Assembly: GCF_007280415.1 (NCBI RefSeq)
Contig: NZ_VKKU01000002.1
Coordinates: 434,001-498,000 of the forward strand
Direction of reading: 5' to 3'
Source of the DNA: Sphingorhabdus contaminans
GTDB taxonomy: Bacteria; Pseudomonadota; Alphaproteobacteria; Sphingomonadales; Sphingomonadaceae
Length of the DNA stretch: 64,000 nucleotides
A program made the position numbers and the translations under genes. The notes beneath the pieces were generated by a model, which worked only from the letters and a program-made list of their open reading frames with translations, searched no databases and had not been told where the DNA came from. Positions 1-64,000 of this stretch are shown in pieces. How positions within the stretch are numbered: position 1 is the stretch's first letter; each line of letters begins with the position of its first letter.

Positions 1-2175
1 CGGCGTTGAATTGTTGTACCTGTTGGGCACTGCATAGCGAGTCTTGTAGTCATCATGTCGAGCTGATACTTGCAATTCAACCTCCCGCATAAGCGGAATA
101 TCATTATCTTCACCGAGAATCGGGAACATAAGTTCCCCGTAAGCGCTTAGGACTCTTTGCGATCTTTCCGGTACAATTTCGGTCGTGATGGTTCCTGTGA
201 AATCATTAGGCGTCGAATCCTTAAATTTCTTCGCTGCCTCCTCCCTTCGCTCGAGTAAAAGTGTGGCTGTGCCGCGCCCCCCTGGCAAAGAGATCGTCTT
301 CCCAGATGACTTCAGCGAGAATAGCTCTTGGGTAGTGCGCGACGGACCAAACTGAGCGATGGCGACGTCTGGAAGATAGGAATCGTAGTTCAGTGGGAAA
401 TTTTCCACGTCAGCGATCGGATTAAGCCGCCCATCCCGAAGGGCGGCGATTAGTCCTGATTGGGCTGTGAGAATAGGATACTTTGGGAAGCGGGTGTCGC
501 GTTTAGTATCGCTCCAATGATATTCCCCTATCGCGCTCCATGACGAACCCAGCTTCGCAATGACGCCTGCTGACGCTTGGCGTGAAGTAATCGTAGTTTT
601 CGAATCGCCCGCGAGGCCAAACACAGGTATGGCTACAATGACCGCTTGCTGGAAGGGGTTCGTAGCGGCCGCAGCCGGCAAGGTTATGTTAGCGACGCCG
701 GTGCCAAACGAACTTCTTGAATTATTGGATTGTAGGCCAACATCGGCAAATAGATCGAGGCCAGACTTCAATTCATGACGAATATTCAAGTTTGCCGACC
801 ATACCTCAAACCCTCCAGCAAGCGTGCCTTGGCGACCAGCGATGTTATTAGGGATATCGAGGTTAAAGGATCCAGCATTACTTACCAGGGAAGCCGCAGT
901 CGCAGCGTTTCCGCGAGAGAAACCCCCATAACCTTCACTGACGTGCGTGAAAGGTGCATTGAGCGATGCGCCGCCAAGGTCGATATCGAGCACCAAATTG
1001 GGAAGGATCGCGCATTGATTGAATGAACCTCCCGCAGCTCGGCAAGCTGCGTCCGAGCCGATGGGAAGGGCGATGATATTGGGAGTAGCTCCAAGCGGAA
1101 CACCCAGTATCGTTTCCCCGCCGTATCCTAGATTTTTGATCCATAAATTCCGGCCGCGTCGCCATAATTCGTTTTCGTCGACATGTAACGGCTCGGCTTT
1201 TGCATACGAGCCGCTTGCCGAAATTCGCGTTCGATTGTCATTAAAGCCGAAGCCACCATTCGCCTCAATCCTGACGCTTTCGCCACCTCCTCGAAATGCG
1301 CCTTCGCCGCTCACGCGAACGTCTAGCGCCTCATAATTTCGTTTTCGGATGACGTTGATGACACCCCCCACCGCACCTCCGCCATAGATACCCCCTGCCG
1401 TGCTTGGCAGCACTTCTATACGCTCGATCGATGATAGCGGGATCCCATTTAAGTCCCCTTGCGTGAAGACACTTTCGATCCGTGCAGTTTGCTGACGGGG
1501 CACGCGTCTACCGTCGACAAGGATTAAGGTTTGCGCAGTGCCCAACCCACGGAGGTTTACCGAACTAATATTGTTTCGGTCCAATCCAATGTCCGATTCG
1601 GAATTTTGACTCGCTGACGTGGCCGCAGTATTCATCGGCAGGCGTCGCCGGAGAAATTCGTCCAAGTTCGTAGCTTGGCTATTTTCAATCTCCTCAGATG
1701 AAAAAACTACGTAAGGCTGCGCATCATCTTCCGTGCGTCGAATATCTACGTTCTGCGATTTCGACCCCACCACCAAGATTTCTGAAATGCCGCTACTCTG
1801 AGCTTCATCCGCCTCAGCGGTTACCGCGACGGGTTCGGGGTCGTTTCCCTCCGCGCTCGGGCCGATTTGCCCAGCCAACGTAAAGGTGCGACCATCGCCC
1901 GAAGTGACCCGAATGCCGGTCCCTGAAAGAAGTTTGCCCAGGGCCTGGCGCACCGTCATTTTGCCGCGCACCGCTTTGGTGCGCTTACCCTTGACCACAC
2001 TCTCGCTCACAAGGATCTGAACATCTGCTTGGCGCGCCAATTCCGGAATGGAGGTCACAGCCGTTTGCGCTGGAACATCGAAATTGCGCTCCTGCGCCAC
2101 GGCCACGCTTGGTACAGCGATAGCCGAAATGGCGACAGTGGATGCCAAGGCAGTGCGTAAGTTCATGGTCCTCAT
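1..2175 (-). CDS. TonB-dependent receptor with STN signalling domain (3' end cut by window edge)
   Basis: Outer-membrane active-transport receptor of the FecA type. The minus frame stays open to base 1, so about 725 residues are visible and the last barrel strands and stop lie outside. It begins MRTMNLRTALAST with a signal peptide ending near AVAQE. An STN (secretin/TonB short N-terminal) domain follows at about residues 30-100, then a plug with LILVDGRRVP and GGGAVGGVINVI. Start is 2175, or the second ATG at 2166; both lie after purine-rich AGGA stretches. The STN domain and the upstream sigma/anti-sigma genes suggest it both imports a ligand and signals through FecR. The ligand cannot be told from sequence. 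Confidence 0.9.
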   Translation of the reverse strand, partial: MRTMNLRTALASTVAISAIAVPSVAVAQERNFDVPAQTAVTSIPELARQADVQILVSESVVKGKRTKAVRGKMTVRQALGKLLSGTGIRVTSGDGRTFTLAGQIGPSAEGNDPEPVAVTAEADEAQSSGISEILVVGSKSQNVDIRRTEDDAQPYVVFSSEEIENSQATNLDEFLRRRLPMNTAATSASQNSESDIGLDRNNISSVNLRGLGTAQTLILVDGRRVPRQQTARIESVFTQGDLNGIPLSSIERIEVLPSTAGGIYGGGAVGGVINVIRKRNYEALDVRVSGEGAFRGGGESVRIEANGGFGFNDNRTRISASGSYAKAEPLHVDENELWRRGRNLWIKNLGYGGETILGVPLGATPNIIALPIGSDAACRAAGGSFNQCAILPNLVLDIDLGGASLNAPFTHVSEGYGGFSRGNAATAASLVSNAGSFNLDIPNNIAGRQGTLAGGFEVWSANLNIRHELKSGLDLFADVGLQSNNSRSSFGTGVANITLPAAAATNPFQQAVIVAIPVFGLAGDSKTTITSRQASAGVIAKLGSSWSAIGEYHWSDTKRDTRFPKYPILTAQSGLIAALRDGRLNPIADVENFPLNYDSYLPDVAIAQFGPSRTTQELFSLKSSGKTISLPGGRGTATLLLERREEAAKKFKDSTPNDFTGTITTEIVPERSQRVLSAYGELMFPILGEDNDIPLMREVELQVSARHDDYKTRYAVPNRYNNSTP

Positions 2176-2489
2176 ATCCTATCCCCCCTCAGAGATTTTT
2201 CATTTTCTGTTAGGGACGACGCACGGCAAAATCTTATCCGTAAAATGCTCGCAAAAAAAATTTCATCAAAGCGAAATTTCATTAATTGCCGTTATCAAGC
2301 TCATGTACTGGACACATCAAGTCTACGAATAGTTCATCTGAAACGATATGCGACACCGCAAAGACGCGTCATAAATCAGACATAGGCGCAAAATCCGGTG
2401 CATGTCCTCTCAACCGAAATCATCTTATGGCAGACACGAGGCGGCGAATGGCCTCCCTTCGACGAACAGCGAACTTAGGTGCACCGGAC
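2176..2489. other. Gap between fecR-like gene and receptor gene
   Basis: 314 bases without a convincing gene. The stretch has A/T runs around 2245-2285. As the space upstream of the receptor it is the expected place for the promoter read by the neighbouring ECF sigma factor, but I could not pick out clear -35/-10 elements. Confidence 0.4.
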
Positions 2490-3587
2490 TTAACGCCGGT
2501 AGAGCCTAATCTCACCACCTACAAACTGAACATCCGCATCTAATGTCGTCGATGCGGCCCGCGCAAAAGCATCCGGTTCGTCAGTGCGAAAGCGCCCCAC
2601 GAGCTTTTCAGAAGCAAGAGCCGGATCATCAATACGGATTTGCACCCGGTTATACCGATTGAACTCTTGCGCTGCTTCGCCGAGTGTATCGCCATCAAAG
2701 GCCAGTTCGCCTTGCCGCCAGGCGAGACTCCGATTGATCGCCGGAGGATCTTCACTAATTTTGGTTTGGGGCAAGACCGCCGCCACAAAAGCGCGCGAGC
2801 CTGCATCAACATAGTCGACATTGTCTTCATCGCCCACACGCCACACGGCGACACGGCCTTCGGTTACTTGAACCGTCACACCTTCGTCGGTCTTCCGCAC
2901 CGAAAAAGCTGTCCCCACCGCACGTGCGCGCACATCGCCAGCCTCAACCACGAAGGGGCGGTCCGGGTTTTTGGCAACGCGGAACCACGCTTCGCCCTTG
3001 GCGAGCGCTACTTTGCGCTCCTTGGGCTTATATTCGACAATAATCTGGCTTTGTGTGTTCACCGAAGCCAGAGAGCCATCAACCAGCGGTACCCGCCTGA
3101 TTTCGCCGATACGGGTCGCTATCACTTCGCCGCCCGTATTATCTCTCTTTGTTCCCGGCCCCAAGACTGCGCTGCCCGTTACACCGGCCACAAGCGAAGC
3201 CGCTAGTGCACCGCCACCCCACCGGAATGCGGCACGCCGGCTGATCGAGGGCCGGACGACTTCGGAAACTTGCATTTGATCATACCGTCGATACTCATCA
3301 TCGAACTGATCGTCATCCCATTCCTGCCATGAGCTATCACCGCCCGAAAACGCGTCATCCTTCGCGCCGCTTGCGGCACGGCCTAATATGCTGGCACGGT
3401 CGAGCATGGCCCAAGCGGACGCCGCTCGGAAATAAGCTCCCCTTCGGCGAACATCATCCCCAAGCCACGCTTCAAGGGCGTGCCCTACATCGGCGCGCGC
3501 AACCGGATCATCGCCCGCGCGGTCAAGCCGGGCGACCCAACGCGCCGCCTTGATCTCAATCGCTTCTGCTGTTTCGGTCTTTTCCAT
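2490..3587 (-). CDS. FecR-family anti-sigma factor / signal relay
   Basis: Inner-membrane protein that relays receptor occupancy to the FecI-type sigma factor. It has about 365 residues starting at MEKTETAEA (ATG 3587). The N-terminal cytoplasmic FecR_N part (about 1-100) has the usual AARWVARLDR helix. A transmembrane stretch of small and aliphatic residues lies near 125-145 (GGGALAASLVAGV). A periplasmic FecR domain follows (VPLVDGSLASVNTQSQI, then GTAFSVR), with a C-terminal STN-like region. A longer reading frame to 3638 exists, but the chosen start gives the usual family N-terminus and a 32-base overlap with the sigma gene, so the two are probably translationally coupled. Confidence 0.9.
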   Translation of the reverse strand: MEKTETAEAIEIKAARWVARLDRAGDDPVARADVGHALEAWLGDDVRRRGAYFRAASAWAMLDRASILGRAASGAKDDAFSGGDSSWQEWDDDQFDDEYRRYDQMQVSEVVRPSISRRAAFRWGGGALAASLVAGVTGSAVLGPGTKRDNTGGEVIATRIGEIRRVPLVDGSLASVNTQSQIIVEYKPKERKVALAKGEAWFRVAKNPDRPFVVEAGDVRARAVGTAFSVRKTDEGVTVQVTEGRVAVWRVGDEDNVDYVDAGSRAFVAAVLPQTKISEDPPAINRSLAWRQGELAFDGDTLGEAAQEFNRYNRVQIRIDDPALASEKLVGRFRTDEPDAFARAASTTLDADVQFVGGEIRLYRR

Positions 3588-4143
3588 GTCGTTCCAATTC
3601 AATGCCGGAGCCTTCCCCGGCAGGTTCACTTTCGGCAAGAGCCCGCAAGATTAGCCGCAGGCCCTTTGCTACATCATTTTCCACCGCATGCTCAGCGATG
3701 CCGAGACGCTCGGCCACCTGCCGCTGCGGCATATCTTCAATTTTACGCAAACGGACGACTTCCCGGCAACGTTCAGGCAGGGCCTCTATGAGGCTCATGA
3801 CCCGCGCCAGTTCACGCCGCCCACCAACGATCCGTTCAGGTGAGGGCTCATCGGATGCGTTGCAGTATATATCCAGATCCGCCACCGCCTCGATACTGAC
3901 TATACGGCTTCGGCGTACACGCTCGATGACAAGCGACCGGGCGGTGGTAAAAAAATAGGCTCGGCCGCTTCGTATGTGATCAACGTCATCAAGTGCGGAT
4001 ATCCGGCAATATGACTCCTGTATCACGTCTTCCAGATCAGCGGGCCCTAGGCTACGACGGAGCCACGCGCGCACGGCTCCTTCATGGGGCAGAATTTCTG
4101 CTCCAACCCACGCCATAATTTTGTGGCGATTGGGTCTTTCCAC
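3556..4143 (-). CDS. ECF-family RNA polymerase sigma factor (FecI-like)
   Basis: Extracytoplasmic-function sigma factor of about 195 residues. Region 2 has the LEDVIQESYCRI signature and region 4 has an HTH (MPQRQVAERLGIAEHAVENDVAKG). I chose GTG 4143 because AAGGAGAGG lies 9 bases upstream; the ATG at 4116 has no ribosome site. It overlaps the fecR-like gene, and the STN receptor lies downstream, giving the classical sigma/anti-sigma/receptor order. It probably activates the receptor gene. Confidence 0.9.
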   Translation of the reverse strand: MERPNRHKIMAWVGAEILPHEGAVRAWLRRSLGPADLEDVIQESYCRISALDDVDHIRSGRAYFFTTARSLVIERVRRSRIVSIEAVADLDIYCNASDEPSPERIVGGRRELARVMSLIEALPERCREVVRLRKIEDMPQRQVAERLGIAEHAVENDVAKGLRLILRALAESEPAGEGSGIELERHGKDRNSRSD

Positions 4144-4398
4144 CTCGATCCGCCTCTCCTTCCTACTGAAGTCGACGAATAAGCGCCGGGTTTCCGTAGA
4201 ATGCGTGCAAATTTTTTTACCCGCCATTCGGCAAGGTGGCAACATGTGCTTAAAGGTCAGAGCGCTTTGCGTATGATTATGGCGACGAAGGACAAACGAT
4301 TTCACCTCACGAATGAGGAATGTGGTCCCGTCATATATTTTGGATGGCGACCGCAACGCCTGAAATGGGCGATTTTCGGCGCCCAAATTTGGTGGTGG

Positions 4399-4962
4399 CT
4401 AGCTTGGCGAGTTGGCATCCTCTCCAGTTGCAGCTTCATTTGCAGTCGCTTCGTTTTTCTTGGGCTTGATCTGTGCCTCAAATTCGGCAGCGGTTGCAGC
4501 TATGCGCGGTCCCTTCGGGCCTTTCGACAATGCAGAAACAGGAAGCGTAGCGTTCTGCTCACCAACTTTAATATAGACGGTTTTGCCTGCGACATTGTCT
4601 ACCGTGGCAACGACCTGACCTGTGCGGTCATGGATGAAAGCACCCGGAACCAGCAGGGCGAGCAACTCGCCATCGCCTTTGGACTGGACGTCTGCAGCGC
4701 GGCTTTCGAGTTCACTCTTGCTCATCATCACTGTGACTTTGCCCGACCGCGTGACAAAGGACGTTCTACCCAAGGTGACTTTGGTGGTGCCTGTATGAAT
4801 AACGGCAGCGTCTCCAACCAATTTGCGAACAACGCCCAGTTGAGCACCTTCACTGTCGAAAATGACATCGCCTTCGCGCAATTCTGGAGGTTGCGCATAG
4901 AGCGGAACGGCGATCGCAAATTTCACTGTGGCCAACGCGATTCTGAAGTTTCTCATTGCCAT
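4399..4962 (-). CDS. Secreted protein with duplicated barrel-like unit
   Basis: 187 residues starting at MAMRNFRIALATVKFAIAVP. A signal peptide ends at LYAQ. The start at 4962 is preceded by GAGAGGAG at a good distance. Two similar units follow: GDVIFDSEGAQLGVVRKLVG with its TLGRTSFV end, and GAFIHDRTGQVVATVDNVAG with its TLPVSAL end. Each looks like a small beta-barrel of PRC/KOW type, so the protein may be an internal duplication. The C-terminus is a charged Lys/Glu/Ala tail. I do not recognise the family; the function is unknown, probably periplasmic. Confidence 0.65.
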   Translation of the reverse strand: MAMRNFRIALATVKFAIAVPLYAQPPELREGDVIFDSEGAQLGVVRKLVGDAAVIHTGTTKVTLGRTSFVTRSGKVTVMMSKSELESRAADVQSKGDGELLALLVPGAFIHDRTGQVVATVDNVAGKTVYIKVGEQNATLPVSALSKGPKGPRIAATAAEFEAQIKPKKNEATANEAATGEDANSPS

Positions 4963-5119
4963 GTTACTACTCCTCTCTTGGATGGCAGATTCCATTTTCT
5001 GCTCTGCCACGCGAACTGTCAATTGCAACTCTGCCCCCTTCAACTTGGAGCGCGTGCGTGAAGGAAACCGATCCCGTTTCCCGGTCTTTCGAATGCTTGG
5101 TGTCCAGACGATGCGGTGT

Positions 5120-5704
5120 TTAGCAAATGCTTTCACAAGGCACTCCGTCATGATCGCGGTCCAGACGCGACAAGCCGCATTGGTTGAGATAAAAATTGGC
5201 TTCGCCGCAGCTCGCCATTTCGCCGCAGGTTCGTTTTGTACCGCAAGAGCATGCGGGTGAAGGCAGAGCGCGAAGCGGACCTCCTGTGGGGCGGCGTTCC
5301 GGTACACTGCCAAAAAGGGCCTGCGGGCGCGTTACCTGTGGCGGCAGGTGATCACGCACCAGGCTTTGCTTGACCCAGCATTTTTCGAAAGGCGCCCGAT
5401 CAAGCGCTATCCACGATGCGCTCGTTACCCGCGCACGGACCTGATCTCCGTAGCGGAGCTGCGCAACGACAGGACTATCGGGGTTGGGGGCGCTGCGACA
5501 ATTGAGCGTCTCGACAGCGACGAAACGAGCTCTTGACGGCATCGCTTCACTTAACGATCCGGCCTCTGCACCGACATCGGTATCGATCGACGCATCCGCG
5601 CTGTCGCCTTTATCCGCCCCGGAACCGCATCGACCAATAAGATAGAACAGTGCAAGAGCAGTCAGGACACAACCTAAATTTGCTTGTCCAGACTTTGCCA
5701 CCAT
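5120..5704 (-). CDS. Membrane-anchored SH3-like / excalibur-domain protein
   Basis: 194 residues from MVAKSGQANLG (ATG 5704, preceded by AGGGAGGACCA). A hydrophobic N-terminal segment (VLTALALFYLIG) is a signal or membrane anchor. An SH3-like part follows (LNCRSAPNPDSPVVAQLRYGDQVRARV, about 70-120). The C-terminus is a cysteine-rich excalibur-type motif ending DRDHDGVPCESIC, which in this family binds calcium. Such proteins are usually envelope-associated. There is no obvious operon partner. Confidence 0.75.
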   Translation of the reverse strand: MVAKSGQANLGCVLTALALFYLIGRCGSGADKGDSADASIDTDVGAEAGSLSEAMPSRARFVAVETLNCRSAPNPDSPVVAQLRYGDQVRARVTSASWIALDRAPFEKCWVKQSLVRDHLPPQVTRPQALFGSVPERRPTGGPLRALPSPACSCGTKRTCGEMASCGEANFYLNQCGLSRLDRDHDGVPCESIC

Positions 5705-5876
5705 TGGTCCTCCCTTGTTAGTTAGATGCATTAGCGCATCAAATCCGTATTGAGCGATGCTCACGATCATCTGAGCCAGTCCCTCAGGCGAGCGGCAAAT
5801 ACCGTTCTATTCAAGGTTCAGAATGTTGAGTGTTTTTCAAGCTAGAGGAAAGGCGCTGGTAAAGGCCATCAACGCC

Positions 5877-5909
5877 CAAAAAAGGCTGGCATGTCACCAT
5901 GCCAGCCTT
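5877..5909 (-). terminator. Rho-independent terminator of the PilZ operon
   Basis: On the minus strand the 12-base arms AAGGCTGGCATG and CATGCCAGCCTT pair perfectly around a 4-base loop and are followed by a T run. It lies about 150 bases downstream of the PilZ gene stop. Confidence 0.9.
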
Positions 5910-6054
5910 GAAAGGAGAGGTAGCCGCACCGGACAAGGCGCGGGGTGTTGCAGGAGATGTCCGATGTTGCATGAAGTTAGATGCACATCGCAGATTCTTC
6001 CGCAGCAATTTTACCAATATATCTGTGAAAGAAACCCAGTTTTATAAAAGACTT

Positions 6055-6831
6055 TCAATCATCCGGTGCTTTGGACGAATTGTTTCCATCGCCGTTCAAC
6101 CAACCCGCCAGTTCTTCAGGAGACAAGGTGCGGTGAAACTCAATCCCAATAAGCTGATCGACCTGCCATTTGACGCTGGCGCTTACAGGTCTCAGCGCCC
6201 CCAGTGAAATCTGGACGCGGCTGTCGATCGCCAGATTTTGACGGAAGCAAATTTTGGCGCCACGTTGCGAAATGTCGCATAACTCCATATCCGCCATATA
6301 GCCGCCAATGCGAATGACGGCTTTGCGGCTAACCGCAAGCCGGGGAGGGCGTACACGCAAACCTGCTTCATCGGTCCGCGGCTTGGCAAGCAAATGATCA
6401 ATCGTCATCCAGCTGGCAAATTTGACACCGATGGTATTCCCGTCTTTCCATACCACCTCGCCCTGGACCCTGTCGCCGTCGAGCAAGGAAACCGCGATGA
6501 GTTCGCCTACCGAAAAATTCTGGTGGGCATCAATCATCATCCCGCCTTCGGAGATATTGCGTACCACTCCCAGCCCTTCCACTTGGTGTACACGGCTCGA
6601 CAGGCGGGCTGCACGCATCACGGTTAGGTATCGCTCCTGTCCGCGGCGGTCCGAAGTCAATCCGCTTTCAGAAGCGGCGGATCCGCCCTCAGGCATCGCA
6701 GCATAGCTATGCGGCACAGGCGGGGCATTCTCGTCGTCATGGCATGCCCAAGGCACAGCAATCCGGTCCCGATCAGGCCCTTGTTCATGCGACAAGTCAT
6801 TCGGCTTTTCAAAATGGGGAGGCATAGTCAT
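6055..6831 (-). CDS. Tandem PilZ-domain protein
   Basis: 258 residues with two PilZ folds. The first (about 65-150) has DRRGQERY, VRNISEGGMMID and GEVVWKDGNTIGVKF. The second (about 155-245) has RKAVIRIGGYMADMELCDISQRGAKI. PilZ domains are c-di-GMP receptors; the first keeps an RxxxR-like stretch, but binding is not certain. The start at 6831 (GAAGGTGAA before ATG) overlaps the upstream stop as ATGA. It is the last gene of a three-gene leftward operon that ends at the hairpin at 5882-5909. Confidence 0.85.
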   Translation of the reverse strand: MTMPPHFEKPNDLSHEQGPDRDRIAVPWACHDDENAPPVPHSYAAMPEGGSAASESGLTSDRRGQERYLTVMRAARLSSRVHQVEGLGVVRNISEGGMMIDAHQNFSVGELIAVSLLDGDRVQGEVVWKDGNTIGVKFASWMTIDHLLAKPRTDEAGLRVRPPRLAVSRKAVIRIGGYMADMELCDISQRGAKICFRQNLAIDSRVQISLGALRPVSASVKWQVDQLIGIEFHRTLSPEELAGWLNGDGNNSSKAPDD

Positions 6832-7439
6832 TTCACCTTCATTCGATAGCGGAGGACAAAAGAGGAAGGCTGGAGAAATGCAGGAGCCATGCTGCCGTTT
6901 GGCCGAATGCGAATATGTGTGATAGCTGCGTCACACCCGTCGCTATTGGGCTGAGGTTGATAAGTAAAAGTCGCACCGCCGTCGGACGAAAATTCGAGGC
7001 AGTCGGTACCATCGGCATAGCCACCGAAGGGACATTGCAATTGGCTCGCGCGCGGACCTTCTGAAAAACTAACGGGTCCAGATCCCGGCACTCCAAGATC
7101 GCCCACGTAGAGGCTCATATGCGCAGGGATGGGATTGGTGATCGTCAGACTGTTTGCGGTCAACCAGAGCAAACCTGCATTTTCGACGCGGGTTTGATAT
7201 TCAACAAGTGCTGCAGGAACAGCTTTGGCATTCGCAATACTATATCCATCTGCGACCGTTTGGCTCGAAACATGAACAGAAACGTTCGAAAGAAGCTGCG
7301 CTTCGGCCGCTGCTCCTGGCAAAAGCAGGCTGCCCAGTAAAGTACCAAGCCGCCGCAGTCCAAGGGACCGAGTGGAACGCGATATCTGGTGACTGCCGTA
7401 CGGGTCGGAGTGCATCGCCAGATCATCGATCGATCGCAT
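6828..7439 (-). CDS. Secreted DUF11-like repeat protein
   Basis: 203 residues. A signal-like hydrophobic stretch (RRLGTLLGSLLLPGAAAEAQ) comes first. One beta-sandwich unit follows, resembling the DUF11 conserved-repeat domain (VEYQTRVENAGLLWLTANSLTI, PIPAHMSLYVGD). The ATG at 7439 shares bases with the upstream stop (TAATG), which implies coupling; a longer reading to 7460 is possible. It is probably an exported surface or adhesion-type protein, with no more specific role visible. Confidence 0.65.
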   Translation of the reverse strand: MRSIDDLAMHSDPYGSHQISRSTRSLGLRRLGTLLGSLLLPGAAAEAQLLSNVSVHVSSQTVADGYSIANAKAVPAALVEYQTRVENAGLLWLTANSLTITNPIPAHMSLYVGDLGVPGSGPVSFSEGPRASQLQCPFGGYADGTDCLEFSSDGGATFTYQPQPNSDGCDAAITHIRIRPNGSMAPAFLQPSSFVLRYRMKVK

Positions 7440-7810
7440 TAGGGCAGGTCCACGATCCATAGCTCACCAGAAGGTGAGCCATTTGGAGCGCCAATAGAAC
7501 GACGTTCCGACTTTTCGGGGACTTCCCTGACCTGCCGGCGGCGCGGAGTGATGTTTAGTGCGCCAATTTCTCGTAAATGGCGGAGCTCATCCGCGCGCGA
7601 GGTAAAAACGGCCGCCCGCAAAATAGTCACTTGAGCGTCGCCATTCTGTTTAGCAGGCGGCCGCGAATTTGATTTTCCAGAGACAAAAAAAGTCTGCGCC
7701 GGCAGATCTGGGAGTAGGCCATATGCCGGCGCAGACAGGACAGCCACCACACCCGGGATGGGGGTGGTCAGGACCAGAAATGACCATGGGTGAAATTGGC
7801 TGGCTTCCAT
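7439..7810 (-). CDS. Small exported protein of unknown function
   Basis: About 123 residues starting MEASQFHPWSFLVL. A hydrophobic stretch may be a signal peptide or anchor (VLTTPIPGVVAVLSAPAYG). The C-terminal half is basic and proline-rich and ends WIVDLP. A TTG start at 7918 would add 36 residues; neither start has a clear ribosome site. It is first in the operon with the DUF11-like and PilZ genes. I do not recognise the family. Confidence 0.5.
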   Translation of the reverse strand: MEASQFHPWSFLVLTTPIPGVVAVLSAPAYGLLPDLPAQTFFVSGKSNSRPPAKQNGDAQVTILRAAVFTSRADELRHLREIGALNITPRRRQVREVPEKSERRSIGAPNGSPSGELWIVDLP

Positions 7811-7926
7811 GAGAGCAAGAATAGCCCGATTGCTGTGGCAAGGCAGTTTGACACCGTTGCACCTTGTCCTGGTTAAAATTTGCAACGTGCGCGCAAGGGT
7901 TTGCGCCGTTTCGCTCAATATGAGGC

Positions 7927-7958
7927 GTAACAGAGTTAACGCGCGTTAACTCTGTTAC
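7927..7958. promoter_or_regulatory. 32-base perfect palindrome
   Basis: GTAACAGAGTTAACGC is followed directly by its exact reverse complement. A further CTGTTAC half-site lies 22 bases on, at 7974-7980. It sits between the stop of the winged-helix/TPR regulator (8017) and the next leftward operon. It has no T run on either strand, so an operator is more likely than a terminator. Confidence 0.7.
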
Positions 7959-8016
7959 AGACGAACCAAGAAGCTGTTACGGCTGAATAGAAATGGGAAT
8001 ACGAGATGCACCGAAC

Positions 8017-9969
8017 CTAACGTACGCCGCTTCGTTCCAATAAAGAGAGCACACGTTGCCGTATCTCAGGCGACATGATGACGCTTCGCAACATTCGCTC
8101 GTCGCTGCTTCGATCTGCATGGGGCGCTTGTTTGAAGTTCGACCACGACTTGCGGGCTTCGCTTGTCTCTCCAAGGGCTGCGGCTATGAGTGTTTCACAC
8201 AGGTGATGATATGCCGCGCTTGTTCCGTTTGCATTTTCACTATCTTCGCGAAGGGCATCGAGCCGGTCGGGTCGTCTTTGCCAAATCGCTGCCAGAATGA
8301 GCGAAAGCCGCGCATGTGATTCTCCGGGCGTCCGATAGGCAAAAGCCTTATCCAAAATGGCATTGCCTTCCACGTAACCGCAATTCGCTACAAAATTGCC
8401 CAATATGGCGAGCAATATCGGATCGAATGGATTGGCTTCCAGCGCATGCACGCTGTGCCTTTTTCCTGGGGCGCACCTTCGGGACACAAAATAAATGCGG
8501 GCTAAAGCAAAATGTGCATAAGCTTCTTTCGGATCAGTCTTAACCGCCTGACGCGCGATTTCGAGTGCGTGTGACAATTGGGCGGAGGATGGCCCTCGCC
8601 CGCGCTCGGATTCCAGGATATAAAAGGAGTATAGCGCTAAGCGAACAGCATCGAGACGCGCGTCGGATTGCGCTTGGGTTAGGCAACGTGCCAGCATAGC
8701 ATACACCTTCGCATTGCGGGAAACGAGATAATCCAGATAGCCCAAGAGGCAGCTATATCCCGGACCATAGCGGCCGCCGATCTTGCGTGTTTCGCGTGCG
8801 GCAATAACCCCAAACGGCCCAGACAATTGGGCGAGCGATTGCCCTAAATTGTCAGCGAGAGTTTTATCAGATTGAAGCTCTACCCGGGTCGACCAGAACA
8901 AATCGGATGTCCGGGCATCGGTCAATCTCAGATACAGCAGTTTACCGGCACTACTATCCTCACTGAGTTGGCCATCGAGACGATATGCCGGCTCGATGGC
9001 ATCGGCGGTTAACGCGCTCGGATCAGCAAGACGTAACCTTACGATCCACGACCGACCAATAGCATCAGCAAGCTGAGCGTAGACACCGTCAGCTACCGCA
9101 GTTGATTGCGGATCAGATGCCGAAAACACCGGCTGTAGCAATAAAAGGGGAGCATCTTTTTCTACCGCAAATGCTTGTGAGGGCTGTGTCCCCGGTCTTT
9201 GGATAGAGAAGAGTGTGCTTGCGATGAGGCTCGTGAGGACGAGCCCGCCTGCCAAATATAACCAAGGCCAAAACTTCATCCATATATGATATTGGCTGGG
9301 CTGTGGGTTTGGTGCGCTGGCATTTTCGGAATCGATCCGAACATCATATGGAGAGCCAGTAGGATAACCGGCTTTGGTCTGAACGCCCCCTTCGCCCTGA
9401 CTTTCAAACTCGGAAATGGGCAGCAACTTTCTGCCAGTTCCAGAGATAACATCATTATCAAGTTCGATGTCGTGAGGCATATGGAGGCCAGAGGAAAGAG
9501 GACCCTGCTCGGGAATAGTCGATGCCGCAATATGGCTATGGGCGTGTGCAAGTTCCGGATAAGCCTCCTTTAGCGGCCCGAGCCGGACCCTGTAGGAGCC
9601 TGGCTTGAGATAGATGCACTGACGTTCCAGCAATCCTTGCCGTGCATAAAAGGCCTCCAACAATTTACGCAAACGTAATATCTGGACGCGGGGATAACTG
9701 TCGACTTGAGAATCAAAATCAGGATCACGCCCTAATCCGTCCACGGCGACGCTGTAACTTTTGAGCTGATCGCCAAGCCCTGTAAGCGTCTGCTCAACCA
9801 AAAATTCCAAGAGCCGCAATAAAGTCGACGCTTTGGAGAAAAAGCCGCTGGCAACAAGAAAGTCTTTCTCTTCGCGGAGCGCCGCTGCAAATTCTGCCCG
9901 CGGTTGCAAATGCGGCTCGGCCCGAGAGAAACTCAAAGGTTCGCCTCCTGGCGTGTCATCCTTACCCAT
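8017..9969 (-). CDS. Transmembrane winged-helix / TPR regulator
   Basis: 650 residues. Residues 25-130 carry a pattern known from one-component regulators annotated as CadC- or adenylate-cyclase-like: LLRLLEFLVEQTLTGLGDQLKSY, GRDPDFDSQVDSYPRVQILRLRKLLEAFY. A transmembrane helix lies near 232-252 (LYLAGGLVLTSLIASTLF). The C-terminal periplasmic half is alpha-helical with TPR-like repeats (ALEIARQAVKTDPKEAYAHFALARIYF). The start at ATG 9969 follows GGGGCAGGACG. It probably senses an envelope signal; the palindrome just downstream of its stop is a candidate target. Confidence 0.75.
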   Translation of the reverse strand: MGKDDTPGGEPLSFSRAEPHLQPRAEFAAALREEKDFLVASGFFSKASTLLRLLEFLVEQTLTGLGDQLKSYSVAVDGLGRDPDFDSQVDSYPRVQILRLRKLLEAFYARQGLLERQCIYLKPGSYRVRLGPLKEAYPELAHAHSHIAASTIPEQGPLSSGLHMPHDIELDNDVISGTGRKLLPISEFESQGEGGVQTKAGYPTGSPYDVRIDSENASAPNPQPSQYHIWMKFWPWLYLAGGLVLTSLIASTLFSIQRPGTQPSQAFAVEKDAPLLLLQPVFSASDPQSTAVADGVYAQLADAIGRSWIVRLRLADPSALTADAIEPAYRLDGQLSEDSSAGKLLYLRLTDARTSDLFWSTRVELQSDKTLADNLGQSLAQLSGPFGVIAARETRKIGGRYGPGYSCLLGYLDYLVSRNAKVYAMLARCLTQAQSDARLDAVRLALYSFYILESERGRGPSSAQLSHALEIARQAVKTDPKEAYAHFALARIYFVSRRCAPGKRHSVHALEANPFDPILLAILGNFVANCGYVEGNAILDKAFAYRTPGESHARLSLILAAIWQRRPDRLDALREDSENANGTSAAYHHLCETLIAAALGETSEARKSWSNFKQAPHADRSSDERMLRSVIMSPEIRQRVLSLLERSGVR

Positions 9970-10020
9970 CGTCCTGCCCCTTACATTTATTTTTTAAATC
10001 CTGCTTTTGAATTACCCCGG

Positions 10021-10800
10021 CTAGCGTTTCATCATGCTTAGCACTCCGCTGCGGGTAACGATCAGGTGGTCGTGCACCTTGATGTCGAGTGTGTTGCAGG
10101 CAGCTATGATGTTCTGTGTCATCAGGCGGTCATCGGCGCTAGGATGCATCCGGCCCGACGGATGATTGTGCGCCAAGATGATGGCAGTCGCATCATTCAG
10201 CAACGCGACACGGACAATTTCACGAGGATGTGCCTGCACGCAGCTAATAGTGCCCTCCCACATGATCTGGTCGAGCAACAGGCGATTGGCAGCATCGAGA
10301 TACAGCACCCGAAAACACTCCCGAGAGCAACCTGCCATATCAAGTTGCAAGTAACGCCTCAGCGCCTGCGAAGACGACAATATCTGTCCTTGTCGAACCT
10401 CGCTGGCGCATGCGTTTAGCAGTAAATCGCTCAAGTCGAGGATCCGCATTGTTGCAGCTTCAGGCAATTCGACCTTCAGCTTTTTTTGGTGGCGGATGTC
10501 GAACAGCAAAGCCGCGAGCGACCCGTAGCGCTCCAGAAGTGAATGACTGAACGCTTCCGCTTTACCCCCGCTACTGCTGCGCAGAAGATCAGTTAGCAAT
10601 CGAATTTCATTGTGGCGCGAGCAGACATCGTCAATTTGCTTTTCCGACGTTGCCGGATCGAGCGTGGCAAAGGTTCGCTCCAAATGCTGAAGGGCTGAAG
10701 GCGAACCTATCGAAACGGATCTGGCGGCGCGATCTGCCGGTGTTGGTGCTGTCGGTAAAAGACCACGGCGACGAGGATCAGTAATTGTGGATAAGCCCAC
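10021..10800 (-). CDS. radC: RadC-family JAB/MPN protein
   Basis: JAMM-fold protein of the RadC/UPF0758 family. The metal-site motif HNHPSGRMHPSADD is complete near the C-terminus. An upstream helical part (ERYGSLAALLF) precedes it. Despite the historical name, a DNA-repair role is not established for the family. The start is uncertain: the frame is open to 10908 but has no ATG before the conserved part. GTG 10800 (about 259 residues) has a weak CAGGG before it and would overlap the upstream membrane gene; a TTG at 10683 is another option. Confidence 0.8.
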   Translation of the reverse strand: MGLSTITDPRRRGLLPTAPTPADRAARSVSIGSPSALQHLERTFATLDPATSEKQIDDVCSRHNEIRLLTDLLRSSSGGKAEAFSHSLLERYGSLAALLFDIRHQKKLKVELPEAATMRILDLSDLLLNACASEVRQGQILSSSQALRRYLQLDMAGCSRECFRVLYLDAANRLLLDQIMWEGTISCVQAHPREIVRVALLNDATAIILAHNHPSGRMHPSADDRLMTQNIIAACNTLDIKVHDHLIVTRSGVLSMMKR

Positions 10801-11144
10801 ATGCCCTGCATGACGCCCATCGCATAAGATAGCAGATCTTTTCCTGCAAAAGTTGCAAGGGGGGTCAGCAATGCCAGCATCTGAAATGCCGCTATCGGGA
10901 TTGGCCAATATTCTTGACTCCTGAATGTGACAAAAAGAATGACGAGCGTCACTGCAAATTCATTGGCGAACAAAGCCGCGTCGACCGAAAGCCAGTTTCC
11001 ATCGCTCCGTGCGTGAAACACTGGGGTGAGGAGCGACCCAATTGTTAAAGCAGCGATTATCGTGCGCTCTTCCCATCGCCCTTTCCAGACGATGAGAATG
11101 CCACTCGACACCAGCAGAGCTAAATAGATCCATTTAAATGGCAT
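10707..11144 (-). CDS. Small multi-spanning membrane protein
   Basis: 145 residues with about four hydrophobic segments: IYLALLVSSGILIVW, TIIAALTIGSLLTPVF, FAVTLVILFVTF with IAAFQMLALLTPLATF, and YPQLLILVAVVFY. The tail is short, basic and cytoplasmic. ATG 11144 is preceded by AGGGCGGG. No catalytic motif is visible and I do not recognise the family. It lies upstream of radC on the same strand and may be co-transcribed. Confidence 0.6.
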   Translation of the reverse strand: MPFKWIYLALLVSSGILIVWKGRWEERTIIAALTIGSLLTPVFHARSDGNWLSVDAALFANEFAVTLVILFVTFRSQEYWPIPIAAFQMLALLTPLATFAGKDLLSYAMGVMQGMWAYPQLLILVAVVFYRQHQHRQIAPPDPFR

Positions 11145-11198
11145 CAGATTTACCCGCCCTGCGCGATGTCGAGGACACGTCCATCGAGCCTATGCGGC

Positions 11199-11540
11199 TC
11201 AAGCAACCTGCGTCAGCGCTGGCTGTTCACGCGCAGCATCTACAAACTTCCACAGATCGCCCGTCATCGAAGGCTTGATACCAATAGCATCACGAAGGCT
11301 GGCAAATTCACCATGGGCGGCTACGCTCTTCGCCCGGGCCGCATGAAGTGCAACCATGACGTCTCCCACCAGGGAGACAGCTTCCTGGCCCACCACTGGC
11401 GAAAGCTTAGCGCGCTTGCGTGCTACCGGCGTGGCAGCCGTTAATTCGGCCGCGCAGGTCAATGCTTCGTCAATTGCACTTTCAAGTGCGGAAATTTTCT
11501 CGGCAACCATTTTGGCTGCAGCAAGGCGGTCATTCAGCAT
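11199..11540 (-). CDS. Small alpha-helical protein of unknown function
   Basis: 113 residues, mostly Ala-rich helix, with no signal peptide or cysteine. ATG 11540 is preceded by AAAGGAAG at a good distance. It lies between the membrane protein and the membrane-anchored HTH gene, all leftward. The family is not recognised. Confidence 0.6.
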   Translation of the reverse strand: MLNDRLAAAKMVAEKISALESAIDEALTCAAELTAATPVARKRAKLSPVVGQEAVSLVGDVMVALHAARAKSVAAHGEFASLRDAIGIKPSMTGDLWKFVDAAREQPALTQVA

Positions 11541-11612
11541 TTTCTTTCTTCCTTTTCTGCGCGAGTTCCTCGCGGCATTGTGACAGACAGAAGCGTAAGT
11601 ACCGAAAAATCA

Positions 11613-12170
11613 CTAAAACAGCCGTGAAAGTCCCTCCGCTAATCCGACCAACGCACCCATCACCAGAAGTGTGAGAAACATGGTCGCTAATATGCAAAGT
11701 GCTCGTCCCCAAACGGTCAGGCGATTTTTACGGTCAGCTTCCAGAAGAACCGAAAAAACGGAACGGGCAGGTGGGGCAGAAACATCGCCGGCAAAATAAT
11801 GCGCCTGGACTTCCTGAAGCCGCTGCCCGGTTCCATCAGCCGCCGGGTTCCATTCACCAGCTGACGGTTCCTGTTCGCTTAAAATGGCTCCATCGACGAG
11901 ATGCGGAAATTGATATGCGGTATCTTCGTATATCAACTTTTCGTCTAATGGATTCCGACCAAGAAAGGCGACATAGGCGCGCGCCGCATCGGCCCTAGAT
12001 TCAACACCCAATTTTTCAATAATGGTACGAAGTCGCTGGTCCACCGTATGATGCGAGATCCCCAACTCACGGGCAATCTGCTTGGAGGATTTTAGTTGCG
12101 CAACCCGTACTAAGACATCGATCTGGCGCTCGGTCAGCTCTTCCAGCCCGCCGGGCGTGCGGGCTTTCAC
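11613..12170 (-). CDS. LuxR-type HTH protein with C-terminal membrane anchor
   Basis: 185 residues. The HTH is at the N-terminus (about 8-65: LTERQIDVLVRVAQLKSSKQ, then ISHHTVDQRLRTIIEKLGV), which is a GerE/LuxR domain. A linker follows, then one strong hydrophobic helix close to the C-terminus (CILATMFLTLLVMGALVGLA). The order HTH then membrane anchor is the reverse of most LuxR regulators and implies a DNA-binding domain tethered from the cytoplasmic side. GTG 12170 has AAAGG nine bases upstream. Confidence 0.75.
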   Translation of the reverse strand: MKARTPGGLEELTERQIDVLVRVAQLKSSKQIARELGISHHTVDQRLRTIIEKLGVESRADAARAYVAFLGRNPLDEKLIYEDTAYQFPHLVDGAILSEQEPSAGEWNPAADGTGQRLQEVQAHYFAGDVSAPPARSVFSVLLEADRKNRLTVWGRALCILATMFLTLLVMGALVGLAEGLSRLF

Positions 12171-12428
12171 AGCAATTTACCTTTGCATGTTGAAATCGGG
12201 GTTCCACGCGAATGGCCGACCTGCGCGCAATAATCCTGCAAATTAGAGCTCGATATGGTCATGGATCCGCTCTCCCCCCACAATTCTAGATGCACAAGGT
12301 CAAAAGTTCCGTAAGGGCGATGCTCGTGTGTGCTAATTCGTAAAGGGATGTAACACGATTTTACTGTAGGAAACGGTGCATCAAGAATCCGCGCTGCTGC
12401 GGCCTATCAACGTCGTTCAATTGGCGCT

Positions 12429-13665
12429 CTAGAGAGTCTTGGCTTGAATGGTAAAGCCTTCCCTTTCCATGGCGGCGAAGATTCGGCTGCCATGGTCGCG
12501 GTCCTCGGTTTCAATCACGATATCGAGCGCCGCGCGCTTGGCATTCAGGGCAAGTGATAGCCGGTCGTGCGCAACATCGACAACATTTGCACCCTGCGCT
12601 GCGAGCAATTGTGCGAGCTCAGACAGCGCACCTGGCTGATCAGAGATCGCCACTTCGAACCTCTGCAACCGACCGCTGCGTATAAGTTCGCGAAGCGCAA
12701 CCGACGAGAGGATCCGAAGATCAATGTTACCACCGGTAAGCGGTGTTGCTACACGCTTGCCTTCAAACACCTGAGGATGTGCCAATATTGCGGCAAGCCC
12801 GGCCGCACCAGCACCCTCGACGACCGTTTTCTCTACAGAAAGCAGCAGAGCAATCGCTTGCTCAATTTCGGGTTCTGCAACGATCAGGATGCCGTCGACA
12901 TTGTGACGGATGATCTGCGCGGTCAGCTTGCCGGTCGTCTTAACCGCAATCCCTTCGGCAATGGTGATGCTGTCGGCCTGATTATCACTATGATCGAGAT
13001 CGTAGAGCGCATTATACATAGAAGGGTAAGCTGCCGACTGAACGCCAATTATTCGGATTGCAGGATTTATTTCTCGAGCGGCAATTGCCATCCCCGAGAT
13101 TAGACCCCCACCGCCTATCGGCACCAACAATATATCCAAGTAACCCAGCTGGTCGAGCAGCTCGAGCGCAAGCGTTCCCTGTCCAGCGATGACATAGGGG
13201 TCGTCGAATGGATGGATGAAGATCGCCCCGGTTTCATTCGCGTAGGCTTGAGCAGCAGCGTTTGCACCGTCGATGTTAGAGCCCTCAACCCGGACCTCTG
13301 CCCCCCGATTGCTGCGTGCGCGAAATTTTGGTTGCAGGTGTTCCTACAGGCATGAAAATCGTCGCTGAAATGCCAAGCCGCGCTGCGTGGTATGCCACAC
13401 CTTGGGCATGATTACCGGCCGACATTGCACACACTCCGGCCCGGCGCTCGTCCAGACTGAGGTGCAAAAGACGGTTGAGTGCGCCGCGTTCCTTAAACGA
13501 GGCTGTAAACTGAAGATTTTCGAATTTGAGGAAGAGTTCGCAGCCCGTGATTTGCGATAAAGTCTCACTTGCAACACAAGGGGTTTGCATAATCTCGCCC
13601 TTAAGCCGCATAGCTGCGCTTTCAATATCAGCGAACGTTGGAACGTGGCTCGTACTTGCAAGCAT
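12429..13665 (-). pseudogene. ilvA: Threonine ammonia-lyase (IlvA type) split by a frameshift
   Basis: PLP enzyme that deaminates threonine (or serine) to the 2-oxo acid. The first part (13665 leftward) carries the lysine motif TASFKERGALNRL and IFMPVGTPATKI. The frame then breaks at a run of six C's on the plus strand (13301-13306). The second frame continues AEVRVEG, SNIDGANAAAQ, HPFDDPYV, LVPIGGGGLISG and an ACT-like C-terminus (VAISDQPGALSELAQLL). Removing one base from the run gives a continuous protein of about 411 residues reading TQQSGAEV, which fits the family. It could be a real null allele, slipped-strand variation or a sequencing error. Confidence 0.85.
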
Positions 13666-13818
13666 ATGATGAATAATCCTGAATAGTTCAGTTGAATAAT
13701 GGGGTGTCGGCGAGCCCCCAAAAAAAAACCTGCATGTTGAGCCGGGTCGATTTTCACGTCGCGCTGTGCCGCCGGATTCGAACCGAAATGTGAAATCAGC
13801 ATCCCCGCTTCTGCGGTG

Positions 13819-14088
13819 TCACAAACAGTCGATCAAGCTCAACAGATGATTATGCGGATAGATGTCGCGCACAGTGGCAAGATAGGTACGGTTACTTTCA
13901 GGATGGCGTCGCACCATAACCTCGGTTCGCAAATCATAAACCTGCGTCCAATAAACATGCTGTTCGTTTTCGATTTCGGAAATGACTTCCTCAATCGGCT
14001 TGATCCAGCCGGGCCCGCCCAATCGGGCAATTCGTCGATCATTATCTTCTGGATCGCTCCGGATGCAGGTTACTTTATACTCCGCCAT
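13819..14088 (-). CDS. DUF3892 protein
   Basis: 89 residues starting MAEYKVTCIRSD. The pattern of an opening beta strand, DPEDNDRRIARLGG, IEEVISEIEN, a short YWTQVYD strand and TYLATVRD near the end matches DUF3892, a small domain of unknown function. ATG 14088 is preceded by AGGTTGAG. A second, more divergent DUF3892-like gene lies at 21825-22181. Confidence 0.7.
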   Translation of the reverse strand: MAEYKVTCIRSDPEDNDRRIARLGGPGWIKPIEEVISEIENEQHVYWTQVYDLRTEVMVRRHPESNRTYLATVRDIYPHNHLLSLIDCL

Positions 14089-14978
14089 CTACTCAACCTA
14101 GCATTGTGTCTTCCACACCTAGATGTACGAACGGTCCTGTTCCGCAGCAGAATGGCAAATATTTAGTCAGGCAATTCACAGCGAGGAGATATGCTGGTCG
14201 AACACATTTATGCGAATCGAGTCACAATGGCCCGAAGAATGGTTTCTGACACAAAAAATCGAAGTGCTTCATATTTACGTTACGGAAATCCCTCCTACGC
14301 GCATCTTAAGGGGTGCCAGCAACTCTTTCCTATTATTCTGGCAAAACCAGAAACGGCAATCGCACTACCTGTCAGATTTTGCTCCCCAGCTCCTCTGCTT
14401 GTTGCGCGATTGCCGTTTCGACCTGTCTGGAAATTAAGTTCGCGATTATCCTGACAGGAACTACTATACATCCGCACTACTCATCCAAAATTTTCTTCGT
14501 TGAGCGCACCCTTCTTGCGGAAATAGTCCCGACGTGCATCTTCTTCTCTACGGCGACTTCCCAATGCATCAACTGGGAACGCCGGGGACGGCAGGTTTTG
14601 GGGTCGCTGGCCCACGGGGGGCATCCTGTATCCCCTGCCACGGAAGGGAACCCGCCGTCCCATCTGGTACCCAATAGCCTTTGCACCCTATCGGACTTCT
14701 TGCGGTCATCCGCTACCGACGCCACGACGCTCATCGAGCCTGAATGGCTTTTTGTCGAACCACCGCCTCCCAAGACTGCTTCGCCCAACAACATATGATT
14801 TTACAAACAAATCAAAAGCATAACTGCAATTTATGTACGTATGTTTTGCGCGCAAGACAAAATGTTCAAATGATCCGCCGGTACGGAATGCCGCTCCTAG
14901 CGCATCTTATGAGCGAAGCCGCAGCGTTGCGCGATGCGGCAGGGCGCTCTTGCTCAATCATCCAAGGGGAATGACCTA
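14089..14978. other. Gene-poor stretch with inverted repeats
   Basis: About 890 bases with no reading frame I would support. A frame on the minus strand at 14477-14794 has no ribosome site or recognisable domain. The arms GAAACGGCAATCGC (14350-14363) and its exact complement (14406-14419) form an inverted repeat with a 42-base spacer. CCTGTCAG (about 14368) and CTGACAGG (about 14450) form another. The promoter of the M16 operon should lie near the right end. Confidence 0.4.
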
Positions 14979-17867
14979 ATGGCCTGCAATAAAGGCATGA
15001 TAGCATTATATCTGACAAGCAGCATGGCTTTAGCTGCAAGTCCGGCGCACGCGATGATGGCGGGGCGTCTTGCGAGCTCGCATTTTCCAGGGTCAGAGCG
15101 GTTCCACCAAGAAGATCGTGTCGAAAAGTTGGTCTCCAAGGCCGATGTCCGCAGCGCACGGCGCGCAGCGCGCGACGATGCAGGCGTAGCTAAATCAAGC
15201 TCCGATGACCCACTTGCCAATCTGGAACTCGATGTCCCTGCGACGAAATTTACACTCAAAAACGGTCTGACACTTATAGTTCACGAAGATCGCTCCGCTC
15301 CGCTGGTCGCAGCGCATATCTGGTACCATGTTGGTTCCAAAAATGAGCCCAAGGGCAAGTCGGGCTTCGCCCATCTGTTTGAGCATCTGATGTTTAACGG
15401 CTCTGAAAATTTCAACGATGACTTTTTCAAGGCAACACAAAAGATTGGCGCGAGCAATCAAAATGGCACCACTTGGTGGGACCGGACCAACTATTATCAG
15501 ACGGTACCCAAAGAAGCATTGGACAGCATCCTGTGGCTGGAATCCGATCGCATGGGGCATTTGTTAGGCGCGATTGACCAAGCCAAGCTCGACGAACAGC
15601 GCGCTGTTGTCAAAAACGAAAAACGGCAGGGCGACAATCGCCCCTATGCCAAGGCAGACGATCTGATCATTCGTGCGACAACGTCCCAAGGCCACCCTTA
15701 TGACCACAGCACTATAGGTTCGATGGAAGATTTGGACGCAGCAAGCCTCGATGATGTCAAGCAGTGGTTTCGTGATTATTACGGGCCATCCAATGCCGTC
15801 TTAGTGCTTGCAGGCGACATCGATCCTCAAGAGGCGCTTGCCAAAGTCGAGAAATATTTTGGCGACATTGCCCCCGGAACGCCGGTTTCGCAGCCCAAAA
15901 GCTGGGTTGAAAAAAGAACCGGAACCGTCCGCGAAACAGCCTACGATCGGGTATCGCAAGCGCGGCTTTACCGCGTTTGGAACGTGTCTGATTATGCGTC
16001 TGCTGATACAGACTATTTGCAATTTTTCGGCTATATTCTTGGAAGCGGTAAAAATAGTCGCTTATACAAGCGCTTGGTAGTCGAAGAACAGCTTGCGACT
16101 TCCATCGAAGCCGGAATCGATAATCGTGAAATTGGCGGACAATTTCAAATCAACGCGACCGTTAAGCCGGGCGGTAATCTCGCACGGGTCGAAACAATCG
16201 TCGATCAAGAATTAAACCGGCTGATCACCGAAGGACCTTCGCGCGAGGAAATGGCGCGGGTGCGTACGAGCGTGCTCGCAGGTTTTGCCCGGAGCCTTGA
16301 AAGCATTTCGTCCAAGGCCGCCCAACTTGCCGAAAGCCAAACCTATCTGGATAGCCCTGATGGCTGGAAGGCAGGCTTCAACCGGTTCAAGAGCGCGACC
16401 GCTGCCGATTTGCAAAAAGCTGCCAAGACCTGGCTTACCGATGGCGATTATGTCCTTCATATGCTGCCATTCGGAAATCTGACCGCGAGCGCTACGGCAG
16501 CTGACCGTAGCAAGATGCCCGAACCCGGCGCTTCTACGCTGGCAAGCTTTCCGTCCATAGAGCGCGCAACGCTCGCCAATGGTCTGAAGCTTATAGTGGC
16601 CAATCGTCCTGGTATTCCGCTCGTCAACATGACCATGCTCGTTAAGAGCGGACCGTCCGCGGATTTTGCTAGTATTGTTCCCGGGACTGGTAATCTCGCT
16701 GTCAGCTTGATGGACGAAGGCAGCAAAACGCGTAGCGGTGAGAAGATCGCCGAGGATCTTGCCTCGCTTGGTGCAACGCTTGGAACGGGCGGAGGCGGCG
16801 ATACTTCGACAGTATCGCTTTCCGCCTTGAAGCCGGCATTGGATAAAGCGCTCGATATTTATGCTGATGTCATCCGAAATCCTGTTTTCGCTACCAAGGA
16901 TGTGGAGCGGGTCAAAGCGCAATTTGCCGCCAACATCACCGCGACCAAGCAAGACCCACGAGGCGCTGCGGGACGCATCACACCACGACTTGTTCATGGC
17001 GCGCAAAGTCCATATGGCAATCTCATTAACGAAGCCGATATTGCCAAGCTCGACGCCCCTCAACTAAGAGCGTTCCACGACCGCTGGTTCAAACCTAACA
17101 ATGCGGTACTGGTGATAGCTGGTGATACAAGCCTTGCTGAGATCCGGCCGCAAATCGAAGCGGCGTTCAAAAATTGGAATGCAGGGGATGTGCCCGCTAC
17201 CATCGCCCCCACCACGCCTAAGGTGGCCAAAAGCATTGTCTATCTCATCGATAAGCCCGGCGCGCCTCAAAGCGTCATCCGTGCCTCACAAGTAGCCCCT
17301 GTGCGATTGACGGGCGACGAAGTAGCACGTGATGCCTTCAATACGGCTTTTGGCGGGTCGTTCACGTCGCGTTTGAACATGAAATTGCGCGAAGAAAAAG
17401 GCTGGGCCTATGGCGCAGGAAGCGGCGTAAGTGGCGGCAAGGGCTCGCGGTTATTCTCGGCATCGGCATCGGTGCAGGCCGACAAAACCGCAGAATCGAT
17501 GGCGGAAATAGCCATGCTCATTAAGTCGGCGACCACGGACAGGAAACTCGATGCTGCCGAACTCGCAAGTGCCAAGGATAATATGGGCCTTGGGCTTTCG
17601 AGCGACTGGTCCACTGGCGAAGGCATCTCCAGCTACCTTCTCGACGAGGCCGCAAGCGATTTGCCGACCGACTATTATCGCGGCTATCCCGAGCTGATTT
17701 CCGGTCTCAATCTGCCCCAAGTTCAGGCCGCGGGACAGGAGTTGCTTGCAGGCCAGCCGTTAATCTGGGTTGTGGCGGGCGACGCAGCCAGGATCGAACC
17801 CAAAATCCGCGCGCTGAATTTAGGACCTATTGAACGGATCGACCCCGACGGAAATCCGGTTCGCTAA
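14979..17867 (+). CDS. Periplasmic M16-family zinc metallopeptidase, two-domain
   Basis: Insulinase/pitrilysin-type protease of 962 residues made of two M16 halves. A signal peptide ends near SPAHA, so it acts in the periplasm. The zinc motif HLFEH is at about 132-136, with the downstream Glu region LDEQRAVVKNEKRQ. The second half repeats the fold without an HxxEH (NGLKLIVANRPGIPLVNMTM). ATG 14979 has AAGGGGA upstream, preferred over an upstream in-frame start. It heads an operon with a TonB-dependent receptor 80 bases downstream and a PLP enzyme. Pairing of periplasmic M16 protease and receptor recalls the FusC/FusA protein-import arrangement, but this is inference. Confidence 0.9.
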   Translation: MACNKGMIALYLTSSMALAASPAHAMMAGRLASSHFPGSERFHQEDRVEKLVSKADVRSARRAARDDAGVAKSSSDDPLANLELDVPATKFTLKNGLTLIVHEDRSAPLVAAHIWYHVGSKNEPKGKSGFAHLFEHLMFNGSENFNDDFFKATQKIGASNQNGTTWWDRTNYYQTVPKEALDSILWLESDRMGHLLGAIDQAKLDEQRAVVKNEKRQGDNRPYAKADDLIIRATTSQGHPYDHSTIGSMEDLDAASLDDVKQWFRDYYGPSNAVLVLAGDIDPQEALAKVEKYFGDIAPGTPVSQPKSWVEKRTGTVRETAYDRVSQARLYRVWNVSDYASADTDYLQFFGYILGSGKNSRLYKRLVVEEQLATSIEAGIDNREIGGQFQINATVKPGGNLARVETIVDQELNRLITEGPSREEMARVRTSVLAGFARSLESISSKAAQLAESQTYLDSPDGWKAGFNRFKSATAADLQKAAKTWLTDGDYVLHMLPFGNLTASATAADRSKMPEPGASTLASFPSIERATLANGLKLIVANRPGIPLVNMTMLVKSGPSADFASIVPGTGNLAVSLMDEGSKTRSGEKIAEDLASLGATLGTGGGGDTSTVSLSALKPALDKALDIYADVIRNPVFATKDVERVKAQFAANITATKQDPRGAAGRITPRLVHGAQSPYGNLINEADIAKLDAPQLRAFHDRWFKPNNAVLVIAGDTSLAEIRPQIEAAFKNWNAGDVPATIAPTTPKVAKSIVYLIDKPGAPQSVIRASQVAPVRLTGDEVARDAFNTAFGGSFTSRLNMKLREEKGWAYGAGSGVSGGKGSRLFSASASVQADKTAESMAEIAMLIKSATTDRKLDAAELASAKDNMGLGLSSDWSTGEGISSYLLDEAASDLPTDYYRGYPELISGLNLPQVQAAGQELLAGQPLIWVVAGDAARIEPKIRALNLGPIERIDPDGNPVR

Positions 17868-17947
17868 CACCCATTAGGCAAGCTGGTGCGTACGAGGGGA
17901 AGTACTGCGCCAGCTTACCTGATCTTTGGGGGCCGAGGGAAAATCGC

Positions 17948-20272
17948 ATGTACAAAAGCTTCAGCACATACAGCGTGCTTCCGGGCGCGCTCCTGAAATC
18001 TGCGTTTCTTTGTGCGCCGCTGTGGGCACAAGACACAAGTGAGCCTCCGCCCGCTGAACCATCATCTGAGGCTGAAATTGTCGTAACCGCACCAACCGAA
18101 CGCGGCGGTGTAAATGGACAGGGCGTTCCCGATGTTCGGCTCTCGCCTGAAGATATAGCGGCCTATAGCGCGCCTGATATTGGCAGCCTGTTGTCCGAAC
18201 TTGCTCCGCAAAGCGGCGAGCGCCCCGTACTACTTGTCAACGGCAAGCGCATTTCAAGTCCTAATGAGATTGCCAAACTGCCGCCTGAGGCCATTGAGCG
18301 CGTTGACATCTTACCTGAAAATGTAGCCCTCAATTTGGGCTACCGGGCCGACCAGAAGGTCGTCAACATCGTACTTAAGGTCAGTTTTGCGGCGGTCACG
18401 GCCCGGGGCTCGCTCACGACACCGACGCAAGGAGGTCAGCTCAGCCATAGCCTTGCGGCCAATATAGTCCGAATTAATCAGGACGGCCGCATGGCGCTTG
18501 ATATCGAACGCACCCAAAATGATGCCCTAACCAGCGATGAACGAGCCCTTGCCGGCCCCCGCACGCTTGTTCCTGCGCGCACCAGCCTCGCACTTGGCGC
18601 CGCGATTAGCAGGCCGGTCGCCGATAATATCAATGCCACCGCAAGTCTGCGTCATCAGCGTAATGAGAGTGATGGCTTCAATGGTCTCGATCCATTCGCA
18701 GCGACGCTGCTACGTGGCACTAGTCGCTCGCGCAGCACCGATGCGGCAGTCAATATAAACGGCAAAGAAGGACGCTGGAGTTGGACATTCAACGGCCAAA
18801 TAGGTCGCTCGGTCACGCACAGTCTAACGGCCCTGCCCGCAACCGGTGCTGGCACTTCTAACATTTTCGCGGTTGCGTCAAAAAGCCTTTCGGGTGCGGC
18901 TGACCTCTTCGTCCAAGGCCCGCTGACTGAACTTCCCGCCGGACCCTTAGGCCTGGTTATTCGCAGCGGACTATCGGTAACCGACACCCAGAATTACACT
19001 ACGAGCGGGGACTTACGAAGCCAAAGCGATATCACCACCCAGATGGGAACCAGCTCTGCTAATTTCTCTTTTCCGGTGGCGAGCCGTGGTAACGAGGTGC
19101 TTACAGCGCTTGGCGATCTCATGCTCAACCTCAATTTGGCGCAAGAGCGCAATTTCGGCATCGGTCGGTCGCAAAGTTTGGGTGGAGGATTCAGCTGGGC
19201 ACCGACGCCTAGCTTACGTCTTTCTGGCACCCTCACGCGTGCGGGTGGTCTGCCTCCTGTAGTTCAGCGTAACGATCCACTCCTCCTTACGCCTAATGTA
19301 CCGATCTTTGATTTTGCCCGCGGCGAGACGGTGCTGGTCTCGCTCATATCGGGAGGAAATCCTAATCTACGTGCGGATGAACGGCGCAGCTTCGCTCTAA
19401 GCGGCAGCTGGAAACCCTATTTTGCGCCCGGCTTATCACTCAATTTTTCTTATAATGCTACAACGGTAGCTGACCCGGTTCGCATTCTAACCGGACCCAG
19501 TCCTGAATTTGAGGCCGCCTTCCCAAGCCGCTTTGTACGCGATGCAAGCGGACGTCTGACGAGCATTGATATGCGTGCGCTAAATTTTGCGAGTGCCGCA
19601 CAGCGCTCGATTAACACGAATGTTTTCTGGGCGCTCCCACTCGGCGGCGACACCATTTCCAGCAAGTCACCTAATGACTTTGATGAGGTGATGGAAATCA
19701 ACGAAGCATCATATGGCGACGGCCCTAGCCCCAAGCAAGGCATCGGCCAAACCAGAATGACCAGCAATGGGGGCACCAATGGGCGGCGCGGGTTGAGTGG
19801 CGGAATGCGAAGTGGACGCTTACTGCTCTCGCTCCAGCATGTCTGGCGGCTTGAAGACAGCCTCACGATCGCAAACGGATTGCCTCCGATCGATCTGCTT
19901 GAAGGTTCCGCGCTCGCCGGGACCGGCACCGGACGTCACCAACTAAATGTCCAGGCAAGATTGCGCGTGAGCGCTTTTGGCGCAACGCTTGACGCAAAAT
20001 GGCAGCAGGGTGGAAGCCTCATCGCTGGTACCGAACGCCTCGACTTTGCTGATCTCTTAAAAGTGAATGCCGGGCTCTCTGCTAATTTGGGCCAAATGGT
20101 GCGCGGCCAACATTTGGCCAAAACCCTCCGCGCTGAAGTTCAAGTCAGCAATCTTTTCAATGCGCGCCAGCAGGTCACAGATCGCCTAGGGGCAACCCCC
20201 CTGGCCTATGCGCCTGCACTCATTGATCCTGTAGGCCGCAACGTCATGCTGAGCCTGCGCAAACAATTTTAA
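17948..20272 (+). CDS. TonB-dependent outer-membrane receptor
   Basis: 774 residues. A signal peptide ends near APLWAQ. The TonB box EIVVTAP is at about 44-50. The plug is short (VLLVNGKRISSPNEIAKLP, IERVDILPENVALNLGY, KVVNIVLK), followed by a barrel ending in aromatic F (LSLRKQF). ATG 17948 follows GAGGGAAAA. The plug lacks the usual long glycine-rich segment. It is located between the periplasmic M16 peptidase and a cysteine-synthase-like enzyme, so peptide or protein substrates are possible. Ligand unknown. Confidence 0.85.
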   Translation: MYKSFSTYSVLPGALLKSAFLCAPLWAQDTSEPPPAEPSSEAEIVVTAPTERGGVNGQGVPDVRLSPEDIAAYSAPDIGSLLSELAPQSGERPVLLVNGKRISSPNEIAKLPPEAIERVDILPENVALNLGYRADQKVVNIVLKVSFAAVTARGSLTTPTQGGQLSHSLAANIVRINQDGRMALDIERTQNDALTSDERALAGPRTLVPARTSLALGAAISRPVADNINATASLRHQRNESDGFNGLDPFAATLLRGTSRSRSTDAAVNINGKEGRWSWTFNGQIGRSVTHSLTALPATGAGTSNIFAVASKSLSGAADLFVQGPLTELPAGPLGLVIRSGLSVTDTQNYTTSGDLRSQSDITTQMGTSSANFSFPVASRGNEVLTALGDLMLNLNLAQERNFGIGRSQSLGGGFSWAPTPSLRLSGTLTRAGGLPPVVQRNDPLLLTPNVPIFDFARGETVLVSLISGGNPNLRADERRSFALSGSWKPYFAPGLSLNFSYNATTVADPVRILTGPSPEFEAAFPSRFVRDASGRLTSIDMRALNFASAAQRSINTNVFWALPLGGDTISSKSPNDFDEVMEINEASYGDGPSPKQGIGQTRMTSNGGTNGRRGLSGGMRSGRLLLSLQHVWRLEDSLTIANGLPPIDLLEGSALAGTGTGRHQLNVQARLRVSAFGATLDAKWQQGGSLIAGTERLDFADLLKVNAGLSANLGQMVRGQHLAKTLRAEVQVSNLFNARQQVTDRLGATPLAYAPALIDPVGRNVMLSLRKQF

Positions 20273-20288
20273 GCAATAGGAGCCGCTC

Positions 20289-21428
20289 GTGGAACTAAGC
20301 AACGAGATGGGCGATCGAATCTCAGGTAATATTGGCAAAGAGGCAGCGTCAATTAGGCCCGCGATCGATCGTCACTGGGTGGCAGAAGCAATGCGCTGCC
20401 TCCATGCAATCCGCGTGGCGGCAGCGCCAACGCCGCTTTTCTCCTTAACGCTCACAGGATATGAAGACAGCCCTATTCTTATCAAGGATGAAACCTGCCA
20501 TCCATCCGGCAGCCTCAAACACAGACTTGCCCATTCTCTATTTGAATATGGCCTTTGCAATGGCTGGATTGGTCCCAATACGCTGATCGTTGAAGCGTCC
20601 TCTGGTTCGACCGCCATTTCAGAGGCCTGGTTTGCAAAAGCGTTGAATCTTCCTTTTGTGGCCGTGGTACCTGCATCGACTTCCCCTGCGAAAATAAGGG
20701 CGATCCGCGAAGCAGGCGGACGTGTTGAACTCGCTTGCACCGATTCCGACATGTGTGATGTCGCACGCTTTCTTGCGCAAAGCGAAGGGGGCTATTTTAT
20801 CGACCAGTTTACTCATGCAGCCCACGCGAGCGACTGGAGAGGTCCGGGCAGTATCGCTCAGGAAATCTGCGATCAGGTCGCGTTGCTCGATTATGCGCAG
20901 CCAGCATGGATTGTCACAGGAATCGGAACCGGCGGAACCTGCACTGCTTTTGCACGACACTTCCGCTATCGACCCGGATTTGCCGACAGCAAACTCTGCG
21001 TCGTCGATCCGGAGGGGTCCGCGCTCTTCGAAGCTTATTGTACCGGCGACAGGCACGTAAGCGGTCGTAGCAACACAATTGTGGAAGGTATTGGCAACGC
21101 TAAAGTACGACCGGGATTCAAGCCTGAAGTGATCGACCATATGGTCGCGCTTAACGATAGCGTCATTGTAGCGACGACCCGCTGGCTGCATCGAACCTTT
21201 GGCTTATGCTATGGCCCGTCAACAGGCGCCCATGTTGCCGGCGCATTGATGATGGCTCAGTCCATGCGGCGTAAAGGCGAGAAGGGCTGCGTGGTCGCGC
21301 TCGCAGGTGATGCGGGGGACCGCTATGCAGAAACCATTTATCGTGATGCCTGGCTTGAACAGCGTGGAATCAATCTGGACGGTTGGATCAATATCCCTTC
21401 CCGACTAGCCGAAATCTCCCTACCCTAA
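20289..21428 (+). CDS. PLP-dependent cysteine-synthase-family enzyme
   Basis: 379-residue fold-type II PLP enzyme. The lysine that binds PLP is in the motif SGSLKHRLA (Lys77). The substrate loop is EASSGSTAISEA and the phosphate-binding glycine loop is GIGTGGTC. It is more like cysteine desulfhydrase or cysteine-synthase-related proteins than true CysK or CysM, so release of sulfide and pyruvate from cysteine is possible. GTG 20289 follows AGGAG, 16 bases after the receptor stop, so it belongs to the M16/receptor operon. Its link to that system is not known. Confidence 0.8.
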   Translation: MELSNEMGDRISGNIGKEAASIRPAIDRHWVAEAMRCLHAIRVAAAPTPLFSLTLTGYEDSPILIKDETCHPSGSLKHRLAHSLFEYGLCNGWIGPNTLIVEASSGSTAISEAWFAKALNLPFVAVVPASTSPAKIRAIREAGGRVELACTDSDMCDVARFLAQSEGGYFIDQFTHAAHASDWRGPGSIAQEICDQVALLDYAQPAWIVTGIGTGGTCTAFARHFRYRPGFADSKLCVVDPEGSALFEAYCTGDRHVSGRSNTIVEGIGNAKVRPGFKPEVIDHMVALNDSVIVATTRWLHRTFGLCYGPSTGAHVAGALMMAQSMRRKGEKGCVVALAGDAGDRYAETIYRDAWLEQRGINLDGWINIPSRLAEISLP

Positions 21429-21796
21429 GGCGCAGGTATTCGGCGGATTTCGGTAATCTGGCAGCGCACGGGGCGGTTTCCTGCAGGACTGCGAAAGCGA
21501 AGCTCAGCATCATTGGCCAGTGATCCCGTACATAAAGTACGTCCCGAGCGCGTCGTGAGCGCAACCACATTGGTCCAGTCGGCATCGCATTGTCCCCCTG
21601 CAAGACTGAGATCGTAACGCTCACCTGATTGGAGTCTTACTCTTACGCGATTTTTGTCCAGCGGTTCAAAGCCATCAACGGTAACGGCGTCGAAGCAACT
21701 GCGGTCCGCGACCGAGGTTCGTGGCGGATCGTCGGCAGGTATACAACCTTGTAATAAGGCGAGGCAAAATCCGGGCAGTAACCACGCTCAGCGCAT
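21425..21796 (-). pseudogene. DUF6491-type lipoprotein with stop at codon 3
   Basis: The minus frame reads ATG CGC TGA and then AWLLPGFCLALLQGC, a lipoprotein leader with a lipobox Cys. The DUF6491 pattern follows: CFDAVTVDGFEPLDKNRVRV, YDLSLAGGQCDADWTNVVAL, LCTGSLANDAELRF and CQITEIRRIPAP. The only in-frame ATG is at 21796 and the TGA is at 21790-21788; no later start lies before the leader except CTG. A single C-to-T change (CGA to TGA) would explain it. Alternatively translation starts at a non-standard codon. It converges on the PLP gene, the stop codons overlapping. Confidence 0.7.
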
Positions 21797-21824
21797 AACA
21801 CATCGTAATTGACCGCTATGCGCA

Positions 21825-22181
21825 CTATTTGGGCGCACGGCCCCAATGGACATCCGGTACTTCCTTGCACCTCCTGTGTACAAATAGCAGCTTGTCGTTC
21901 CACTGACCGTCGAGATGGGTCGAAAGATAAGGTCCGGTTGGCCCTTCGGCGATCCCGATTTCATAGCGCCTTCCTTCCACATAAGTGTGATATTTAAACC
22001 GGCCAGACCTGAGTCTCGCCATTATTTCGTCTTGCGTAAATGACCACTCTGGAAAGTCTTTCCCACCATTCCAAAGATTACCGCCAAGCCGCGAGATCCG
22101 TTGGCAGGGGTCCTTTTTCCGGCTTTTAGTAACGCATTTAATGCAGAGATTAGGTACTCCATCGACTTTACCAGCGCGCAT
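21825..22181 (-). CDS. DUF3892-like protein
   Basis: 118 residues. NLCIKCVTKSRKKDPCQRIS, RLGG, FTQDEIMARLRSGRFKYHTY and YLSTHLDGQWNDKLLF follow the DUF3892 order, including the late Y-L-x-T-x-x-D motif. It has extra length at both ends compared with the 89-residue relative at 13819. The ATG at 22181 has no strong ribosome site. Function unknown. Confidence 0.6.
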   Translation of the reverse strand: MRAGKVDGVPNLCIKCVTKSRKKDPCQRISRLGGNLWNGGKDFPEWSFTQDEIMARLRSGRFKYHTYVEGRRYEIGIAEGPTGPYLSTHLDGQWNDKLLFVHRRCKEVPDVHWGRAPK

Positions 22182-22282
22182 AAGGGGCGAATTTCAAGAT
22201 TCAGCTTTAAGGCATCCGGCACAGAAATTACCGGGCCCACCTATGCAAGATGCGCCAACCGCAATTTTCCGTAATCACGTAT

Positions 22283-22324
22283 AAAAAAATCGGGACGATC
22301 ACACTTCCCGCATGACCATCCCGA
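22283..22324 (-). terminator. Rho-independent terminator after outer-membrane protein gene
   Basis: Minus-strand arms TCGGGATGGTCA and TGATCGTCCCGA make a 12-pair stem with two G-U pairs, followed by seven T's. It lies just downstream of the stop at 22349. Confidence 0.9.
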
Positions 22325-22348
22325 CTTCTCATATTTGAAAATGTTAGA

Positions 22349-23245
22349 TCAAAAGATCATGATGAACCGAAGCGTCGGTCCTGCATCCCAAACCGAATAA
22401 TCCTTAGCGATCCGGTCGGATGTGTTGCGTTCGAAAGTGACGCCAATATCGAGCACTCCGCTTTCGGAGACTGCGTAACTTAAAGCTAAGGTCGTCGCCA
22501 GGTTGAGATCTTTCCGGCCTTGATTGACCCCGCCTGTATACCATCGGTGCTGGGCGGATTGCTCGGCAAGCCAACCTAATTTTTCACCAAATTGACCCGA
22601 CAGTGCAACAGCCGCAGAAACCCGGTCCTGCTCAAGAGCACGGAAGCTAGCTTCGCGGCGCGTCGCCGAAAGATCCGATGTCAGCTGCGTGCCACCCCCC
22701 AGTTCTAACGTGTTGCCGAGGCCAATCGTAATGTTATGCAATGTTGCCTGCTTGTCGGTAAAGCCGCCGCCATAAACGATCAATGGACTGTAATAGGCAT
22801 AAGGGCGCACGCCGCCAAGGCTATCGTCAACCAGCCGCATGCCGATACGCGCGCCTAATGTCGAAGCGTCGTAGTCGGACCCTTGGGTGTAAAAATCATG
22901 ATCGGCATTAAAGCCTGCAAATATCTGGACTGCCCCTGCGCTGCGCCATTCAAGACGAACCGCCGGATTGATATGAACAGATGCCAGTTTAGGGCCATTT
23001 TCCACGAGATCGATATTGTTGTTCCATGTAACAGGAGCGGCAAAGTTGAAGGCGATCGTGGAACCATCATTAGCTTCCAGCAGGAAGGCTTGAGCGGCGC
23101 TTCCGGGAATGTTGATGTTCCGGTCAATTCGGTCTTGGCGTTGCTCGGCCTTGTCAACTTGATCATCAACGCTTTGCGCAAAGGCAGGCATCGCCGAAAA
23201 GGCAAACGCAGCAGCCGCTGCATAGAGTGTGAGCTTATGGTTCAA
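22349..23245 (-). CDS. Outer-membrane beta-barrel protein, unknown family
   Basis: 298 residues with a clear signal peptide (LTLYAAAAAFAFSAMPAFAQ). Alternating strands rich in aromatic and polar residues follow, with a terminal FIMIF typical of outer-membrane barrels. Several beta-hairpins are visible (GAVQIFAGFNADHDFY; LGARIGMRLVDDSLGGVRPY). No transporter motif is recognised. The gene has its own terminator and is divergent from the Skp-like gene. Confidence 0.75.
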   Translation of the reverse strand: MNHKLTLYAAAAAFAFSAMPAFAQSVDDQVDKAEQRQDRIDRNINIPGSAAQAFLLEANDGSTIAFNFAAPVTWNNNIDLVENGPKLASVHINPAVRLEWRSAGAVQIFAGFNADHDFYTQGSDYDASTLGARIGMRLVDDSLGGVRPYAYYSPLIVYGGGFTDKQATLHNITIGLGNTLELGGGTQLTSDLSATRREASFRALEQDRVSAAVALSGQFGEKLGWLAEQSAQHRWYTGGVNQGRKDLNLATTLALSYAVSESGVLDIGVTFERNTSDRIAKDYSVWDAGPTLRFIMIF

Positions 23246-23488
23246 TGGAGAAAATCCTTATCGCGATTTGAATATGATTAGCTACTGGCGCGAAGTTATG
23301 GGCGCCGTTGCCAGCAGTTAGATGCATAGCTCTTGGTTTGCCGCAGACTGGCTGACCGAATTGGAAACTGCCGTGACAAATATGCAACGTTGAGCAAGTT
23401 GCACTTCCTGAACGAACAAAATTGCGGAATTGATGATGTCGATCGTCTTGTGTTCGGGAAGTAATCACAAGATTGGGGTAGAACATAT

Positions 23489-24112
23489 ATGCATCGCATC
23501 GTGCGCGCTCTTGTTTGGACAAGCTTATTTGTATCAAATGCACCTATTCTAGCGCAAACGGCAGAAGCGCCGCGAAATGTGGCGATCGCAGATATGCAAG
23601 AAGCTGTAGCTCGGTCTTCTGCGTACACGGCTGCCATTGCCCAGATAAAAACGACTTATGCGTCGCAGATCACCCAAGCAGAAACCCGCAGTAAATTATT
23701 GTCTGCAGAATTGCAGCCTCTCTTCGCGGCCTATCAAGCGGCCGCCAAAGCCCCTAATCCCAATGAGGCCACACTCTCCAAACAGCTCAACGATCTTCAA
23801 AAACGCGAACAGGCAGCTCGCGATGAAATCGCCAAGTTATCGGCTCCTATTGATCGCGCCAATGCATATGCGCAGGAGCAGATTTCAGCGCGCCTCGAAG
23901 ATGCTGTCAACGCGGCCATGTCTAAAAGGCAAGTCGGCCTTTTGCTGCAGCCGCAAGCAGCTATCAAATCTACAGCAACATTTGATCTCACTAGCGACAT
24001 CTCTAGCGAACTGAATGCATTGCTTCCCAGCGTCAGTATCACACCGCCGGCAAATTGGCAGCCGGGCAAAGGGGACAGTTCTCAAAACGCAGGCCAAGAA
24101 GCAGTTCGTTAA
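23489..24112 (+). CDS. OmpH/Skp-family periplasmic chaperone-like protein
   Basis: 207 residues. A signal peptide ends near PILAQ. A long helical middle follows (ALKIN-like coiled coil, about 50-150: AQIKTTYASQITQAETRSKL; LNDLQKREQAARDEIAKL), then a short C-terminal part. This is the Skp/OmpH layout, in which two helical arms clamp unfolded outer-membrane proteins. It is divergent from the barrel-protein gene. It is not next to bamA, so it is probably a paralogue rather than the housekeeping Skp. Confidence 0.75.
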   Translation: MHRIVRALVWTSLFVSNAPILAQTAEAPRNVAIADMQEAVARSSAYTAAIAQIKTTYASQITQAETRSKLLSAELQPLFAAYQAAAKAPNPNEATLSKQLNDLQKREQAARDEIAKLSAPIDRANAYAQEQISARLEDAVNAAMSKRQVGLLLQPQAAIKSTATFDLTSDISSELNALLPSVSITPPANWQPGKGDSSQNAGQEAVR

Positions 24113-24209
24113 GGCTTACTGATTTTAACACACATAAAGCGACGGGAACTTTTTCACGAGCCATTTGTCTCAATCTATCGCATTACCAAAAACGCACGCG
24201 GAGACTGAA

Positions 24210-24461
24210 ATGTCGGACAAAGACGAAATGTACGATTACCATCGGAGAATGACCGATGCCGTGTCGGAAATTTCTGGTGATCCCGATGAGTATGTTTGGG
24301 TGATGAATGAAGAGCACCGTCGTCGCTATCGTTATTTCCTCGAGAACATCATGGGATGCTACCCTGACGACAGCGAATCTTTCGGAATCGGGATTATGAC
24401 CGGTGAACCGGAAAACGGCGAGCCATTTGCTCTGGTAAGGCGTTCCTGGCTGTTTGAATAA
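24210..24461 (+). CDS. Small acidic protein of unknown function
   Basis: 83 residues from MSDKDEMYDYHRRMTDAV, preceded by GGAGA. It is rich in acidic and aromatic residues with no signal peptide. An earlier in-frame ATG at 24165 lacks a ribosome site. Family not recognised. Confidence 0.55.
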   Translation: MSDKDEMYDYHRRMTDAVSEISGDPDEYVWVMNEEHRRRYRYFLENIMGCYPDDSESFGIGIMTGEPENGEPFALVRRSWLFE

Positions 24462-24550
24462 AAGTCCGAGCCCCACGCTGGCTCAGATCAACCATACCGA
24501 TAAACTGACGCCATCTGCAATTTCTCATTGCAAATTGAGCAATATGGATT

Positions 24551-24790
24551 TCACTCTTCAGGTTTGACCAATTCCATATAATTTACACCCAGAGCCACCG
24601 CCAATTCATAAATGGCGACGATTGTTGGATTGCGTCGCCCGTTTTCAATGCCGCTAATATATTGTTGGGTTAAGCCCGACAGTTCTGCGAGCTGCTCCTG
24701 CGTCAAACCCTTTTCCCTCCGGATACGGCCCATGTTGTTTCCGACGAGTTTTCGCATGTCCATGCAGAAACTTATGGCTTCCGACGGCAT
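24551..24790 (-). CDS. XRE-family HTH regulator
   Basis: 79 residues that are essentially one Cro/C1-type helix-turn-helix: MGRIRREKGLTQEQLAELSG, LTQQYISGIENGRRNPT. It is small enough to act as a dimeric repressor. The start codon at 24790 lies 8 bases from an 18-base palindrome, with no ribosome site, so the mRNA may be leaderless or start at an internal Met. It is divergent from the secreted protein gene at 24833. Confidence 0.85.
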   Translation of the reverse strand: MPSEAISFCMDMRKLVGNNMGRIRREKGLTQEQLAELSGLTQQYISGIENGRRNPTIVAIYELAVALGVNYMELVKPEE

Positions 24791-24797
24791 CCGAGTT

Positions 24798-24815
24798 TAT
24801 CAACTATAGTTGATA
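24798..24815. promoter_or_regulatory. Palindromic operator between XRE gene and secreted-protein gene
   Basis: TATCAACTATAGTTGATA is a perfect 18-base palindrome placed between two divergent starts (24790 leftward, 24833 rightward). Position and symmetry suit binding by the adjacent XRE protein and control of both genes. Confidence 0.7.
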
Positions 24816-24832
24816 TTCTAGAGGAGATGCTT

Positions 24833-25636
24833 ATGCGGTTAGCAACATTTTCGTGGGTCGTCCCCATGCTAGCTTTAGTGAATGTGGCAAATGCGAAGCC
24901 TAAAAGCTCAGCTTCGTCACCAAGCGTTTGCGCATCCTATGTCGGTCAGAATGCAACATTTGCGGATTTCGCGAGCGTGTACGCTTCGCTGCCAGAGTTC
25001 GAACCAATGACCGAGTTTGAAACAGCGGCGCAGTTCGAAGCGCGAAAATCGAGGTCTGCTCAAACCGGCGCTGCTATAATGTTGAAGATATCCAGAGCCG
25101 ACAATTACGACGGTTTAATGTACGATGCCGAGAAGCAAACTCTCAGAGTAACGGACGCTACATTTGGTCGTAACAACCATGATTACCAATCACTTCGAAA
25201 TAAAGTTGAAAGCAAACCCCAATCATTAGCCAGCGACATCGCGTTTGACGTAGCGACAGTCAAAACTCTGCGTGAAACTTATACGGCGGCGAATGGTTTT
25301 GGCGCTGCTGTTCTAGTCGAACGAACTATATTCGATACCGATGTCGTTTATGAAGCTCAGACTAAATGGGATAGTGGAGCTTTCCTCGGTCAAAAAGGGT
25401 TCACGATTTCCCAGATCCCGCTAGATTCTGCTTCTGCGAAAAATTTCGTCGAAGGTAGCTCGGCGGCGCTTCTGATCATTCCCAAATTCAAAACTACTGG
25501 GAAGAGTGTTTCAGGCCCAACCTTCCGTGTCCCAATCGAGAGACACTATAATCAGAAAGTCATTGTCGGAGATATTCAGTGCGGCTTTTTGCTTCGCAGC
25601 AATAACACCGTGGCCTTTGCCTTCGCCGCCAAGTGA
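24833..25636 (+). CDS. Exported protein of unknown function
   Basis: 267 residues with a signal peptide ending near NVANA. I chose the second ATG (24833) because GAGGAG is 6 bases upstream of it and too close to the first. Several beta strands follow and two cysteines (one near the mature start, one in GDIQCGFLL) could form a disulfide. No family recognised. Its promoter region holds the XRE palindrome, so it may be the regulator's target. Confidence 0.6.
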   Translation: MRLATFSWVVPMLALVNVANAKPKSSASSPSVCASYVGQNATFADFASVYASLPEFEPMTEFETAAQFEARKSRSAQTGAAIMLKISRADNYDGLMYDAEKQTLRVTDATFGRNNHDYQSLRNKVESKPQSLASDIAFDVATVKTLRETYTAANGFGAAVLVERTIFDTDVVYEAQTKWDSGAFLGQKGFTISQIPLDSASAKNFVEGSSAALLIIPKFKTTGKSVSGPTFRVPIERHYNQKVIVGDIQCGFLLRSNNTVAFAFAAK

Positions 25637-25648
25637 GCGAGCCGATGT

Positions 25649-26374
25649 CTACAATTCAATTCCGAAATCAGCCGGGTCAAAAACATAGCGACCACCGCCG
25701 GGGAAAGCAGATAGCGCAAGCAACTTCCCGTTATCGTACCGCAAATGCCACGTTTGCCTGAGCTTAGGTTGGCTGGCCTTAAATACTGTCGGATCTAATA
25801 TGACGATGTTGGCTCCTGCCTTTCGATCACGGGCGGATATAGTTCGAATAAGCTCGGTGCCCGCTTGCCTTGCTGCTCCAGCCAACTCCTGACATCCGTC
25901 ATAGTCTTTGGGATGCGTCCAAACTTTTATGTCGCTTGCGAAAGGCTCCTGAGTCAAATCGATGGCACACTCGGCACCTACCGCTATGGTAAAGCTCAGA
26001 TGCTCGCTTGTCGTCGATGGCGGATGCAGCCCCGGTGAACGCGCAAAGAAGCGCAAACGCCAGTAAGCTGTTTCTGCTATCGCAGTGGCTTCATGCTCGC
26101 TGCTATAGAATAAGCCTGGCCGCTCATTTGCTCGTCGGAACCGGCTCGCAATGCTGTGCCCATATCTGAATGGTGCCGCTAAGAGATAGTGAAGTCCGCG
26201 CGCCGTTTTCGGAAGATTTGGCTTAACTTCATCCGCCAACTCTTCGAGGCGTTGTTGATCTTCCAAATTATCGGTGAGCCTGTTTGTGGAAATCCGATGC
26301 TGGGCTTCCACCACCCGCCAGACCACACCTCTATATTCTTGGAACTCAGACGCGAGCGCGGTAGGCGTCCACAT
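25649..26374 (-). CDS. RES-domain toxin (NAD+ phosphorylase type)
   Basis: 241 residues. The RES domain spans about 15-230. Arg and Glu/Tyr motifs of the family are present (RGVVWRVVEAQH; RRANERPGLFYSSEHEATAIAE; AYWRLRFFA). RES toxins degrade NAD+ and are held in check by an Xre/MbcA/ParS-type partner. That partner is encoded immediately upstream with overlapping reading frames (26346-26374). ATG 26374 was chosen over a GTG two codons earlier. Confidence 0.85.
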   Translation of the reverse strand: MWTPTALASEFQEYRGVVWRVVEAQHRISTNRLTDNLEDQQRLEELADEVKPNLPKTARGLHYLLAAPFRYGHSIASRFRRANERPGLFYSSEHEATAIAETAYWRLRFFARSPGLHPPSTTSEHLSFTIAVGAECAIDLTQEPFASDIKVWTHPKDYDGCQELAGAARQAGTELIRTISARDRKAGANIVILDPTVFKASQPKLRQTWHLRYDNGKLLALSAFPGGGRYVFDPADFGIEL

Positions 26375-26723
26375 AATCACATACCGCGATCAAACCTTTA
26401 AAGCTGTCGATCAGTTCAATCGGCTTTGCGTCCAGATCCATATTATATGTAGCAAGCCAACTCTGCGCCGCCGTGTCGTCACTTCCGACGACAGAGTCCA
26501 GGCTGCGAAATAGCCGCAGCAAAAACTGGCCTGCTTCAAACGACTTGGACGAAGGATCAAGTTTGGTTTGACCCGACCGGAGACGCGATACTGTGGCTGC
26601 AGACAAACCCAAAACCGTGCCCATCTTACTATTGCTCAAGGCCCAAAGATCCGCAATTTTTGCGACTGCGGAACTTAGCAGCACTCCATCGTTATGCTTC
26701 TTCGCTGCGATTTGAGGCGTCAT
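26346..26723 (-). CDS. Xre/MbcA/ParS-type antitoxin
   Basis: 125 residues. The N-terminal half carries an HTH-like part (LSNSKMGTVLGLSAATVSRLRSGQ) and the C-terminal half the toxin-binding region (FLLRLFRSLDSVVGSDDTAAQSWL), as in Xre antitoxins of RES toxins. ATG 26723 has TGGAG six bases upstream. Overlap with the toxin gene supports coupled expression of a type II toxin-antitoxin pair. Confidence 0.85.
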   Translation of the reverse strand: MTPQIAAKKHNDGVLLSSAVAKIADLWALSNSKMGTVLGLSAATVSRLRSGQTKLDPSSKSFEAGQFLLRLFRSLDSVVGSDDTAAQSWLATYNMDLDAKPIELIDSFKGLIAVCDYVDAYRARV

Positions 26724-26805
26724 AGCAAGCTCCATTTGCACAAATATACTTAAGATTGTTCAAATGAATTTGCAAGTTTTGTGAAGTTTAGAGCGCATAT
26801 CAGCT

Positions 26806-27147
26806 TTATCGGCGGCGTCGATCCGTCACTTCCTGCGTTTCCCAAGTCGGATAAGTAGCCGATTTTTGCACCAGACTTATGCCATGCTCGCAGTCAGAAA
26901 GATTGTGATAGCCTTCGCCACAATTGGCGATGATTTTTCCGTTGGCGGCTTCAAGTTTCCATCGAAACTGCCTGTTGGCGTCTAAGTAGATTAGAAAGCT
27001 TGGATACGGACGTTGAGCCACAATACTTCTCCCCATATTGCTACAAGGACGTAGATGTCTCGAAAGCAAACTTCCGTAATTTAGCTTAGACGACATTGGA
27101 GCGACGGTTAGACCGCAGCCGGTGCAACTCCCTATCTTTCGAAACAT
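26806..27147 (-). CDS. DUF1508 (YegP-type) small protein
   Basis: Up to 113 residues. The core FLIYLDANRQFRWKLEAANG, KIIANCGEGYHNLSDCEHGI is one DUF1508 unit, normally a small beta-alpha fold often found in tandem. The N-terminal 35 residues do not look conserved, so the real start may be the internal Met at 27036. Role unknown. Confidence 0.55.
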   Translation of the reverse strand: MFRKIGSCTGCGLTVAPMSSKLNYGSLLSRHLRPCSNMGRSIVAQRPYPSFLIYLDANRQFRWKLEAANGKIIANCGEGYHNLSDCEHGISLVQKSATYPTWETQEVTDRRRR

Positions 27148-27221
27148 GGAAACCCAAGAGCATCGAAATATTGAGGGTTTTTAGCACCAGATAAGCGCAT
27201 GCGCCCCAGATCGAGCTACTA

Positions 27222-28397
27222 CTATGCAGTCAGCAACATTGCCGCCGTTTCATCACGATGCTTCTTCAAATATTTCATAAATGGCGTGCCACCTGTGCCG
27301 ACTTCGGTATCGTTACCTGCAGATCGCCCACCCTGCTTATGAATATAGCTCGCTGCATATTCGAGATGACGGCTGCGAAAATCAGCGACGGACTGGATCG
27401 TCGCGTTGTAAGCATCGACGAGGCCTTTCGAACGATCTTGGCTCACGAAATCGCGCAAAGTTGATTGCGTGCGGACATCATCAATAAACCGCCGATGCGC
27501 CGGCGGCCGATAGATATGGAGCTCATCAAGATAGGCACGTAGCGGATCAGCTGCATGGCCGACGCCCAATAAGGCATCCATCGATGGTACTATCGAAGAT
27601 TGTGATCCTGTCTGCCCGCGAAAGACTTGGGGAGCTCCACCGAACCGGGCGACTCCTTCATAAACAAGTCCATCCTTAAGCGCAGGATTGTCCTTCCAGC
27701 CGTGGATATAGGGTCGCACCCTGCGGAAATAGATATAGGGGTCACATTGCTCGGGCATCCGATCAAAAATCGCGTTGATCTCGGCCCAAATCGTGGCCAT
27801 TTGCTCTAACAAATTCCGCGCCTGATTTGCATCGCTAGCCGCTGCCGCTTCGATAAGCTGCCCGAATAACGCTAAGACTTCCCCCGCCTTAGCTTCGATG
27901 GCCACATGGATGAGTACAAACCAGGCCTCGTCTGTGCCTCCGGCGAATTTCTGGATCATGAAAATATTGTCGAGCGCGATAGGTCGCGCAGAATCCATCA
28001 TTCCCCAATTGTCGAGTACATAACCGCTATACTGCAATAAGGGTTGCTGCCCGAGCCGATCAGCTAGTGCCACGATCGGCACGGCAAGCGTCTCGGGTAA
28101 CGATGACACTGGCTCTGCAGCCCCCCAAATATAGGATTGCACCAGAAAGGAATAGTGCACCATCGCCATGGTTGCTTCAGCCTCCCCGAGTGTCATGGCA
28201 TCTTCAGGGGCAAACTGAGGCAGACGATCCCGGAGCACCTCGCGCACCTTGCCTGTCGGAAGAATTTCAGGGAGCCTAAGCGCAATGTCACGGCCCTCAC
28301 CGAGAACGCCTTCCAACACGACACGTGCGGCATCGTGCGCACATAGGAATCCCCGCTCCGGTGAAATAGTGTAGGACGAAAGATCAGAAAGGCTCAT
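27222..28397 (-). CDS. Indoleamine 2,3-dioxygenase-like haem enzyme
   Basis: 391 residues of the IDO/TDO-like family, which opens the indole ring of tryptophan or related indoleamines. Signatures are the C-terminal haem-ligand region VADFRSRHLEYAASYI and the loop GTGGTPFMKYLKKHRDET; QKFAGGTDEAWFVLIHVAIEA lies in the middle. It is divergent from an Lrp-family regulator and close to phenylalanine hydroxylase, which supports a role in aromatic amino-acid catabolism. The precise substrate cannot be told. Confidence 0.85.
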   Translation of the reverse strand: MSLSDLSSYTISPERGFLCAHDAARVVLEGVLGEGRDIALRLPEILPTGKVREVLRDRLPQFAPEDAMTLGEAEATMAMVHYSFLVQSYIWGAAEPVSSLPETLAVPIVALADRLGQQPLLQYSGYVLDNWGMMDSARPIALDNIFMIQKFAGGTDEAWFVLIHVAIEAKAGEVLALFGQLIEAAAASDANQARNLLEQMATIWAEINAIFDRMPEQCDPYIYFRRVRPYIHGWKDNPALKDGLVYEGVARFGGAPQVFRGQTGSQSSIVPSMDALLGVGHAADPLRAYLDELHIYRPPAHRRFIDDVRTQSTLRDFVSQDRSKGLVDAYNATIQSVADFRSRHLEYAASYIHKQGGRSAGNDTEVGTGGTPFMKYLKKHRDETAAMLLTA

Positions 28398-28500
28398 GGA
28401 TTGGTCTCCGAATTAATTCTGTGCAATAATAGCTCGCTGTTTGTCGAATGTGCTTGCGTATTGACGCGCATTATTTGCTCTGCCACAATAATTGACAGCC

Positions 28501-28944
28501 ATGGATGCGATTGACGACAAGATATTGCGCGCCCTAGAAGCGGACGGACGCATCAGCAATCTGCAACTGGCAGAGCGCGTCGGGCTTTCGCCTTCGGCCT
28601 GTCTTCGCCGGGTGCAGTGCCTCGAATCCGAAGGGATTATCGTCGGCTATCGCGCGATATTGGACCGTACCAAGCTTGGCGCCGGCCTGGTCATTTTCGT
28701 AACCGTTGGGCTCTCCGGGCAATTGAAACGCGATTCCCAAGCTTTCGAACAAGCGATGATGAACGCGCCCGAGGTCCGTGAGTGCCATAATGTCACGGGT
28801 TCAGTGGAATATTTGCTTCGGGTCGAGGTCGCCGACCTTGCCGCCTACAAGACATTTCATTCCGATACGCTCGGAACGCTCCCGCAAGTGAGCAGCATAA
28901 CATCGCATGTTTGCCTGGCATCATCCAAGGATTTACGTGCGTGA
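28501..28944 (+). CDS. Lrp/AsnC-family transcriptional regulator
   Basis: 147 residues. The N-terminal winged HTH is MDAIDDKILRALEADGRISN, LQLAERVGLSPSACLRRVQ. A RAM/ligand-binding domain follows (VRECHNVTGSVEYLLRVEVADL). I took ATG 28501 rather than the TTG three codons earlier. It is divergent from the IDO-like gene. The intergenic region repeats CAATAAT-like elements (28425, 28470, 28485), which are plausible Lrp sites. It probably controls the aromatic amino-acid genes. Confidence 0.85.
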   Translation: MDAIDDKILRALEADGRISNLQLAERVGLSPSACLRRVQCLESEGIIVGYRAILDRTKLGAGLVIFVTVGLSGQLKRDSQAFEQAMMNAPEVRECHNVTGSVEYLLRVEVADLAAYKTFHSDTLGTLPQVSSITSHVCLASSKDLRA

Positions 28945-29052
28945 TAATTCAGTCATCAACACGGGACGGTATATAGCACAAACAAGGACTCCAGCTTGTC
29001 CGCCCCATTCGTACGAGTGGTCCACTGTTACGGAATCCAATCCTCCGACCAT

Positions 29053-29097
29053 CTAAGTTCTTGCCGGGTAAGTGAACCGATCCGGTGGAAGCGGCAT
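29053..29097 (-). CDS. Possible 14-residue peptide with strong ribosome site
   Basis: Minus strand: AGGAGG, five bases, then ATG and the peptide MPLPPDRFTYPART before TAG. The ribosome site lies in the loop and the ATG at the base of a 10-pair hairpin. It may be a leader peptide or a false reading of a structured RNA from the other strand. Confidence 0.35.
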   Translation of the reverse strand: MPLPPDRFTYPART

Positions 29098-29134
29098 TTT
29101 CACCTCCTAGTTGGATGCCGCTTCCTTACCCGGC
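29063..29134. ncRNA. Three-way-junction RNA element with SD/anti-SD loop
   Basis: The outer arms GCCGGGTAAG (29063-29072) and CTTACCCGGC (29125-29134) pair perfectly. Inside are the hairpin ACCG-ATC-CGGT (29076-29086) and a 10-pair hairpin GAAGCGGCAT / ATGCCGCTTC (29088-29124) with a 17-base loop. On the plus strand the loop contains TCACCTCCT, identical to the anti-Shine-Dalgarno end of 16S rRNA; on the minus strand it presents AGGAGGTGA. Strand is undecided. Confidence 0.55.
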
Positions 29135-29389
29135 CGAGCCCATAAATGCTGCAAATTTGACATTGCGCAACCAAAGCGAAATTTCGGTTAGCGTGACCGC
29201 CGATGTACGATGCTGCAATTTTTCCTCAATCGCTCGTTACGGATTTTCCTTTTTCAAGCATCTAAGCCTTTGAGATGAACACTCGCGCATATCTGAACCT
29301 AAGAATTACCATCTGCCGGACATAATCCCGGCTCGTCGTGTGCTGCCATCCGAGCAGCTTAGGTAAAGACATTCGCGAGTAAAATTTTC

Positions 29390-29722
29390 ATGCACAACTA
29401 CTCTCGTCGCGTACAGCGCCCGCATCCACTGAAAACACCGCGCGATCAATTGATGGATTTCACCATTGAAACGCATATCTGCCCGCAAGTTACGTTACGA
29501 GTCCTCGGCCTGCTCACGCAGCAAAATGTCGAGTACGGTACATTGAGTGTCGATCATCAAAAACGCGGCATCGTTATCCAGTTCACAACCAAAGTGCTGC
29601 AACCAGAGCACCTGGAGAAACTTCGGGCCAAATTGGAGGCTATCGTGATGGTGCGGGAGGTGACAGTCACGACAGGAATTATTCATGCGTCGGCTAACAT
29701 GCAATTTCCAAAAGTGGGTTAG
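29390..29722 (+). CDS. ACT-like small protein next to phenylalanine hydroxylase
   Basis: Up to 110 residues. From Met22 (29453) the sequence reads as a single ACT-type fold: HICPQVTLRVLGLLTQQNVE, YGTLSVDHQKRGIVIQFTTK, LEAIVMVREVTV. ACT domains bind amino acids. It ends 8 bases before phhA, so an amino-acid-sensing partner for the hydroxylase is plausible. Neither Met has a strong ribosome site. It could alternatively relate to acetolactate synthase small subunits. Confidence 0.6.
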   Translation: MHNYSRRVQRPHPLKTPRDQLMDFTIETHICPQVTLRVLGLLTQQNVEYGTLSVDHQKRGIVIQFTTKVLQPEHLEKLRAKLEAIVMVREVTVTTGIIHASANMQFPKVG

Positions 29723-29730
29723 GGATTTAG

Positions 29731-30633
29731 ATGGCCGATTTTCAGCACGTGCATGAAGTGCCGCCTGAAGGCGCTAACGCCGATTGGACAATCCCGCAAA
29801 ATTGGGAAGCCTTCAACGCCGATAATCATCGGATGTGGGATAGGTTGTTCACAAGACAATCTGAATTGCTACCCGGCCGAGCAGCTGACGCCTTTCTGCG
29901 TGGAATTGATATGCTAAAACTATCGAACTCAGGCATTCCAGATTATCGCGAACTCAACGCAAGACTGGAGGCAGCGACAGGCTGGACAGTCGTTGCCGTC
30001 CCAGGGCTCGTTCCTGATGCGGTCTTTTTCGACCATCTCGCTAACCGACGCTTTCCGGCCGGCAATTTCATTCGATCTCCCTTACAGATGGATTACCTTC
30101 AAGAGCCGGACATATTTCACGACGTATTTGGCCATGTGCCCATGCTGACCGATCCTGTCTTTGCCGATTACATGGTTGCATATGGCAAAGGTGGGTTGCG
30201 CTCATTGAGGTTTGGTGCTCTCCATCATCTGGCGCGGCTTTACTGGTACACGGTAGAGTTTGGGTTGATTGAGCAGCCCGATGGACTTCGCATCTACGGA
30301 GCGGGTATCGTCTCAAGCTACGCTGAAAGCATCTTTGCACTGGATGATCCGAGCCCCAACCGCATTGATTTTGACCTAGTGCGCATCATGCGCACACATT
30401 ACCGCATTGATGATTTCCAGCAGAATTATTTCGTAATTCCAAGTCTGGAATTTCTACTCAAGGTCACGCTCGAAACTGATTTCGCGCCCCTTTATGCCAA
30501 CCTCAAAGCTTTGCCGGATATCGCCGTTGCTGACATCGTACCGCAGGACTCAATTGTAACAAGAGGTACCCAAGAATTTGCTGCTTCCCGCAATAAGAAA
30601 GTCTGGTTCTATCGTTCAAAGCATGGGCTTTAG
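29731..30633 (+). CDS. phhA: Phenylalanine 4-monooxygenase
   Basis: Converts phenylalanine to tyrosine with tetrahydropterin and O2. It has 300 residues, bacterial monodomain size. The iron ligands are visible in HDVFGHVP (His130, His135) and YWYTVEFG (Glu about 176). The region FIRSPLQMDYLQEPDIFHD is the classic aromatic amino-acid hydroxylase block. No regulatory domain is fused, but a separate ACT-like protein is encoded directly upstream. Confidence 0.95.
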   Translation: MADFQHVHEVPPEGANADWTIPQNWEAFNADNHRMWDRLFTRQSELLPGRAADAFLRGIDMLKLSNSGIPDYRELNARLEAATGWTVVAVPGLVPDAVFFDHLANRRFPAGNFIRSPLQMDYLQEPDIFHDVFGHVPMLTDPVFADYMVAYGKGGLRSLRFGALHHLARLYWYTVEFGLIEQPDGLRIYGAGIVSSYAESIFALDDPSPNRIDFDLVRIMRTHYRIDDFQQNYFVIPSLEFLLKVTLETDFAPLYANLKALPDIAVADIVPQDSIVTRGTQEFAASRNKKVWFYRSKHGL

Positions 30634-30752
30634 GTCATCTTGAACGGCGTCGATGTTGGAGCTGCTCGCAATCCTGATTGCGACACCGACGAGAAACGAT
30701 AGGATGCGAAGCGAACGAACGACGTGAAACATAATACAGTGAAGGAAACACG

Positions 30753-30959
30753 ATGACTAATTTTTACGAAGCGGTTGAGATACTTAAAGAGACTCTGACG
30801 GCGATCCGGAGGGCAGATAAGTTAATTGAAAAGGCGCTTGAAACAAATTCTCACCCTAGCGCCATTAGCGACATGGCGGAATCTTGTTCTCGCTTGAAAG
30901 CGAAGCTCGAAGAAGAAATGGAAGAGCTGCAGTCAGCAATTGACACCGGAGGAAGATAA
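30753..30959 (+). CDS. Small coiled-coil protein
   Basis: 68 residues, almost entirely charged heptad-like helix (EAVEILKETLTAIRRADKLI; LKAKLEEEMEELQSAID). GAAGGAAAC precedes the ATG. Not recognised. Confidence 0.55.
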   Translation: MTNFYEAVEILKETLTAIRRADKLIEKALETNSHPSAISDMAESCSRLKAKLEEEMEELQSAIDTGGR

Positions 30960-31036
30960 GGCCTCGCGCGACGATCGCCCATTTACGTCTGCGTTTATCG
31001 CTGTCCCCTGCAACCATATGTACTCGGCGCGTTTAG

Positions 31037-31141
31037 CGCTTTCCTAAGGGCGATGTGCGACACTATATCACACCAAATTCCTGCAAGATGCTCGATGATC
31101 TGGAAGCGCACTTTGCTAGTTCTGAGCCGACTCCTGCCTGA
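31037..31141 (+). pseudogene. Possible C-terminal fragment of a recombinase
   Basis: In the otherwise gene-free 30960-31296 stretch, an open frame after a TAG reads RFPKGDVRHYITP, KMLDDLEAHFASSEP and a stop. It has no start codon of its own. The RHYITP/LDDLEAHF tail resembles the end of tyrosine-recombinase-type integrases, but the match is from memory and short. It lies at the left edge of the defence island, where a decayed integrase would be expected. Confidence 0.25.
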
Positions 31142-31296
31142 GTTTCTATTTTACGGAATCAATTCTCTGATCCATCTAATCATCTGAAGGACCGTCCCCT
31201 CCCTAACCGATTGACCCATATCTTAGTTTTTGTTCACTTTGCGTTCTAAAGATGCTATGGCTTGATGAGAGTAGAAAAAGGCAAAGTGGTAGGTTC

Positions 31297-32079
31297 ATGG
31301 CAGAAACACAGATTGAATGGACCGACGCCACCTGGAACCCGGTTGCAGGTTGCTCGATCGTGAGTGCAGGCTGCACTCACTGCTACGCGATGGACATGGC
31401 TCGCCGATTGGAAACAATGAATGTTGCCAAATATAAAGGACTTGCTCGAAAAAGCGGCAACCGATCAGTTTGGACTGGTCTTGTTCGAGAAGATATGAAC
31501 GCGCTAGATTTGCCACGACGTTGGCGTAAGCCTCGAAAGATATTCGTAAATTCTATGAGTGATTTGTTTCATGAAGGTGTGAGTGACTCCTTCATAATGG
31601 AAGTGTGGGAAGTCATGCGTGAGACGCCACAGCACCATTATCAAATACTTACGAAACGTCCTGAGCGCATGGCAGAGGTAGTAAGCAAACTGATTAAAGA
31701 TGTTTTGCCGAATGTGTGGCTTGGAACAAGTGTTGAAAGCTCTGAGGTGGTAGATCGAATTACCCATCTTCGGAACGTATCGGCAGCTATTCGTTTCATC
31801 TCATTTGAACCCTTAATTGGTTCGGTAGGCCAGATAGATCTGACGGATATACATTGGGCAATTGTCGGAGGAGAAAGCGGCCGAAATGCACGACCTATTC
31901 GTGAAGAATGGATCGATGAGATCCATAATCAATGCCTAACATATGATACGGCATTCTTCTTCAAGCAGTGGGGGGCGTGGGGCAAGGACAATAAGCGGCG
32001 ATCTAAAAAGGCGAACGGTCGAGAATACCGTGGACGGATCTGGAATAACATGCCGAACAATTTGTCCGTTACTGCCTAG
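31297..32079 (+). CDS. DUF5131 (phage Gp37/Gp68-type) three-Cys protein
   Basis: 260 residues. Start MAETQIEWTDATWNPVAGC is the standard beginning of the family; the 31252 reading is extra. Three cysteines in CSIVSAGCTHC (19, 26, 29) suggest an iron-sulfur or radical-SAM-like site. Further blocks are KIFVNSMSDLFHEGV, ILTKRPERM and IVGGESGRNARP. The gene is followed 15 bases later by its frequent partner TcmP. Activity is not established; the pair is common on phages and in mobile regions. Confidence 0.85.
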   Translation: MAETQIEWTDATWNPVAGCSIVSAGCTHCYAMDMARRLETMNVAKYKGLARKSGNRSVWTGLVREDMNALDLPRRWRKPRKIFVNSMSDLFHEGVSDSFIMEVWEVMRETPQHHYQILTKRPERMAEVVSKLIKDVLPNVWLGTSVESSEVVDRITHLRNVSAAIRFISFEPLIGSVGQIDLTDIHWAIVGGESGRNARPIREEWIDEIHNQCLTYDTAFFFKQWGAWGKDNKRRSKKANGREYRGRIWNNMPNNLSVTA

Positions 32080-32094
32080 GTCGGCTTAAGGAGG

Positions 32095-33342
32095 ATGCCT
32101 GAGAAAGAATATAAGTGGGTCGAAGGCGCGACGCTAGACGATCATTCCAAGCGAAAACACAAGATTCTGCGCGAGTACTTCTCCAACTATCTCACCGTTC
32201 GATGCCAAATTCCGCAGATGAACAGATTTCGTTTGGCAGTCGTCGACGGGTTCGCCGGAGGCGGGCGGTATAAATGCGGTGCGGCCGGCTCACCATTAAT
32301 TTTTGCCGAAGAATTGAAGCGGTCGTTAGAAGCCGTGAACCTTAAGAGATCAGTCCAAGGACTAGGTCAAATCGACATGGAATGTCTGCTGATAGTAAAT
32401 GATTTCAGCCGTGACGCAATAGAAACGCTAAAGGCAAACTTAGCGCCAATACAAGCCGAAATAAAATCTGAGGTTCCCAAACTTCATTTGCGAGTTGAAT
32501 ATCTGAATGATGCTTTCGAGACCGCATACTCAACTATTCACCAACTCTTGACAGACGGCTCATATCATAATGTGATCTTCAATTTGGATCAGTGCGGTCA
32601 CAGTAAAGTCAATCACTCGACTTTGACGCAAATTATGAGATCGTATCGTTCGGTGGAAATTTTCTACACATTCATGATCACTTCATTGCTTACCTATCTG
32701 CAAGCGAATGATCCCAAAAAACTTGCTGCGCAATTAAGGCCTTTTGAAATCTCAGTTGAAGAAATCCAAACTCAGACAATTGGAATGAATAAGCAACAGT
32801 GGCTAGGTGCAGCTGAACGGATCGTATTTGAGTCGTTCAACGGATGTGCAAAATATGTCAGCCCGTTCTCCATAAATAATCCCGAGGGATGGAGATATTG
32901 GCTAATACATCTCGCCAACTCTCACCGTGCACGCCAGGTTTATAACGACCTCTTGCACAACAATAGTTCGGAGCAAGCGCACTTCGGTAGATCGGGATTA
33001 AATATGCTATCCTATGATCCTCGACACGATTCCGGGGCACTGTATTTGTTTGATATATCAGGACGAGCCTCAGCTCTCGATCGCTTAATGACTGATATTC
33101 CTAGACTCGTTTCTGAGTTTGGAAATGTTGTCCCGGTTGGAGAATTTTACGAGGGTATTTACAATGCTACTCCAGCACACAGTGAAGATATTCACCGGGC
33201 AATAATTGATAATCCAGATCTAGAAGTTGTTACGCCAACGGGAGGCGAAAGACGAAGCGTCAAGACAATTTCCGTTGGAGATATCATTCAATTGAAGAGA
33301 CAAACCAGTTTTTTTCCCGTCTTTTTCGACAAACAGTTTTGA
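32095..33342 (+). CDS. Three-Cys-motif partner protein (TcmP)
   Basis: 415 residues. The N-terminal part has a methyltransferase-like glycine loop (LAVVDGFAGGGRY, about 49-60) and a helical front typical of TcmP (DDHSKRKHKILREYFSNYL). The C-terminal part is unassigned. It lies directly after the DUF5131 gene, as in most genomes that carry the pair. AAGGAGG touches the ATG with almost no spacing, so the true start might differ. Codon use looks AT-richer than the housekeeping neighbours. Confidence 0.8.
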   Translation: MPEKEYKWVEGATLDDHSKRKHKILREYFSNYLTVRCQIPQMNRFRLAVVDGFAGGGRYKCGAAGSPLIFAEELKRSLEAVNLKRSVQGLGQIDMECLLIVNDFSRDAIETLKANLAPIQAEIKSEVPKLHLRVEYLNDAFETAYSTIHQLLTDGSYHNVIFNLDQCGHSKVNHSTLTQIMRSYRSVEIFYTFMITSLLTYLQANDPKKLAAQLRPFEISVEEIQTQTIGMNKQQWLGAAERIVFESFNGCAKYVSPFSINNPEGWRYWLIHLANSHRARQVYNDLLHNNSSEQAHFGRSGLNMLSYDPRHDSGALYLFDISGRASALDRLMTDIPRLVSEFGNVVPVGEFYEGIYNATPAHSEDIHRAIIDNPDLEVVTPTGGERRSVKTISVGDIIQLKRQTSFFPVFFDKQF

Positions 33343-33497
33343 TTAGCTCTTGATCGCTGAAAGAGCCTTCAAAGTTGCAATGTTCCGAAGCGATATCACA
33401 CGCCCGCAGCAAGGAAAAATCGGAAAGTAAGGTATCGTGATTGTGGTCAAAGTGCTGCGATCGCCCTAGAAGAGCAGCAGATTATAAGGAGACCAGC

Positions 33498-35378
33498 GTG
33501 CGCAAGGATACCATTGATTCTGAAGACCTTAGTCTTTCGAAGTTCTTCCAGTCATTCTATCGAGTACCCGACTATCAGCGCGAATATGTCTGGGGTGAAA
33601 AGGAAAACAAAGGGCAACGCGGCGATGAGGTTGAGCAGTTTCTTGCTGATATTTACAGCGAGTTTGATCAGCTTTCTGAAAACTATGCGCCCGAATACTT
33701 CATCGGAACCGTTGTCGTTTGCGAGGGCAAGGACGGCGTTTATGATCTCATCGACGGGCAACAACGATCCACAACCGTATTCCTCACGCTTTGCGCAATA
33801 AGAGATGCACTATCGGATCTGGGTGCTGAGGTTCCAGACACGCTGACTAGTCTTATATCAGCAAGTAAAACTGACCATGTCGGGCAAACAGTAAAACGCC
33901 TTCGACTTGATTTACAATATGAGGACGCAAGCAACGTTCTCGTAGAATATGGATTGAATCACGGAGCAAAAGCTCGCCGTGAGGAAACGCGATCTATTCG
34001 AAATCTCGCCAATGCATATGAGGCGATCCGGGATTTTCTGCGGGATAAGTTCGGCACCGATGCTGCTGCACACACCCGCTTTTATGGCTACTTCACAAAC
34101 TTAGTAAAATTGATCCGGATCGAAACTCCGAGCGTCAGCAGAGCTCTTAAAATATTCGAAACGATCAACGATCGGGGTGCGGGCCTGGACGCGATGGACC
34201 TACTTAAAAACCTTTTGTTTATGCATGCCAAAGAAGAGCAGTTCGATAAACTCAAATCCGAGTGGAAATCACTCACACAAGAAATCTATGAAGCTCGCGA
34301 AAAGCCACTTCGGTTTTTACGTTATTTCATTCTAGCCAATTTTGATGTTGGCGTCTCGAAGCTTCGCGAAGAAGAAATTTACGACTGGTTGATCGATAAT
34401 AAGCACCAAACCCACCATGAGCAAAATCCGATAAACTTTGCTACGAAGCTGAAAGAGGCTGCACGAGCTTATAAAAACTTCAACTCAAACGAAAGTCCAG
34501 CCGGCCGCTTTGAACATGGCTTAGCTAACACCCGCGCACTTGGCGGACCTGCTATCAAACAGCATTTCATTTTATTGTTAGCTGGCCGCCATTTGAGCCA
34601 GGAAAATTTCGAACGCTTATGCTTTGGAATCGAAGAAGTTATGTGCGTCTGGTTGATCGCTGGCGTTCCCGCAAAAGAGTATGACGGGGCCCTGATTAGA
34701 GCTGCATCGGAACTAAACAAAGTAAGCTCTGATCAAGAGTTCTCAGTGTTCATGGAGAATTTTGTGGATGCGGAGAAATCTCGGCACCGGGTCAAGTTTG
34801 TGGAGAAAATGAATACGCTCAAGGCTGGAGATGTTCGTCAATTTCGTTTGAAATATCTGCTCGCTAAATTCACTCAGTTTTATGATCTCGAAGCCTACGG
34901 CGAAAATGCCGGTAAAGACAAATTGTCGGACTATCTCGTCCCCAAGATCGAAATTGAACACGTTTTTCCGGAGAATCCAAGTGCGGGAGCGATCGCGGAG
35001 TTTGGCGAATTTGATCCCGACGACAACCCCACGCAGCGTTTAGGAAATTTGATACTGCTGGAGAAATCTCCAAACGTAGTCGCGAGTAATGAAGCATATT
35101 CGGTGAAGTCTAAAATCTACTCCACGTCCGCTATGCTGCTTACCCGATGCCAAGCTACGAAGCTGTTGGTTGGAGAGAACGACCGAATTACGAAAGCGGT
35201 ATCTAAGATTGACATAGCTCCGCTCTGGAACCTCGAAGCGGTAAAACGTCGGCAAGATTGGTATGCAGAAGCCGCTTTGGATGTTTGGAATGTGCGGAAC
35301 GCAAAGGCACCGGTTGCCAATACTGATGCCATGCCGGCTGAGCCAGGCGGTGACGTTGGTATTACCAGCCTCATCTGA
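33498..35378 (+). CDS. GmrSD-like DUF262/DUF1524 nuclease
   Basis: 626 residues. The DUF262 domain has YQREYVW (about 26-32) and IDGQQRSTT (85-93), a ParB-like nucleotide-binding/NTPase signature. The C-terminal DUF1524 domain carries an HNH-type block (EIEHVFPENP near 484-493, then RLGNLILLEKSPN). The two-domain single-chain form matches type IV restriction enzymes such as GmrSD that cut modified phage DNA. GTG 33498 has AAGGAGA six bases upstream, preferred over the 33441 reading. Target modification unknown. Confidence 0.85.
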   Translation: MRKDTIDSEDLSLSKFFQSFYRVPDYQREYVWGEKENKGQRGDEVEQFLADIYSEFDQLSENYAPEYFIGTVVVCEGKDGVYDLIDGQQRSTTVFLTLCAIRDALSDLGAEVPDTLTSLISASKTDHVGQTVKRLRLDLQYEDASNVLVEYGLNHGAKARREETRSIRNLANAYEAIRDFLRDKFGTDAAAHTRFYGYFTNLVKLIRIETPSVSRALKIFETINDRGAGLDAMDLLKNLLFMHAKEEQFDKLKSEWKSLTQEIYEAREKPLRFLRYFILANFDVGVSKLREEEIYDWLIDNKHQTHHEQNPINFATKLKEAARAYKNFNSNESPAGRFEHGLANTRALGGPAIKQHFILLLAGRHLSQENFERLCFGIEEVMCVWLIAGVPAKEYDGALIRAASELNKVSSDQEFSVFMENFVDAEKSRHRVKFVEKMNTLKAGDVRQFRLKYLLAKFTQFYDLEAYGENAGKDKLSDYLVPKIEIEHVFPENPSAGAIAEFGEFDPDDNPTQRLGNLILLEKSPNVVASNEAYSVKSKIYSTSAMLLTRCQATKLLVGENDRITKAVSKIDIAPLWNLEAVKRRQDWYAEAALDVWNVRNAKAPVANTDAMPAEPGGDVGITSLI

Positions 35379-35450
35379 CCCTACTGATTCAAAGAGCGGC
35401 GAGAATATTTGATATCCTCGCCGCAACATTTCCAAACATCTAAGTACAGA

Positions 35451-35792
35451 TTAGCGCTGGTTGATTGCCCGTCCCGCAGCTTTGCCACTTCCACTCCCGG
35501 TTTTTCCTGACATCGCCAACCGGACCTGCTCGGCAGCATCCTGACGTGCGGTGCGGCGGCAGTTATTTTCGTGCGCAATTTCGGGCAACGAGCGGCCATT
35601 TTGGCGACAAACACTGCGGATTGCGCGGCTAACGCGTTTTTCAAGCTCGGTTGCTCCAGCATCTGTCTGGATATTCAAGTCATCATGATAGACCTTGAAG
35701 GTCACGGTTTCTGTTGCATTCGCCGACACGGGTCCGTGTGCAAAGGCGAGCACTGTGGCGCAGGCCACAAGGGTACTGTGAGAGAATTTCAT
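35451..35792 (-). CDS. UrcA-family secreted protein
   Basis: 113 residues. A signal peptide ends near VSANA. The UrcA pattern is visible: VTFKVYHDDLNIQTDAGATE, LEKRVSRAIRSVCRQ, then two cysteines (VCRQ, NNCR) likely in a disulfide. GGAG precedes the ATG at 35792. UrcA proteins are typical of sphingomonads and relatives and have no known function. It is an oddity inside the defence island, on the opposite strand. Confidence 0.8.
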   Translation of the reverse strand: MKFSHSTLVACATVLAFAHGPVSANATETVTFKVYHDDLNIQTDAGATELEKRVSRAIRSVCRQNGRSLPEIAHENNCRRTARQDAAEQVRLAMSGKTGSGSGKAAGRAINQR

Positions 35793-36143
35793 AAGATACT
35801 CCAAGTTCGGTGAAAGATTGCGACCCTTAAGATCAGCGTTCCCCACCGCCGTCCCCGACCATAAGATGCGCGAAAGTCTTATTTCCGTAACGTCAATCCA
35901 ATAAACTATTGTTTGCGCAGATTAGTTACGTGGCTCTTCAGCCGCGACCGGGTGAGCCCGAACTTGCATGTCGATTTCGGTCGCATTTTCCACGGAGTAA
36001 TTTGTAGTCGCGAACTAAACGACAATCCTCTGACTCAGCTTTTTATAAAAAAAGATACGGGTTGCTTGCGGCTTTTCTATTTCCACTCGTCTTGCCTTGT
36101 GTCCGGTCGAAAAGCGATCCGTTCCGGGCGAAAAGGGAAGCGG

Positions 36144-36188
36144 CGGGCATCTCGTATTTTATTGATTCCTCCATATCAATGATGCCCG
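36144..36188 (+). ncRNA. Nested hairpin with TCCTCC loop
   Basis: The outer arms CGGGCATC / GATGCCCG (8 pairs) enclose an inner stem ATTGAT / ATCAAT whose loop is TCCTCCAT. A TCCTCC loop can pair with Shine-Dalgarno sites. No promoter is visible; strand assumed. Confidence 0.35.
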
Positions 36189-36393
36189 TCGTTTCCTGAC
36201 TTGCCCTCGTCTGAGAACGTAAAAGCAGTTGGGTCGCCCGACGGTAACTTTACGGAGAACGAGTTCTTCTCTCATTGAGGACTGGATGCCAATCTTTTAT
36301 ACCCCGAGAAAATTTGTGACGGTTTTGTTACGGATCGCACACGTTTGTTCATCTAAATACTGCCGGATACGTTAAACGCATTCGGTATAATGG

Positions 36394-36465
36394 CGGCGCC
36401 TCACTACTGGGTCCCTTTCTGTCATCGGCAGTTCCGAGTGCGAGGCGCCGTTTCTTGTTTTGTTC
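36394..36465 (+). terminator. Orphan terminator-like hairpin
   Basis: The arms CGGCGCCTC and GAGGCGCCG (36394-36402, 36442-36450) are extended by CAC/GTG with a bulge and followed by TTTCTTGTTTTGTTC. No plus-strand gene precedes it, so it may end an unannotated small RNA. A TATAAT lies just upstream at 36386 without a matching -35. Confidence 0.5.
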
Positions 36466-36695
36466 TGAATCTATCATATCAACGACGAAGTCGATTTTTG
36501 TCGTATTTGGCCACTGGAGAGTTTCAAAAACTTTTCATTAACGTTGCTAGATTTAGAAAAATCTACAGACAGCATGTCAATTTACGGGAAGTTCATAGAT
36601 TAAATGCTGTTTCTAGATAATTGGCCGCGGTCACTTGCATTTTAGATAATGAATCACCAAATATTTTCACCAATAATAATTTGAAAAAGTAGAAA

Positions 36696-37382
36696 ATGAT
36701 CCAATATAATACAGTTGCCGGGTGGATGGAGTTTCCATACCTTACAGTTTCACACGGGCTGACCGCAACCTATGCTATAGCTTACAAGCTGAAAGATAGG
36801 AATGGAGAGCACTGGACCGCTCGGTTCAGTCGATTTAAAGAAAAGCGCAATATAGCAGAGTGGGGTGCTGCGACGGTTTTATACAAGGCCGTACCAGCGC
36901 TCATCGAACACTTAGCGGTCGATGTTAACCGCACAATTTTTCTTCCCGCGCTGTCTTCAGGAGAGACGCTTGCGGATCCCAACCGTGCAATTCCTTGGAT
37001 CGCAAAGGAGTGTGCACGTGTTTGTGGCGCAGGATATTCAGACACATCTCTTTCAAAAAACCCGCATCAGAAGATACACACAATTTACAATGCAGATGGA
37101 CGAACGGCCGAACTAGACAAAGCGAACTATCGAGCGGCAACTATGCCAGCGGACACATTTTTTGTATTTGATGATATTGTCACCCGAGGCGATACTCTAT
37201 CTCGGATCGCACTCGCAATTCATGCCGCTAATCCTAACAGCACTGTATATGGAATAGCGCTCGCGAAATCCGAAAGTGTAGGTTATTGTCCAAACCCAGA
37301 TAACAATCAGGTTCCTACTTTGTGGAATAATCTGTGGGAGCAAGGCGAGCAGGCGCACAAAGAGAAATTTTCGAAGGTGTAG
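36696..37382 (+). CDS. shosT: ShosT-like phosphoribosyltransferase-fold protein (predicted toxin)
   Basis: 228 residues with a type I PRTase core. The PRPP-binding loop is FFVFDDIVTRGDTL (about 154-167) and an upstream block FLPALSSGETLADP precedes it. PRTase plus adjacent DprA is the arrangement of the ShosTA anti-phage toxin-antitoxin system, in which the PRTase is the toxic part. The stop is 3 bases before the dprA-like start. A weak ribosome site and AT-rich leader precede ATG 36696. Assignment rests on domain pairing, not on sequence comparison. Confidence 0.75.
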   Translation: MIQYNTVAGWMEFPYLTVSHGLTATYAIAYKLKDRNGEHWTARFSRFKEKRNIAEWGAATVLYKAVPALIEHLAVDVNRTIFLPALSSGETLADPNRAIPWIAKECARVCGAGYSDTSLSKNPHQKIHTIYNADGRTAELDKANYRAATMPADTFFVFDDIVTRGDTLSRIALAIHAANPNSTVYGIALAKSESVGYCPNPDNNQVPTLWNNLWEQGEQAHKEKFSKV

Positions 37383-37385
37383 AAA

Positions 37386-38348
37386 ATGGCTAGCCTCACA
37401 ACATCAACGTCAGCAGTCGCTTTTGCAGCACTACTAAGGCTCAAAGGTATTGGTCGTCGTGCCGCGCTACGCATTGTTGACAGTCCAATGCCTGAGATCG
37501 ATGCACAACAATATCTATTACAGCGAACGCGTGGCGCGAAATTGTCAGAGGATGATGTTATAGCCGCATGGCATAAAGCAGAAGATGACTTGGGATGCTC
37601 CGCAGACCATGGAATTAAAGCATTGTCGATTCACGACGAGGGCTACCCCGAACGGCTAAAAAACATCCCTGATCCACCAGTTATTCTCTACGTAAAAGGA
37701 GATGTTGCGGGCCTCAAAAGCGAACGAAGCTTAGCGGTAATCGGAACAAGAGAGCCCACGCCATATGGCGAGAAAGTAGCTAAACGCTCGGCCGCTAGTG
37801 CTGTTGAAGAAGGCTATGTTATCGTCAGTGGCCTCGCACATGGTTGTGATACGTTGGCCCATGAAGGCTGCCTCGATCAGATGGGGATAGGCATTGCCGT
37901 AATGGCACATGGGCTAGACAAGGTTTATCCTGCGGCCAATCGCGGGCTTGCCGCGCGGCTCTTGGATGCAGGCGGTTGCTTGGTAAGTGAATACCCGCTT
38001 GGTATGACTCCTATGCGCACTGCCTTCGCGGAGAGGGATAGGATTCAAAGTGGCTTGTCTGACGCTGTGCTTGTTATCGAAACTGACGTAAAAGGCGGCA
38101 CGATGCATACCGTACGTTTTTCGCGAGACCAAAAGCGCGCTTTAGCCTGTATTAAACACCCCGACATCTGGCGTCACGAAGACAAAACACGCGGTAATCA
38201 AATGCTAATCGCAGATCGCTGGGCTGAAGCCATTCCCGATGGAGAGGCGTTATTGAGTTTTCTTCGGAAGCTGTGTGTTCAAGGTTCGGTACGATCAGAG
38301 GAACCTTGCCCCACCATACCCAAAACACAGATGTGTTTGGATTTCTAA
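37386..38348 (+). CDS. shosA: ShosA-like DprA/Smf protein (predicted antitoxin)
   Basis: 320 residues. A helical front with a GIGRRAALRI hairpin is followed by the Rossmann-like DprA core: AVIGTREPTPYG (about 117-128), VIVSGLAHGCDTLAHEGCL (about 142-160), AVMAHGLDKVYPAANRGLA and VIETDVKGGTMHT. The housekeeping DprA loads RecA in transformation, but linkage to a PRTase and location among defence genes point to the ShosA role. Gaps of 3 bases on both sides make a tight three-gene operon. Confidence 0.8.
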   Translation: MASLTTSTSAVAFAALLRLKGIGRRAALRIVDSPMPEIDAQQYLLQRTRGAKLSEDDVIAAWHKAEDDLGCSADHGIKALSIHDEGYPERLKNIPDPPVILYVKGDVAGLKSERSLAVIGTREPTPYGEKVAKRSAASAVEEGYVIVSGLAHGCDTLAHEGCLDQMGIGIAVMAHGLDKVYPAANRGLAARLLDAGGCLVSEYPLGMTPMRTAFAERDRIQSGLSDAVLVIETDVKGGTMHTVRFSRDQKRALACIKHPDIWRHEDKTRGNQMLIADRWAEAIPDGEALLSFLRKLCVQGSVRSEEPCPTIPKTQMCLDF

Positions 38349-38351
38349 ACG

Positions 38352-38864
38352 ATGGTAATTTTTGACTTCGACCAGACCCTTGTAGATACATCATCCGTTG
38401 AAAAATTTCGATCTACGAAAAACTGGGGAGCCGTCATGGCTCAGGCATCTTCGTTGCCTGTCTATGGCGGTATCACCGAATTGCTCGCCGAACTCGACGG
38501 TGCAGGCCATACACTCGCTATCGTGACAAAAAGTCCCGACATGGTGCCAAGAGCATTTATTCGAGCGCATAACTGGCCGATCAAGATTGTAGTTGGACAC
38601 CATCAAGTGCGGGTTAAAAAGCCCAACCCGGAGGGACTTTTACTCGCAATGTCAAAAGCCAATGTCACCCCCAACACAACCTATCACGTTGGGGATCACT
38701 CTCAAGATACTGAGGCTTCGAGACGCGCCGGTGTCGTCGCGCTTGGTTCAGCTTGGGGATGCAGCGACATTAGCGACTTGGTGAAGTCCAAACCTGATCG
38801 GCTATTTCATACTGTAGACGAACTCGGCGCCTTTCTGAAGAGCGCTGCAGTCTCTATAAGCTAA
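38352..38864 (+). CDS. HAD-superfamily hydrolase, third gene of ShosTA-like operon
   Basis: 170 residues. Motif I FDFDQTLVDT at the start supplies the two Asp, motif II is VTKSPD, the Lys is in KKPNPEGLL, and motif IV is HVGDHSQDTEASRRAG. It is a phosphoglycolate-phosphatase-like HAD protein, probably a small-molecule phosphatase. It starts 3 bases after the dprA-like stop, so it is co-translated with the PRTase/DprA pair. Its substrate could be a phosphoribosyl product, but that is inference. Confidence 0.8.
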   Translation: MVIFDFDQTLVDTSSVEKFRSTKNWGAVMAQASSLPVYGGITELLAELDGAGHTLAIVTKSPDMVPRAFIRAHNWPIKIVVGHHQVRVKKPNPEGLLLAMSKANVTPNTTYHVGDHSQDTEASRRAGVVALGSAWGCSDISDLVKSKPDRLFHTVDELGAFLKSAAVSIS

Positions 38865-38890
38865 TTTAGCAAATGCGTTGGGGTCAAACA

Positions 38891-39250
38891 CTAGCGCAAA
38901 TGTTGGTTGAGAAATCGGACCAGTTTCGGAGATGGCCTCATTCTCATTCCTGGCAATGAAATAGTCTTTCCCGCAATTTGATATGAAATCGTATTTGCGT
39001 CTTCTTGAGATTGAGAAAGGTTGCCGACAGCTTCCCAAATATACATGTTACGCCAAACGCCATCTAGCCATATACGATCCAGACCTAGAGCAACTGGATT
39101 AACCGGTCGCCAGACAGCAACACCACTTCTTCTGTGCTCCACGAATCCGGTTTCGATCCCGAGCGACAGCATTACGTGATGGTTTCTGACCACCCTATCC
39201 AATCGCTCTTCGCTGTCACCAATTTGAATTTTATGCCTCGTACTCCGCAC
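38891..39250 (-). CDS. Hypothetical protein between two defence operons
   Basis: 119 residues starting at GTG 39250, which has GCGGAG seven bases upstream. No signal peptide; a central WRPVNPVALGLDRIWLDGVW stretch is tryptophan-rich. It converges on the HAD gene and is divergent from Kiwa. Not recognised; a defence-accessory role is possible only by location. Confidence 0.5.
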   Translation of the reverse strand: MRSTRHKIQIGDSEERLDRVVRNHHVMLSLGIETGFVEHRRSGVAVWRPVNPVALGLDRIWLDGVWRNMYIWEAVGNLSQSQEDANTISYQIAGKTISLPGMRMRPSPKLVRFLNQHLR

Positions 39251-39357
39251 GTCAATCTCCGCTTTTTCTCCTTGTATACTTCACTTTGAACAAATAGTGA
39301 ACTAGGCACTTATAAAAGGTGACAAAATTTTCACACTCATGAGTTTATCTGCAGGAT

Positions 39358-39972
39358 GTGCATAACGATATGCAGTTTCGATTACCGGCATCGTTGATCA
39401 TTTTTGCAGGGTCATATCTGCCCTTGAGCGTAATCCTGCTTGCCCAAGATTTCGATTACTCAGCTATTGACCGACGGTTGTGTTTTCCAGGTCAGCTGGA
39501 AAACTGTATTTTGCCGTTGTCAAATCCAACATTTGCGATCGGCATTTTCGTCGTCACATTGGTATGTTTCATCGCGACATTATCACTACTGAAGTTAGTT
39601 GTTCCGAAGCATGACGTGGAGATTACTGAGGCGGAGTATGTTCCGGCCGATCTGATAAATTATACTCTTCCTTACATTGTGTCATTTATGAGCATCGACT
39701 ATCAAGACTCTGGCAAGTTGGTCGGCTTATGTGTTTTCCTCGGTTGGATGTTTTGGATTACCCATAAGTCGGGCCAGATCATATTAAATCCCGTACTCAT
39801 TGCACTTAATTGGCGACCGTATAACATTTCCTTTCATTATGTTGGAGCCCCACAAATTCGTCAAACTTTGGCGTTGGTAAATGGAGAACTCGAATTGGGA
39901 CCACATAAACTGTGGCCCGTACAGAGCATTCAAATCATCAAACCTGCAGGACCTAGCGATGCCGATTCCTGA
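39358..39972 (+). CDS. kwaA: KwaA-like membrane protein of a Kiwa system
   Basis: 204 residues with four hydrophobic segments: SLIIFAGSYLPLSVILLA near the start, FAIGIFVVTLVCFIATLSLL, a third near LPYIVSFMS, and LVGLCVFLGWMFWI. A cytoplasmic tail follows. KwaA is the membrane partner in Kiwa, an anti-phage system with a DUF4868 protein encoded next. GTG 39358 or ATG 39370 could be the start. The end overlaps kwaB by 14 bases. Identified mainly by size, topology and partner. Confidence 0.75.
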   Translation: MHNDMQFRLPASLIIFAGSYLPLSVILLAQDFDYSAIDRRLCFPGQLENCILPLSNPTFAIGIFVVTLVCFIATLSLLKLVVPKHDVEITEAEYVPADLINYTLPYIVSFMSIDYQDSGKLVGLCVFLGWMFWITHKSGQIILNPVLIALNWRPYNISFHYVGAPQIRQTLALVNGELELGPHKLWPVQSIQIIKPAGPSDADS

Positions 39973-40882
39973 AAATTTTGCTAACTTTGATATTGATAAT
40001 GCTGGAGTAACCGTTTGGCTTTTTAAAAAGTCTGGCGGTGGCGCAGGAGCTGCCCCGACATTCTCTGGTCGGTGGATCGCAACAACCGACGAATTGGATG
40101 CAGCGTTAAAAAATGCAGTTTTCGATGCACGTGCGCGCATTGAGGAAGTACTTGAGTATGGATTGCTTGCTCAAAACCACGAAGCAAGCGTTCTTGCGAT
40201 CGACACTTTGGAGACTTTTGCAGACCGTATAATAGCGGCCACGGCCAATCCTTTACCGCAACGCCAGATTCGTAATAACGCCCAAATTAGAAACTCGGAG
40301 TTTTATGTTATCAGGCTAACAAGCAACGGCGAGATATTACACGCGATCCATAAAACAGACGCGAGCTGGAAATCTCGAAAGCAATTTCAAGCTATTCAAG
40401 CTTTCTTTCATAATGAGACCATGGGTTTACAGGAGGATCCACCTGTCACCCTTTCCCGCAAAGTCGATTTTTTCATTTTTGGCGATCGCATTTATATTGA
40501 AAACAAGCGTAGTTTTGAATCAGTATTAAGCTATCGACAGGCGCACGAAGAGGAGTTTGCGGCATTAAGGGCAGAAGAGCCGTTTGCCGCTTTGTTTACA
40601 GATATCGCACCGCTCGTGGCATTTGTGGGCACAAACAGGATTCAATTGCGTAGGGTGTGTGCGATCCGTCAAAAAGGTCACTATCGGAATCAAGATTTTA
40701 TGCAGCGTCTACGCGCGCAGTTTGCAAATTATAACCTGACCATACATTTTGACGAAAATGGTCGGGTTAATCCGACCCTCGAAACATGTGCTGATATCAT
40801 CACTGCGCTTTTGGACCACCGTCTAACATCCGCATTCTCCGAGAACATTTACGACGTACCAGATGCAACTCGCGTTAACTAA
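39959..40882 (+). CDS. kwaB: KwaB, DUF4868 protein of a Kiwa system
   Basis: 307 residues from MPIPENFANFDID (ATG 39959, AGGA upstream). The DUF4868 pattern is visible: VDFFIFGDRIYIENKRSF, VSYR-like LSYRQAHEEEF, LRRVCAIRQKGHY, then the C-terminal LTIHFDENGRVNP, LLDHRLTSAFSENIYDV. KwaB is reported as the DNA-binding effector working with membrane KwaA. Gene overlap with kwaA supports coupled expression. Confidence 0.85.
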   Translation: MPIPENFANFDIDNAGVTVWLFKKSGGGAGAAPTFSGRWIATTDELDAALKNAVFDARARIEEVLEYGLLAQNHEASVLAIDTLETFADRIIAATANPLPQRQIRNNAQIRNSEFYVIRLTSNGEILHAIHKTDASWKSRKQFQAIQAFFHNETMGLQEDPPVTLSRKVDFFIFGDRIYIENKRSFESVLSYRQAHEEEFAALRAEEPFAALFTDIAPLVAFVGTNRIQLRRVCAIRQKGHYRNQDFMQRLRAQFANYNLTIHFDENGRVNPTLETCADIITALLDHRLTSAFSENIYDVPDATRVN

Positions 40883-41462
40883 GCTCTGAATATTTGCGGC
40901 CATGTTATTTGCTTATTTTAAAAACGGACTTTGGCAACGGTAGGCTTGCCAAGCATCCCACTGAACACATTTTTTGTCGGCCGTTTGCACAAAAGTTTTC
41001 TGCCCCCACCGTCGGGGCTGCAAACCTTTCGTCGCTTGCTCGATAGTCAGGGGACCAGATGTGGTCCGCAGCGTCATCGCAGTTCCCACTGCAATCGGCT
41101 TCGTCAAAGGTGCCCAATATCAGGTTAGTGGGCAATGCTGAAATGCCGGTTCAAATGACTGGTATCGATTATCAACTTGCCCATGCCCGGAGATGTCAGC
41201 CGAGTGGTTGAACGCTGTGCCTATTCTCGCTCAACTTAATTGCAGATTAGACTTCAGCATGCCAAGTCTCGATGCGTGTGAAGAGCATTGCTGAGCGCTT
41301 TGTCGGATTCTAAGTTTTGGTCAAAATTGACCGTAATTAAGTGGGGCAAGGATCGCTTCGCGCTCCGCTGAAAATATTGCGCCAAAACATTCTACTTGTC
41401 CTGTCGTAGCACCGCTCCTCACTTCAGCATTGATCCTGAAGCTCGAAAAGCCATGTCCTGAT
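40883..41462. other. Gene-poor stretch at the right edge of the defence island
   Basis: 580 bases. A minus-strand frame at about 40913-41077 (ending DAWQAYRCQSPFLK) has no good start and may be a gene remnant. No tRNA, integrase or clear att repeat was found. Confidence 0.35.
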
Positions 41463-42377
41463 CTACAGTTGTTTCACCCAAGTTTCGATTTCCAACTCCG
41501 CCCCCGCAATTTTTTGAGGCTCTTTAGCGGCAAATGTCCAGCCGAGCGTTCGAAATACGTTCGGCCAAGCGATGTTGTTAGGAATACGTGCGGTAACATT
41601 GATACACCCCGCCGACGCCGCTCTTTGCATCGCCAGTTTGACCATCCCTGCGGTACTTTCAATATCTGTGAAGCCGATTGCACCCCAGAGTCCATTAAGA
41701 CGCGCCGACGCTTTCTTTTGATCAACAAAAAGCAGGATAGATCCTACCACGCAGCCATGTCTTTCGTAGACAATGATATGGTGATGGGTTCTGTCACACA
41801 CTTCCGCAAACTGTCGCAGTACGTAACCTTCGATCTGGCTATTGAATCTGAAAGGGAAGGGGCCCCTATAGAAATCAAGCGCATTGCTAATTATTTGCGA
41901 CACCTCACCAGGATAAGCTGTTCGCCAGCGTTCAGGTTCGTCAGTACCTGCATCAACGAAACGCAGTTTTCCCAAATTCTCTAACGCATCGATAAAAGCT
42001 TTCCGCTCAGGACGCAGCATTTGCCCTAGCAGTCGCGAAATGGCATCGTATCGAGCTCTTTCTACCCGCAAAAGCTGTTTCCAGCCCCGTTCTGTCAGCT
42101 TGTACGCGGGCCAAGGGCCTTGTGGCGGTTGGCTGATCTCAATTAACCCCTTGGTCTTGAGACTTTTGATGGCGCGACTGAGCTGCCCTCTTTCAATCTG
42201 TGTAACTTTACGCAAATTTGCCTGCGTCGACGGACAACCGCGCAGTCTGTGCATTATGCGACCTTCAGCCGGCGCGTATCCATACTGGCTTGTCTCCCGC
42301 GATATGGAGTGCATGAGGCCATCGTATTGCGCAGAAAATGAGGCAATGGCAGCTACGGGATTTTCGCTGAACATCAT
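41463..42377 (-). CDS. MarR-GNAT fusion protein
   Basis: 304 residues. The N-terminal half is a MarR-type winged HTH (GCPSTQANLRKVTQIERGQL, SRAIKSLKTKGLIEI, YKLTERGWKQL). The C-terminal half is a GNAT acetyltransferase fold (ERHGCVVGSILLFVDQ; LWGAIGFTDIESTAG). The fusion is known in proteobacteria as a transcription regulator with an acyl-transfer or sensing domain. ATG 42377 is preceded by GAGGGAATT. It stands before the catabolic cluster and could regulate part of it. Confidence 0.85.
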   Translation of the reverse strand: MMFSENPVAAIASFSAQYDGLMHSISRETSQYGYAPAEGRIMHRLRGCPSTQANLRKVTQIERGQLSRAIKSLKTKGLIEISQPPQGPWPAYKLTERGWKQLLRVERARYDAISRLLGQMLRPERKAFIDALENLGKLRFVDAGTDEPERWRTAYPGEVSQIISNALDFYRGPFPFRFNSQIEGYVLRQFAEVCDRTHHHIIVYERHGCVVGSILLFVDQKKASARLNGLWGAIGFTDIESTAGMVKLAMQRAASAGCINVTARIPNNIAWPNVFRTLGWTFAAKEPQKIAGAELEIETWVKQL

Positions 42378-42781
42378 AATTCCCTCGTGATCAATCGTGT
42401 TGCTATCAATGTTGATAAAGTCAACGATTTGATAAGCCTTTAGCCGAATAATTGTACAAGTTACGAATTTTTTGAGCGGCAATGGTATTGACCGGCTGCG
42501 CAGAAAGTAGCGGCTGACGAAAACTCAGTTTCTGATTATCATTCAAGTGCTTAATATGGTTTTGTAAAGCCGCTAGACTATTTGTATCATGCCAGTCTAT
42601 ACTGCTCCTCGCGCGGTCGCGCGTGCGCGCGCGAGGATTGCGACTCGTACTATAAATGGGAAAATTTTAGAGAGACGATTTTGCACCGGATTGCGCGCCG
42701 CACCAAAATCCAAAAACAACTTCATGCCAATGCTGGAGCACAATGCGGAAATGCGTGTCCAATCGCCGCGCGAAGCGGTAG
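42378..42781. other. Spacer with GC hairpin
   Basis: The region upstream of the MarR-GNAT gene and downstream of the LytTR gene. CCTCGCGCG and CGCGCGAGG (42607-42615, 42628-42636) form a 9-pair hairpin in an alternating GC tract. It lacks a T run. No gene is supported. Confidence 0.4.
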
Positions 42782-43618
42782 TCACATCAGCGCGCTGGAA
42801 ACATTTCTCTGGTAAGCTCTTCCGATCGGCACAGTGAATCCATTGCGCAAGGTCAATGATCGTGCGCTGTGGTTTGCGACTTCCTGAGCTGTTACGCACC
42901 AGGAACGGTGAACCTGGATACCGCCCAGTCTTTGCATATCTGTGACGGCATCGCGGAAACGATACAGAACCAGATCTTCCCCATGCTCTGTAAAGACACG
43001 CACATAATGCAACTCGGCATTCACCGCGATAACCCGGCCGCGCAAAGCGGGCCGAACCTTCTTCATGAAGGCTGGTTGATATGAAACTTGCGGTGCCGAA
43101 GGAATTGAAAGGGATGAAGCGTCCGGCTCGGAATGCCAGACAATTCCAAACAGCTTTCCGCCATTACTGCGGCACGCCACCAGATTTATCGTAAGCCACA
43201 GCAGTAAAGGGGCAATAGTACTGCTGGCCATCTGCCCGAGTGACAGGTGGGTCAGCGAGCTCAATCCATTCCGTTCAAAACCCCATAAACGGAATACATC
43301 GCCAAATGACAGATTGAGAAGCACACTGAAGGGGGCTGACAATCCGAATGCGACCAATAGCACAATGATCAACGGATAACCCCGACGGTGGAGCGGTGCG
43401 GCTATCGGCCGCGCTGCCAAATCGTTAAGGAGCCAGCTTGTCACCGACAGAACAGACCAGATGCAAGCCGAAGCTACGCGACGTTCCCCAATGGCTCCTG
43501 TCCAGCCAATGATAAAACCGATCGCCGCTGGCGCTACCAGCAAACGGTAAAATTCGGACCGTAGCCGTTCGATATCCGACCCTTGGCCCCCTTGAAAAGG
43601 AAAGAGCGCGTTGATCAT
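42782..43618 (-). CDS. Membrane-anchored LytTR-domain regulator
   Basis: 278 residues. Four hydrophobic segments occupy the first 160 residues (VAPAAIGFIIGWTGAI; PLIIVLLVAFGLSAPF; IAPLLLWLTINLVA). A C-terminal LytTR DNA-binding domain follows (VIAVNAELHYVRVFTEHGED, LQRLGG-type turn, VHRSWCVT, FTVPIGRAYQRNV). This is a one-component membrane LytTR regulator. Start MINALFPFQ (43618, AAGG upstream). It is divergent from the amine oxidase and receptor genes and is a candidate regulator for them. Confidence 0.8.
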   Translation of the reverse strand: MINALFPFQGGQGSDIERLRSEFYRLLVAPAAIGFIIGWTGAIGERRVASACIWSVLSVTSWLLNDLAARPIAAPLHRRGYPLIIVLLVAFGLSAPFSVLLNLSFGDVFRLWGFERNGLSSLTHLSLGQMASSTIAPLLLWLTINLVACRSNGGKLFGIVWHSEPDASSLSIPSAPQVSYQPAFMKKVRPALRGRVIAVNAELHYVRVFTEHGEDLVLYRFRDAVTDMQRLGGIQVHRSWCVTAQEVANHSARSLTLRNGFTVPIGRAYQRNVSSALM

Positions 43619-43859
43619 TCGCCTTGGATAACATCGCGCACCACACATAAGCAATAGCTGCACGAATCTGTGACCGACGAGTGGATAAAATAGTCGTCCG
43701 TGCGCCAACACGACGCTTCATGCCGGTGCTTTGGTTGTTCGTGCACACTATGCTGCCGTTCGTGCAATCCCGGTAGTGCAAAGGTTCGGGGACCGTAAAG
43801 TCGGACCACAGTTAGGCAATATTGCCCATCTAATATTGCTCTTTAACTGGAGATTACCC

Positions 43860-45374
43860 TTGTTGACTTCGCGCCGCCAGATTCTTGCCGGATTTGCCGG
43901 ACTACCGCTAGCACTTAGCGGCCACGCCCTCCGGGCTGAAACTGGCGGCGCTGTTTTCAAGTCTGCTTTGGCGAGCGAACCCCGAAAGGTTGTGATTATA
44001 GGCGCAGGCCTCGCAGGGCTGCAGGCTGCACTTTTGCTGAAACAGGCAGGGATTGATGATATCGTCGTTCTGGAGGGTAGCAAGCGGATAGGCGGTCGCG
44101 TTTTTACCGCGGACTGGCTGGAAAATGCTCCCGAATTTGGGGCCAGCCAGATCGGTCGCTCTTATGCCCGCGTTCTTGATCTGTGCAACCAGTTCAATCT
44201 GAAGCTGATCCCTGAAGACCGCAATCTGCTGACCATGGCCAGCCATATCCGCGGGCAATGGGTCAACGCAGCCGATTGGGCAAATTCGCCGGTCAACAAG
44301 ATGGTCGGCGAAGAACGCAGCATTCAGCCTGCTTTGACCGGATCGCAATTGATGGGGCGCTATAATCGGCTGAAGGACCCGGTTGACTGGCTTGACCCGG
44401 CCTTTGCGGATCTGGATGTGTCGCTAGAGCAACTGCTGAAGCGGCACGGACATTCGGCAGAGGCACTGCACCTTGCCAACTTATCATCGACAGGCAATGA
44501 TGCTCTCTCCGCATCCTGTCTGTCGATGATGCAGGAGCAAGCGCGTGCACGCATTGACGCACGCTTCGGCAATATAGAACTGGGCAAGGAACAACGGCCT
44601 TACGGCTTCGACAATGTTCGTAACGGCACAGGACTTGCCCTCATCAACAATATTGAGGGTGGATGCGAAAGGCTGCCCAAAGCCATGGCATCGGCCTTGG
44701 GTGACATTGTTCGAACCGGCAAGACCGTAGGGTCGATAGACATGACCGGCACCCGGGCAGTGATAAACTGCTTGGATGGAAGCAGCTTTACTGCGGACCG
44801 CGTCATATCGGCCATTCCCTTCACCAGCCTGCGCAAGATTGCGATCAATCCCCTGCCCGAAGGTGCCCAAGCGGAGGCCATTTCATATCTAGGCTACGCC
44901 CACACGACACGTGCCTTCGGTACAATAGTGGAGCCATTCTGGGACGACGGGATTGATCCCTCCTTCTATTCGGATGGTCTGGTCAAAATGTTCTGGGCCC
45001 TGCAACGCCGCAATGGCGATAGCCACCATCGTTTCATGGTCGTGATGACCGGGGCAGCGGCGAGCCGGATCGACCAGTTTGCACCGGACGAAGCACTCGC
45101 GATGATCGAGGCGGAAATTGCACGTATCCGGCCGTCGACGCGAGGCAAGCTGCGTTTCAGCGGGATTTTCGGATGGCAGAATGTGGGCCTGATAGGCGGA
45201 TGCCGCCATATGTTTGCGCCCGGCCAGGTCACGCGCTTTGGCAATGCGATGATTGAACCGTTCCGGCAGCTTCATTTTGCAGGCGAACATACGCGCCGGG
45301 CCGATTTCGGCATGGAAGCCGCCCTCGAGAGCGGAGAGCGGGCAGCCATTGAGGTCATGGAAAAGGTCGCGTGA
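43860..45374 (+). CDS. Tat-exported flavin monoamine oxidase
   Basis: 504 residues. TTG 43860 has GGAG seven bases upstream and gives a twin-arginine leader (TSRRQILAGFAGLPLALSG). The FAD-binding Rossmann motif GAGLAG is at about 48-53, followed by EGSKRIGGRV. The C-terminal FAD block HFAGEHTRRADFGMEAALESG is complete. This is the family of amine, amino-acid and nicotine-type oxidases, so oxidation of an amine or polyamine-like substrate in the periplasm is likely. It lies 70 bases upstream of the receptor gene. Confidence 0.85.
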   Translation: MLTSRRQILAGFAGLPLALSGHALRAETGGAVFKSALASEPRKVVIIGAGLAGLQAALLLKQAGIDDIVVLEGSKRIGGRVFTADWLENAPEFGASQIGRSYARVLDLCNQFNLKLIPEDRNLLTMASHIRGQWVNAADWANSPVNKMVGEERSIQPALTGSQLMGRYNRLKDPVDWLDPAFADLDVSLEQLLKRHGHSAEALHLANLSSTGNDALSASCLSMMQEQARARIDARFGNIELGKEQRPYGFDNVRNGTGLALINNIEGGCERLPKAMASALGDIVRTGKTVGSIDMTGTRAVINCLDGSSFTADRVISAIPFTSLRKIAINPLPEGAQAEAISYLGYAHTTRAFGTIVEPFWDDGIDPSFYSDGLVKMFWALQRRNGDSHHRFMVVMTGAAASRIDQFAPDEALAMIEAEIARIRPSTRGKLRFSGIFGWQNVGLIGGCRHMFAPGQVTRFGNAMIEPFRQLHFAGEHTRRADFGMEAALESGERAAIEVMEKVA

Positions 45375-45443
45375 CGCGGTTCGGGGAACGCGTGACGTGC
45401 TTTGCGTACAGAGGTGAATAACTTAATATCCAGGGAGGTTTAT

Positions 45444-47852
45444 GTGAAAAAGTTTAGGGAAAATTATCGCGTCACTGCCGGTATCGGCATTTCGCTTTTG
45501 GCCATGATTTCAAGCAATGCGGCGTTTGCGCAAGACGCGGACGCTGAATCCGACGAAACCGAAATCGTGGTGACCGCGCGCAAGGTCAGCGAGAATGTTC
45601 TGGACGTACCGCTGGCAATTTCGGCCGTCACAGCGGAACAACTGGAACAGACAGGTGCGCGCAGTCTTGACGAAGTATCCCGGCTAACGCCCGGCTTTAA
45701 CTTTGAACGCACAATCGGCACCCTCGCCCAGCCGACAATCCGCGGCCAGGCCCAAACCCGCATTACGAACCCGGTGCAAAATGTCGCGACCTTTTTCAAC
45801 GGCGTCTATCTGCAACGCTCTTATCAGGTCGACAGCGACCTGCTCGATATCGACCGCGTTGAAATCGTAAAGGGTCCCCAGTCCGCACTTTTTGGACGCA
45901 ACGCCTTTGCCGGTGCCGTCAGCATCGTTACAAAGCGCCCGGATCTGGAAGATTTCCGCGGCCAAATAGAAGCAACGATCGGCAATCATGAGCGGCGCGA
46001 ACTTCGCGGATCGCTTTCGGTGCCGCTTGGCGGCATTGCAGCCGTCAGCGTTGCCGGATCAATTTCCGATTTTGATGGCACCTGGCGCAACGACAATGTC
46101 GGTTCGGCCGCACTGTCCGGCGCGACGCTCGTGACAAAAGGACGGCTGAACGGTTACAAAAATCGCTCGATCCTCGCACAGGTTGCGATTGAACCCATGG
46201 ATAATGTCCGGATCGACGCTTTCTGGAGTCATCGCAAAATTTTCATCGAAAGTGCTGCAACCTACCAACTTTCCAGCACCTTTGCGATCAGCCGGGGTAA
46301 CGGCATGAACTGCACACCTTTTGTTGCCCCCCTCAGCCCAGCCCGGAATGGAAATGATGCGCTGTTCTGTGGCGCTTTACCCGCCAGTCCGCCGATTGGC
46401 GCAGGCGATCCCCGACTTCCGGGTCTGCTGGTTGACCGCCGGTCTTATGGCCAGGATGGACAGTCCGATGTGGCAGGTGCAACCGTTGCCGTCGATATCA
46501 CCGATGCGTTGTCGCTGACCTACCAATTTGGGTACACTGATGCCGATGCAACCAATATCGCGACGTTGTCTGCTGACCCGCTAAACGGATCGGCATTCCC
46601 GTTTTTCCTTGGCCAAGTGTTGTTTGACGCACGTGGCAATGGTTCCATTACGTCCAAGACCCACGAGCTTCGCGCCCAATATGAAACAGACAATTTCCGG
46701 TTGCTCGTCGGTGGATTTGCAGGAACTGTAGACGACTTCAGTTTTGGCGGGACTGCGTTTCTCGCGCCCAATTCAACGACAGACGTTTTCGCGAACATCA
46801 CCACGCCACTTTCGGGATACGGGGCTACGCAGCGCGATGAGCGGAACCGGGCTGTCTTTGGCCTGGTTTCTTTCAACCTGGCCGAAGGCCTGCGGATCGC
46901 GGCCGAGGCACGGCAAAGTTGGGAGCGTGTTACGCAGCAAGGCGTGAATGCCGCCGGCGTACTGACCGGAACTGTTTTCCAGAGAGAGTTTAAGGCATTC
47001 ACACCGCGCTTTACCGTCGATTACCAGCCCGATGACAACTGGCTGATTTATGCATCGGCCGCCCGCGGGGCAAAGGTTGGCGGTTTCAACGTCCCGACGG
47101 CAACAAATCCGCTTACCGCTGATCAGCAAATCTTCCAGCCTGAGTTCAACTGGACTTACGAATTGGGTCTGAAAGGAACCTTGCTTGACCGTGCACTAAC
47201 AATTGAGGCTGCGGTCTTCCATACGGACTGGAGCAACCTGCAAGGCAACCAGTCGGTCAATCTGGGCCAACCGGCGATCGTCCGCAATTTGGCCGGCGCA
47301 AAAGTGGACGGTGTGGAATTTTCCGCCGTCATCCGACCCAGCAGTGCCTTCACCTTCAATCTTGGGGTTGCCTATGCCAATAGCCGTTTTGCCAACGGTA
47401 CTGTAGACGACACCATCCCGCGCGCCCTTTGTGCGTCGCTCGCCACCTGTCCGACAACCGGTGTTTACTCGAGCAACATTTCCGGTCGCAAACTTCCGCG
47501 CGTACCGGAATTGCAAGCAAATGCGGGCGTCCAGTTTCGTCAGCCAATCGGAAGCATTTTTGGTACCGAGGTCGATCTGGTAAGCCGTCTCGACCTGTCT
47601 ATCACCAGCCGTCAATATACGGATAACACGAATACGGCCTATGTGCCTTCGCGCGAACTGGTAGATGGCAATATCGGATTGAACAGCGATCCATGGTCAC
47701 TTCGGTTCTGGGCCAAAAATCTGTTCGATCGCAAATATGCAGCTTATGCATTCACGACATTTGCCGGTTCTGGAGCGGGCTCAGGGGTCACATATGGTAC
47801 TCTGCTTGGAGACCGCAGAACCCTAGGGGCAACAATGTCCTTCAAATTCTGA
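45444..47852 (+). CDS. TonB-dependent receptor of the catabolic cluster
   Basis: 802 residues. GTG 45444 follows AGGGAGG. Signal peptide ends at AAFAQ; TonB box ETEIVVTARK. The plug has DVPLAISAVTAEQLEQTGA, IDRVEIVKGPQSALFGRNAFAGAVSIVT; the barrel ends ATMSFKF. Sphingomonads use such receptors to take up aromatic or other growth substrates. Being between an exported oxidase and a serine hydrolase, it probably brings in the cluster's substrate. A hairpin at 47865-47900 ends the transcript. Confidence 0.92.
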   Translation: MKKFRENYRVTAGIGISLLAMISSNAAFAQDADAESDETEIVVTARKVSENVLDVPLAISAVTAEQLEQTGARSLDEVSRLTPGFNFERTIGTLAQPTIRGQAQTRITNPVQNVATFFNGVYLQRSYQVDSDLLDIDRVEIVKGPQSALFGRNAFAGAVSIVTKRPDLEDFRGQIEATIGNHERRELRGSLSVPLGGIAAVSVAGSISDFDGTWRNDNVGSAALSGATLVTKGRLNGYKNRSILAQVAIEPMDNVRIDAFWSHRKIFIESAATYQLSSTFAISRGNGMNCTPFVAPLSPARNGNDALFCGALPASPPIGAGDPRLPGLLVDRRSYGQDGQSDVAGATVAVDITDALSLTYQFGYTDADATNIATLSADPLNGSAFPFFLGQVLFDARGNGSITSKTHELRAQYETDNFRLLVGGFAGTVDDFSFGGTAFLAPNSTTDVFANITTPLSGYGATQRDERNRAVFGLVSFNLAEGLRIAAEARQSWERVTQQGVNAAGVLTGTVFQREFKAFTPRFTVDYQPDDNWLIYASAARGAKVGGFNVPTATNPLTADQQIFQPEFNWTYELGLKGTLLDRALTIEAAVFHTDWSNLQGNQSVNLGQPAIVRNLAGAKVDGVEFSAVIRPSSAFTFNLGVAYANSRFANGTVDDTIPRALCASLATCPTTGVYSSNISGRKLPRVPELQANAGVQFRQPIGSIFGTEVDLVSRLDLSITSRQYTDNTNTAYVPSRELVDGNIGLNSDPWSLRFWAKNLFDRKYAAYAFTTFAGSGAGSGVTYGTLLGDRRTLGATMSFKF

Positions 47853-47864
47853 ACCTGACACAAA

Positions 47865-47900
47865 TGGACAGGCGGCCGCACAGGCACGGTCGCCTGTCCA
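47865..47900 (+). terminator. Hairpin terminator after the receptor gene
   Basis: Arms TGGACAGGCG and CGCCTGTCCA pair perfectly over a 16-base loop; a modest T-rich stretch follows. It lies 12 bases after the receptor stop. Confidence 0.65.
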
Positions 47901-47930
47901 ATTCTCATTTTGTAATTCGTTAGGCGGCCG

Positions 47931-49121
47931 ATGACCTCAACCAAAGTTGCTGTTTGGACCTCTTCACTCATCCTGATGGGTCTACCGGCATTCGCAACCG
48001 CTTTCGCCGAGCCTGCGGGACCTTCTGAAGAGCAGATCGCTCTGGTCACCGAACGGCGCGCAACATTTCCGGTCCGCACGATTGTTCAATCGGTTGATTG
48101 GTACAAGCCGCTGGAACCTGTCGCCGGTCAGCCGCGCCCTTTTCCGAAAGCACAGTCCCTGTCGCCCGCCCAGGCACAACAGCTCGACGAATTTGCCACC
48201 AAGTCAGATAGCTTCGCTCTGTTGGTCGCACGGCATGGCAAGCTGGTGTACGAATATTATGCATCCGGCTTTCAGGCCAACAGCCGTTACGACACCGCTT
48301 CCATGCACAAGGCCGTTGTCGCCCTGATGGTGGGTGTGGCCGAGAAAGACGGCTTTATCAAATCGGTCGATGACCGTCTCGACCGCTATTTGCCAGAGCT
48401 TTCGGCTGATCCGCGTGGCGCAATCACGTTGCGCCAGATGCTGGAAATGAACAGCGGCCTGAAAACGCCACCAATTAGTGACAGTTCCGCAAGCCCGTAT
48501 TGGCAAACCTATTTCGGAGCCAATCTGACATGGTCAGTTGGCCAGTGGCCCTTTGAACGCCACAAACAAGATGAATTCTATTATGCCAACGCCAACACCC
48601 AATATCTGCTCTGGGCGATAGAAAGGGCGTCCGGGCAAAGATATGCAAGCTATCTCTCCGATCGACTCTGGCGACCTATCGGAGCGGGTGAGGCACGGGT
48701 TTGGCTGGACAAAGAAGGTGGAAATGTCCGCGGCTTTTGCTGTTTGCAAGCCAGTGCCCTTGATTGGATGCGTGTTGGCGAACTGGTCCGCAATGGTGGA
48801 AAATGGCGCGGCACGCCTATTGTCTCGTCAAATTGGGTCGCCCAGATGCTCGCGCCTTCAAAGGCCAATGCGAATTTCGGCTGGAACGTCTGGCGTGGTT
48901 CGCCTTACAATCCAAAGCGAACCTATGGCCCCGGAATACCGGCCATTGTCGAAGCGCGCGCGCCGTTCAAACGCGCCGACACCTATTATTTCGACGGCTC
49001 CGGCGGACAACGCGTCTATATTATTCCAAGCGAAAAAATGGTCATCGTCCGGATCGGAACTCCGAAAACCGACTGGGACGATTCCTATTTGCCAAATCTT
49101 CTGCTGACGGAAAAAAGGTGA
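47931..49121 (+). CDS. Exported serine hydrolase (beta-lactamase / class C type)
   Basis: 396 residues. A signal peptide ends near TAFAE. The active-site SxxK is SMHK (124-127) and the second motif is YAN (218-220), as in class C beta-lactamases and related esterases or amidases. The third motif near the end could be HTG-like FDGSGG. The family includes 6-aminohexanoate-dimer hydrolase and esterases, so amide or ester cleavage of the imported substrate is plausible. It converges on the CoA-transferase gene. Confidence 0.85.
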   Translation: MTSTKVAVWTSSLILMGLPAFATAFAEPAGPSEEQIALVTERRATFPVRTIVQSVDWYKPLEPVAGQPRPFPKAQSLSPAQAQQLDEFATKSDSFALLVARHGKLVYEYYASGFQANSRYDTASMHKAVVALMVGVAEKDGFIKSVDDRLDRYLPELSADPRGAITLRQMLEMNSGLKTPPISDSSASPYWQTYFGANLTWSVGQWPFERHKQDEFYYANANTQYLLWAIERASGQRYASYLSDRLWRPIGAGEARVWLDKEGGNVRGFCCLQASALDWMRVGELVRNGGKWRGTPIVSSNWVAQMLAPSKANANFGWNVWRGSPYNPKRTYGPGIPAIVEARAPFKRADTYYFDGSGGQRVYIIPSEKMVIVRIGTPKTDWDDSYLPNLLLTEKR

Positions 49122-49156
49122 TGCGTCATATGGTTGGTATCAACACCGGCAACCCA

Positions 49157-50350
49157 TCAGGCAGCTTCTACCGCCCCTGCCGTGACGAACTCCTCAATCT
49201 GTTCTTGCGCATAGCCTAGCATTGCGAGAATTTGCCGACTGCTCTTGCCCCACGGCTCTATCTTGTTTTCCGAATTGGGCCGTTTTCCGTTCATCGATAA
49301 CGGTATTGTAGGCAATTCGGTAATTGTACCATTTTCGAGAGCCGTTCGTTCCAACCCCTTCGAGGCAACCAAATGCGGGTCGTCAAATAGCTCTTCGGGA
49401 CGCCCGATGGGGGCAAACGGCAAACCGGTTCCTTCCAGCTTCGCAATGATTTCGGAACGGGTATATCGGGCAACCAGTCCGCGGATTTGCGGCATGATCC
49501 GGTCGCGAGCCAGCACGCGGTCATTATTCTTGCGCAGACTTTCATCGGCCCAAAGCGCGTCCAGTCCGAACAAGGTGCAGAATTTTTCCCATAAGGCGTC
49601 GGTGACGACGCCTATGAAAACCGGATCATCCCGGGTTTCAAACACGTCATAAATCGCCCATGCAGAAATCCGTGCCGGCATGGGTGCAGCCGCTTTTCCG
49701 GTCACGGCAAACTGGGCCATATGCTGACCGACCAGATAGACGGTGGTTTCGAATAACGAGGCAATAATCTTTTGCCCCTCACCCGTCCGATGCCGCTCTT
49801 CCAGGGCAGCCAGAATGCCGATGACTCCGAACATGCCGCCGGTAACGTCGATGACACTTGCACCTGCCCGAAGGGGTTTGCCCGGCGGGCCAGTCATATA
49901 GGCGAGACCACCCATCATCTGCGCAACTTCGTCCAATGCCGTGCGTTCTTCATACGGACCGGGAAGGAAACCTTTTTCCGAACAATAGATCAGCCGGGGG
50001 TTACTCTCCCGAAGCCGCTCATAGTCCAGCCCCAGTCGATCCAGCGCACCGGGGCGATAATTTTCTACGAGAATATCGGCACTGTCGCAAAGTTTCCGCG
50101 CGATTTCGATGCCGGCTTCGGATTTGAGGTCCAGACAGATGGATTGCTTGTTCCGGTTGTACATCGGGAAATAGCCAGCGCCCGATCCGAGCAGGCGGCG
50201 CGTCTGGTCGCCGCCAATCGGTTCCACGCGGATAACTTCGGCGCCAAGACTGGCCAGAATATGACCAACCGCCGGCCCCATCACCATATGCGTAAACTCG
50301 ACAACGCGTAGCCCGGTAAGCGGCGTTGGTCCTGAGATGGTATCGGTCAT
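49157..50350 (-). CDS. CaiB/BaiF family III CoA-transferase
   Basis: 397 residues. The N-terminal LTGLRVVEFTHMVMGPAVGHIL and RVEPIGGDQTRR blocks and the candidate catalytic Asp in TALDEVAQMMGGL (Asp140) mark the family, which moves CoA between carboxylic acids. Its start overlaps the lyase stop (ATGA). It is the last gene in the leftward operon, so it most likely activates the acid that the lyase cleaves. Confidence 0.9.
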   Translation of the reverse strand: MTDTISGPTPLTGLRVVEFTHMVMGPAVGHILASLGAEVIRVEPIGGDQTRRLLGSGAGYFPMYNRNKQSICLDLKSEAGIEIARKLCDSADILVENYRPGALDRLGLDYERLRESNPRLIYCSEKGFLPGPYEERTALDEVAQMMGGLAYMTGPPGKPLRAGASVIDVTGGMFGVIGILAALEERHRTGEGQKIIASLFETTVYLVGQHMAQFAVTGKAAAPMPARISAWAIYDVFETRDDPVFIGVVTDALWEKFCTLFGLDALWADESLRKNNDRVLARDRIMPQIRGLVARYTRSEIIAKLEGTGLPFAPIGRPEELFDDPHLVASKGLERTALENGTITELPTIPLSMNGKRPNSENKIEPWGKSSRQILAMLGYAQEQIEEFVTAGAVEAA

Positions 50351-51267
50351 GCCTTCCCTCTTGTGTCGTAATCGAGTGTGAGCCCTGCATCGGGCGTGAA
50401 ACCGTAGAGCGGTTCGTCAGGAAGCGCGGCGGCAACAATCTTGCGAACCTCGAGCAGCTTTTCGAGATCGACGCCGGTGTCATATCCCATGCTGTTGAGC
50501 ATGAAGACGAGGTCCTCTGTGACGATATTGCCTGACGCGCCCGGGGCGAAAGGACAACCGCCGATGCCGCCCAACGAAGCATCAAGCGTGGTAATGCCTT
50601 CTTCCAGCCCGGCAAGGGCGTTCGCCAATCCCAGGCCCCTTGTATTGTGGAGGTGGAGCGTGGTCAGTTTTTCCTCACCCACGGCAGCCTTGACCTTGCG
50701 GACCAGACGTTTGACCTGGGCCGGATCGGCATAGCCAGTCGTATCGGAAAGACTGAGTTCTCTGGCGCCAGCAGCTACGGCGGCTTCGGCTAATCGGACC
50801 ACCCGGTCTTCCGGCACAGCACCTTCCATCGTGCAGCCAAAGGCCGTCGACAGTCCGACCGCAAAATGGATGCTGGCGTCGCCGGCTATGCGCGCAACTT
50901 CGGTAATCTCGGCAATCATTTCGGCATGGGTCTTGCGGACATTTTTAATGCTGTGCGTTTCGGACATGCTGAACGGAATCGACATGCCATGCACGCCTGC
51001 TTCGGCGGCACGAACGGCGCCTTTTGCATTCGGCACGAGCGCCACCACATTCAGGCCCGGCAGCGCTTTGGCATAGGCGACCAATTCAGCCGTATCGGCA
51101 AGTTGCGGCAGAAGGCTTGGCGGTACGAAACTGCCGACTTCAATTTCGCGTACGCCTGCTTCGGCCTCGGCCTTGATCCAGGCCTTCTTGGCGTCGAGCG
51201 GCATGATACGGTGCGTTGATTGCAAACCGTCGCGCGGTCCTACTTCCGAAATCAGGATTGCTGTCAC
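50347..51267 (-). CDS. HMG-CoA lyase-family enzyme
   Basis: 306 residues of the DRE-TIM metallolyase group. Motifs are EVGPRDGLQ (Arg12, Asp13), metal-binding LHLHN (His205, His207) and GGIGGCPFAPGASGN with the catalytic Cys238. Typical reaction: retro-aldol cleavage of 3-hydroxy-3-methylglutaryl-CoA. In this operon, between an aconitase-family hydratase and a CoA-transferase, a related 3-hydroxyacyl-CoA such as a citramalyl-type CoA is equally possible. GTG 51267 overlaps the leuD-like stop (GTGA). Confidence 0.9.
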   Translation of the reverse strand: MTAILISEVGPRDGLQSTHRIMPLDAKKAWIKAEAEAGVREIEVGSFVPPSLLPQLADTAELVAYAKALPGLNVVALVPNAKGAVRAAEAGVHGMSIPFSMSETHSIKNVRKTHAEMIAEITEVARIAGDASIHFAVGLSTAFGCTMEGAVPEDRVVRLAEAAVAAGARELSLSDTTGYADPAQVKRLVRKVKAAVGEEKLTTLHLHNTRGLGLANALAGLEEGITTLDASLGGIGGCPFAPGASGNIVTEDLVFMLNSMGYDTGVDLEKLLEVRKIVAAALPDEPLYGFTPDAGLTLDYDTRGKA

Positions 51268-51857
51268 GTCCGTTTCTCCAGATATACAAAGGGGCGCGCT
51301 ATGCGGTCCGCAGCCAGCCAGTCAGCAATCGCTGAGCGATGTTTAAGTGTCAGATCGATCGCATCCAGACCTTCGACCAGCATTATTTTTGCTTCCGCGC
51401 CGATGTCAAAAGGATGACCGTTCGCCAACTGATGTGTCAGGTCCACATGAACCATTTGTCCGGCCATCGCGCGAATATCATCCCTGCCCAGTTGCACCGG
51501 CAGCACGCCGTTCCGGATACAGTTATTATAGAATATCGGGGCGAAGCTTTCTGCAATAATGCATAAAATCCCCCATTCTTTCAGCGCCCAGACGGCATGT
51601 TCACGGCTGGAGCCACATCCGAAATTTGCGCCGGCAAGCAAGATGCGGGCGTCGGCAAACTGCTCCTGATTCAGGACAAAGTCCGGATTGGCCGTCCGTG
51701 TGTCCGCATCCAGATAACGCCATGGCGCAAAAAGACCGTCTGCCAATCCCGATTTCCCCGTCGACTTCATTTCGCGCGAAGGAATGATGGCATCGGTATC
51801 GACATTATCGATGAAGAGCGGCGCCGCAATGGACGTAACCGATGTAAACGGGGTCAT
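51264..51857 (-). CDS. Aconitase-family hydratase, small (LeuD-like) subunit
   Basis: 197 residues from MTPFTSVTSIAAPLFIDNVD. LeuD blocks are visible: NVDTDAIIPSREMK, GANFGCGSSREHAVWALK, SFAPIFYNNCIRNGVLPV. The start overlaps the large-subunit stop (ATGA), so the two form the dehydratase complex. Because the neighbours are a lyase and a CoA-transferase rather than leuA or leuB, a catabolic substrate is more likely than isopropylmalate. Confidence 0.88.
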   Translation of the reverse strand: MTPFTSVTSIAAPLFIDNVDTDAIIPSREMKSTGKSGLADGLFAPWRYLDADTRTANPDFVLNQEQFADARILLAGANFGCGSSREHAVWALKEWGILCIIAESFAPIFYNNCIRNGVLPVQLGRDDIRAMAGQMVHVDLTHQLANGHPFDIGAEAKIMLVEGLDAIDLTLKHRSAIADWLAADRIARPFVYLEKRT

Positions 51858-53197
51858 GGCGCAGCGATCCTTCCTGCAAGGGCGCTGGCTGCTACCACCT
51901 CGGGACTGGCGATATGGGTGCGAATTCCGGGACCCTGCCGTCCTTCGAAATTTCGATTGGTGGATGAGATCACCCGACTGCCGGCCGGAAAACTTTCGCC
52001 GCCTGCGTAAAAGCATAGCGAACAGCCGCTCATCCGCCATTGGAAGCCGGCATCGGTGAATATGCGGTCCAGCCCTTCAGCTTCGGCCGCGCGTTTGACC
52101 GCACTGGAACCCGGCACAACCAGCGCCAGCACACCGTCGGCAATTTTCCGGCCCCGGACGATGGCGGCGGCGCGCCTTAAATCGGACAGCCTGCTATTTG
52201 TGCAACTGCCGATGAAGGCGACATTGATGGGCGTATCTGCGATCATTTGACCGGGCTCAAGTCCCATATAGTTGAGGGCTTTTTGGTCCGCATCGACGGG
52301 GACCGATGCGTTGACAGCAATGGTCTGTCCGGGCGAGGTGCCCCAACTGACCATCGGCGAAATTTCTGTGGCATCAATCCGGATTTCGCTATCGAAACGG
52401 GCGCTGACATCGCTGAACAAGTCAGTCCAGTCCGGCAATGGATCGGGTGCGAAGCGACGTCCGGCCAGATATTCGAATGTGACTTTGTCGGGCGCAATAA
52501 TGCCACTAAAGGCAGCAAATTCGGTCGCCATATTGCACAGCGTCATTCGGGCTTCCATGTCGAGTGCGCGGACCGCATCGCCTGCAAATTCGATGATATG
52601 GCCGGCCCCGCCGCCGGCGCCATAGCGTGCCAACAGGGTAAGGATCATGTCCTTTGCGGTGACCCCGGGCTGCAATTGTCCGGCATAGCTAACGCGCATC
52701 GTTTTTGGCTTGGACACGCGCAACGTACCCGTGGCCATTGCATGTTCGGCCTCGCTGGAACCGATGCCCCATGCCAGCGCGCCAAATGCGCCTTGGGTAC
52801 AGGTGTGGCTGTCGGGCGCGATCAGTGTCAATCCTGGCAGGACGATGCCGAGATCCGGCGAGATGACATGTGTGATGCCCTGATCAGGATCGTTAACATC
52901 GAAAAGCGTGATACCCGCCTCGCGGCATGCGGATCTGGTTTCAGTAATGAAAGCCTCGCCACCCTTCATCAAAGTGCCGTCGCCGCGTCCCGGACGGGTG
53001 TCGACGATATGGTCCATGACCGCAAATACGCGCGCCGGATCAACCAGCTTTCGCCCAGCCTCCGCCATTGATTTCAGCGCTGCGGCACCGGTACGCTCGT
53101 GTAGGAATATCCGGTCGATCGCAATGAGTGCGCTGCCGCCCCCTAAGTCAATGATGACATGGCTGTCCCAAATCTTGTCGAAGAGCGTCTGCGTCAT
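51854..53197 (-). CDS. Aconitase-family hydratase, large (LeuC-like) subunit
   Basis: 447 residues, slightly shorter than usual LeuC. [4Fe-4S] ligands are visible: the Cys in GSCTNSR and the pair in SGCSLC. The substrate-side loop reads CSLCFYAGGE where LeuC proteins have CSMCLAMN, which hints at a different substrate. HTCTQGAFGALAWGIGSSEAEH is conserved. It starts 4 bases upstream of the alpha/beta hydrolase stop in the same transcript. Likely hydrates or dehydrates a substituted maleate/malate. Confidence 0.85.
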   Translation of the reverse strand: MTQTLFDKIWDSHVIIDLGGGSALIAIDRIFLHERTGAAALKSMAEAGRKLVDPARVFAVMDHIVDTRPGRGDGTLMKGGEAFITETRSACREAGITLFDVNDPDQGITHVISPDLGIVLPGLTLIAPDSHTCTQGAFGALAWGIGSSEAEHAMATGTLRVSKPKTMRVSYAGQLQPGVTAKDMILTLLARYGAGGGAGHIIEFAGDAVRALDMEARMTLCNMATEFAAFSGIIAPDKVTFEYLAGRRFAPDPLPDWTDLFSDVSARFDSEIRIDATEISPMVSWGTSPGQTIAVNASVPVDADQKALNYMGLEPGQMIADTPINVAFIGSCTNSRLSDLRRAAAIVRGRKIADGVLALVVPGSSAVKRAAEAEGLDRIFTDAGFQWRMSGCSLCFYAGGESFPAGSRVISSTNRNFEGRQGPGIRTHIASPEVVAASALAGRIAAP

Positions 53198-53201
53198 GGG
53201 C

Positions 53202-54575
53202 TCAAATCATCCGTTCCGACAGACGGGCAATATGCAGCGCTTTGGCCGCGCTCGAACGGATCAGCGCCAGATGCTCTCGGGCCAATTTGTCGGCGGCCAT
53301 CGCCGCGGTGTCGATGGAGACCGCATTATCCCGTGCGGTCGCATACCAGGGTTCAAAAACATGAGCCGCGCGGACAATTGCCCATGCCTTCACAAGATGG
53401 CCACCGAACCGGTCTGGATTCAAATCGGGATAGAGCAAGTCCGGCTCGCCTTTCGGAAGCGGTTCGCTCTCGACATTCTCCACATTGAAGTGCGCGCAAA
53501 CAACCGAAATGACCCTTTGCCATGCGTCGTAATCGACAGGTGGCTCCCCTCCCCAGGGGTCGGAGAGGCCGTGACCCGGCAAATCGATTTTCAACCGGCC
53601 GGATGCGGACAGCACGTCAAAGCTGCGGCCGGGGGCATGGAGGTGCAGAGTTTTCCCGGCACCTTGCCAATGGATCAACCCGTCAAAACCGCCTGCGGAC
53701 ACATGCAGAAAGCCGGCATCTTCATCGGTCGCGGGTGTAAAAGCCGGTGCGGGATGCTTTTCCAGAAAGTCCGCATTTGCGGCAAAATGGGAAGGCGGGT
53801 CGGATTGTTCCTGCGTCGTCCAGCCCGATGGCAAGGCCGGGAAACGCTTCATATGCGCGGTCATCGGATCGCCATGATAACTCGACAAAAACGCCGGCGG
53901 CACCGAAGCAGTTGCGGCTGGAACATCAAAGCCGGCCGTCAACGCCGCGCGATATCCGTCGCGATATGAATCGCCGGACGCCAGCAAATCCATGACCATA
54001 TTCTGGAGGGCCATGGGATCGGCGTGCGGGTTTGGCAAACGGCGGCTATTCTCCGGTTTGAACCATGGAAAATACCAGCTCTGCTCCAGCATCCGGTTCC
54101 ATGCCCAGACCAGATGCTCTCCAAATTCTTTAGGGGCGAAGGGTGGCAAATAATCTTCGCCGACATCGGCCAGTTCATCCTCGCGGAAACAGGGATAGCC
54201 CCCAACGCCCAGGGCCACGAATTTTTCCGGATAACGCCGCAAAGCGTTCATCAGGAAGATGCCCCCGGAATGAAAGCCATAAGCTGCAATGCCCCGAAAG
54301 CCTGCCGCGTCGGCAAATGCAATGATCGCATCGGCATAGTCGGCCGTGGACGGTCTTTCGACAGGCAAAGGATCGGATTGTCCGAAGCCCGGAGAATCCG
54401 GCGCTATGCAGGTGAAACGCTCGCCCCACTGGCGCATGACCGTTTCATATTCGGCGGATGATCGGGGACTTTGATGAATCAGCAGCACAGGCGGACCATC
54501 CCCGCATTTGCGATAATGCACGCGCCTTTTGCTTTCCGCGTTTTTTATGGTCAGATAGTGGCGCGTAATCTTCAT
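53202..54575 (-). CDS. Alpha/beta hydrolase with unusual nucleophile elbow
   Basis: 457 residues. The first 300 residues are an alpha/beta hydrolase core (PPVLLIHQSPRSSAEYE, IAPDSPGFGQSD), then a second segment of hydrolase-like character (LKIDLPGHGLSDPWGG). The elbow reads YGFHSGG (100-105): the position normally held by Ser is His102 with Ser103 next to it. It may use Ser103, or be a non-hydrolytic member. First gene of the leftward operon; the operator TTGTCCGGACAA lies just upstream of its start. I chose ATG 54575. Confidence 0.8.
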   Translation of the reverse strand: MKITRHYLTIKNAESKRRVHYRKCGDGPPVLLIHQSPRSSAEYETVMRQWGERFTCIAPDSPGFGQSDPLPVERPSTADYADAIIAFADAAGFRGIAAYGFHSGGIFLMNALRRYPEKFVALGVGGYPCFREDELADVGEDYLPPFAPKEFGEHLVWAWNRMLEQSWYFPWFKPENSRRLPNPHADPMALQNMVMDLLASGDSYRDGYRAALTAGFDVPAATASVPPAFLSSYHGDPMTAHMKRFPALPSGWTTQEQSDPPSHFAANADFLEKHPAPAFTPATDEDAGFLHVSAGGFDGLIHWQGAGKTLHLHAPGRSFDVLSASGRLKIDLPGHGLSDPWGGEPPVDYDAWQRVISVVCAHFNVENVESEPLPKGEPDLLYPDLNPDRFGGHLVKAWAIVRAAHVFEPWYATARDNAVSIDTAAMAADKLAREHLALIRSSAAKALHIARLSERMI

Positions 54576-54585
54576 AGCGGTAAAG

Positions 54586-54597
54586 TTGTCCGGACAA
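54586..54597. promoter_or_regulatory. Palindromic operator, copy 1
   Basis: TTGTCCGGACAA, inside a 19-base block AAAGTTGTCCGGACAAATT that recurs exactly at 58957-58968. It sits between the divergent hydrolase (54575) and amidase (54660) genes. The shape suits GntR/FadR-type regulators. No such regulator gene is in the window. Confidence 0.8.
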
Positions 54598-54659
54598 ATT
54601 TCACTCGACAAGCCAATAGTGCGCCTTAAATGTAAGCGCAAGCAAGGGAGTTTTCATAG

Positions 54660-55340
54660 ATGATGCTTTTAGGGACAAGGATGGTCTGTGACGGAAAGAC
54701 CGCCAGGCAGATATTTGACGAAGTAATGGCAAATCCGGCCCGGAAGAAATTCGGTTTCGGCGAAAAGATTGCCATTGTGAATGTCGATTTCCAGCAAGCC
54801 TATACCGCGCTCGACCGTTTCGCGACATCCTATGAAACCGACCCGCGCCAGATCGAATATGCCAATAGCATTTCCCGCCTTGCGCGCGCCAAGGGGATGC
54901 CCGTCGTGTGGACTCGCGTGGCCTATATGGAGAATGCCGATGATGCCGGCATCTGGGGCACCCGCACCAACACCCCGGACAGCCTACAAAATATAAAATA
55001 TGGCTCGGATCGCCATGCTTATGACCCGCGCTGCGAAATTGACGCCAATGATCTGCAGTATACAAAGCGCATGCCCTCGGCCTTTTTCGAGACGCAGCTT
55101 GCCAGCTTTCTTGTCTGGCACAAGGTTGATACCGTCGTTGTCACCGGCGGCAGCACATCAGGCTGTGTACGGGCGACCGCCGTGGACTCGCTCAGCCACG
55201 GGTACCGTACCATTGTCCCCATCGAAACCTGCGCCGACAAGCATGAAAGCTATCATTTTGCCAATCTGACCGACCTCCAGCTGAAATATGCGGATGTCGA
55301 GCCGGTGCAAACCGTCATCGACTGGCTGGAGGCGCGCTGA
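54660..55340 (+). CDS. Isochorismatase-family cysteine amidohydrolase
   Basis: 226 residues. The catalytic triad of the family is present: Asp43 (NVDFQ), Lys136 (TKRMPSAFF) and Cys169 (STSGCVRAT). Relatives include N-carbamoylsarcosine amidase, nicotinamidase and maleamate amidase. AAGGGAG precedes ATG 54660. It heads the rightward operon and is followed by deacetylases overlapping by TGATG. Deamidation of a half-amide such as a maleamate is my favoured reaction. Confidence 0.88.
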   Translation: MMLLGTRMVCDGKTARQIFDEVMANPARKKFGFGEKIAIVNVDFQQAYTALDRFATSYETDPRQIEYANSISRLARAKGMPVVWTRVAYMENADDAGIWGTRTNTPDSLQNIKYGSDRHAYDPRCEIDANDLQYTKRMPSAFFETQLASFLVWHKVDTVVVTGGSTSGCVRATAVDSLSHGYRTIVPIETCADKHESYHFANLTDLQLKYADVEPVQTVIDWLEAR

Positions 55341-56209
55341 TGCAGGAAGGCGCTTGCGATCCGGGGCTTTATGATTTCCAACCCTATCGGGGCCGCGCCC
55401 CGATCCAGTGGCCGGGGGACAAGAAAGTCGCCGTTTGGGTCGCCCCGAATCTCGAATATTATGAAATTGATCCACCCGCCCATCCCAAGCGCAAGGCCTG
55501 GACAAAGCCTCACCCCGATGTCGTCGGCTTTGCCCATCGCGACCATAGCAACCGCGTCTCTCACTGGCGTATGGCAGACGTAATGTCCAAGCACGGCTTT
55601 CCGGGATCGGTCAGTCTTTCCGTCGCGCTTTGCCAGCATCATCCGGAAATTGTGGCGGATGCACAGGCGCGCGGGTGGGAGTTTTTCAGCCACGGCATCT
55701 ATAACACCCGATATGCCTATGAAATGGACGAGGGCCAGGAACGCGCCATCATCGAAGACTCAATCCGGACAGTGCGCGAGGCAACCGGACAAACGATCCG
55801 CGGCTGGCTGGCCCCGGCATTGACCCACACACCGCGTACTTTGGACCTGATCGCGGAATATGGGCTGGATTACACATGCGACCTCTATCATGACGACCAG
55901 CCGCAATGGGTGAAGGTGAAGCAGGGCGAGCTTGTCTCGATTCCCTATAGCCTGGAGGTCAACGACCATTATGGCTTCTTCGTCTATAATATGTCGGGCC
56001 GGGAATATGCCGACACGCTTATCCGTCAATATGAACGTCTGGCGGCCGAAGGCGGGACGGTCATGTGCATACCGCTTCATGCCTATCTGATCGGACAACC
56101 ACACCGCATCGGACCGTTCGAAGAAGCTTTGCGGCACATCGCCGAAGACGGCCGCGCATGGATTGCCCGATCAGGCGAAATAGTCGACGCATGGAGGGCA
56201 CAACAATGA
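55340..56209 (+). CDS. PuuE-like polysaccharide-deacetylase-family hydrolase 1
   Basis: 289 residues of the carbohydrate-esterase-4 (NodB) fold, in the subgroup that includes allantoinase PuuE and cyclic-imide hydrolases, not a secreted chitin deacetylase (no signal peptide). Visible blocks are VAVWVAPNLEYYEID, RVSHWRMADVMSKHGFPGS, WEFFSHGIYN, RGWLAPALTHTPRTLDLIAEYGLDY. Translation is coupled to the amidase by TGATG. It probably opens a ring amide or imide. Confidence 0.85.
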   Translation: MQEGACDPGLYDFQPYRGRAPIQWPGDKKVAVWVAPNLEYYEIDPPAHPKRKAWTKPHPDVVGFAHRDHSNRVSHWRMADVMSKHGFPGSVSLSVALCQHHPEIVADAQARGWEFFSHGIYNTRYAYEMDEGQERAIIEDSIRTVREATGQTIRGWLAPALTHTPRTLDLIAEYGLDYTCDLYHDDQPQWVKVKQGELVSIPYSLEVNDHYGFFVYNMSGREYADTLIRQYERLAAEGGTVMCIPLHAYLIGQPHRIGPFEEALRHIAEDGRAWIARSGEIVDAWRAQQ

Positions 56210-57120
56210 GCCTTGATCCTTCCTATCTTGACTACCCCAAGCGGCAATATGGTTACGATCATGATCTTTATGGCTGGTCGGCGCTGCACGAACGCTCCCC
56301 CATTTACTGGCCGGACGGCAAATCGGTGGCGGTCTTCCTGTGCGTCAGCCTCGAATGGTTTCCGATTACCCCAAGCGACACACCTTTTCGGGCGCCGGGG
56401 CACATGCAAACAGCCTATCCCGATTATCGCCATTACACCGCACGCGACTATGGCTCACGCGTTGGAGTTTACCGGCTGCTTGATGCCTTCGCCAAGGCAG
56501 GGATCAAGGCAAGCTTTGCGACCAATAGCACCATCGCCGAACGCTACCCTGCGCTGGTTTCGGACATTGTCCGCGAAGGGCATGAGATTATCGCGCATTC
56601 CACAGACATGAACGGCACAATTGCGTCCGGCATGCCGGTTGAAGAGGAAAGGACGCTTATTACCACCACGCTCGATACTCTTGAACGGGCGACCGGCGCA
56701 AGGCCTTCTGGCTGGCTATCGATCGCGCGGTCGCAAAGCTGGTCCACGGTGGACCTGCTCAAGGAAGCAGGCACCCGTTATTGCTGCGACTGGGTGAATG
56801 ACGAATTGCCTTACCGATTTCGAAACGGCCTCATAAACCTGCCGCTGAATCATGAGCTTAGCGACCGGCAAATCATCACAGTTCAGCAGCAGTCGGTCGA
56901 CAGCTACGTCCAGTCAATGGGTGACGCCTTTAGCTGGCTGGCAGGAGAAGCAGAACGGTTTGGCGGGCGTATGCTGCCGCTGCATATCACCCCATATATC
57001 ATGGCGCTCCCCTACCGGATCGATGCTTTTGAACGATTGCTTGTGGATCTTTCGAACCGTCCTCAATCCTGGTTTGCGAAGGGTAATGCGATTGTCAACG
57101 CGTGGGAACAGCAGTCATGA
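56206..57120 (+). CDS. PuuE-like polysaccharide-deacetylase-family hydrolase 2
   Basis: 304 residues from MSLDPSYLDYPKRQYG. It is a paralogue of the preceding gene with the same order of blocks: VAVFLCVSLEWFPI, SRVGVYRLLDAFAKAGIKA, EIIAHSTDMNGTIASG, GWLSIARSQSWSTVDLLKEAG. The His-Gly of copy 1 is His-Ser here, so they may differ in substrate or form a heteromer. ATGA overlap at the start and at the end keeps the operon tightly coupled. Confidence 0.85.
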   Translation: MSLDPSYLDYPKRQYGYDHDLYGWSALHERSPIYWPDGKSVAVFLCVSLEWFPITPSDTPFRAPGHMQTAYPDYRHYTARDYGSRVGVYRLLDAFAKAGIKASFATNSTIAERYPALVSDIVREGHEIIAHSTDMNGTIASGMPVEEERTLITTTLDTLERATGARPSGWLSIARSQSWSTVDLLKEAGTRYCCDWVNDELPYRFRNGLINLPLNHELSDRQIITVQQQSVDSYVQSMGDAFSWLAGEAERFGGRMLPLHITPYIMALPYRIDAFERLLVDLSNRPQSWFAKGNAIVNAWEQQS

Positions 57121-57701
57121 AAAAGGCCTTTTTGCTTGCTATGATTTTCCTGCTGGGCAGTTGTGTCGTTATAAACGAGCCTGCGCGTGTCACGGCAGCA
57201 TCACCGGGAGTAAAGACGTCCAACGGCGATCTGCCCACGGATATACGCCGTGTAACGATGATTGTGCGCGATATGGAGAACAGCCTGAAACTCTATCGCG
57301 ATGTCATGGGCCTTGAGGTCAATTATGACGCGGTACTTCCCATGTCCGGCGTTGCACTTCCGGCGGGCGAACCCGGTGCGAAGGCGCGACTGGTGCTCTT
57401 AAACGGGAATGATCCTTTCATTGGCTGGATTGGCTTGATGGAATGGGTCGATCCGCGTCTGCCCGACCCGGGGCCCTATCCGGTGCGGATGGGCATCGGA
57501 GGGCATGTCATTGTCACACATACGGCCGATGTGGACCGTCGCTGCGCCGAGGCGGCACTTGTTCCCGGTGTTACGGTCACGAGCCCGCCACGCGATCAAA
57601 TCTACCCCGGACGCAATGGTGCGCCGCCGATCCGCGTCCGGGGATGCAATTTCTTCGATCCAGACGGAACGCTGATCGAACTGAACCAGATGCAGAAATG
57701 A
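57117..57701 (+). CDS. VOC/glyoxalase-fold lipoprotein
   Basis: 194 residues. It begins MKKAFLLAMIFLLGSCVV, a lipoprotein leader with Cys17 as the lipid site. A VOC domain follows (TDIRRVTMIVRDMENSLKLY, GVALPAGEPGAKARLV, FFDPDGTLIELNQMQ). VOC proteins bind metals and catalyse isomerisation, dioxygenation or lyase reactions. A lipid-anchored form is unusual next to cytoplasmic enzymes and may handle the substrate in the periplasm. ATG 57117 overlaps the previous stop. Confidence 0.82.
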   Translation: MKKAFLLAMIFLLGSCVVINEPARVTAASPGVKTSNGDLPTDIRRVTMIVRDMENSLKLYRDVMGLEVNYDAVLPMSGVALPAGEPGAKARLVLLNGNDPFIGWIGLMEWVDPRLPDPGPYPVRMGIGGHVIVTHTADVDRRCAEAALVPGVTVTSPPRDQIYPGRNGAPPIRVRGCNFFDPDGTLIELNQMQK

Positions 57702-58153
57702 GCAACCGTTCCGCCTTGCGGCAGGTCATGCCTGCGATGTTCGCCCATGAAGGTCATTGGGACGGATTTTACCGGCATTTCAGTGCCGATGGCGATCTGC
57801 TGGATCAGCACCGCACCACAACCTGGTGTGAACTGCCGGACAGCGGCCCATGGAGTTATATCCAGCACAACAAGCTTTTCTGGGAGGACGGACGTACCGC
57901 AGAATATGAATTCGGTGGTGCTTTGGTCGGTGATCGTCTTGTTTGGGATACGGACAGATTTTCAGGAACTGGCTGGCAAAGCCACGAAAACACGATACTT
58001 CTGATGCTTGATCGCAAGGATGTGCCGGACAGCTATTATATCGAACTGATCACTCTCGCGCCGGACGGACAAAGCCGTGCACGAACCTGGCAATGGTTCC
58101 TGCAGGGCAAAGCATGGAAGCGGACATTATGCGATGAATGGCGCACCGGATAA
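57698..58153 (+). CDS. Small lipocalin-like protein
   Basis: 151 residues. Beta-rich, with repeating aromatic strands: HEGHWDGFYRHFSADGDLLD, YIQHNKLFWEDGRTAEYEF, WDTDRFSGTGWQSHENTIL, ARTWQWFLQGKAWKRTL. It resembles DUF3598/lipocalin-like small-molecule binding barrels. No signal peptide. The ATG overlaps the VOC stop; last gene of the rightward operon. Likely binds a substrate or an intermediate. Confidence 0.65.
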   Translation: MSNRSALRQVMPAMFAHEGHWDGFYRHFSADGDLLDQHRTTTWCELPDSGPWSYIQHNKLFWEDGRTAEYEFGGALVGDRLVWDTDRFSGTGWQSHENTILLMLDRKDVPDSYYIELITLAPDGQSRARTWQWFLQGKAWKRTLCDEWRTG

Positions 58154-58183
58154 AATCGAGGCGCCTTAGGGTCAGGACCCTTG

Positions 58184-58900
58184 TTATCGACGCAGTTCGA
58201 CCAACTCATACCAGGTCATCATATATCCGCCGACACCGCCTTTCAGAAATATGCAATCCGCATCGTCGGTGATCCACAGATCATAAGGCGGGTGTTCCCC
58301 CGCCATTCCACTGTCGCCCGGATCGACAAACTGGAAATGCCGCGCTGCAAATGTGCCCGCTTTCACGGTCACTTCTTCCTGGCCAAGATAGATGCCGTCA
58401 ATTTTGACATGGGCAATCATGGGCGGGGTTGCGCCGCGATGGTCGGGCGATGGCAGATAGCAGTTGAACTTGTGTCTTTGCCCGACATGGGTCCAGTTGT
58501 GCGATCCCAGCATATATCCGTCCGACACAATGGGATGCGTTCCAAACCCGTCGAGCGGCAATTCGGCAATTACCTGCTGTGACAACCGGCCGATCGAGGG
58601 GCCGTAACTTTCGCATTCGATGGTCTTGCCGTCAAAACGCATCCAGCCCGTACCCATGAACGCATCGCCTACGGTCAGACGGACATGCAGGTCCATCGGC
58701 TGACCATGTTCGTCGATCGAATAGATGATGTCGCGCATGACGGTCGGTTCCGGCTCGTCAATTTCGCAATGGGCGCGCATGGTCACCTTGCCGTCGCTAT
58801 GGTGGGTGAACATGAATGTTTCATATCCGCGCACCTCATCCAGACGCTCCGGCTTCTTCGACGTATAAACTAACCGACCTTCGACCACCCGATGTTTCAT
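58184..58900 (-). CDS. Lipocalin-like barrel protein of unknown function
   Basis: 238 residues of alternating beta strands (VEGRLVYTSKKPERLDEV, KVTMRAHCEIDEPEPTVMRD, LHVRLTVGDAFMGTGWMRFDG, VKIDGIYLGQEEVTVKAG). It has no signal peptide. The look is of a DUF3108/DUF6134-type beta-barrel. It converges on the rightward operon, and its start is next to operator copy 2. Function unknown; a binding role for cluster intermediates is possible. Confidence 0.65.
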   Translation of the reverse strand: MKHRVVEGRLVYTSKKPERLDEVRGYETFMFTHHSDGKVTMRAHCEIDEPEPTVMRDIIYSIDEHGQPMDLHVRLTVGDAFMGTGWMRFDGKTIECESYGPSIGRLSQQVIAELPLDGFGTHPIVSDGYMLGSHNWTHVGQRHKFNCYLPSPDHRGATPPMIAHVKIDGIYLGQEEVTVKAGTFAARHFQFVDPGDSGMAGEHPPYDLWITDDADCIFLKGGVGGYMMTWYELVELRR

Positions 58901-58956
58901 GGTTCGTCTCCTTTGACTTCTTCCTTATCGTGCATTTTTAGCTTGCCAAGCGAAAG

Positions 58957-58968
58957 TTGTCCGGACAA
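58957..58968. promoter_or_regulatory. Palindromic operator, copy 2
   Basis: TTGTCCGGACAA with the same flanks as the copy at 54586, between the divergent lipocalin-like gene (58900) and the membrane protein gene (58995). Exact recurrence of 19 bases at two divergent promoters of one cluster argues for a shared regulator. Confidence 0.8.
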
Positions 58969-58994
58969 ATTCCGGAAAATTGTCGGAGGAATAT

Positions 58995-59681
58995 ATGACG
59001 TTTGCAGAATTGGATGTTCTCCGCTGGGTACATATCCTGGCTATGGTCTATTGGCTGGGGGGTGAATGGGGCGTTTTCCAGACCAGCTATAATGTAACAA
59101 ACTCGGCACTGAGCCTGGAAGAACGTAAACGGCATATGGAAACAGCCTACCGTATCGACATTCTGGCCCGGACCGGGATCGTGCTGCTTTTCCCGCTGGG
59201 ATTGCACATGGGAAAAATCTACGGCTTTGTTCCCTTTCTGGAAAGCGGCGGCGCTTTGACGGCGATGTGGGTATTTTTCATCGTCTGGCTGGGCATGACC
59301 TGGGCGGCGTTTATCAAACGCGAAACAGATATCGGGATCAAGATCACGCGAACCGAGGAATTACTGCGCTATCCATTGATCGCTGGCATCGTCATCTTGT
59401 CGGTTATGGCGTTCCTCGGCAACGGTCCTATTTTGTCGACAGAAGGTACATTCTGGTACCCCACCAAAATGATCCTCTATGCCTTCGCGCTTTGCATTGG
59501 ATTGTTCCTGCGTTTCGTTATGCGCCAATGGACGGTTTATTTCCGTGAACTGGCGGCCGGTCCCAATGCGTCGATACAGGCCAAGCTCGACAAGGAAATC
59601 GCCCAGGCACGGATTGCGGCCTATATCTACTGGATCACCATTTCGGGCATCTGCTTTTTGGGCGCTACCAAACCATTTTAA
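58995..59681 (+). CDS. Multi-spanning membrane protein (CopD/DUF2269-like)
   Basis: 228 residues with about five transmembrane segments: VLRWVHILAMVYWLGG, TGIVLLFPLGLHMG, ALTAMWVFFIVWLGMTWA, LIAGIVILSVMAFLG, MILYAFALCIGLFL. The first segment has the His-x-x-x-x-x-W-x-GG pattern seen in CopD/DUF2269-like proteins, which can bind haem or copper. GGAGGAATAT precedes ATG 58995. It is under operator copy 2; transport or redox help for the pathway is a guess. Confidence 0.7.
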   Translation: MTFAELDVLRWVHILAMVYWLGGEWGVFQTSYNVTNSALSLEERKRHMETAYRIDILARTGIVLLFPLGLHMGKIYGFVPFLESGGALTAMWVFFIVWLGMTWAAFIKRETDIGIKITRTEELLRYPLIAGIVILSVMAFLGNGPILSTEGTFWYPTKMILYAFALCIGLFLRFVMRQWTVYFRELAAGPNASIQAKLDKEIAQARIAAYIYWITISGICFLGATKPF

Positions 59682-59713
59682 TGCGGAGCGGGGGACGCCA
59701 CCCCGCTACTGTG

Positions 59714-59764
59714 GGAATCAAAAAAGGGGGACGGCAACCATGGTGCCGTCCCCCTTTTGATTCC
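59714..59764. terminator. Bidirectional terminator
   Basis: A 21-pair hairpin with a two-A bulge: GGAATCAAAA...GGGGGACGGCA facing TGCCGTCCCCCTTTTGATTCC. T-rich on both strands, it serves the membrane protein gene (plus) and the operon ending at 59782 (minus). Confidence 0.9.
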
Positions 59765-59781
59765 AGAGATAGAACCTGCGC

Positions 59782-60138
59782 TTAGCCGGCTTCCATTTCC
59801 TTGACGACATCTTCAATGGGCGGCTCGATTTCCGATAAAGCCTGCATATCCTGCTGAACACCACGCATCACACGGGCAAGATATTCGCGTACGATAAGGT
59901 TACGGTCGCGACCCGTTTCCAGATCCGGTACATAGGATTCTATATCGGCGCGGCTGATGGTGCCTTTGGCATCCAGCAACCGCTCCACGGTATCCAGCCG
60001 TTCTCGTATGACCGAAACCTCGCCGACCAGAGCCATCAGCATGGAGAGCAGACGGTCATCTTCAGGAGCGAGAAATTGTGGTCGCTTGCCCTTGGCCTTT
60101 AACCCCGAACGCGCAATCCAATCTATATCGTCGTTCAT
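59782..60138 (-). CDS. Small helical protein, end of FAD-oxidase operon
   Basis: 118 residues from MNDDIDWIARSGLKAKG. Mostly helical and charged, with a coiled-coil-like centre (LMALVGEVSVIRERLDTVER). ATG 60138 overlaps the methyltransferase stop, so it belongs to the same transcript. It may be an accessory subunit; family not recognised. Confidence 0.65.
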   Translation of the reverse strand: MNDDIDWIARSGLKAKGKRPQFLAPEDDRLLSMLMALVGEVSVIRERLDTVERLLDAKGTISRADIESYVPDLETGRDRNLIVREYLARVMRGVQQDMQALSEIEPPIEDVVKEMEAG

Positions 60139-61343
60139 TGCGCAGCCTCCGGTTTCCATGCGCCATAGGCGTTCCAGATGGCGGCACGGCCATAATCTTC
60201 TGTGGCTCCCTCTGGCGAAGGCGGGAAAATATTCTCATCCACCACGGCCTTCACGCCAACAACAAATTGTCCTTCCCGCGGCAGACCGTGGTCCGCCATA
60301 ATTTGCTTCAGGTCCAATGCATGCATCGCCGACCAGAAGGGCTCGTTATTGTTGAACGCATCCCAGTCGCGCATGAACTGCTCGAACAAAGGCATTTCAT
60401 CCGAATATTGGGGTTGCTCGATGTGGAACATCAACCCGCCCCGTTTCAGGACGCGTGCTCCTTCGCCAATGATCTTTGGCAATGCCTTGTTCGAAAGCTC
60501 GTGCAGGAACATGGTCGTTTGCACCCAATCAAAACTCTCGTCGGCAAATTCGGCCATTTCTTCGGCGTTCATTTGTTTGAACGTGATGTTCTTGACGCCC
60601 AGAGCCTGCGCCCGGGCATGGCCATAACGCAAACTCGGTGCTGCCGTATCGATGGCTATGACCTCGGCATCCGGAAAGGCTTGCGCAATGGGCACGGCAT
60701 TGTGGCCAACCGTCGCCCCGATATCCAGAATCCGCTTCGGGTTCCAGTCAGGCCGCTCCTTCTTGATCCATGCGGCGACCGCCTGCCCTCCCCCGTCGTT
60801 AAGCGCGCCTAGGGCGCCACCCGTTGTGGCAAACAGGCCGCAATCATAATTGGCACCTGCCGACACATCGCCGGGGCGTTCCTCACCATGGTAGCTGCCG
60901 GGCATGCAGTGGATATCAACCGCCGCCTGGTAACGCGGCACTTCGACTGCGGGATCAAGCTGCAGGGTTGCGCGGCCTTCATTATACTGACGCGCCATGG
61001 AATCGAGTTCATCCAGCTGACGCAGCACGACGGCACGGCCATTTTGCTGCCGCATCTCCATCGAATTGCGCTTCATCGCCGACCAGAAGCGGTGCCAACT
61101 GTCTCTGTTCATGGCATGACGGATTTCGTGCCGGTCCACAGGTTCGCGCCCATGCTCCGCCTTGAACGCCGGCAGAACCCTGCGTTCATAGGCAAGTCTG
61201 TTTCCGGCCCCCAAATCACCCGAAAGATAGCGGTTGAGATTTGCCAGAAAATTGAACCGTGCCGCCTCGTCATGATTGGGCTTCGGGAACATCTCATGCT
61301 GTGTGACCGCGGTATAGGGCGGCGGGACGTCCATCTTGCTCAT
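60135..61343 (-). CDS. SAM-dependent methyltransferase with long helical N-terminus
   Basis: 402 residues. Motif I of class I methyltransferases is ILDIGATVGHNAV (about 205-217), with AEVIAIDTAAPSL and FDWVQTTMFLHELS following. About 190 residues of helical extension precede it. It is coupled by ATGA overlap to the nitrilase-fold gene upstream and to a small helical protein downstream. The methyl acceptor is unknown; a carboxylate or amine of a pathway intermediate is possible. Confidence 0.82.
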   Translation of the reverse strand: MSKMDVPPPYTAVTQHEMFPKPNHDEAARFNFLANLNRYLSGDLGAGNRLAYERRVLPAFKAEHGREPVDRHEIRHAMNRDSWHRFWSAMKRNSMEMRQQNGRAVVLRQLDELDSMARQYNEGRATLQLDPAVEVPRYQAAVDIHCMPGSYHGEERPGDVSAGANYDCGLFATTGGALGALNDGGGQAVAAWIKKERPDWNPKRILDIGATVGHNAVPIAQAFPDAEVIAIDTAAPSLRYGHARAQALGVKNITFKQMNAEEMAEFADESFDWVQTTMFLHELSNKALPKIIGEGARVLKRGGLMFHIEQPQYSDEMPLFEQFMRDWDAFNNNEPFWSAMHALDLKQIMADHGLPREGQFVVGVKAVVDENIFPPSPEGATEDYGRAAIWNAYGAWKPEAAQ

Positions 61344-62395
61344 ATCAATCCATCCTTTGCCAGACGCGCAATTGTCGCCTCACTGATTTGTTTAAAATGA
61401 TCACGGTCGGGTATCTTAATGCCACCGTCCTCGATCAAACTGTTCGACTGGTGGTGAGTATCGGCGGCGTAGACGGCGCTGAACAATGCGTTGCGCTGCC
61501 GGCTCAGCATATTGGTCATCCCCGGTTTGCGGCGTGCAGCGCGGAGCGCGCCGAGATCAATATCCGCGAAAGCCGTGAATGTTTCGCCGCTATTCGATTC
61601 CGCCAGCACTTTACCCTTCCAATCGACAATCATCGAATTACCGTCCGCCGAAGCTTCGGGCAGTGACGTATTTACTATGCCTGCCGTGTTCGCCGATATG
61701 ACATAGGTCAAATTTTCGAAGGCCCGTGCCTGTTTTGCGATCATCTTTGGCGTTCTTTGCGGCGATCCGATCTCGGATGTGCTGTGCAGAAAAATCTCGG
61801 CACCGCGCAAAGCATGCGCCCGCGCAATTTCAGGGTAGAGGATTTCTTCAGAAGCAATCGCGGCGAGATTGCCTATCTCGGTTCTGGCAACGGGAAACAC
61901 GCCGTCTATTCCGTAAATGTCGAGATATTTCGACCACACGTCATGCGGCGTTGGGGCGAACATTGAGTTCAGCCGCCGATACCGCAATATGACGTTGCCG
62001 TTCGGACCGATCACGAAACAGGTCTGGAAATAGAGCGTCGGGAAATGGGGATCGGTTTCATAGGCATTGCCCGCCAGGAACAATCCCTGGTCTTGGGCAA
62101 TTTTGCCCATCGCTTCATATTCGGGACCATCGATTTCGAGCGCGGCACGATCGGCAAAATCGGGGATCGATATCCGGCCGGGATAGCTGGTCAGGACATA
62201 TTCCGGCAAAACGGCAAGCCGGACGGGACTGCCGCCAAATTGCTCGATAAACACAGAGGCCGCGCGGATTTTGGGGCCGATCGATGCGATTGTCTCCATC
62301 ATCATGGCGCGTGCCGCCGCGCGATCCGGCGCCTGCTCTACCGAACGCGCCGAAAGCTGCATTGCGACGGCGGCATAAGTCGGGGGGGTGTTCAC
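61340..62395 (-). CDS. Nitrilase-fold protein with altered catalytic triad
   Basis: 351 residues of the carbon-nitrogen hydrolase family. Glu65 (AVLPEYVL) is in place, but the Lys of the usual YRK is Arg141 (RYRRLN) and the Cys position reads ASEE (Ser182, before ILYPEIAR). Other blocks are normal (LRGAEIFLH, ENLTYVISANTAG, SMIVDWKGKVLAE). Without Lys and Cys it may be a pseudo-enzyme or bind rather than hydrolyse a substrate. It lies between the FAD oxidase and methyltransferase genes. Confidence 0.85.
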   Translation of the reverse strand: MNTPPTYAAVAMQLSARSVEQAPDRAAARAMMMETIASIGPKIRAASVFIEQFGGSPVRLAVLPEYVLTSYPGRISIPDFADRAALEIDGPEYEAMGKIAQDQGLFLAGNAYETDPHFPTLYFQTCFVIGPNGNVILRYRRLNSMFAPTPHDVWSKYLDIYGIDGVFPVARTEIGNLAAIASEEILYPEIARAHALRGAEIFLHSTSEIGSPQRTPKMIAKQARAFENLTYVISANTAGIVNTSLPEASADGNSMIVDWKGKVLAESNSGETFTAFADIDLGALRAARRKPGMTNMLSRQRNALFSAVYAADTHHQSNSLIEDGGIKIPDRDHFKQISEATIARLAKDGLI

Positions 62396-62432
62396 ACCAT
62401 CTGCTCTCCGTATCTGCGCAACGACAGCATCA

Positions 62433-63989
62433 CTATAATCCCAGTGCCCCGGGGTTCATCCGGTTTTCCGGGTCAAGCTGACGCTTCAGTCCACTGAGAA
62501 GGGCACGTGCCGCAGGGTCCAGGCTATCCATATAGCGATAGGTTCGTGCAATCTGGAAATGCCCTGCCCCATGTTCAAAGAAGAGGTCGACCAAGCCCTT
62601 TTTCAGCTTCCACATCAAGGCATGTGCAGCAGCGTTGTTCTCGCCCGGCGGCAGCTTGGACAAATGCGCGTCTTCCACCAGATGCTCTATCCAGGGGTTG
62701 CGTGCATCCGGCCAGTAGATGCACGGTTCGATGATGGCGCCCGCGCCGCCGACGGCAGAGAACAGGGTTCCTGTATGGACACCCAAGGCATCCATTTCTT
62801 CGCGGTGCTTATCGAAAAAGGCTTCAATGGCGTCGTAACATTCGACGGCACGGCTATGCGGTAACAGCCCGTGCACCGGTGCCCAGCGTTCGCCTTGCGG
62901 ACCCAGCACGGAATTGGGCGCAACAAAGGGATTGGCGCGGACAATTTTCGGAATGGTATTGTCGGTCTCTGTTCCGCCATTTGCTTTTGCGATAGCACAG
63001 GCCTCGACCAGATCGGCGTCCGCCGATGGCTGATTGCGCCCCTCTGTCAGGATATGGAGCGAGAATTTGGCATCGCTGAGAAAGCTGCGTCCGGCCGCCA
63101 CGACCTTGACGCCTTCTTTCAACGCCTTGAAAACCGACCCCTGGGCTTTCATCATACCCACCAGTTGCTTGGCATCGGTTGCAAGGCTGTCGCGTTTCAT
63201 CCGGATCGCATTCAGCTTGGGATCAAAGCCGAAGCATTCTGTCGCCACGCCGGCACGCTCAATGGTGGCAAGCGCGGTCATGACTTCGGCATGGGTTTCG
63301 AAGAGAAAACTGGCATAGCCATGGGCCTTTGCCTCGGGGACAAGGCGGAGCGTTATTTCCGCCTTGATACCCAGAGCCCCGGTATCCCCACAGAAAAGTC
63401 CGGTCAGATCGGGGCCATAGGATCGAGCAAATTTGGCACCTGTATTGAGGATGGTCCCGTCAGCCAGCACCACATCCATCGAGACGCAGCTGTTGACGCC
63501 CATGCCATAGCGCGTTGAACCCCAGAAAATGCAATTCTGGCTCATCCCGCCACCCACGGTTGCGTAGAGTCCGGAAAGTGTGCCCCACATGGGCGTCCGC
63601 AAACCCAATGGCTTCAGCGCCTCATATAGTTTTGCCCAGGTACAGCCAGCTTCAACCGTCACCGTCATGTCGGCTTCGCTTATCGCGACGATACGGTCCA
63701 TCGCCGCAAGATCGAAAAGGACGGCGTTCGGGTGCGGGCTGGTAATGCCACCTGTGTAGCTCATCCCTCCACCACGCGGAATCGCCACCATGCCCGACGC
63801 AGCGACGGCGGCCATTGCGCGCGCAAGTTCCTGTTTGTTGTGCGGGCGCACGACCGCCAGCGGCTCGGCGCCGCGTTCGAAGACATCATGCGCATAAAAA
63901 TCGAGCGAGGCGGAATCGGTAAGCGTCTCGACACCACAGCCCAGCAGCGGTGCCAGATTGTTATGACCCAGAGTCGCAATTGATGCCAT
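62433..63989 (-). CDS. FAD-linked oxidase / dehydrogenase
   Basis: 518 residues of the VAO/GlcD type. The FAD-binding part has AIPRGGGMSYTGG, EAGCTWAKLYEALKPLG and GGGMSQNC; the C-terminus ends FDP-type LDPENRMNPGALGL. Relatives include 4-cresol dehydrogenase, vanillyl-alcohol oxidase and D-lactate or glycolate dehydrogenases; a 2-hydroxy acid or phenolic alcohol substrate is possible. Its stop is 37 bases from the nitrilase-fold gene, so it is probably the operon's first gene in this window. Only 11 upstream bases are visible. Confidence 0.88.
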   Translation of the reverse strand: MASIATLGHNNLAPLLGCGVETLTDSASLDFYAHDVFERGAEPLAVVRPHNKQELARAMAAVAASGMVAIPRGGGMSYTGGITSPHPNAVLFDLAAMDRIVAISEADMTVTVEAGCTWAKLYEALKPLGLRTPMWGTLSGLYATVGGGMSQNCIFWGSTRYGMGVNSCVSMDVVLADGTILNTGAKFARSYGPDLTGLFCGDTGALGIKAEITLRLVPEAKAHGYASFLFETHAEVMTALATIERAGVATECFGFDPKLNAIRMKRDSLATDAKQLVGMMKAQGSVFKALKEGVKVVAAGRSFLSDAKFSLHILTEGRNQPSADADLVEACAIAKANGGTETDNTIPKIVRANPFVAPNSVLGPQGERWAPVHGLLPHSRAVECYDAIEAFFDKHREEMDALGVHTGTLFSAVGGAGAIIEPCIYWPDARNPWIEHLVEDAHLSKLPPGENNAAAHALMWKLKKGLVDLFFEHGAGHFQIARTYRYMDSLDPAARALLSGLKRQLDPENRMNPGALGL

Positions 63990-64000
63990 GATCAGGATCC

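Follow-up and report, generated by a model that had tools for sequence, protein, structure and literature searches.

ShosTA systems reportedly consist of a phosphoribosyltransferase (PRTase) and a DprA-family protein (Kimelman 2012, Rousset 2022). The presence of a HAD domain in ShosT is not new, as it is annotated in one phage record and has been alluded to in print; thus, the split operon described here is new only as a ShosTA variant. In RqlHI/PsyrTA a RecQ-PRTase toxin is paired with a DprA-like antitoxin. In the available portion of the published account, it has been shown that the toxicity of RqlH requires an Asp of the PRPP pocket and that the DprA-like RqlI binds RqlH, a case of a DprA homologue restraining a PRTase; RqlH as described there begins with a helicase, and no HAD is mentioned (PMC4670107). 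How PRTase toxins of the ShosTA and RqlHI type harm cells is not settled in the portions of the published accounts available to us. That a phosphatase accompanies the PRTase, encoded beside it or fused to it, gives a chemical hint of what the product is.

The window analysed in this study is a stretch of 64,000 nucleotides of Sphingorhabdus contaminans (contig NZ_VKKU01000002.1, positions 434,001 to 498,000). Four predicted anti-phage sets were found side by side in about 10 kb of it (31297-40882), all on the plus strand, in agreement with the initial annotation, and every named gene was present and open. Searches with Pfam, PADLOC, and NCBIfam profiles recovered a DUF5131 protein with TcmP, a one-chain GmrSD-type nuclease, a PRTase and a DprA followed by a HAD phosphatase, and KwaA with KwaB. 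Among the domains that the annotation had named, DUF4868, DUF262/DUF1524, DprA, and TcmP were matched by their models; the PRTase stayed below the cut-off of every Pfam family and was matched by PADLOC ShosT. The segment had also been described as richer in AT than its flanks, and the GC content of 31252-40882 was indeed 0.469, versus 0.507-0.570 elsewhere in the window (177 overlapping positions of the same length, all higher). Several systems are thus clustered in accessory DNA, as in a defence island, with the label "defence" given to all sets by homology. We consider it reasonably probable that the stretch is an ordinary accessory defence island of four separable modules, the third being a PRTase-DprA-HAD variant of ShosTA that would act by the mechanism proposed below.

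Within the genus, the segment does not belong to the core genome, since each set was absent or rare among the genomes searched. Of 45 genomes of the genus, four (that of the window among them) have TcmP and five have GmrSD relatives, the four besides our own being only 24-31% identical. Kiwa DNA was found in one other genome (G019) of the 45. The four sets together were seen in no other genome of the genus among those searched. The sets are modular: DUF5131-TcmP occurs without GmrSD in three relatives, which led us to drop the idea that these form a single system, and G019 carries Kiwa without the other sets. The sets are contiguous, all rightward, and of common low GC, features that favour movement of all four as one mobile block. 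Against this, DUF5131-TcmP and Kiwa have other neighbours in relatives, the GC content varies somewhat between sets (0.45-0.50), a UrcA gene with a GC content of 0.548 intervenes, a Pfam scan of 19 distinct proteins from the window showed no integrase, and the flanking repeats were short, chance-like pairs, none of them convincing. We regard a single mobile block as highly improbable, and it was dropped. No tRNA was found in the window, and megablast of 30600-43000 against plasmids gave no match. An empty site was not found, the genes flanking the island having no common location in the relatives compared. On the left flank, the Phe-hydroxylase gene is a second copy of one at G000:C1:719587 (82% identity), and the best genus relatives of the right-flank amine oxidase showed about 34% identity over most of the length. 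In six relatives, the genes among which IDO lies (accompanied by Lrp in three) showed no match to any further protein of the window at E <= 1e-15.

The first set comprises a DUF5131 (three-Cys-motif) protein of 260 aa (31297..32079, plus strand; likely start at 31297) with the motif CX6CX2C at residues 19-29, matched by PF07505 (6e-101) and PADLOC PDC-M41B (5.1e-101), and the adjoining partner TcmP of 415 aa (32095..33342, plus strand), matched by TIGR04474 (212.5 bits, cut-off 53) and PF22560 (2.7e-7), with a GMT-like wHTH at the C-terminus. The initial call of this pair holds. Both proteins are likewise adjacent in PADLOC PDC-M30/PDC-M41, where they are a candidate system only, and no mechanism for DUF5131 with TcmP appeared among the papers listed by our literature search. 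The second set is a predicted single-chain GmrSD-type nuclease of 626 aa (33498..35378, plus strand), with a likely GTG start at 33498 behind AAGGAG; the longer ORF begins at 33441. The DUF262 N-terminal domain (PF03235, 2.3e-34) and the DUF1524 C-terminal domain (PF07510, 3e-14) of GmrSD type IV restriction were both present in one chain, as had been annotated, together with the motifs DGQQR and IEHVFP. The two domains and DGQQR are shared with GmrSD/DUF262-DUF1524 nucleases, but the protein fits PADLOC Orf5 (5.6e-100) and HEC-06 (1.7e-65) best and mREase_IV, the model for type IV restriction of modified phage DNA, much less well (5.4e-15). A relative was found in the PDB (9jfl_B, E 1.3e-7).

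It had been noted that only a UrcA gene and one hypothetical gene interrupt the sets on the other strand, and both were confirmed on the minus strand. The UrcA-family protein (35451..35846) scored 66.3 bits with TIGR04433 (cut-off 25) and matched no PADLOC family. The ORF of 119 aa (38891..39250) had no recognised relatives: no family in Pfam, PADLOC, or NCBIfam and no match in the plasmid collection were detected, and it may not be a gene.

Kiwa closes the island. A KwaA of 204 aa (39358..39972, plus strand; PADLOC KwaA 6.7e-67) is followed by a KwaB of 307 aa with DUF4868 (39959..40882, plus strand; PF16162 1.5e-26, PADLOC KwaB 1.6e-117), whose likely start, ATG at 39959, gives an overlap of 14 nt with kwaA. 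The Kiwa call stands; known Kiwa likewise has both genes, overlapping. The KwaA departs from the NCBIfam KwaA model (30 bits, below the cut-off of 100), and thus we regard it as a divergent KwaA type. A membrane supercomplex of KwaA and KwaB has been described for another Kiwa in the available part of the published work (PMC12904381). Kiwa here would be expected to act as published, with KwaA as membrane sensor and KwaB as DNA binder.

The third set begins with a PRTase of 228 aa, a ShosT-like toxin candidate (36696..37382, plus strand), identified by alignment and by the PADLOC ShosT model PDLC03962 (2.4e-8), which also matches ordinary PRTases; the longer ShosT model PDLC03012 was absent among the matches. 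The PRPP-binding motif FVFDDIVTRGDT is found at residue 156. The structure model of the PRTase was of low quality (pLDDT 54), and searching with it gave no match at E <= 0.001. The second gene begins 3 nt after the PRTase stop and encodes a DprA-family protein of 320 aa, a candidate ShosA-like antitoxin or sensor (37386..38348, plus strand; PADLOC ShosA 3.3e-74, PF02481 5.8e-61). Another 3 nt after the dprA stop, the third gene of the operon encodes a predicted HAD phosphatase of 170 aa (38352..38864, plus strand; PF13419 (HAD_2), 1e-21). The HAD superfamily is marked by DxD, T/S, K, and GD..D motifs. The corresponding residues of the HAD (D5, D7, T59, K90, D115, and D119) are intact, and the HAD fold was matched in the PDB. 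The structure model (pLDDT 80) had AlnB as its top match, a HAD that removes phosphate after ribose-5-phosphate has been attached to its substrate; as many generic HAD proteins follow AlnB in the ranking (309 matches in all at E <= 0.001), the match gives a hint of what the HAD acts on but does not identify it.

Relatives of this set are rare. The PRTase was found in its own genome only, of 61 searched (36 others belonging to the genus), and again only there as a clear match among 385 genomes of the class; the trio was found on plasmids of three rhizobia. This rarity and the plasmid location speak against a nucleotide-salvage or competence-related metabolic operon, as do a fused relative located beside Kiwa in an inovirus genome, the ShosT in coliphage P2_4C9, and the score of the DprA with ShosA. 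A metabolic role draws on the housekeeping relatives of the PRTase, the DprA, and the PGP-like HAD (NCBIfam GntX, DprA, and phosphoglycolate phosphatase models) and on the known link of DprA with transformation. We consider it quite improbable.

The operon has the DprA-family protein and the adjacent PRTase with PRPP motif of ShosTA, but three genes instead of two. The same order, PRTase-DprA-HAD, was observed in five of five close PRTase relatives found, and because of this the set was filed as a ShosTA variant. In Bradyrhizobium, S. fredii, and phage PfAC02a, the PRTase and a homologous HAD form one fused protein. The profile of the split HAD matched the N-terminus of the fused HAD-PRTase proteins with 99.7% probability, and that of the window PRTase matched their C-terminus with 92.9% probability (E 3.7e-7); versus P2-type ShosT, the profile matches were weak (6% for the HAD; 8% for the PRTase, E 0.0042). 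The ShosT of P2_4C9 (3.4e-294 with the PADLOC ShosT profile) shows a weak HAD match before the PRTase, and a homologous HAD apparently survives there in degenerate form. Given the recurrence in relatives and the fusions, the HAD is a component of the ShosTA-like set and not an addition. Hence, of the initial annotation of a "ShosTA-like pair with an extra HAD gene," the pair stands and the word "extra" does not.

Recurrence was also followed in a small, hand-picked census of 15 loci chosen by DprA match, in some of which (for example, L086) the HAD match was known beforehand. A PRTase match was found beside dprA in nine of the 15 loci, in eight of these nine below the Pfam cut-off or via other profiles only. 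A HAD (HMM, E < 0.001) was present in seven of the nine, in two of them below the Pfam cut-off, or in eight if L104 is counted, whose degenerate HAD is visible only in the alignment. Among the six loci without a PRTase match the HAD was found in one, L086; for five of these six, absence of both PRTase and HAD was judged with self-built profiles only. The difference gave a Fisher p of 0.04 (0.011 with L104 counted). Over all loci, inside and outside this count, two with PRTase and DprA showed no HAD: L103 and L051, only 3.6 kb of the latter being seen. Six loci picked by HAD (five of them beside dprA), five picked by PRTase, and two ShosT-profile matches were left out of the census. Because PADLOC ShosT was unspecific as a genome query (388 of 398 genomes, 13 of 14 controls), only two strong ShosT matches were used. 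Viral contigs scanned with the HAD and PRTase alignments yielded no relative.

Of the 21 HAD domains aligned, 15 retain the catalytic residues. The other six, that of P2_4C9 ShosT included, have lost the Asp of motif I and the first Asp of motif IV, and thus HAD chemistry is not required in every version. The persistence of these domains would suit a mainly structural or regulatory HAD that restrains or positions the PRTase, with catalysis incidental, but a scaffold would not need residues that are invariant in the split form, in which they are the same in the window copy and in five relatives 62-65% identical to it. A structural role is doubtful in our view. The same invariance, and the place of the HAD at the end of an operon that resembles a toxin-antitoxin system, would fit a safety enzyme or second antitoxin beside DprA, which would remove the toxic phosphoribosylated product or drain the substrate or by-product of the PRTase and so spare the uninfected cell. 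The HAD of L086 is fused to the DprA side and not to the PRTase side, as would suit this role, but L086 is alone in this; most fusions seen (five loci) are HAD-PRTase, and a shared reaction path or regulation fits these at least equally. We consider a safety enzyme rather unlikely.

A split ShosTA variant with intact HAD catalytic residues remains the best reading of the sequence. The genes and their order, the motifs, the recurrence, and the HAD-PRTase fusion were observed here, and published work on relatives supports both restraint of the PRTase by a DprA homologue and a requirement for the PRPP pocket; the trigger, the acceptor, and the HAD substrate of the following scheme are inferred. 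DprA would bind ssDNA made during infection and also keep the PRTase inactive; once triggered, it would release the PRTase. The freed PRTase would then use PRPP to phosphoribosylate an acceptor, either a nucleic acid or a nucleotide, and so poison the cell. Removal of the 5'-phosphate of the ribosylated product by the HAD would complete (or grade) the modification. The HAD probably acts on the phosphoribosylated product of the PRTase. As a tentative extension, DprA-PRTase systems might comprise three activities (DprA as sensor, PRTase, and HAD phosphatase) and a two-step ribosylation, with the split operon being catalytically complete and the two-gene P2-type ShosTA being a reduced descendant whose HAD is no longer active. 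In such a two-step version, the PRTase would put 5-phosphoribosyl from PRPP on a nucleic acid or nucleotide essential to the infected cell, and dephosphorylation by the HAD would lock the ribosyl mark. The split operon allows separate testing of PRTase, DprA, and HAD, whereas the fused versions do not, and defence-gene finders should treat the HAD as a component.

The set resembles ShosTA in that a PRTase with a PRPP motif adjoins a DprA-family gene. In the ShosT of P2_4C9 and PfAC02a a HAD match lies ahead of the PRTase, although it is weak in P2_4C9. In the window, PRTase and HAD are separate genes flanking dprA and the HAD residues are kept, whereas the HAD of P2_4C9 ShosT is fused and degenerate. 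The PRTase toxin with a DprA partner is shared with RqlHI/PsyrTA; however, the window set has three short genes and no helicase. On two Enterobacteriaceae plasmids, long helicase proteins beside dprA start with a homologous HAD, and in one of these proteins (L080) PADLOC DpdF scores above PsyrT. Pseudomonas phage PfAC02a has the same HAD, PRTase, and DprA parts, which likewise adjoin kwaA-kwaB; however, its HAD and PRTase are fused and carry C-terminal zinc ribbons, its Kiwa is on the opposite strand, and its KwaA and KwaB are not matched by those of the window at E <= 1e-5.

The window corresponds to G000:C2:434001-498000, on a 1.6-Mb contig of the S. contaminans genome (G000). All genes named in the initial annotation for the island at 31297-40882 were recovered by an ORF listing and three profile libraries. 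As had been claimed, the four sets (DUF5131-TcmP, a one-chain GmrSD-type nuclease, PRTase-dprA-HAD, and Kiwa) lie on the + strand, interrupted on the - strand by a UrcA gene and one 119-aa ORF, which has no recognised relatives in the profile libraries or the plasmid collection. The segment is also AT-rich: the GC content of 31252-40882 is 0.469 vs 0.507-0.570 at 177 same-length positions, which overlap one another and all come from the rest of the window. Values by set were 0.455 (DUF5131-TcmP), 0.473 (GmrSD), 0.497 (PRTase-DprA-HAD), and 0.450 (Kiwa), with 0.548 for UrcA. A RES-domain protein with an Xre/MbcA/ParS-type antitoxin (25649-26741, - strand), 4.5 kb to the left, makes up another toxin-antitoxin pair close to the island.

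The reading of this segment as an island outside the core genome held, each set being absent or rare among the genomes of the genus searched. Of 61 genomes searched with the PRTase (own, 36 from the genus, and 24 from the order), the own one alone gave a match; among 385 from the class, a single weak match (E 1.1e-4) came from elsewhere. TcmP was present in 4/45 genomes of the genus, own included; relatives of the GmrSD-type protein were found in 5/45, the other four being 24-31% identical. Apart from the own genome, G019 was the one genome of the 45 with a Kiwa match at the DNA level; KwaB was detected in 2/246 genomes of the order (own included), a sample into which G019, absent from the matches, was presumably not drawn. 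Only the own genome occurs in more than one of the PRTase, TcmP, GmrSD, and Kiwa match lists. Since the DUF5131-TcmP pair occurs without a GmrSD gene after it in three relatives (G028, G005, and G032), and the Kiwa of G019 sits amid other genes, the four sets are separable systems brought together and now adjacent. No tRNA was detected in the window, and no convincing flanking repeats at the island. The left-flank gene at 29731-30633, which we take by eye to be phenylalanine-4-hydroxylase-like, is a second copy (82% identical to that at G000:C1:719587), and for the right-flank amine oxidase the genus offers distant relatives only; the flanks are therefore useless for locating an empty site. 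The genes beside the hydroxylase-like one are a small one that matches the ACT domain weakly, one named by eye as Lrp-like, and an indoleamine dioxygenase gene.

Apart from the trio, the island is ordinary. The HAD gene had been described as an extra one; it belongs to the ShosTA-like set, as the same operon is found in five relatives. In the window, spacers of 3 nt separate PRTase from dprA and dprA from HAD. Three records of the plasmid search with the PRTase and two from a genome-contig scan (Agrobacterium sp. S7/73, R. leguminosarum CB782, S. meliloti pHRB800, Ensifer sesbaniae, and Flavimaribacter sediminis) all keep the order PRTase-dprA-HAD, the Agrobacterium dprA spanning the start of its plasmid record. 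Their HADs are 62-65% identical to that of the window, with all catalytic residues kept in the alignment. The neighbouring genes are unlike one another; in two of the five, a gene annotated as recombinase or transposase is found directly upstream or one gene beyond. In CB782 (L043 110-5514), the trio is preceded by SMC-like, AAA ATPase, and dGTPase genes, possibly another defence cluster. More distant separate-gene forms have the order PRTase-dprA-HAD (Hymenobacter and Segatella) or dprA-HAD-PRTase with a degenerate HAD (Bermanella). The Segatella copri plasmid (L083 1064-2957) carries three consecutive PRTase-like genes before dprA and HAD.

Fused forms were also identified. The protein beside dprA matches HAD at its front and PRTase at its rear in Bradyrhizobium, S. 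fredii, and phage PfAC02a of Pseudomonas, the PRTase match being less strong in the first two. The split-HAD profile matched the fused proteins at the N-terminus (99.7% probability, E 6.5e-26) and the split-PRTase profile at the C-terminus (92.9%, E 3.7e-7). The fusion order is PRTase-HAD in Priestia, and long helicase proteins that start with a HAD followed by a weak PRTase match are encoded on Raoultella and E. coli plasmids. A Deinococcus plasmid (L086 3359-4777) has a HAD-DprA fusion with genes for a hypothetical protein and a helicase upstream; no PRTase was recognised next to the fusion. In a Rhizobium beringeri plasmid (L101 2086-6259), dprA, apparently split across two frames, is flanked by a HAD-PRTase protein and by a second one, whose PRTase match is weak and whose HAD is degenerate. 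Of 21 aligned HAD domains, 15 retain the Asp of motif I and the first Asp of motif IV; both are lost in L105, L090, L097, L104, the second L101 protein, and the ShosT of coliphage P2_4C9 (PADLOC ShosT, 3.4e-294), whose N-terminal HAD match is weak (Pfam 2.9e-4, under the cut-off).

Two loci (L103 and L051) with PRTase and DprA and no HAD within the stretch covered speak against a strict rule that HAD always accompanies the pair. Among 15 loci fetched for a DprA match, nine had a PRTase match beside dprA; HAD was detected by HMM in seven of these (eight counting L104) and in one of the remaining six (Fisher p 0.04; 0.011 counting L104). Because this census is small, hand-picked, partly selected with HAD matches known, and includes several sub-threshold matches, it is only an indication that HAD goes with a PRTase beside dprA. 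A HAD of the same group lies directly 3' of cas1-cas2 on a Cyanobacterium plasmid (L082 3965-4486), with no dprA within the stretch covered. On a P. aeruginosa plasmid (L089), a DUF5131 gene (1-591) lies about 3 kb ahead of a 490-aa DprA (3830-5302); neither PRTase nor HAD was found there with the profiles built in this analysis.

DprA homologues have been described as antitoxins in shosTA, syrTA, and rqlHI, and a P2-borne shosTA pair protected E. coli from T7 and lambda; its authors propose that DprA, on sensing phage DNA, activates the PRTase (PMC9122126). In RqlHI, toxicity requires the PRPP-pocket Asp, and RqlI, which is DprA-like, binds RqlH in its PRTase part, the PRTase domain by itself being non-toxic; the words "haloacid" and "phosphatase" are absent from the main text (PMC4670107). 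From this work and the operon anatomy, we suggest that DprA would sense ssDNA and restrain the PRTase, which, once freed, would consume PRPP, and that the phosphoribosylated product may be the target of HAD. The top structure match of the HAD model (pLDDT 80) was the alnumycin P phosphatase AlnB, also the third-ranked HAD match by sequence (query 35-154 to chain 103-224). AlnA joins ribose-5-phosphate to prealnumycin, and AlnB carries out the subsequent dephosphorylation (PMC5321127). This precedent for attach-then-dephosphorylate chemistry is only suggestive, as 309 structures match the HAD model at E <= 0.001. By the sequence alignment, the split HAD is about 70 residues shorter than AlnB in the region where such HADs carry the cap; cap-poor HADs often use large substrates. 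The PRTase model was poor (pLDDT 54).

ShosTA, Kiwa, DUF262/DUF1524 nucleases, and the TcmP candidate are of known kinds. In Kiwa relatives, KwaA forms tetramers in the membrane and KwaB binds injected DNA without cutting (PMC12904381); the window Kiwa is taken to work likewise. No mechanism for DUF5131-TcmP was found in the literature search. HAD within ShosT is already on record and not novel in itself: the PfAC02a gene is annotated as HAD/phosphoribosyltransferase, the phage paper describing ShosTA as DprA plus PRTase (PMC11878078), and a 2026 paper notes HAD in other defence systems, with Kimelman 2012 among those it cites for this, and gives its function as unknown (PMC13092281). In the inovirus PfAC02a (L091), the fused ShosTA directly adjoins kwaB-kwaA, so that a ShosTA-like set and Kiwa are neighbours both there and in the window. 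Direct profile matches of the split HAD and PRTase to the P2-type ShosT are weak (probability 6% and 8%), which places the window trio closer to the Bradyrhizobium/PfAC02a type. Given the known kinds, the HAD precedents, and a literature search (titles and abstract openings) in which no description of the split form was found, the three-gene trio is a new variant of the known ShosTA.
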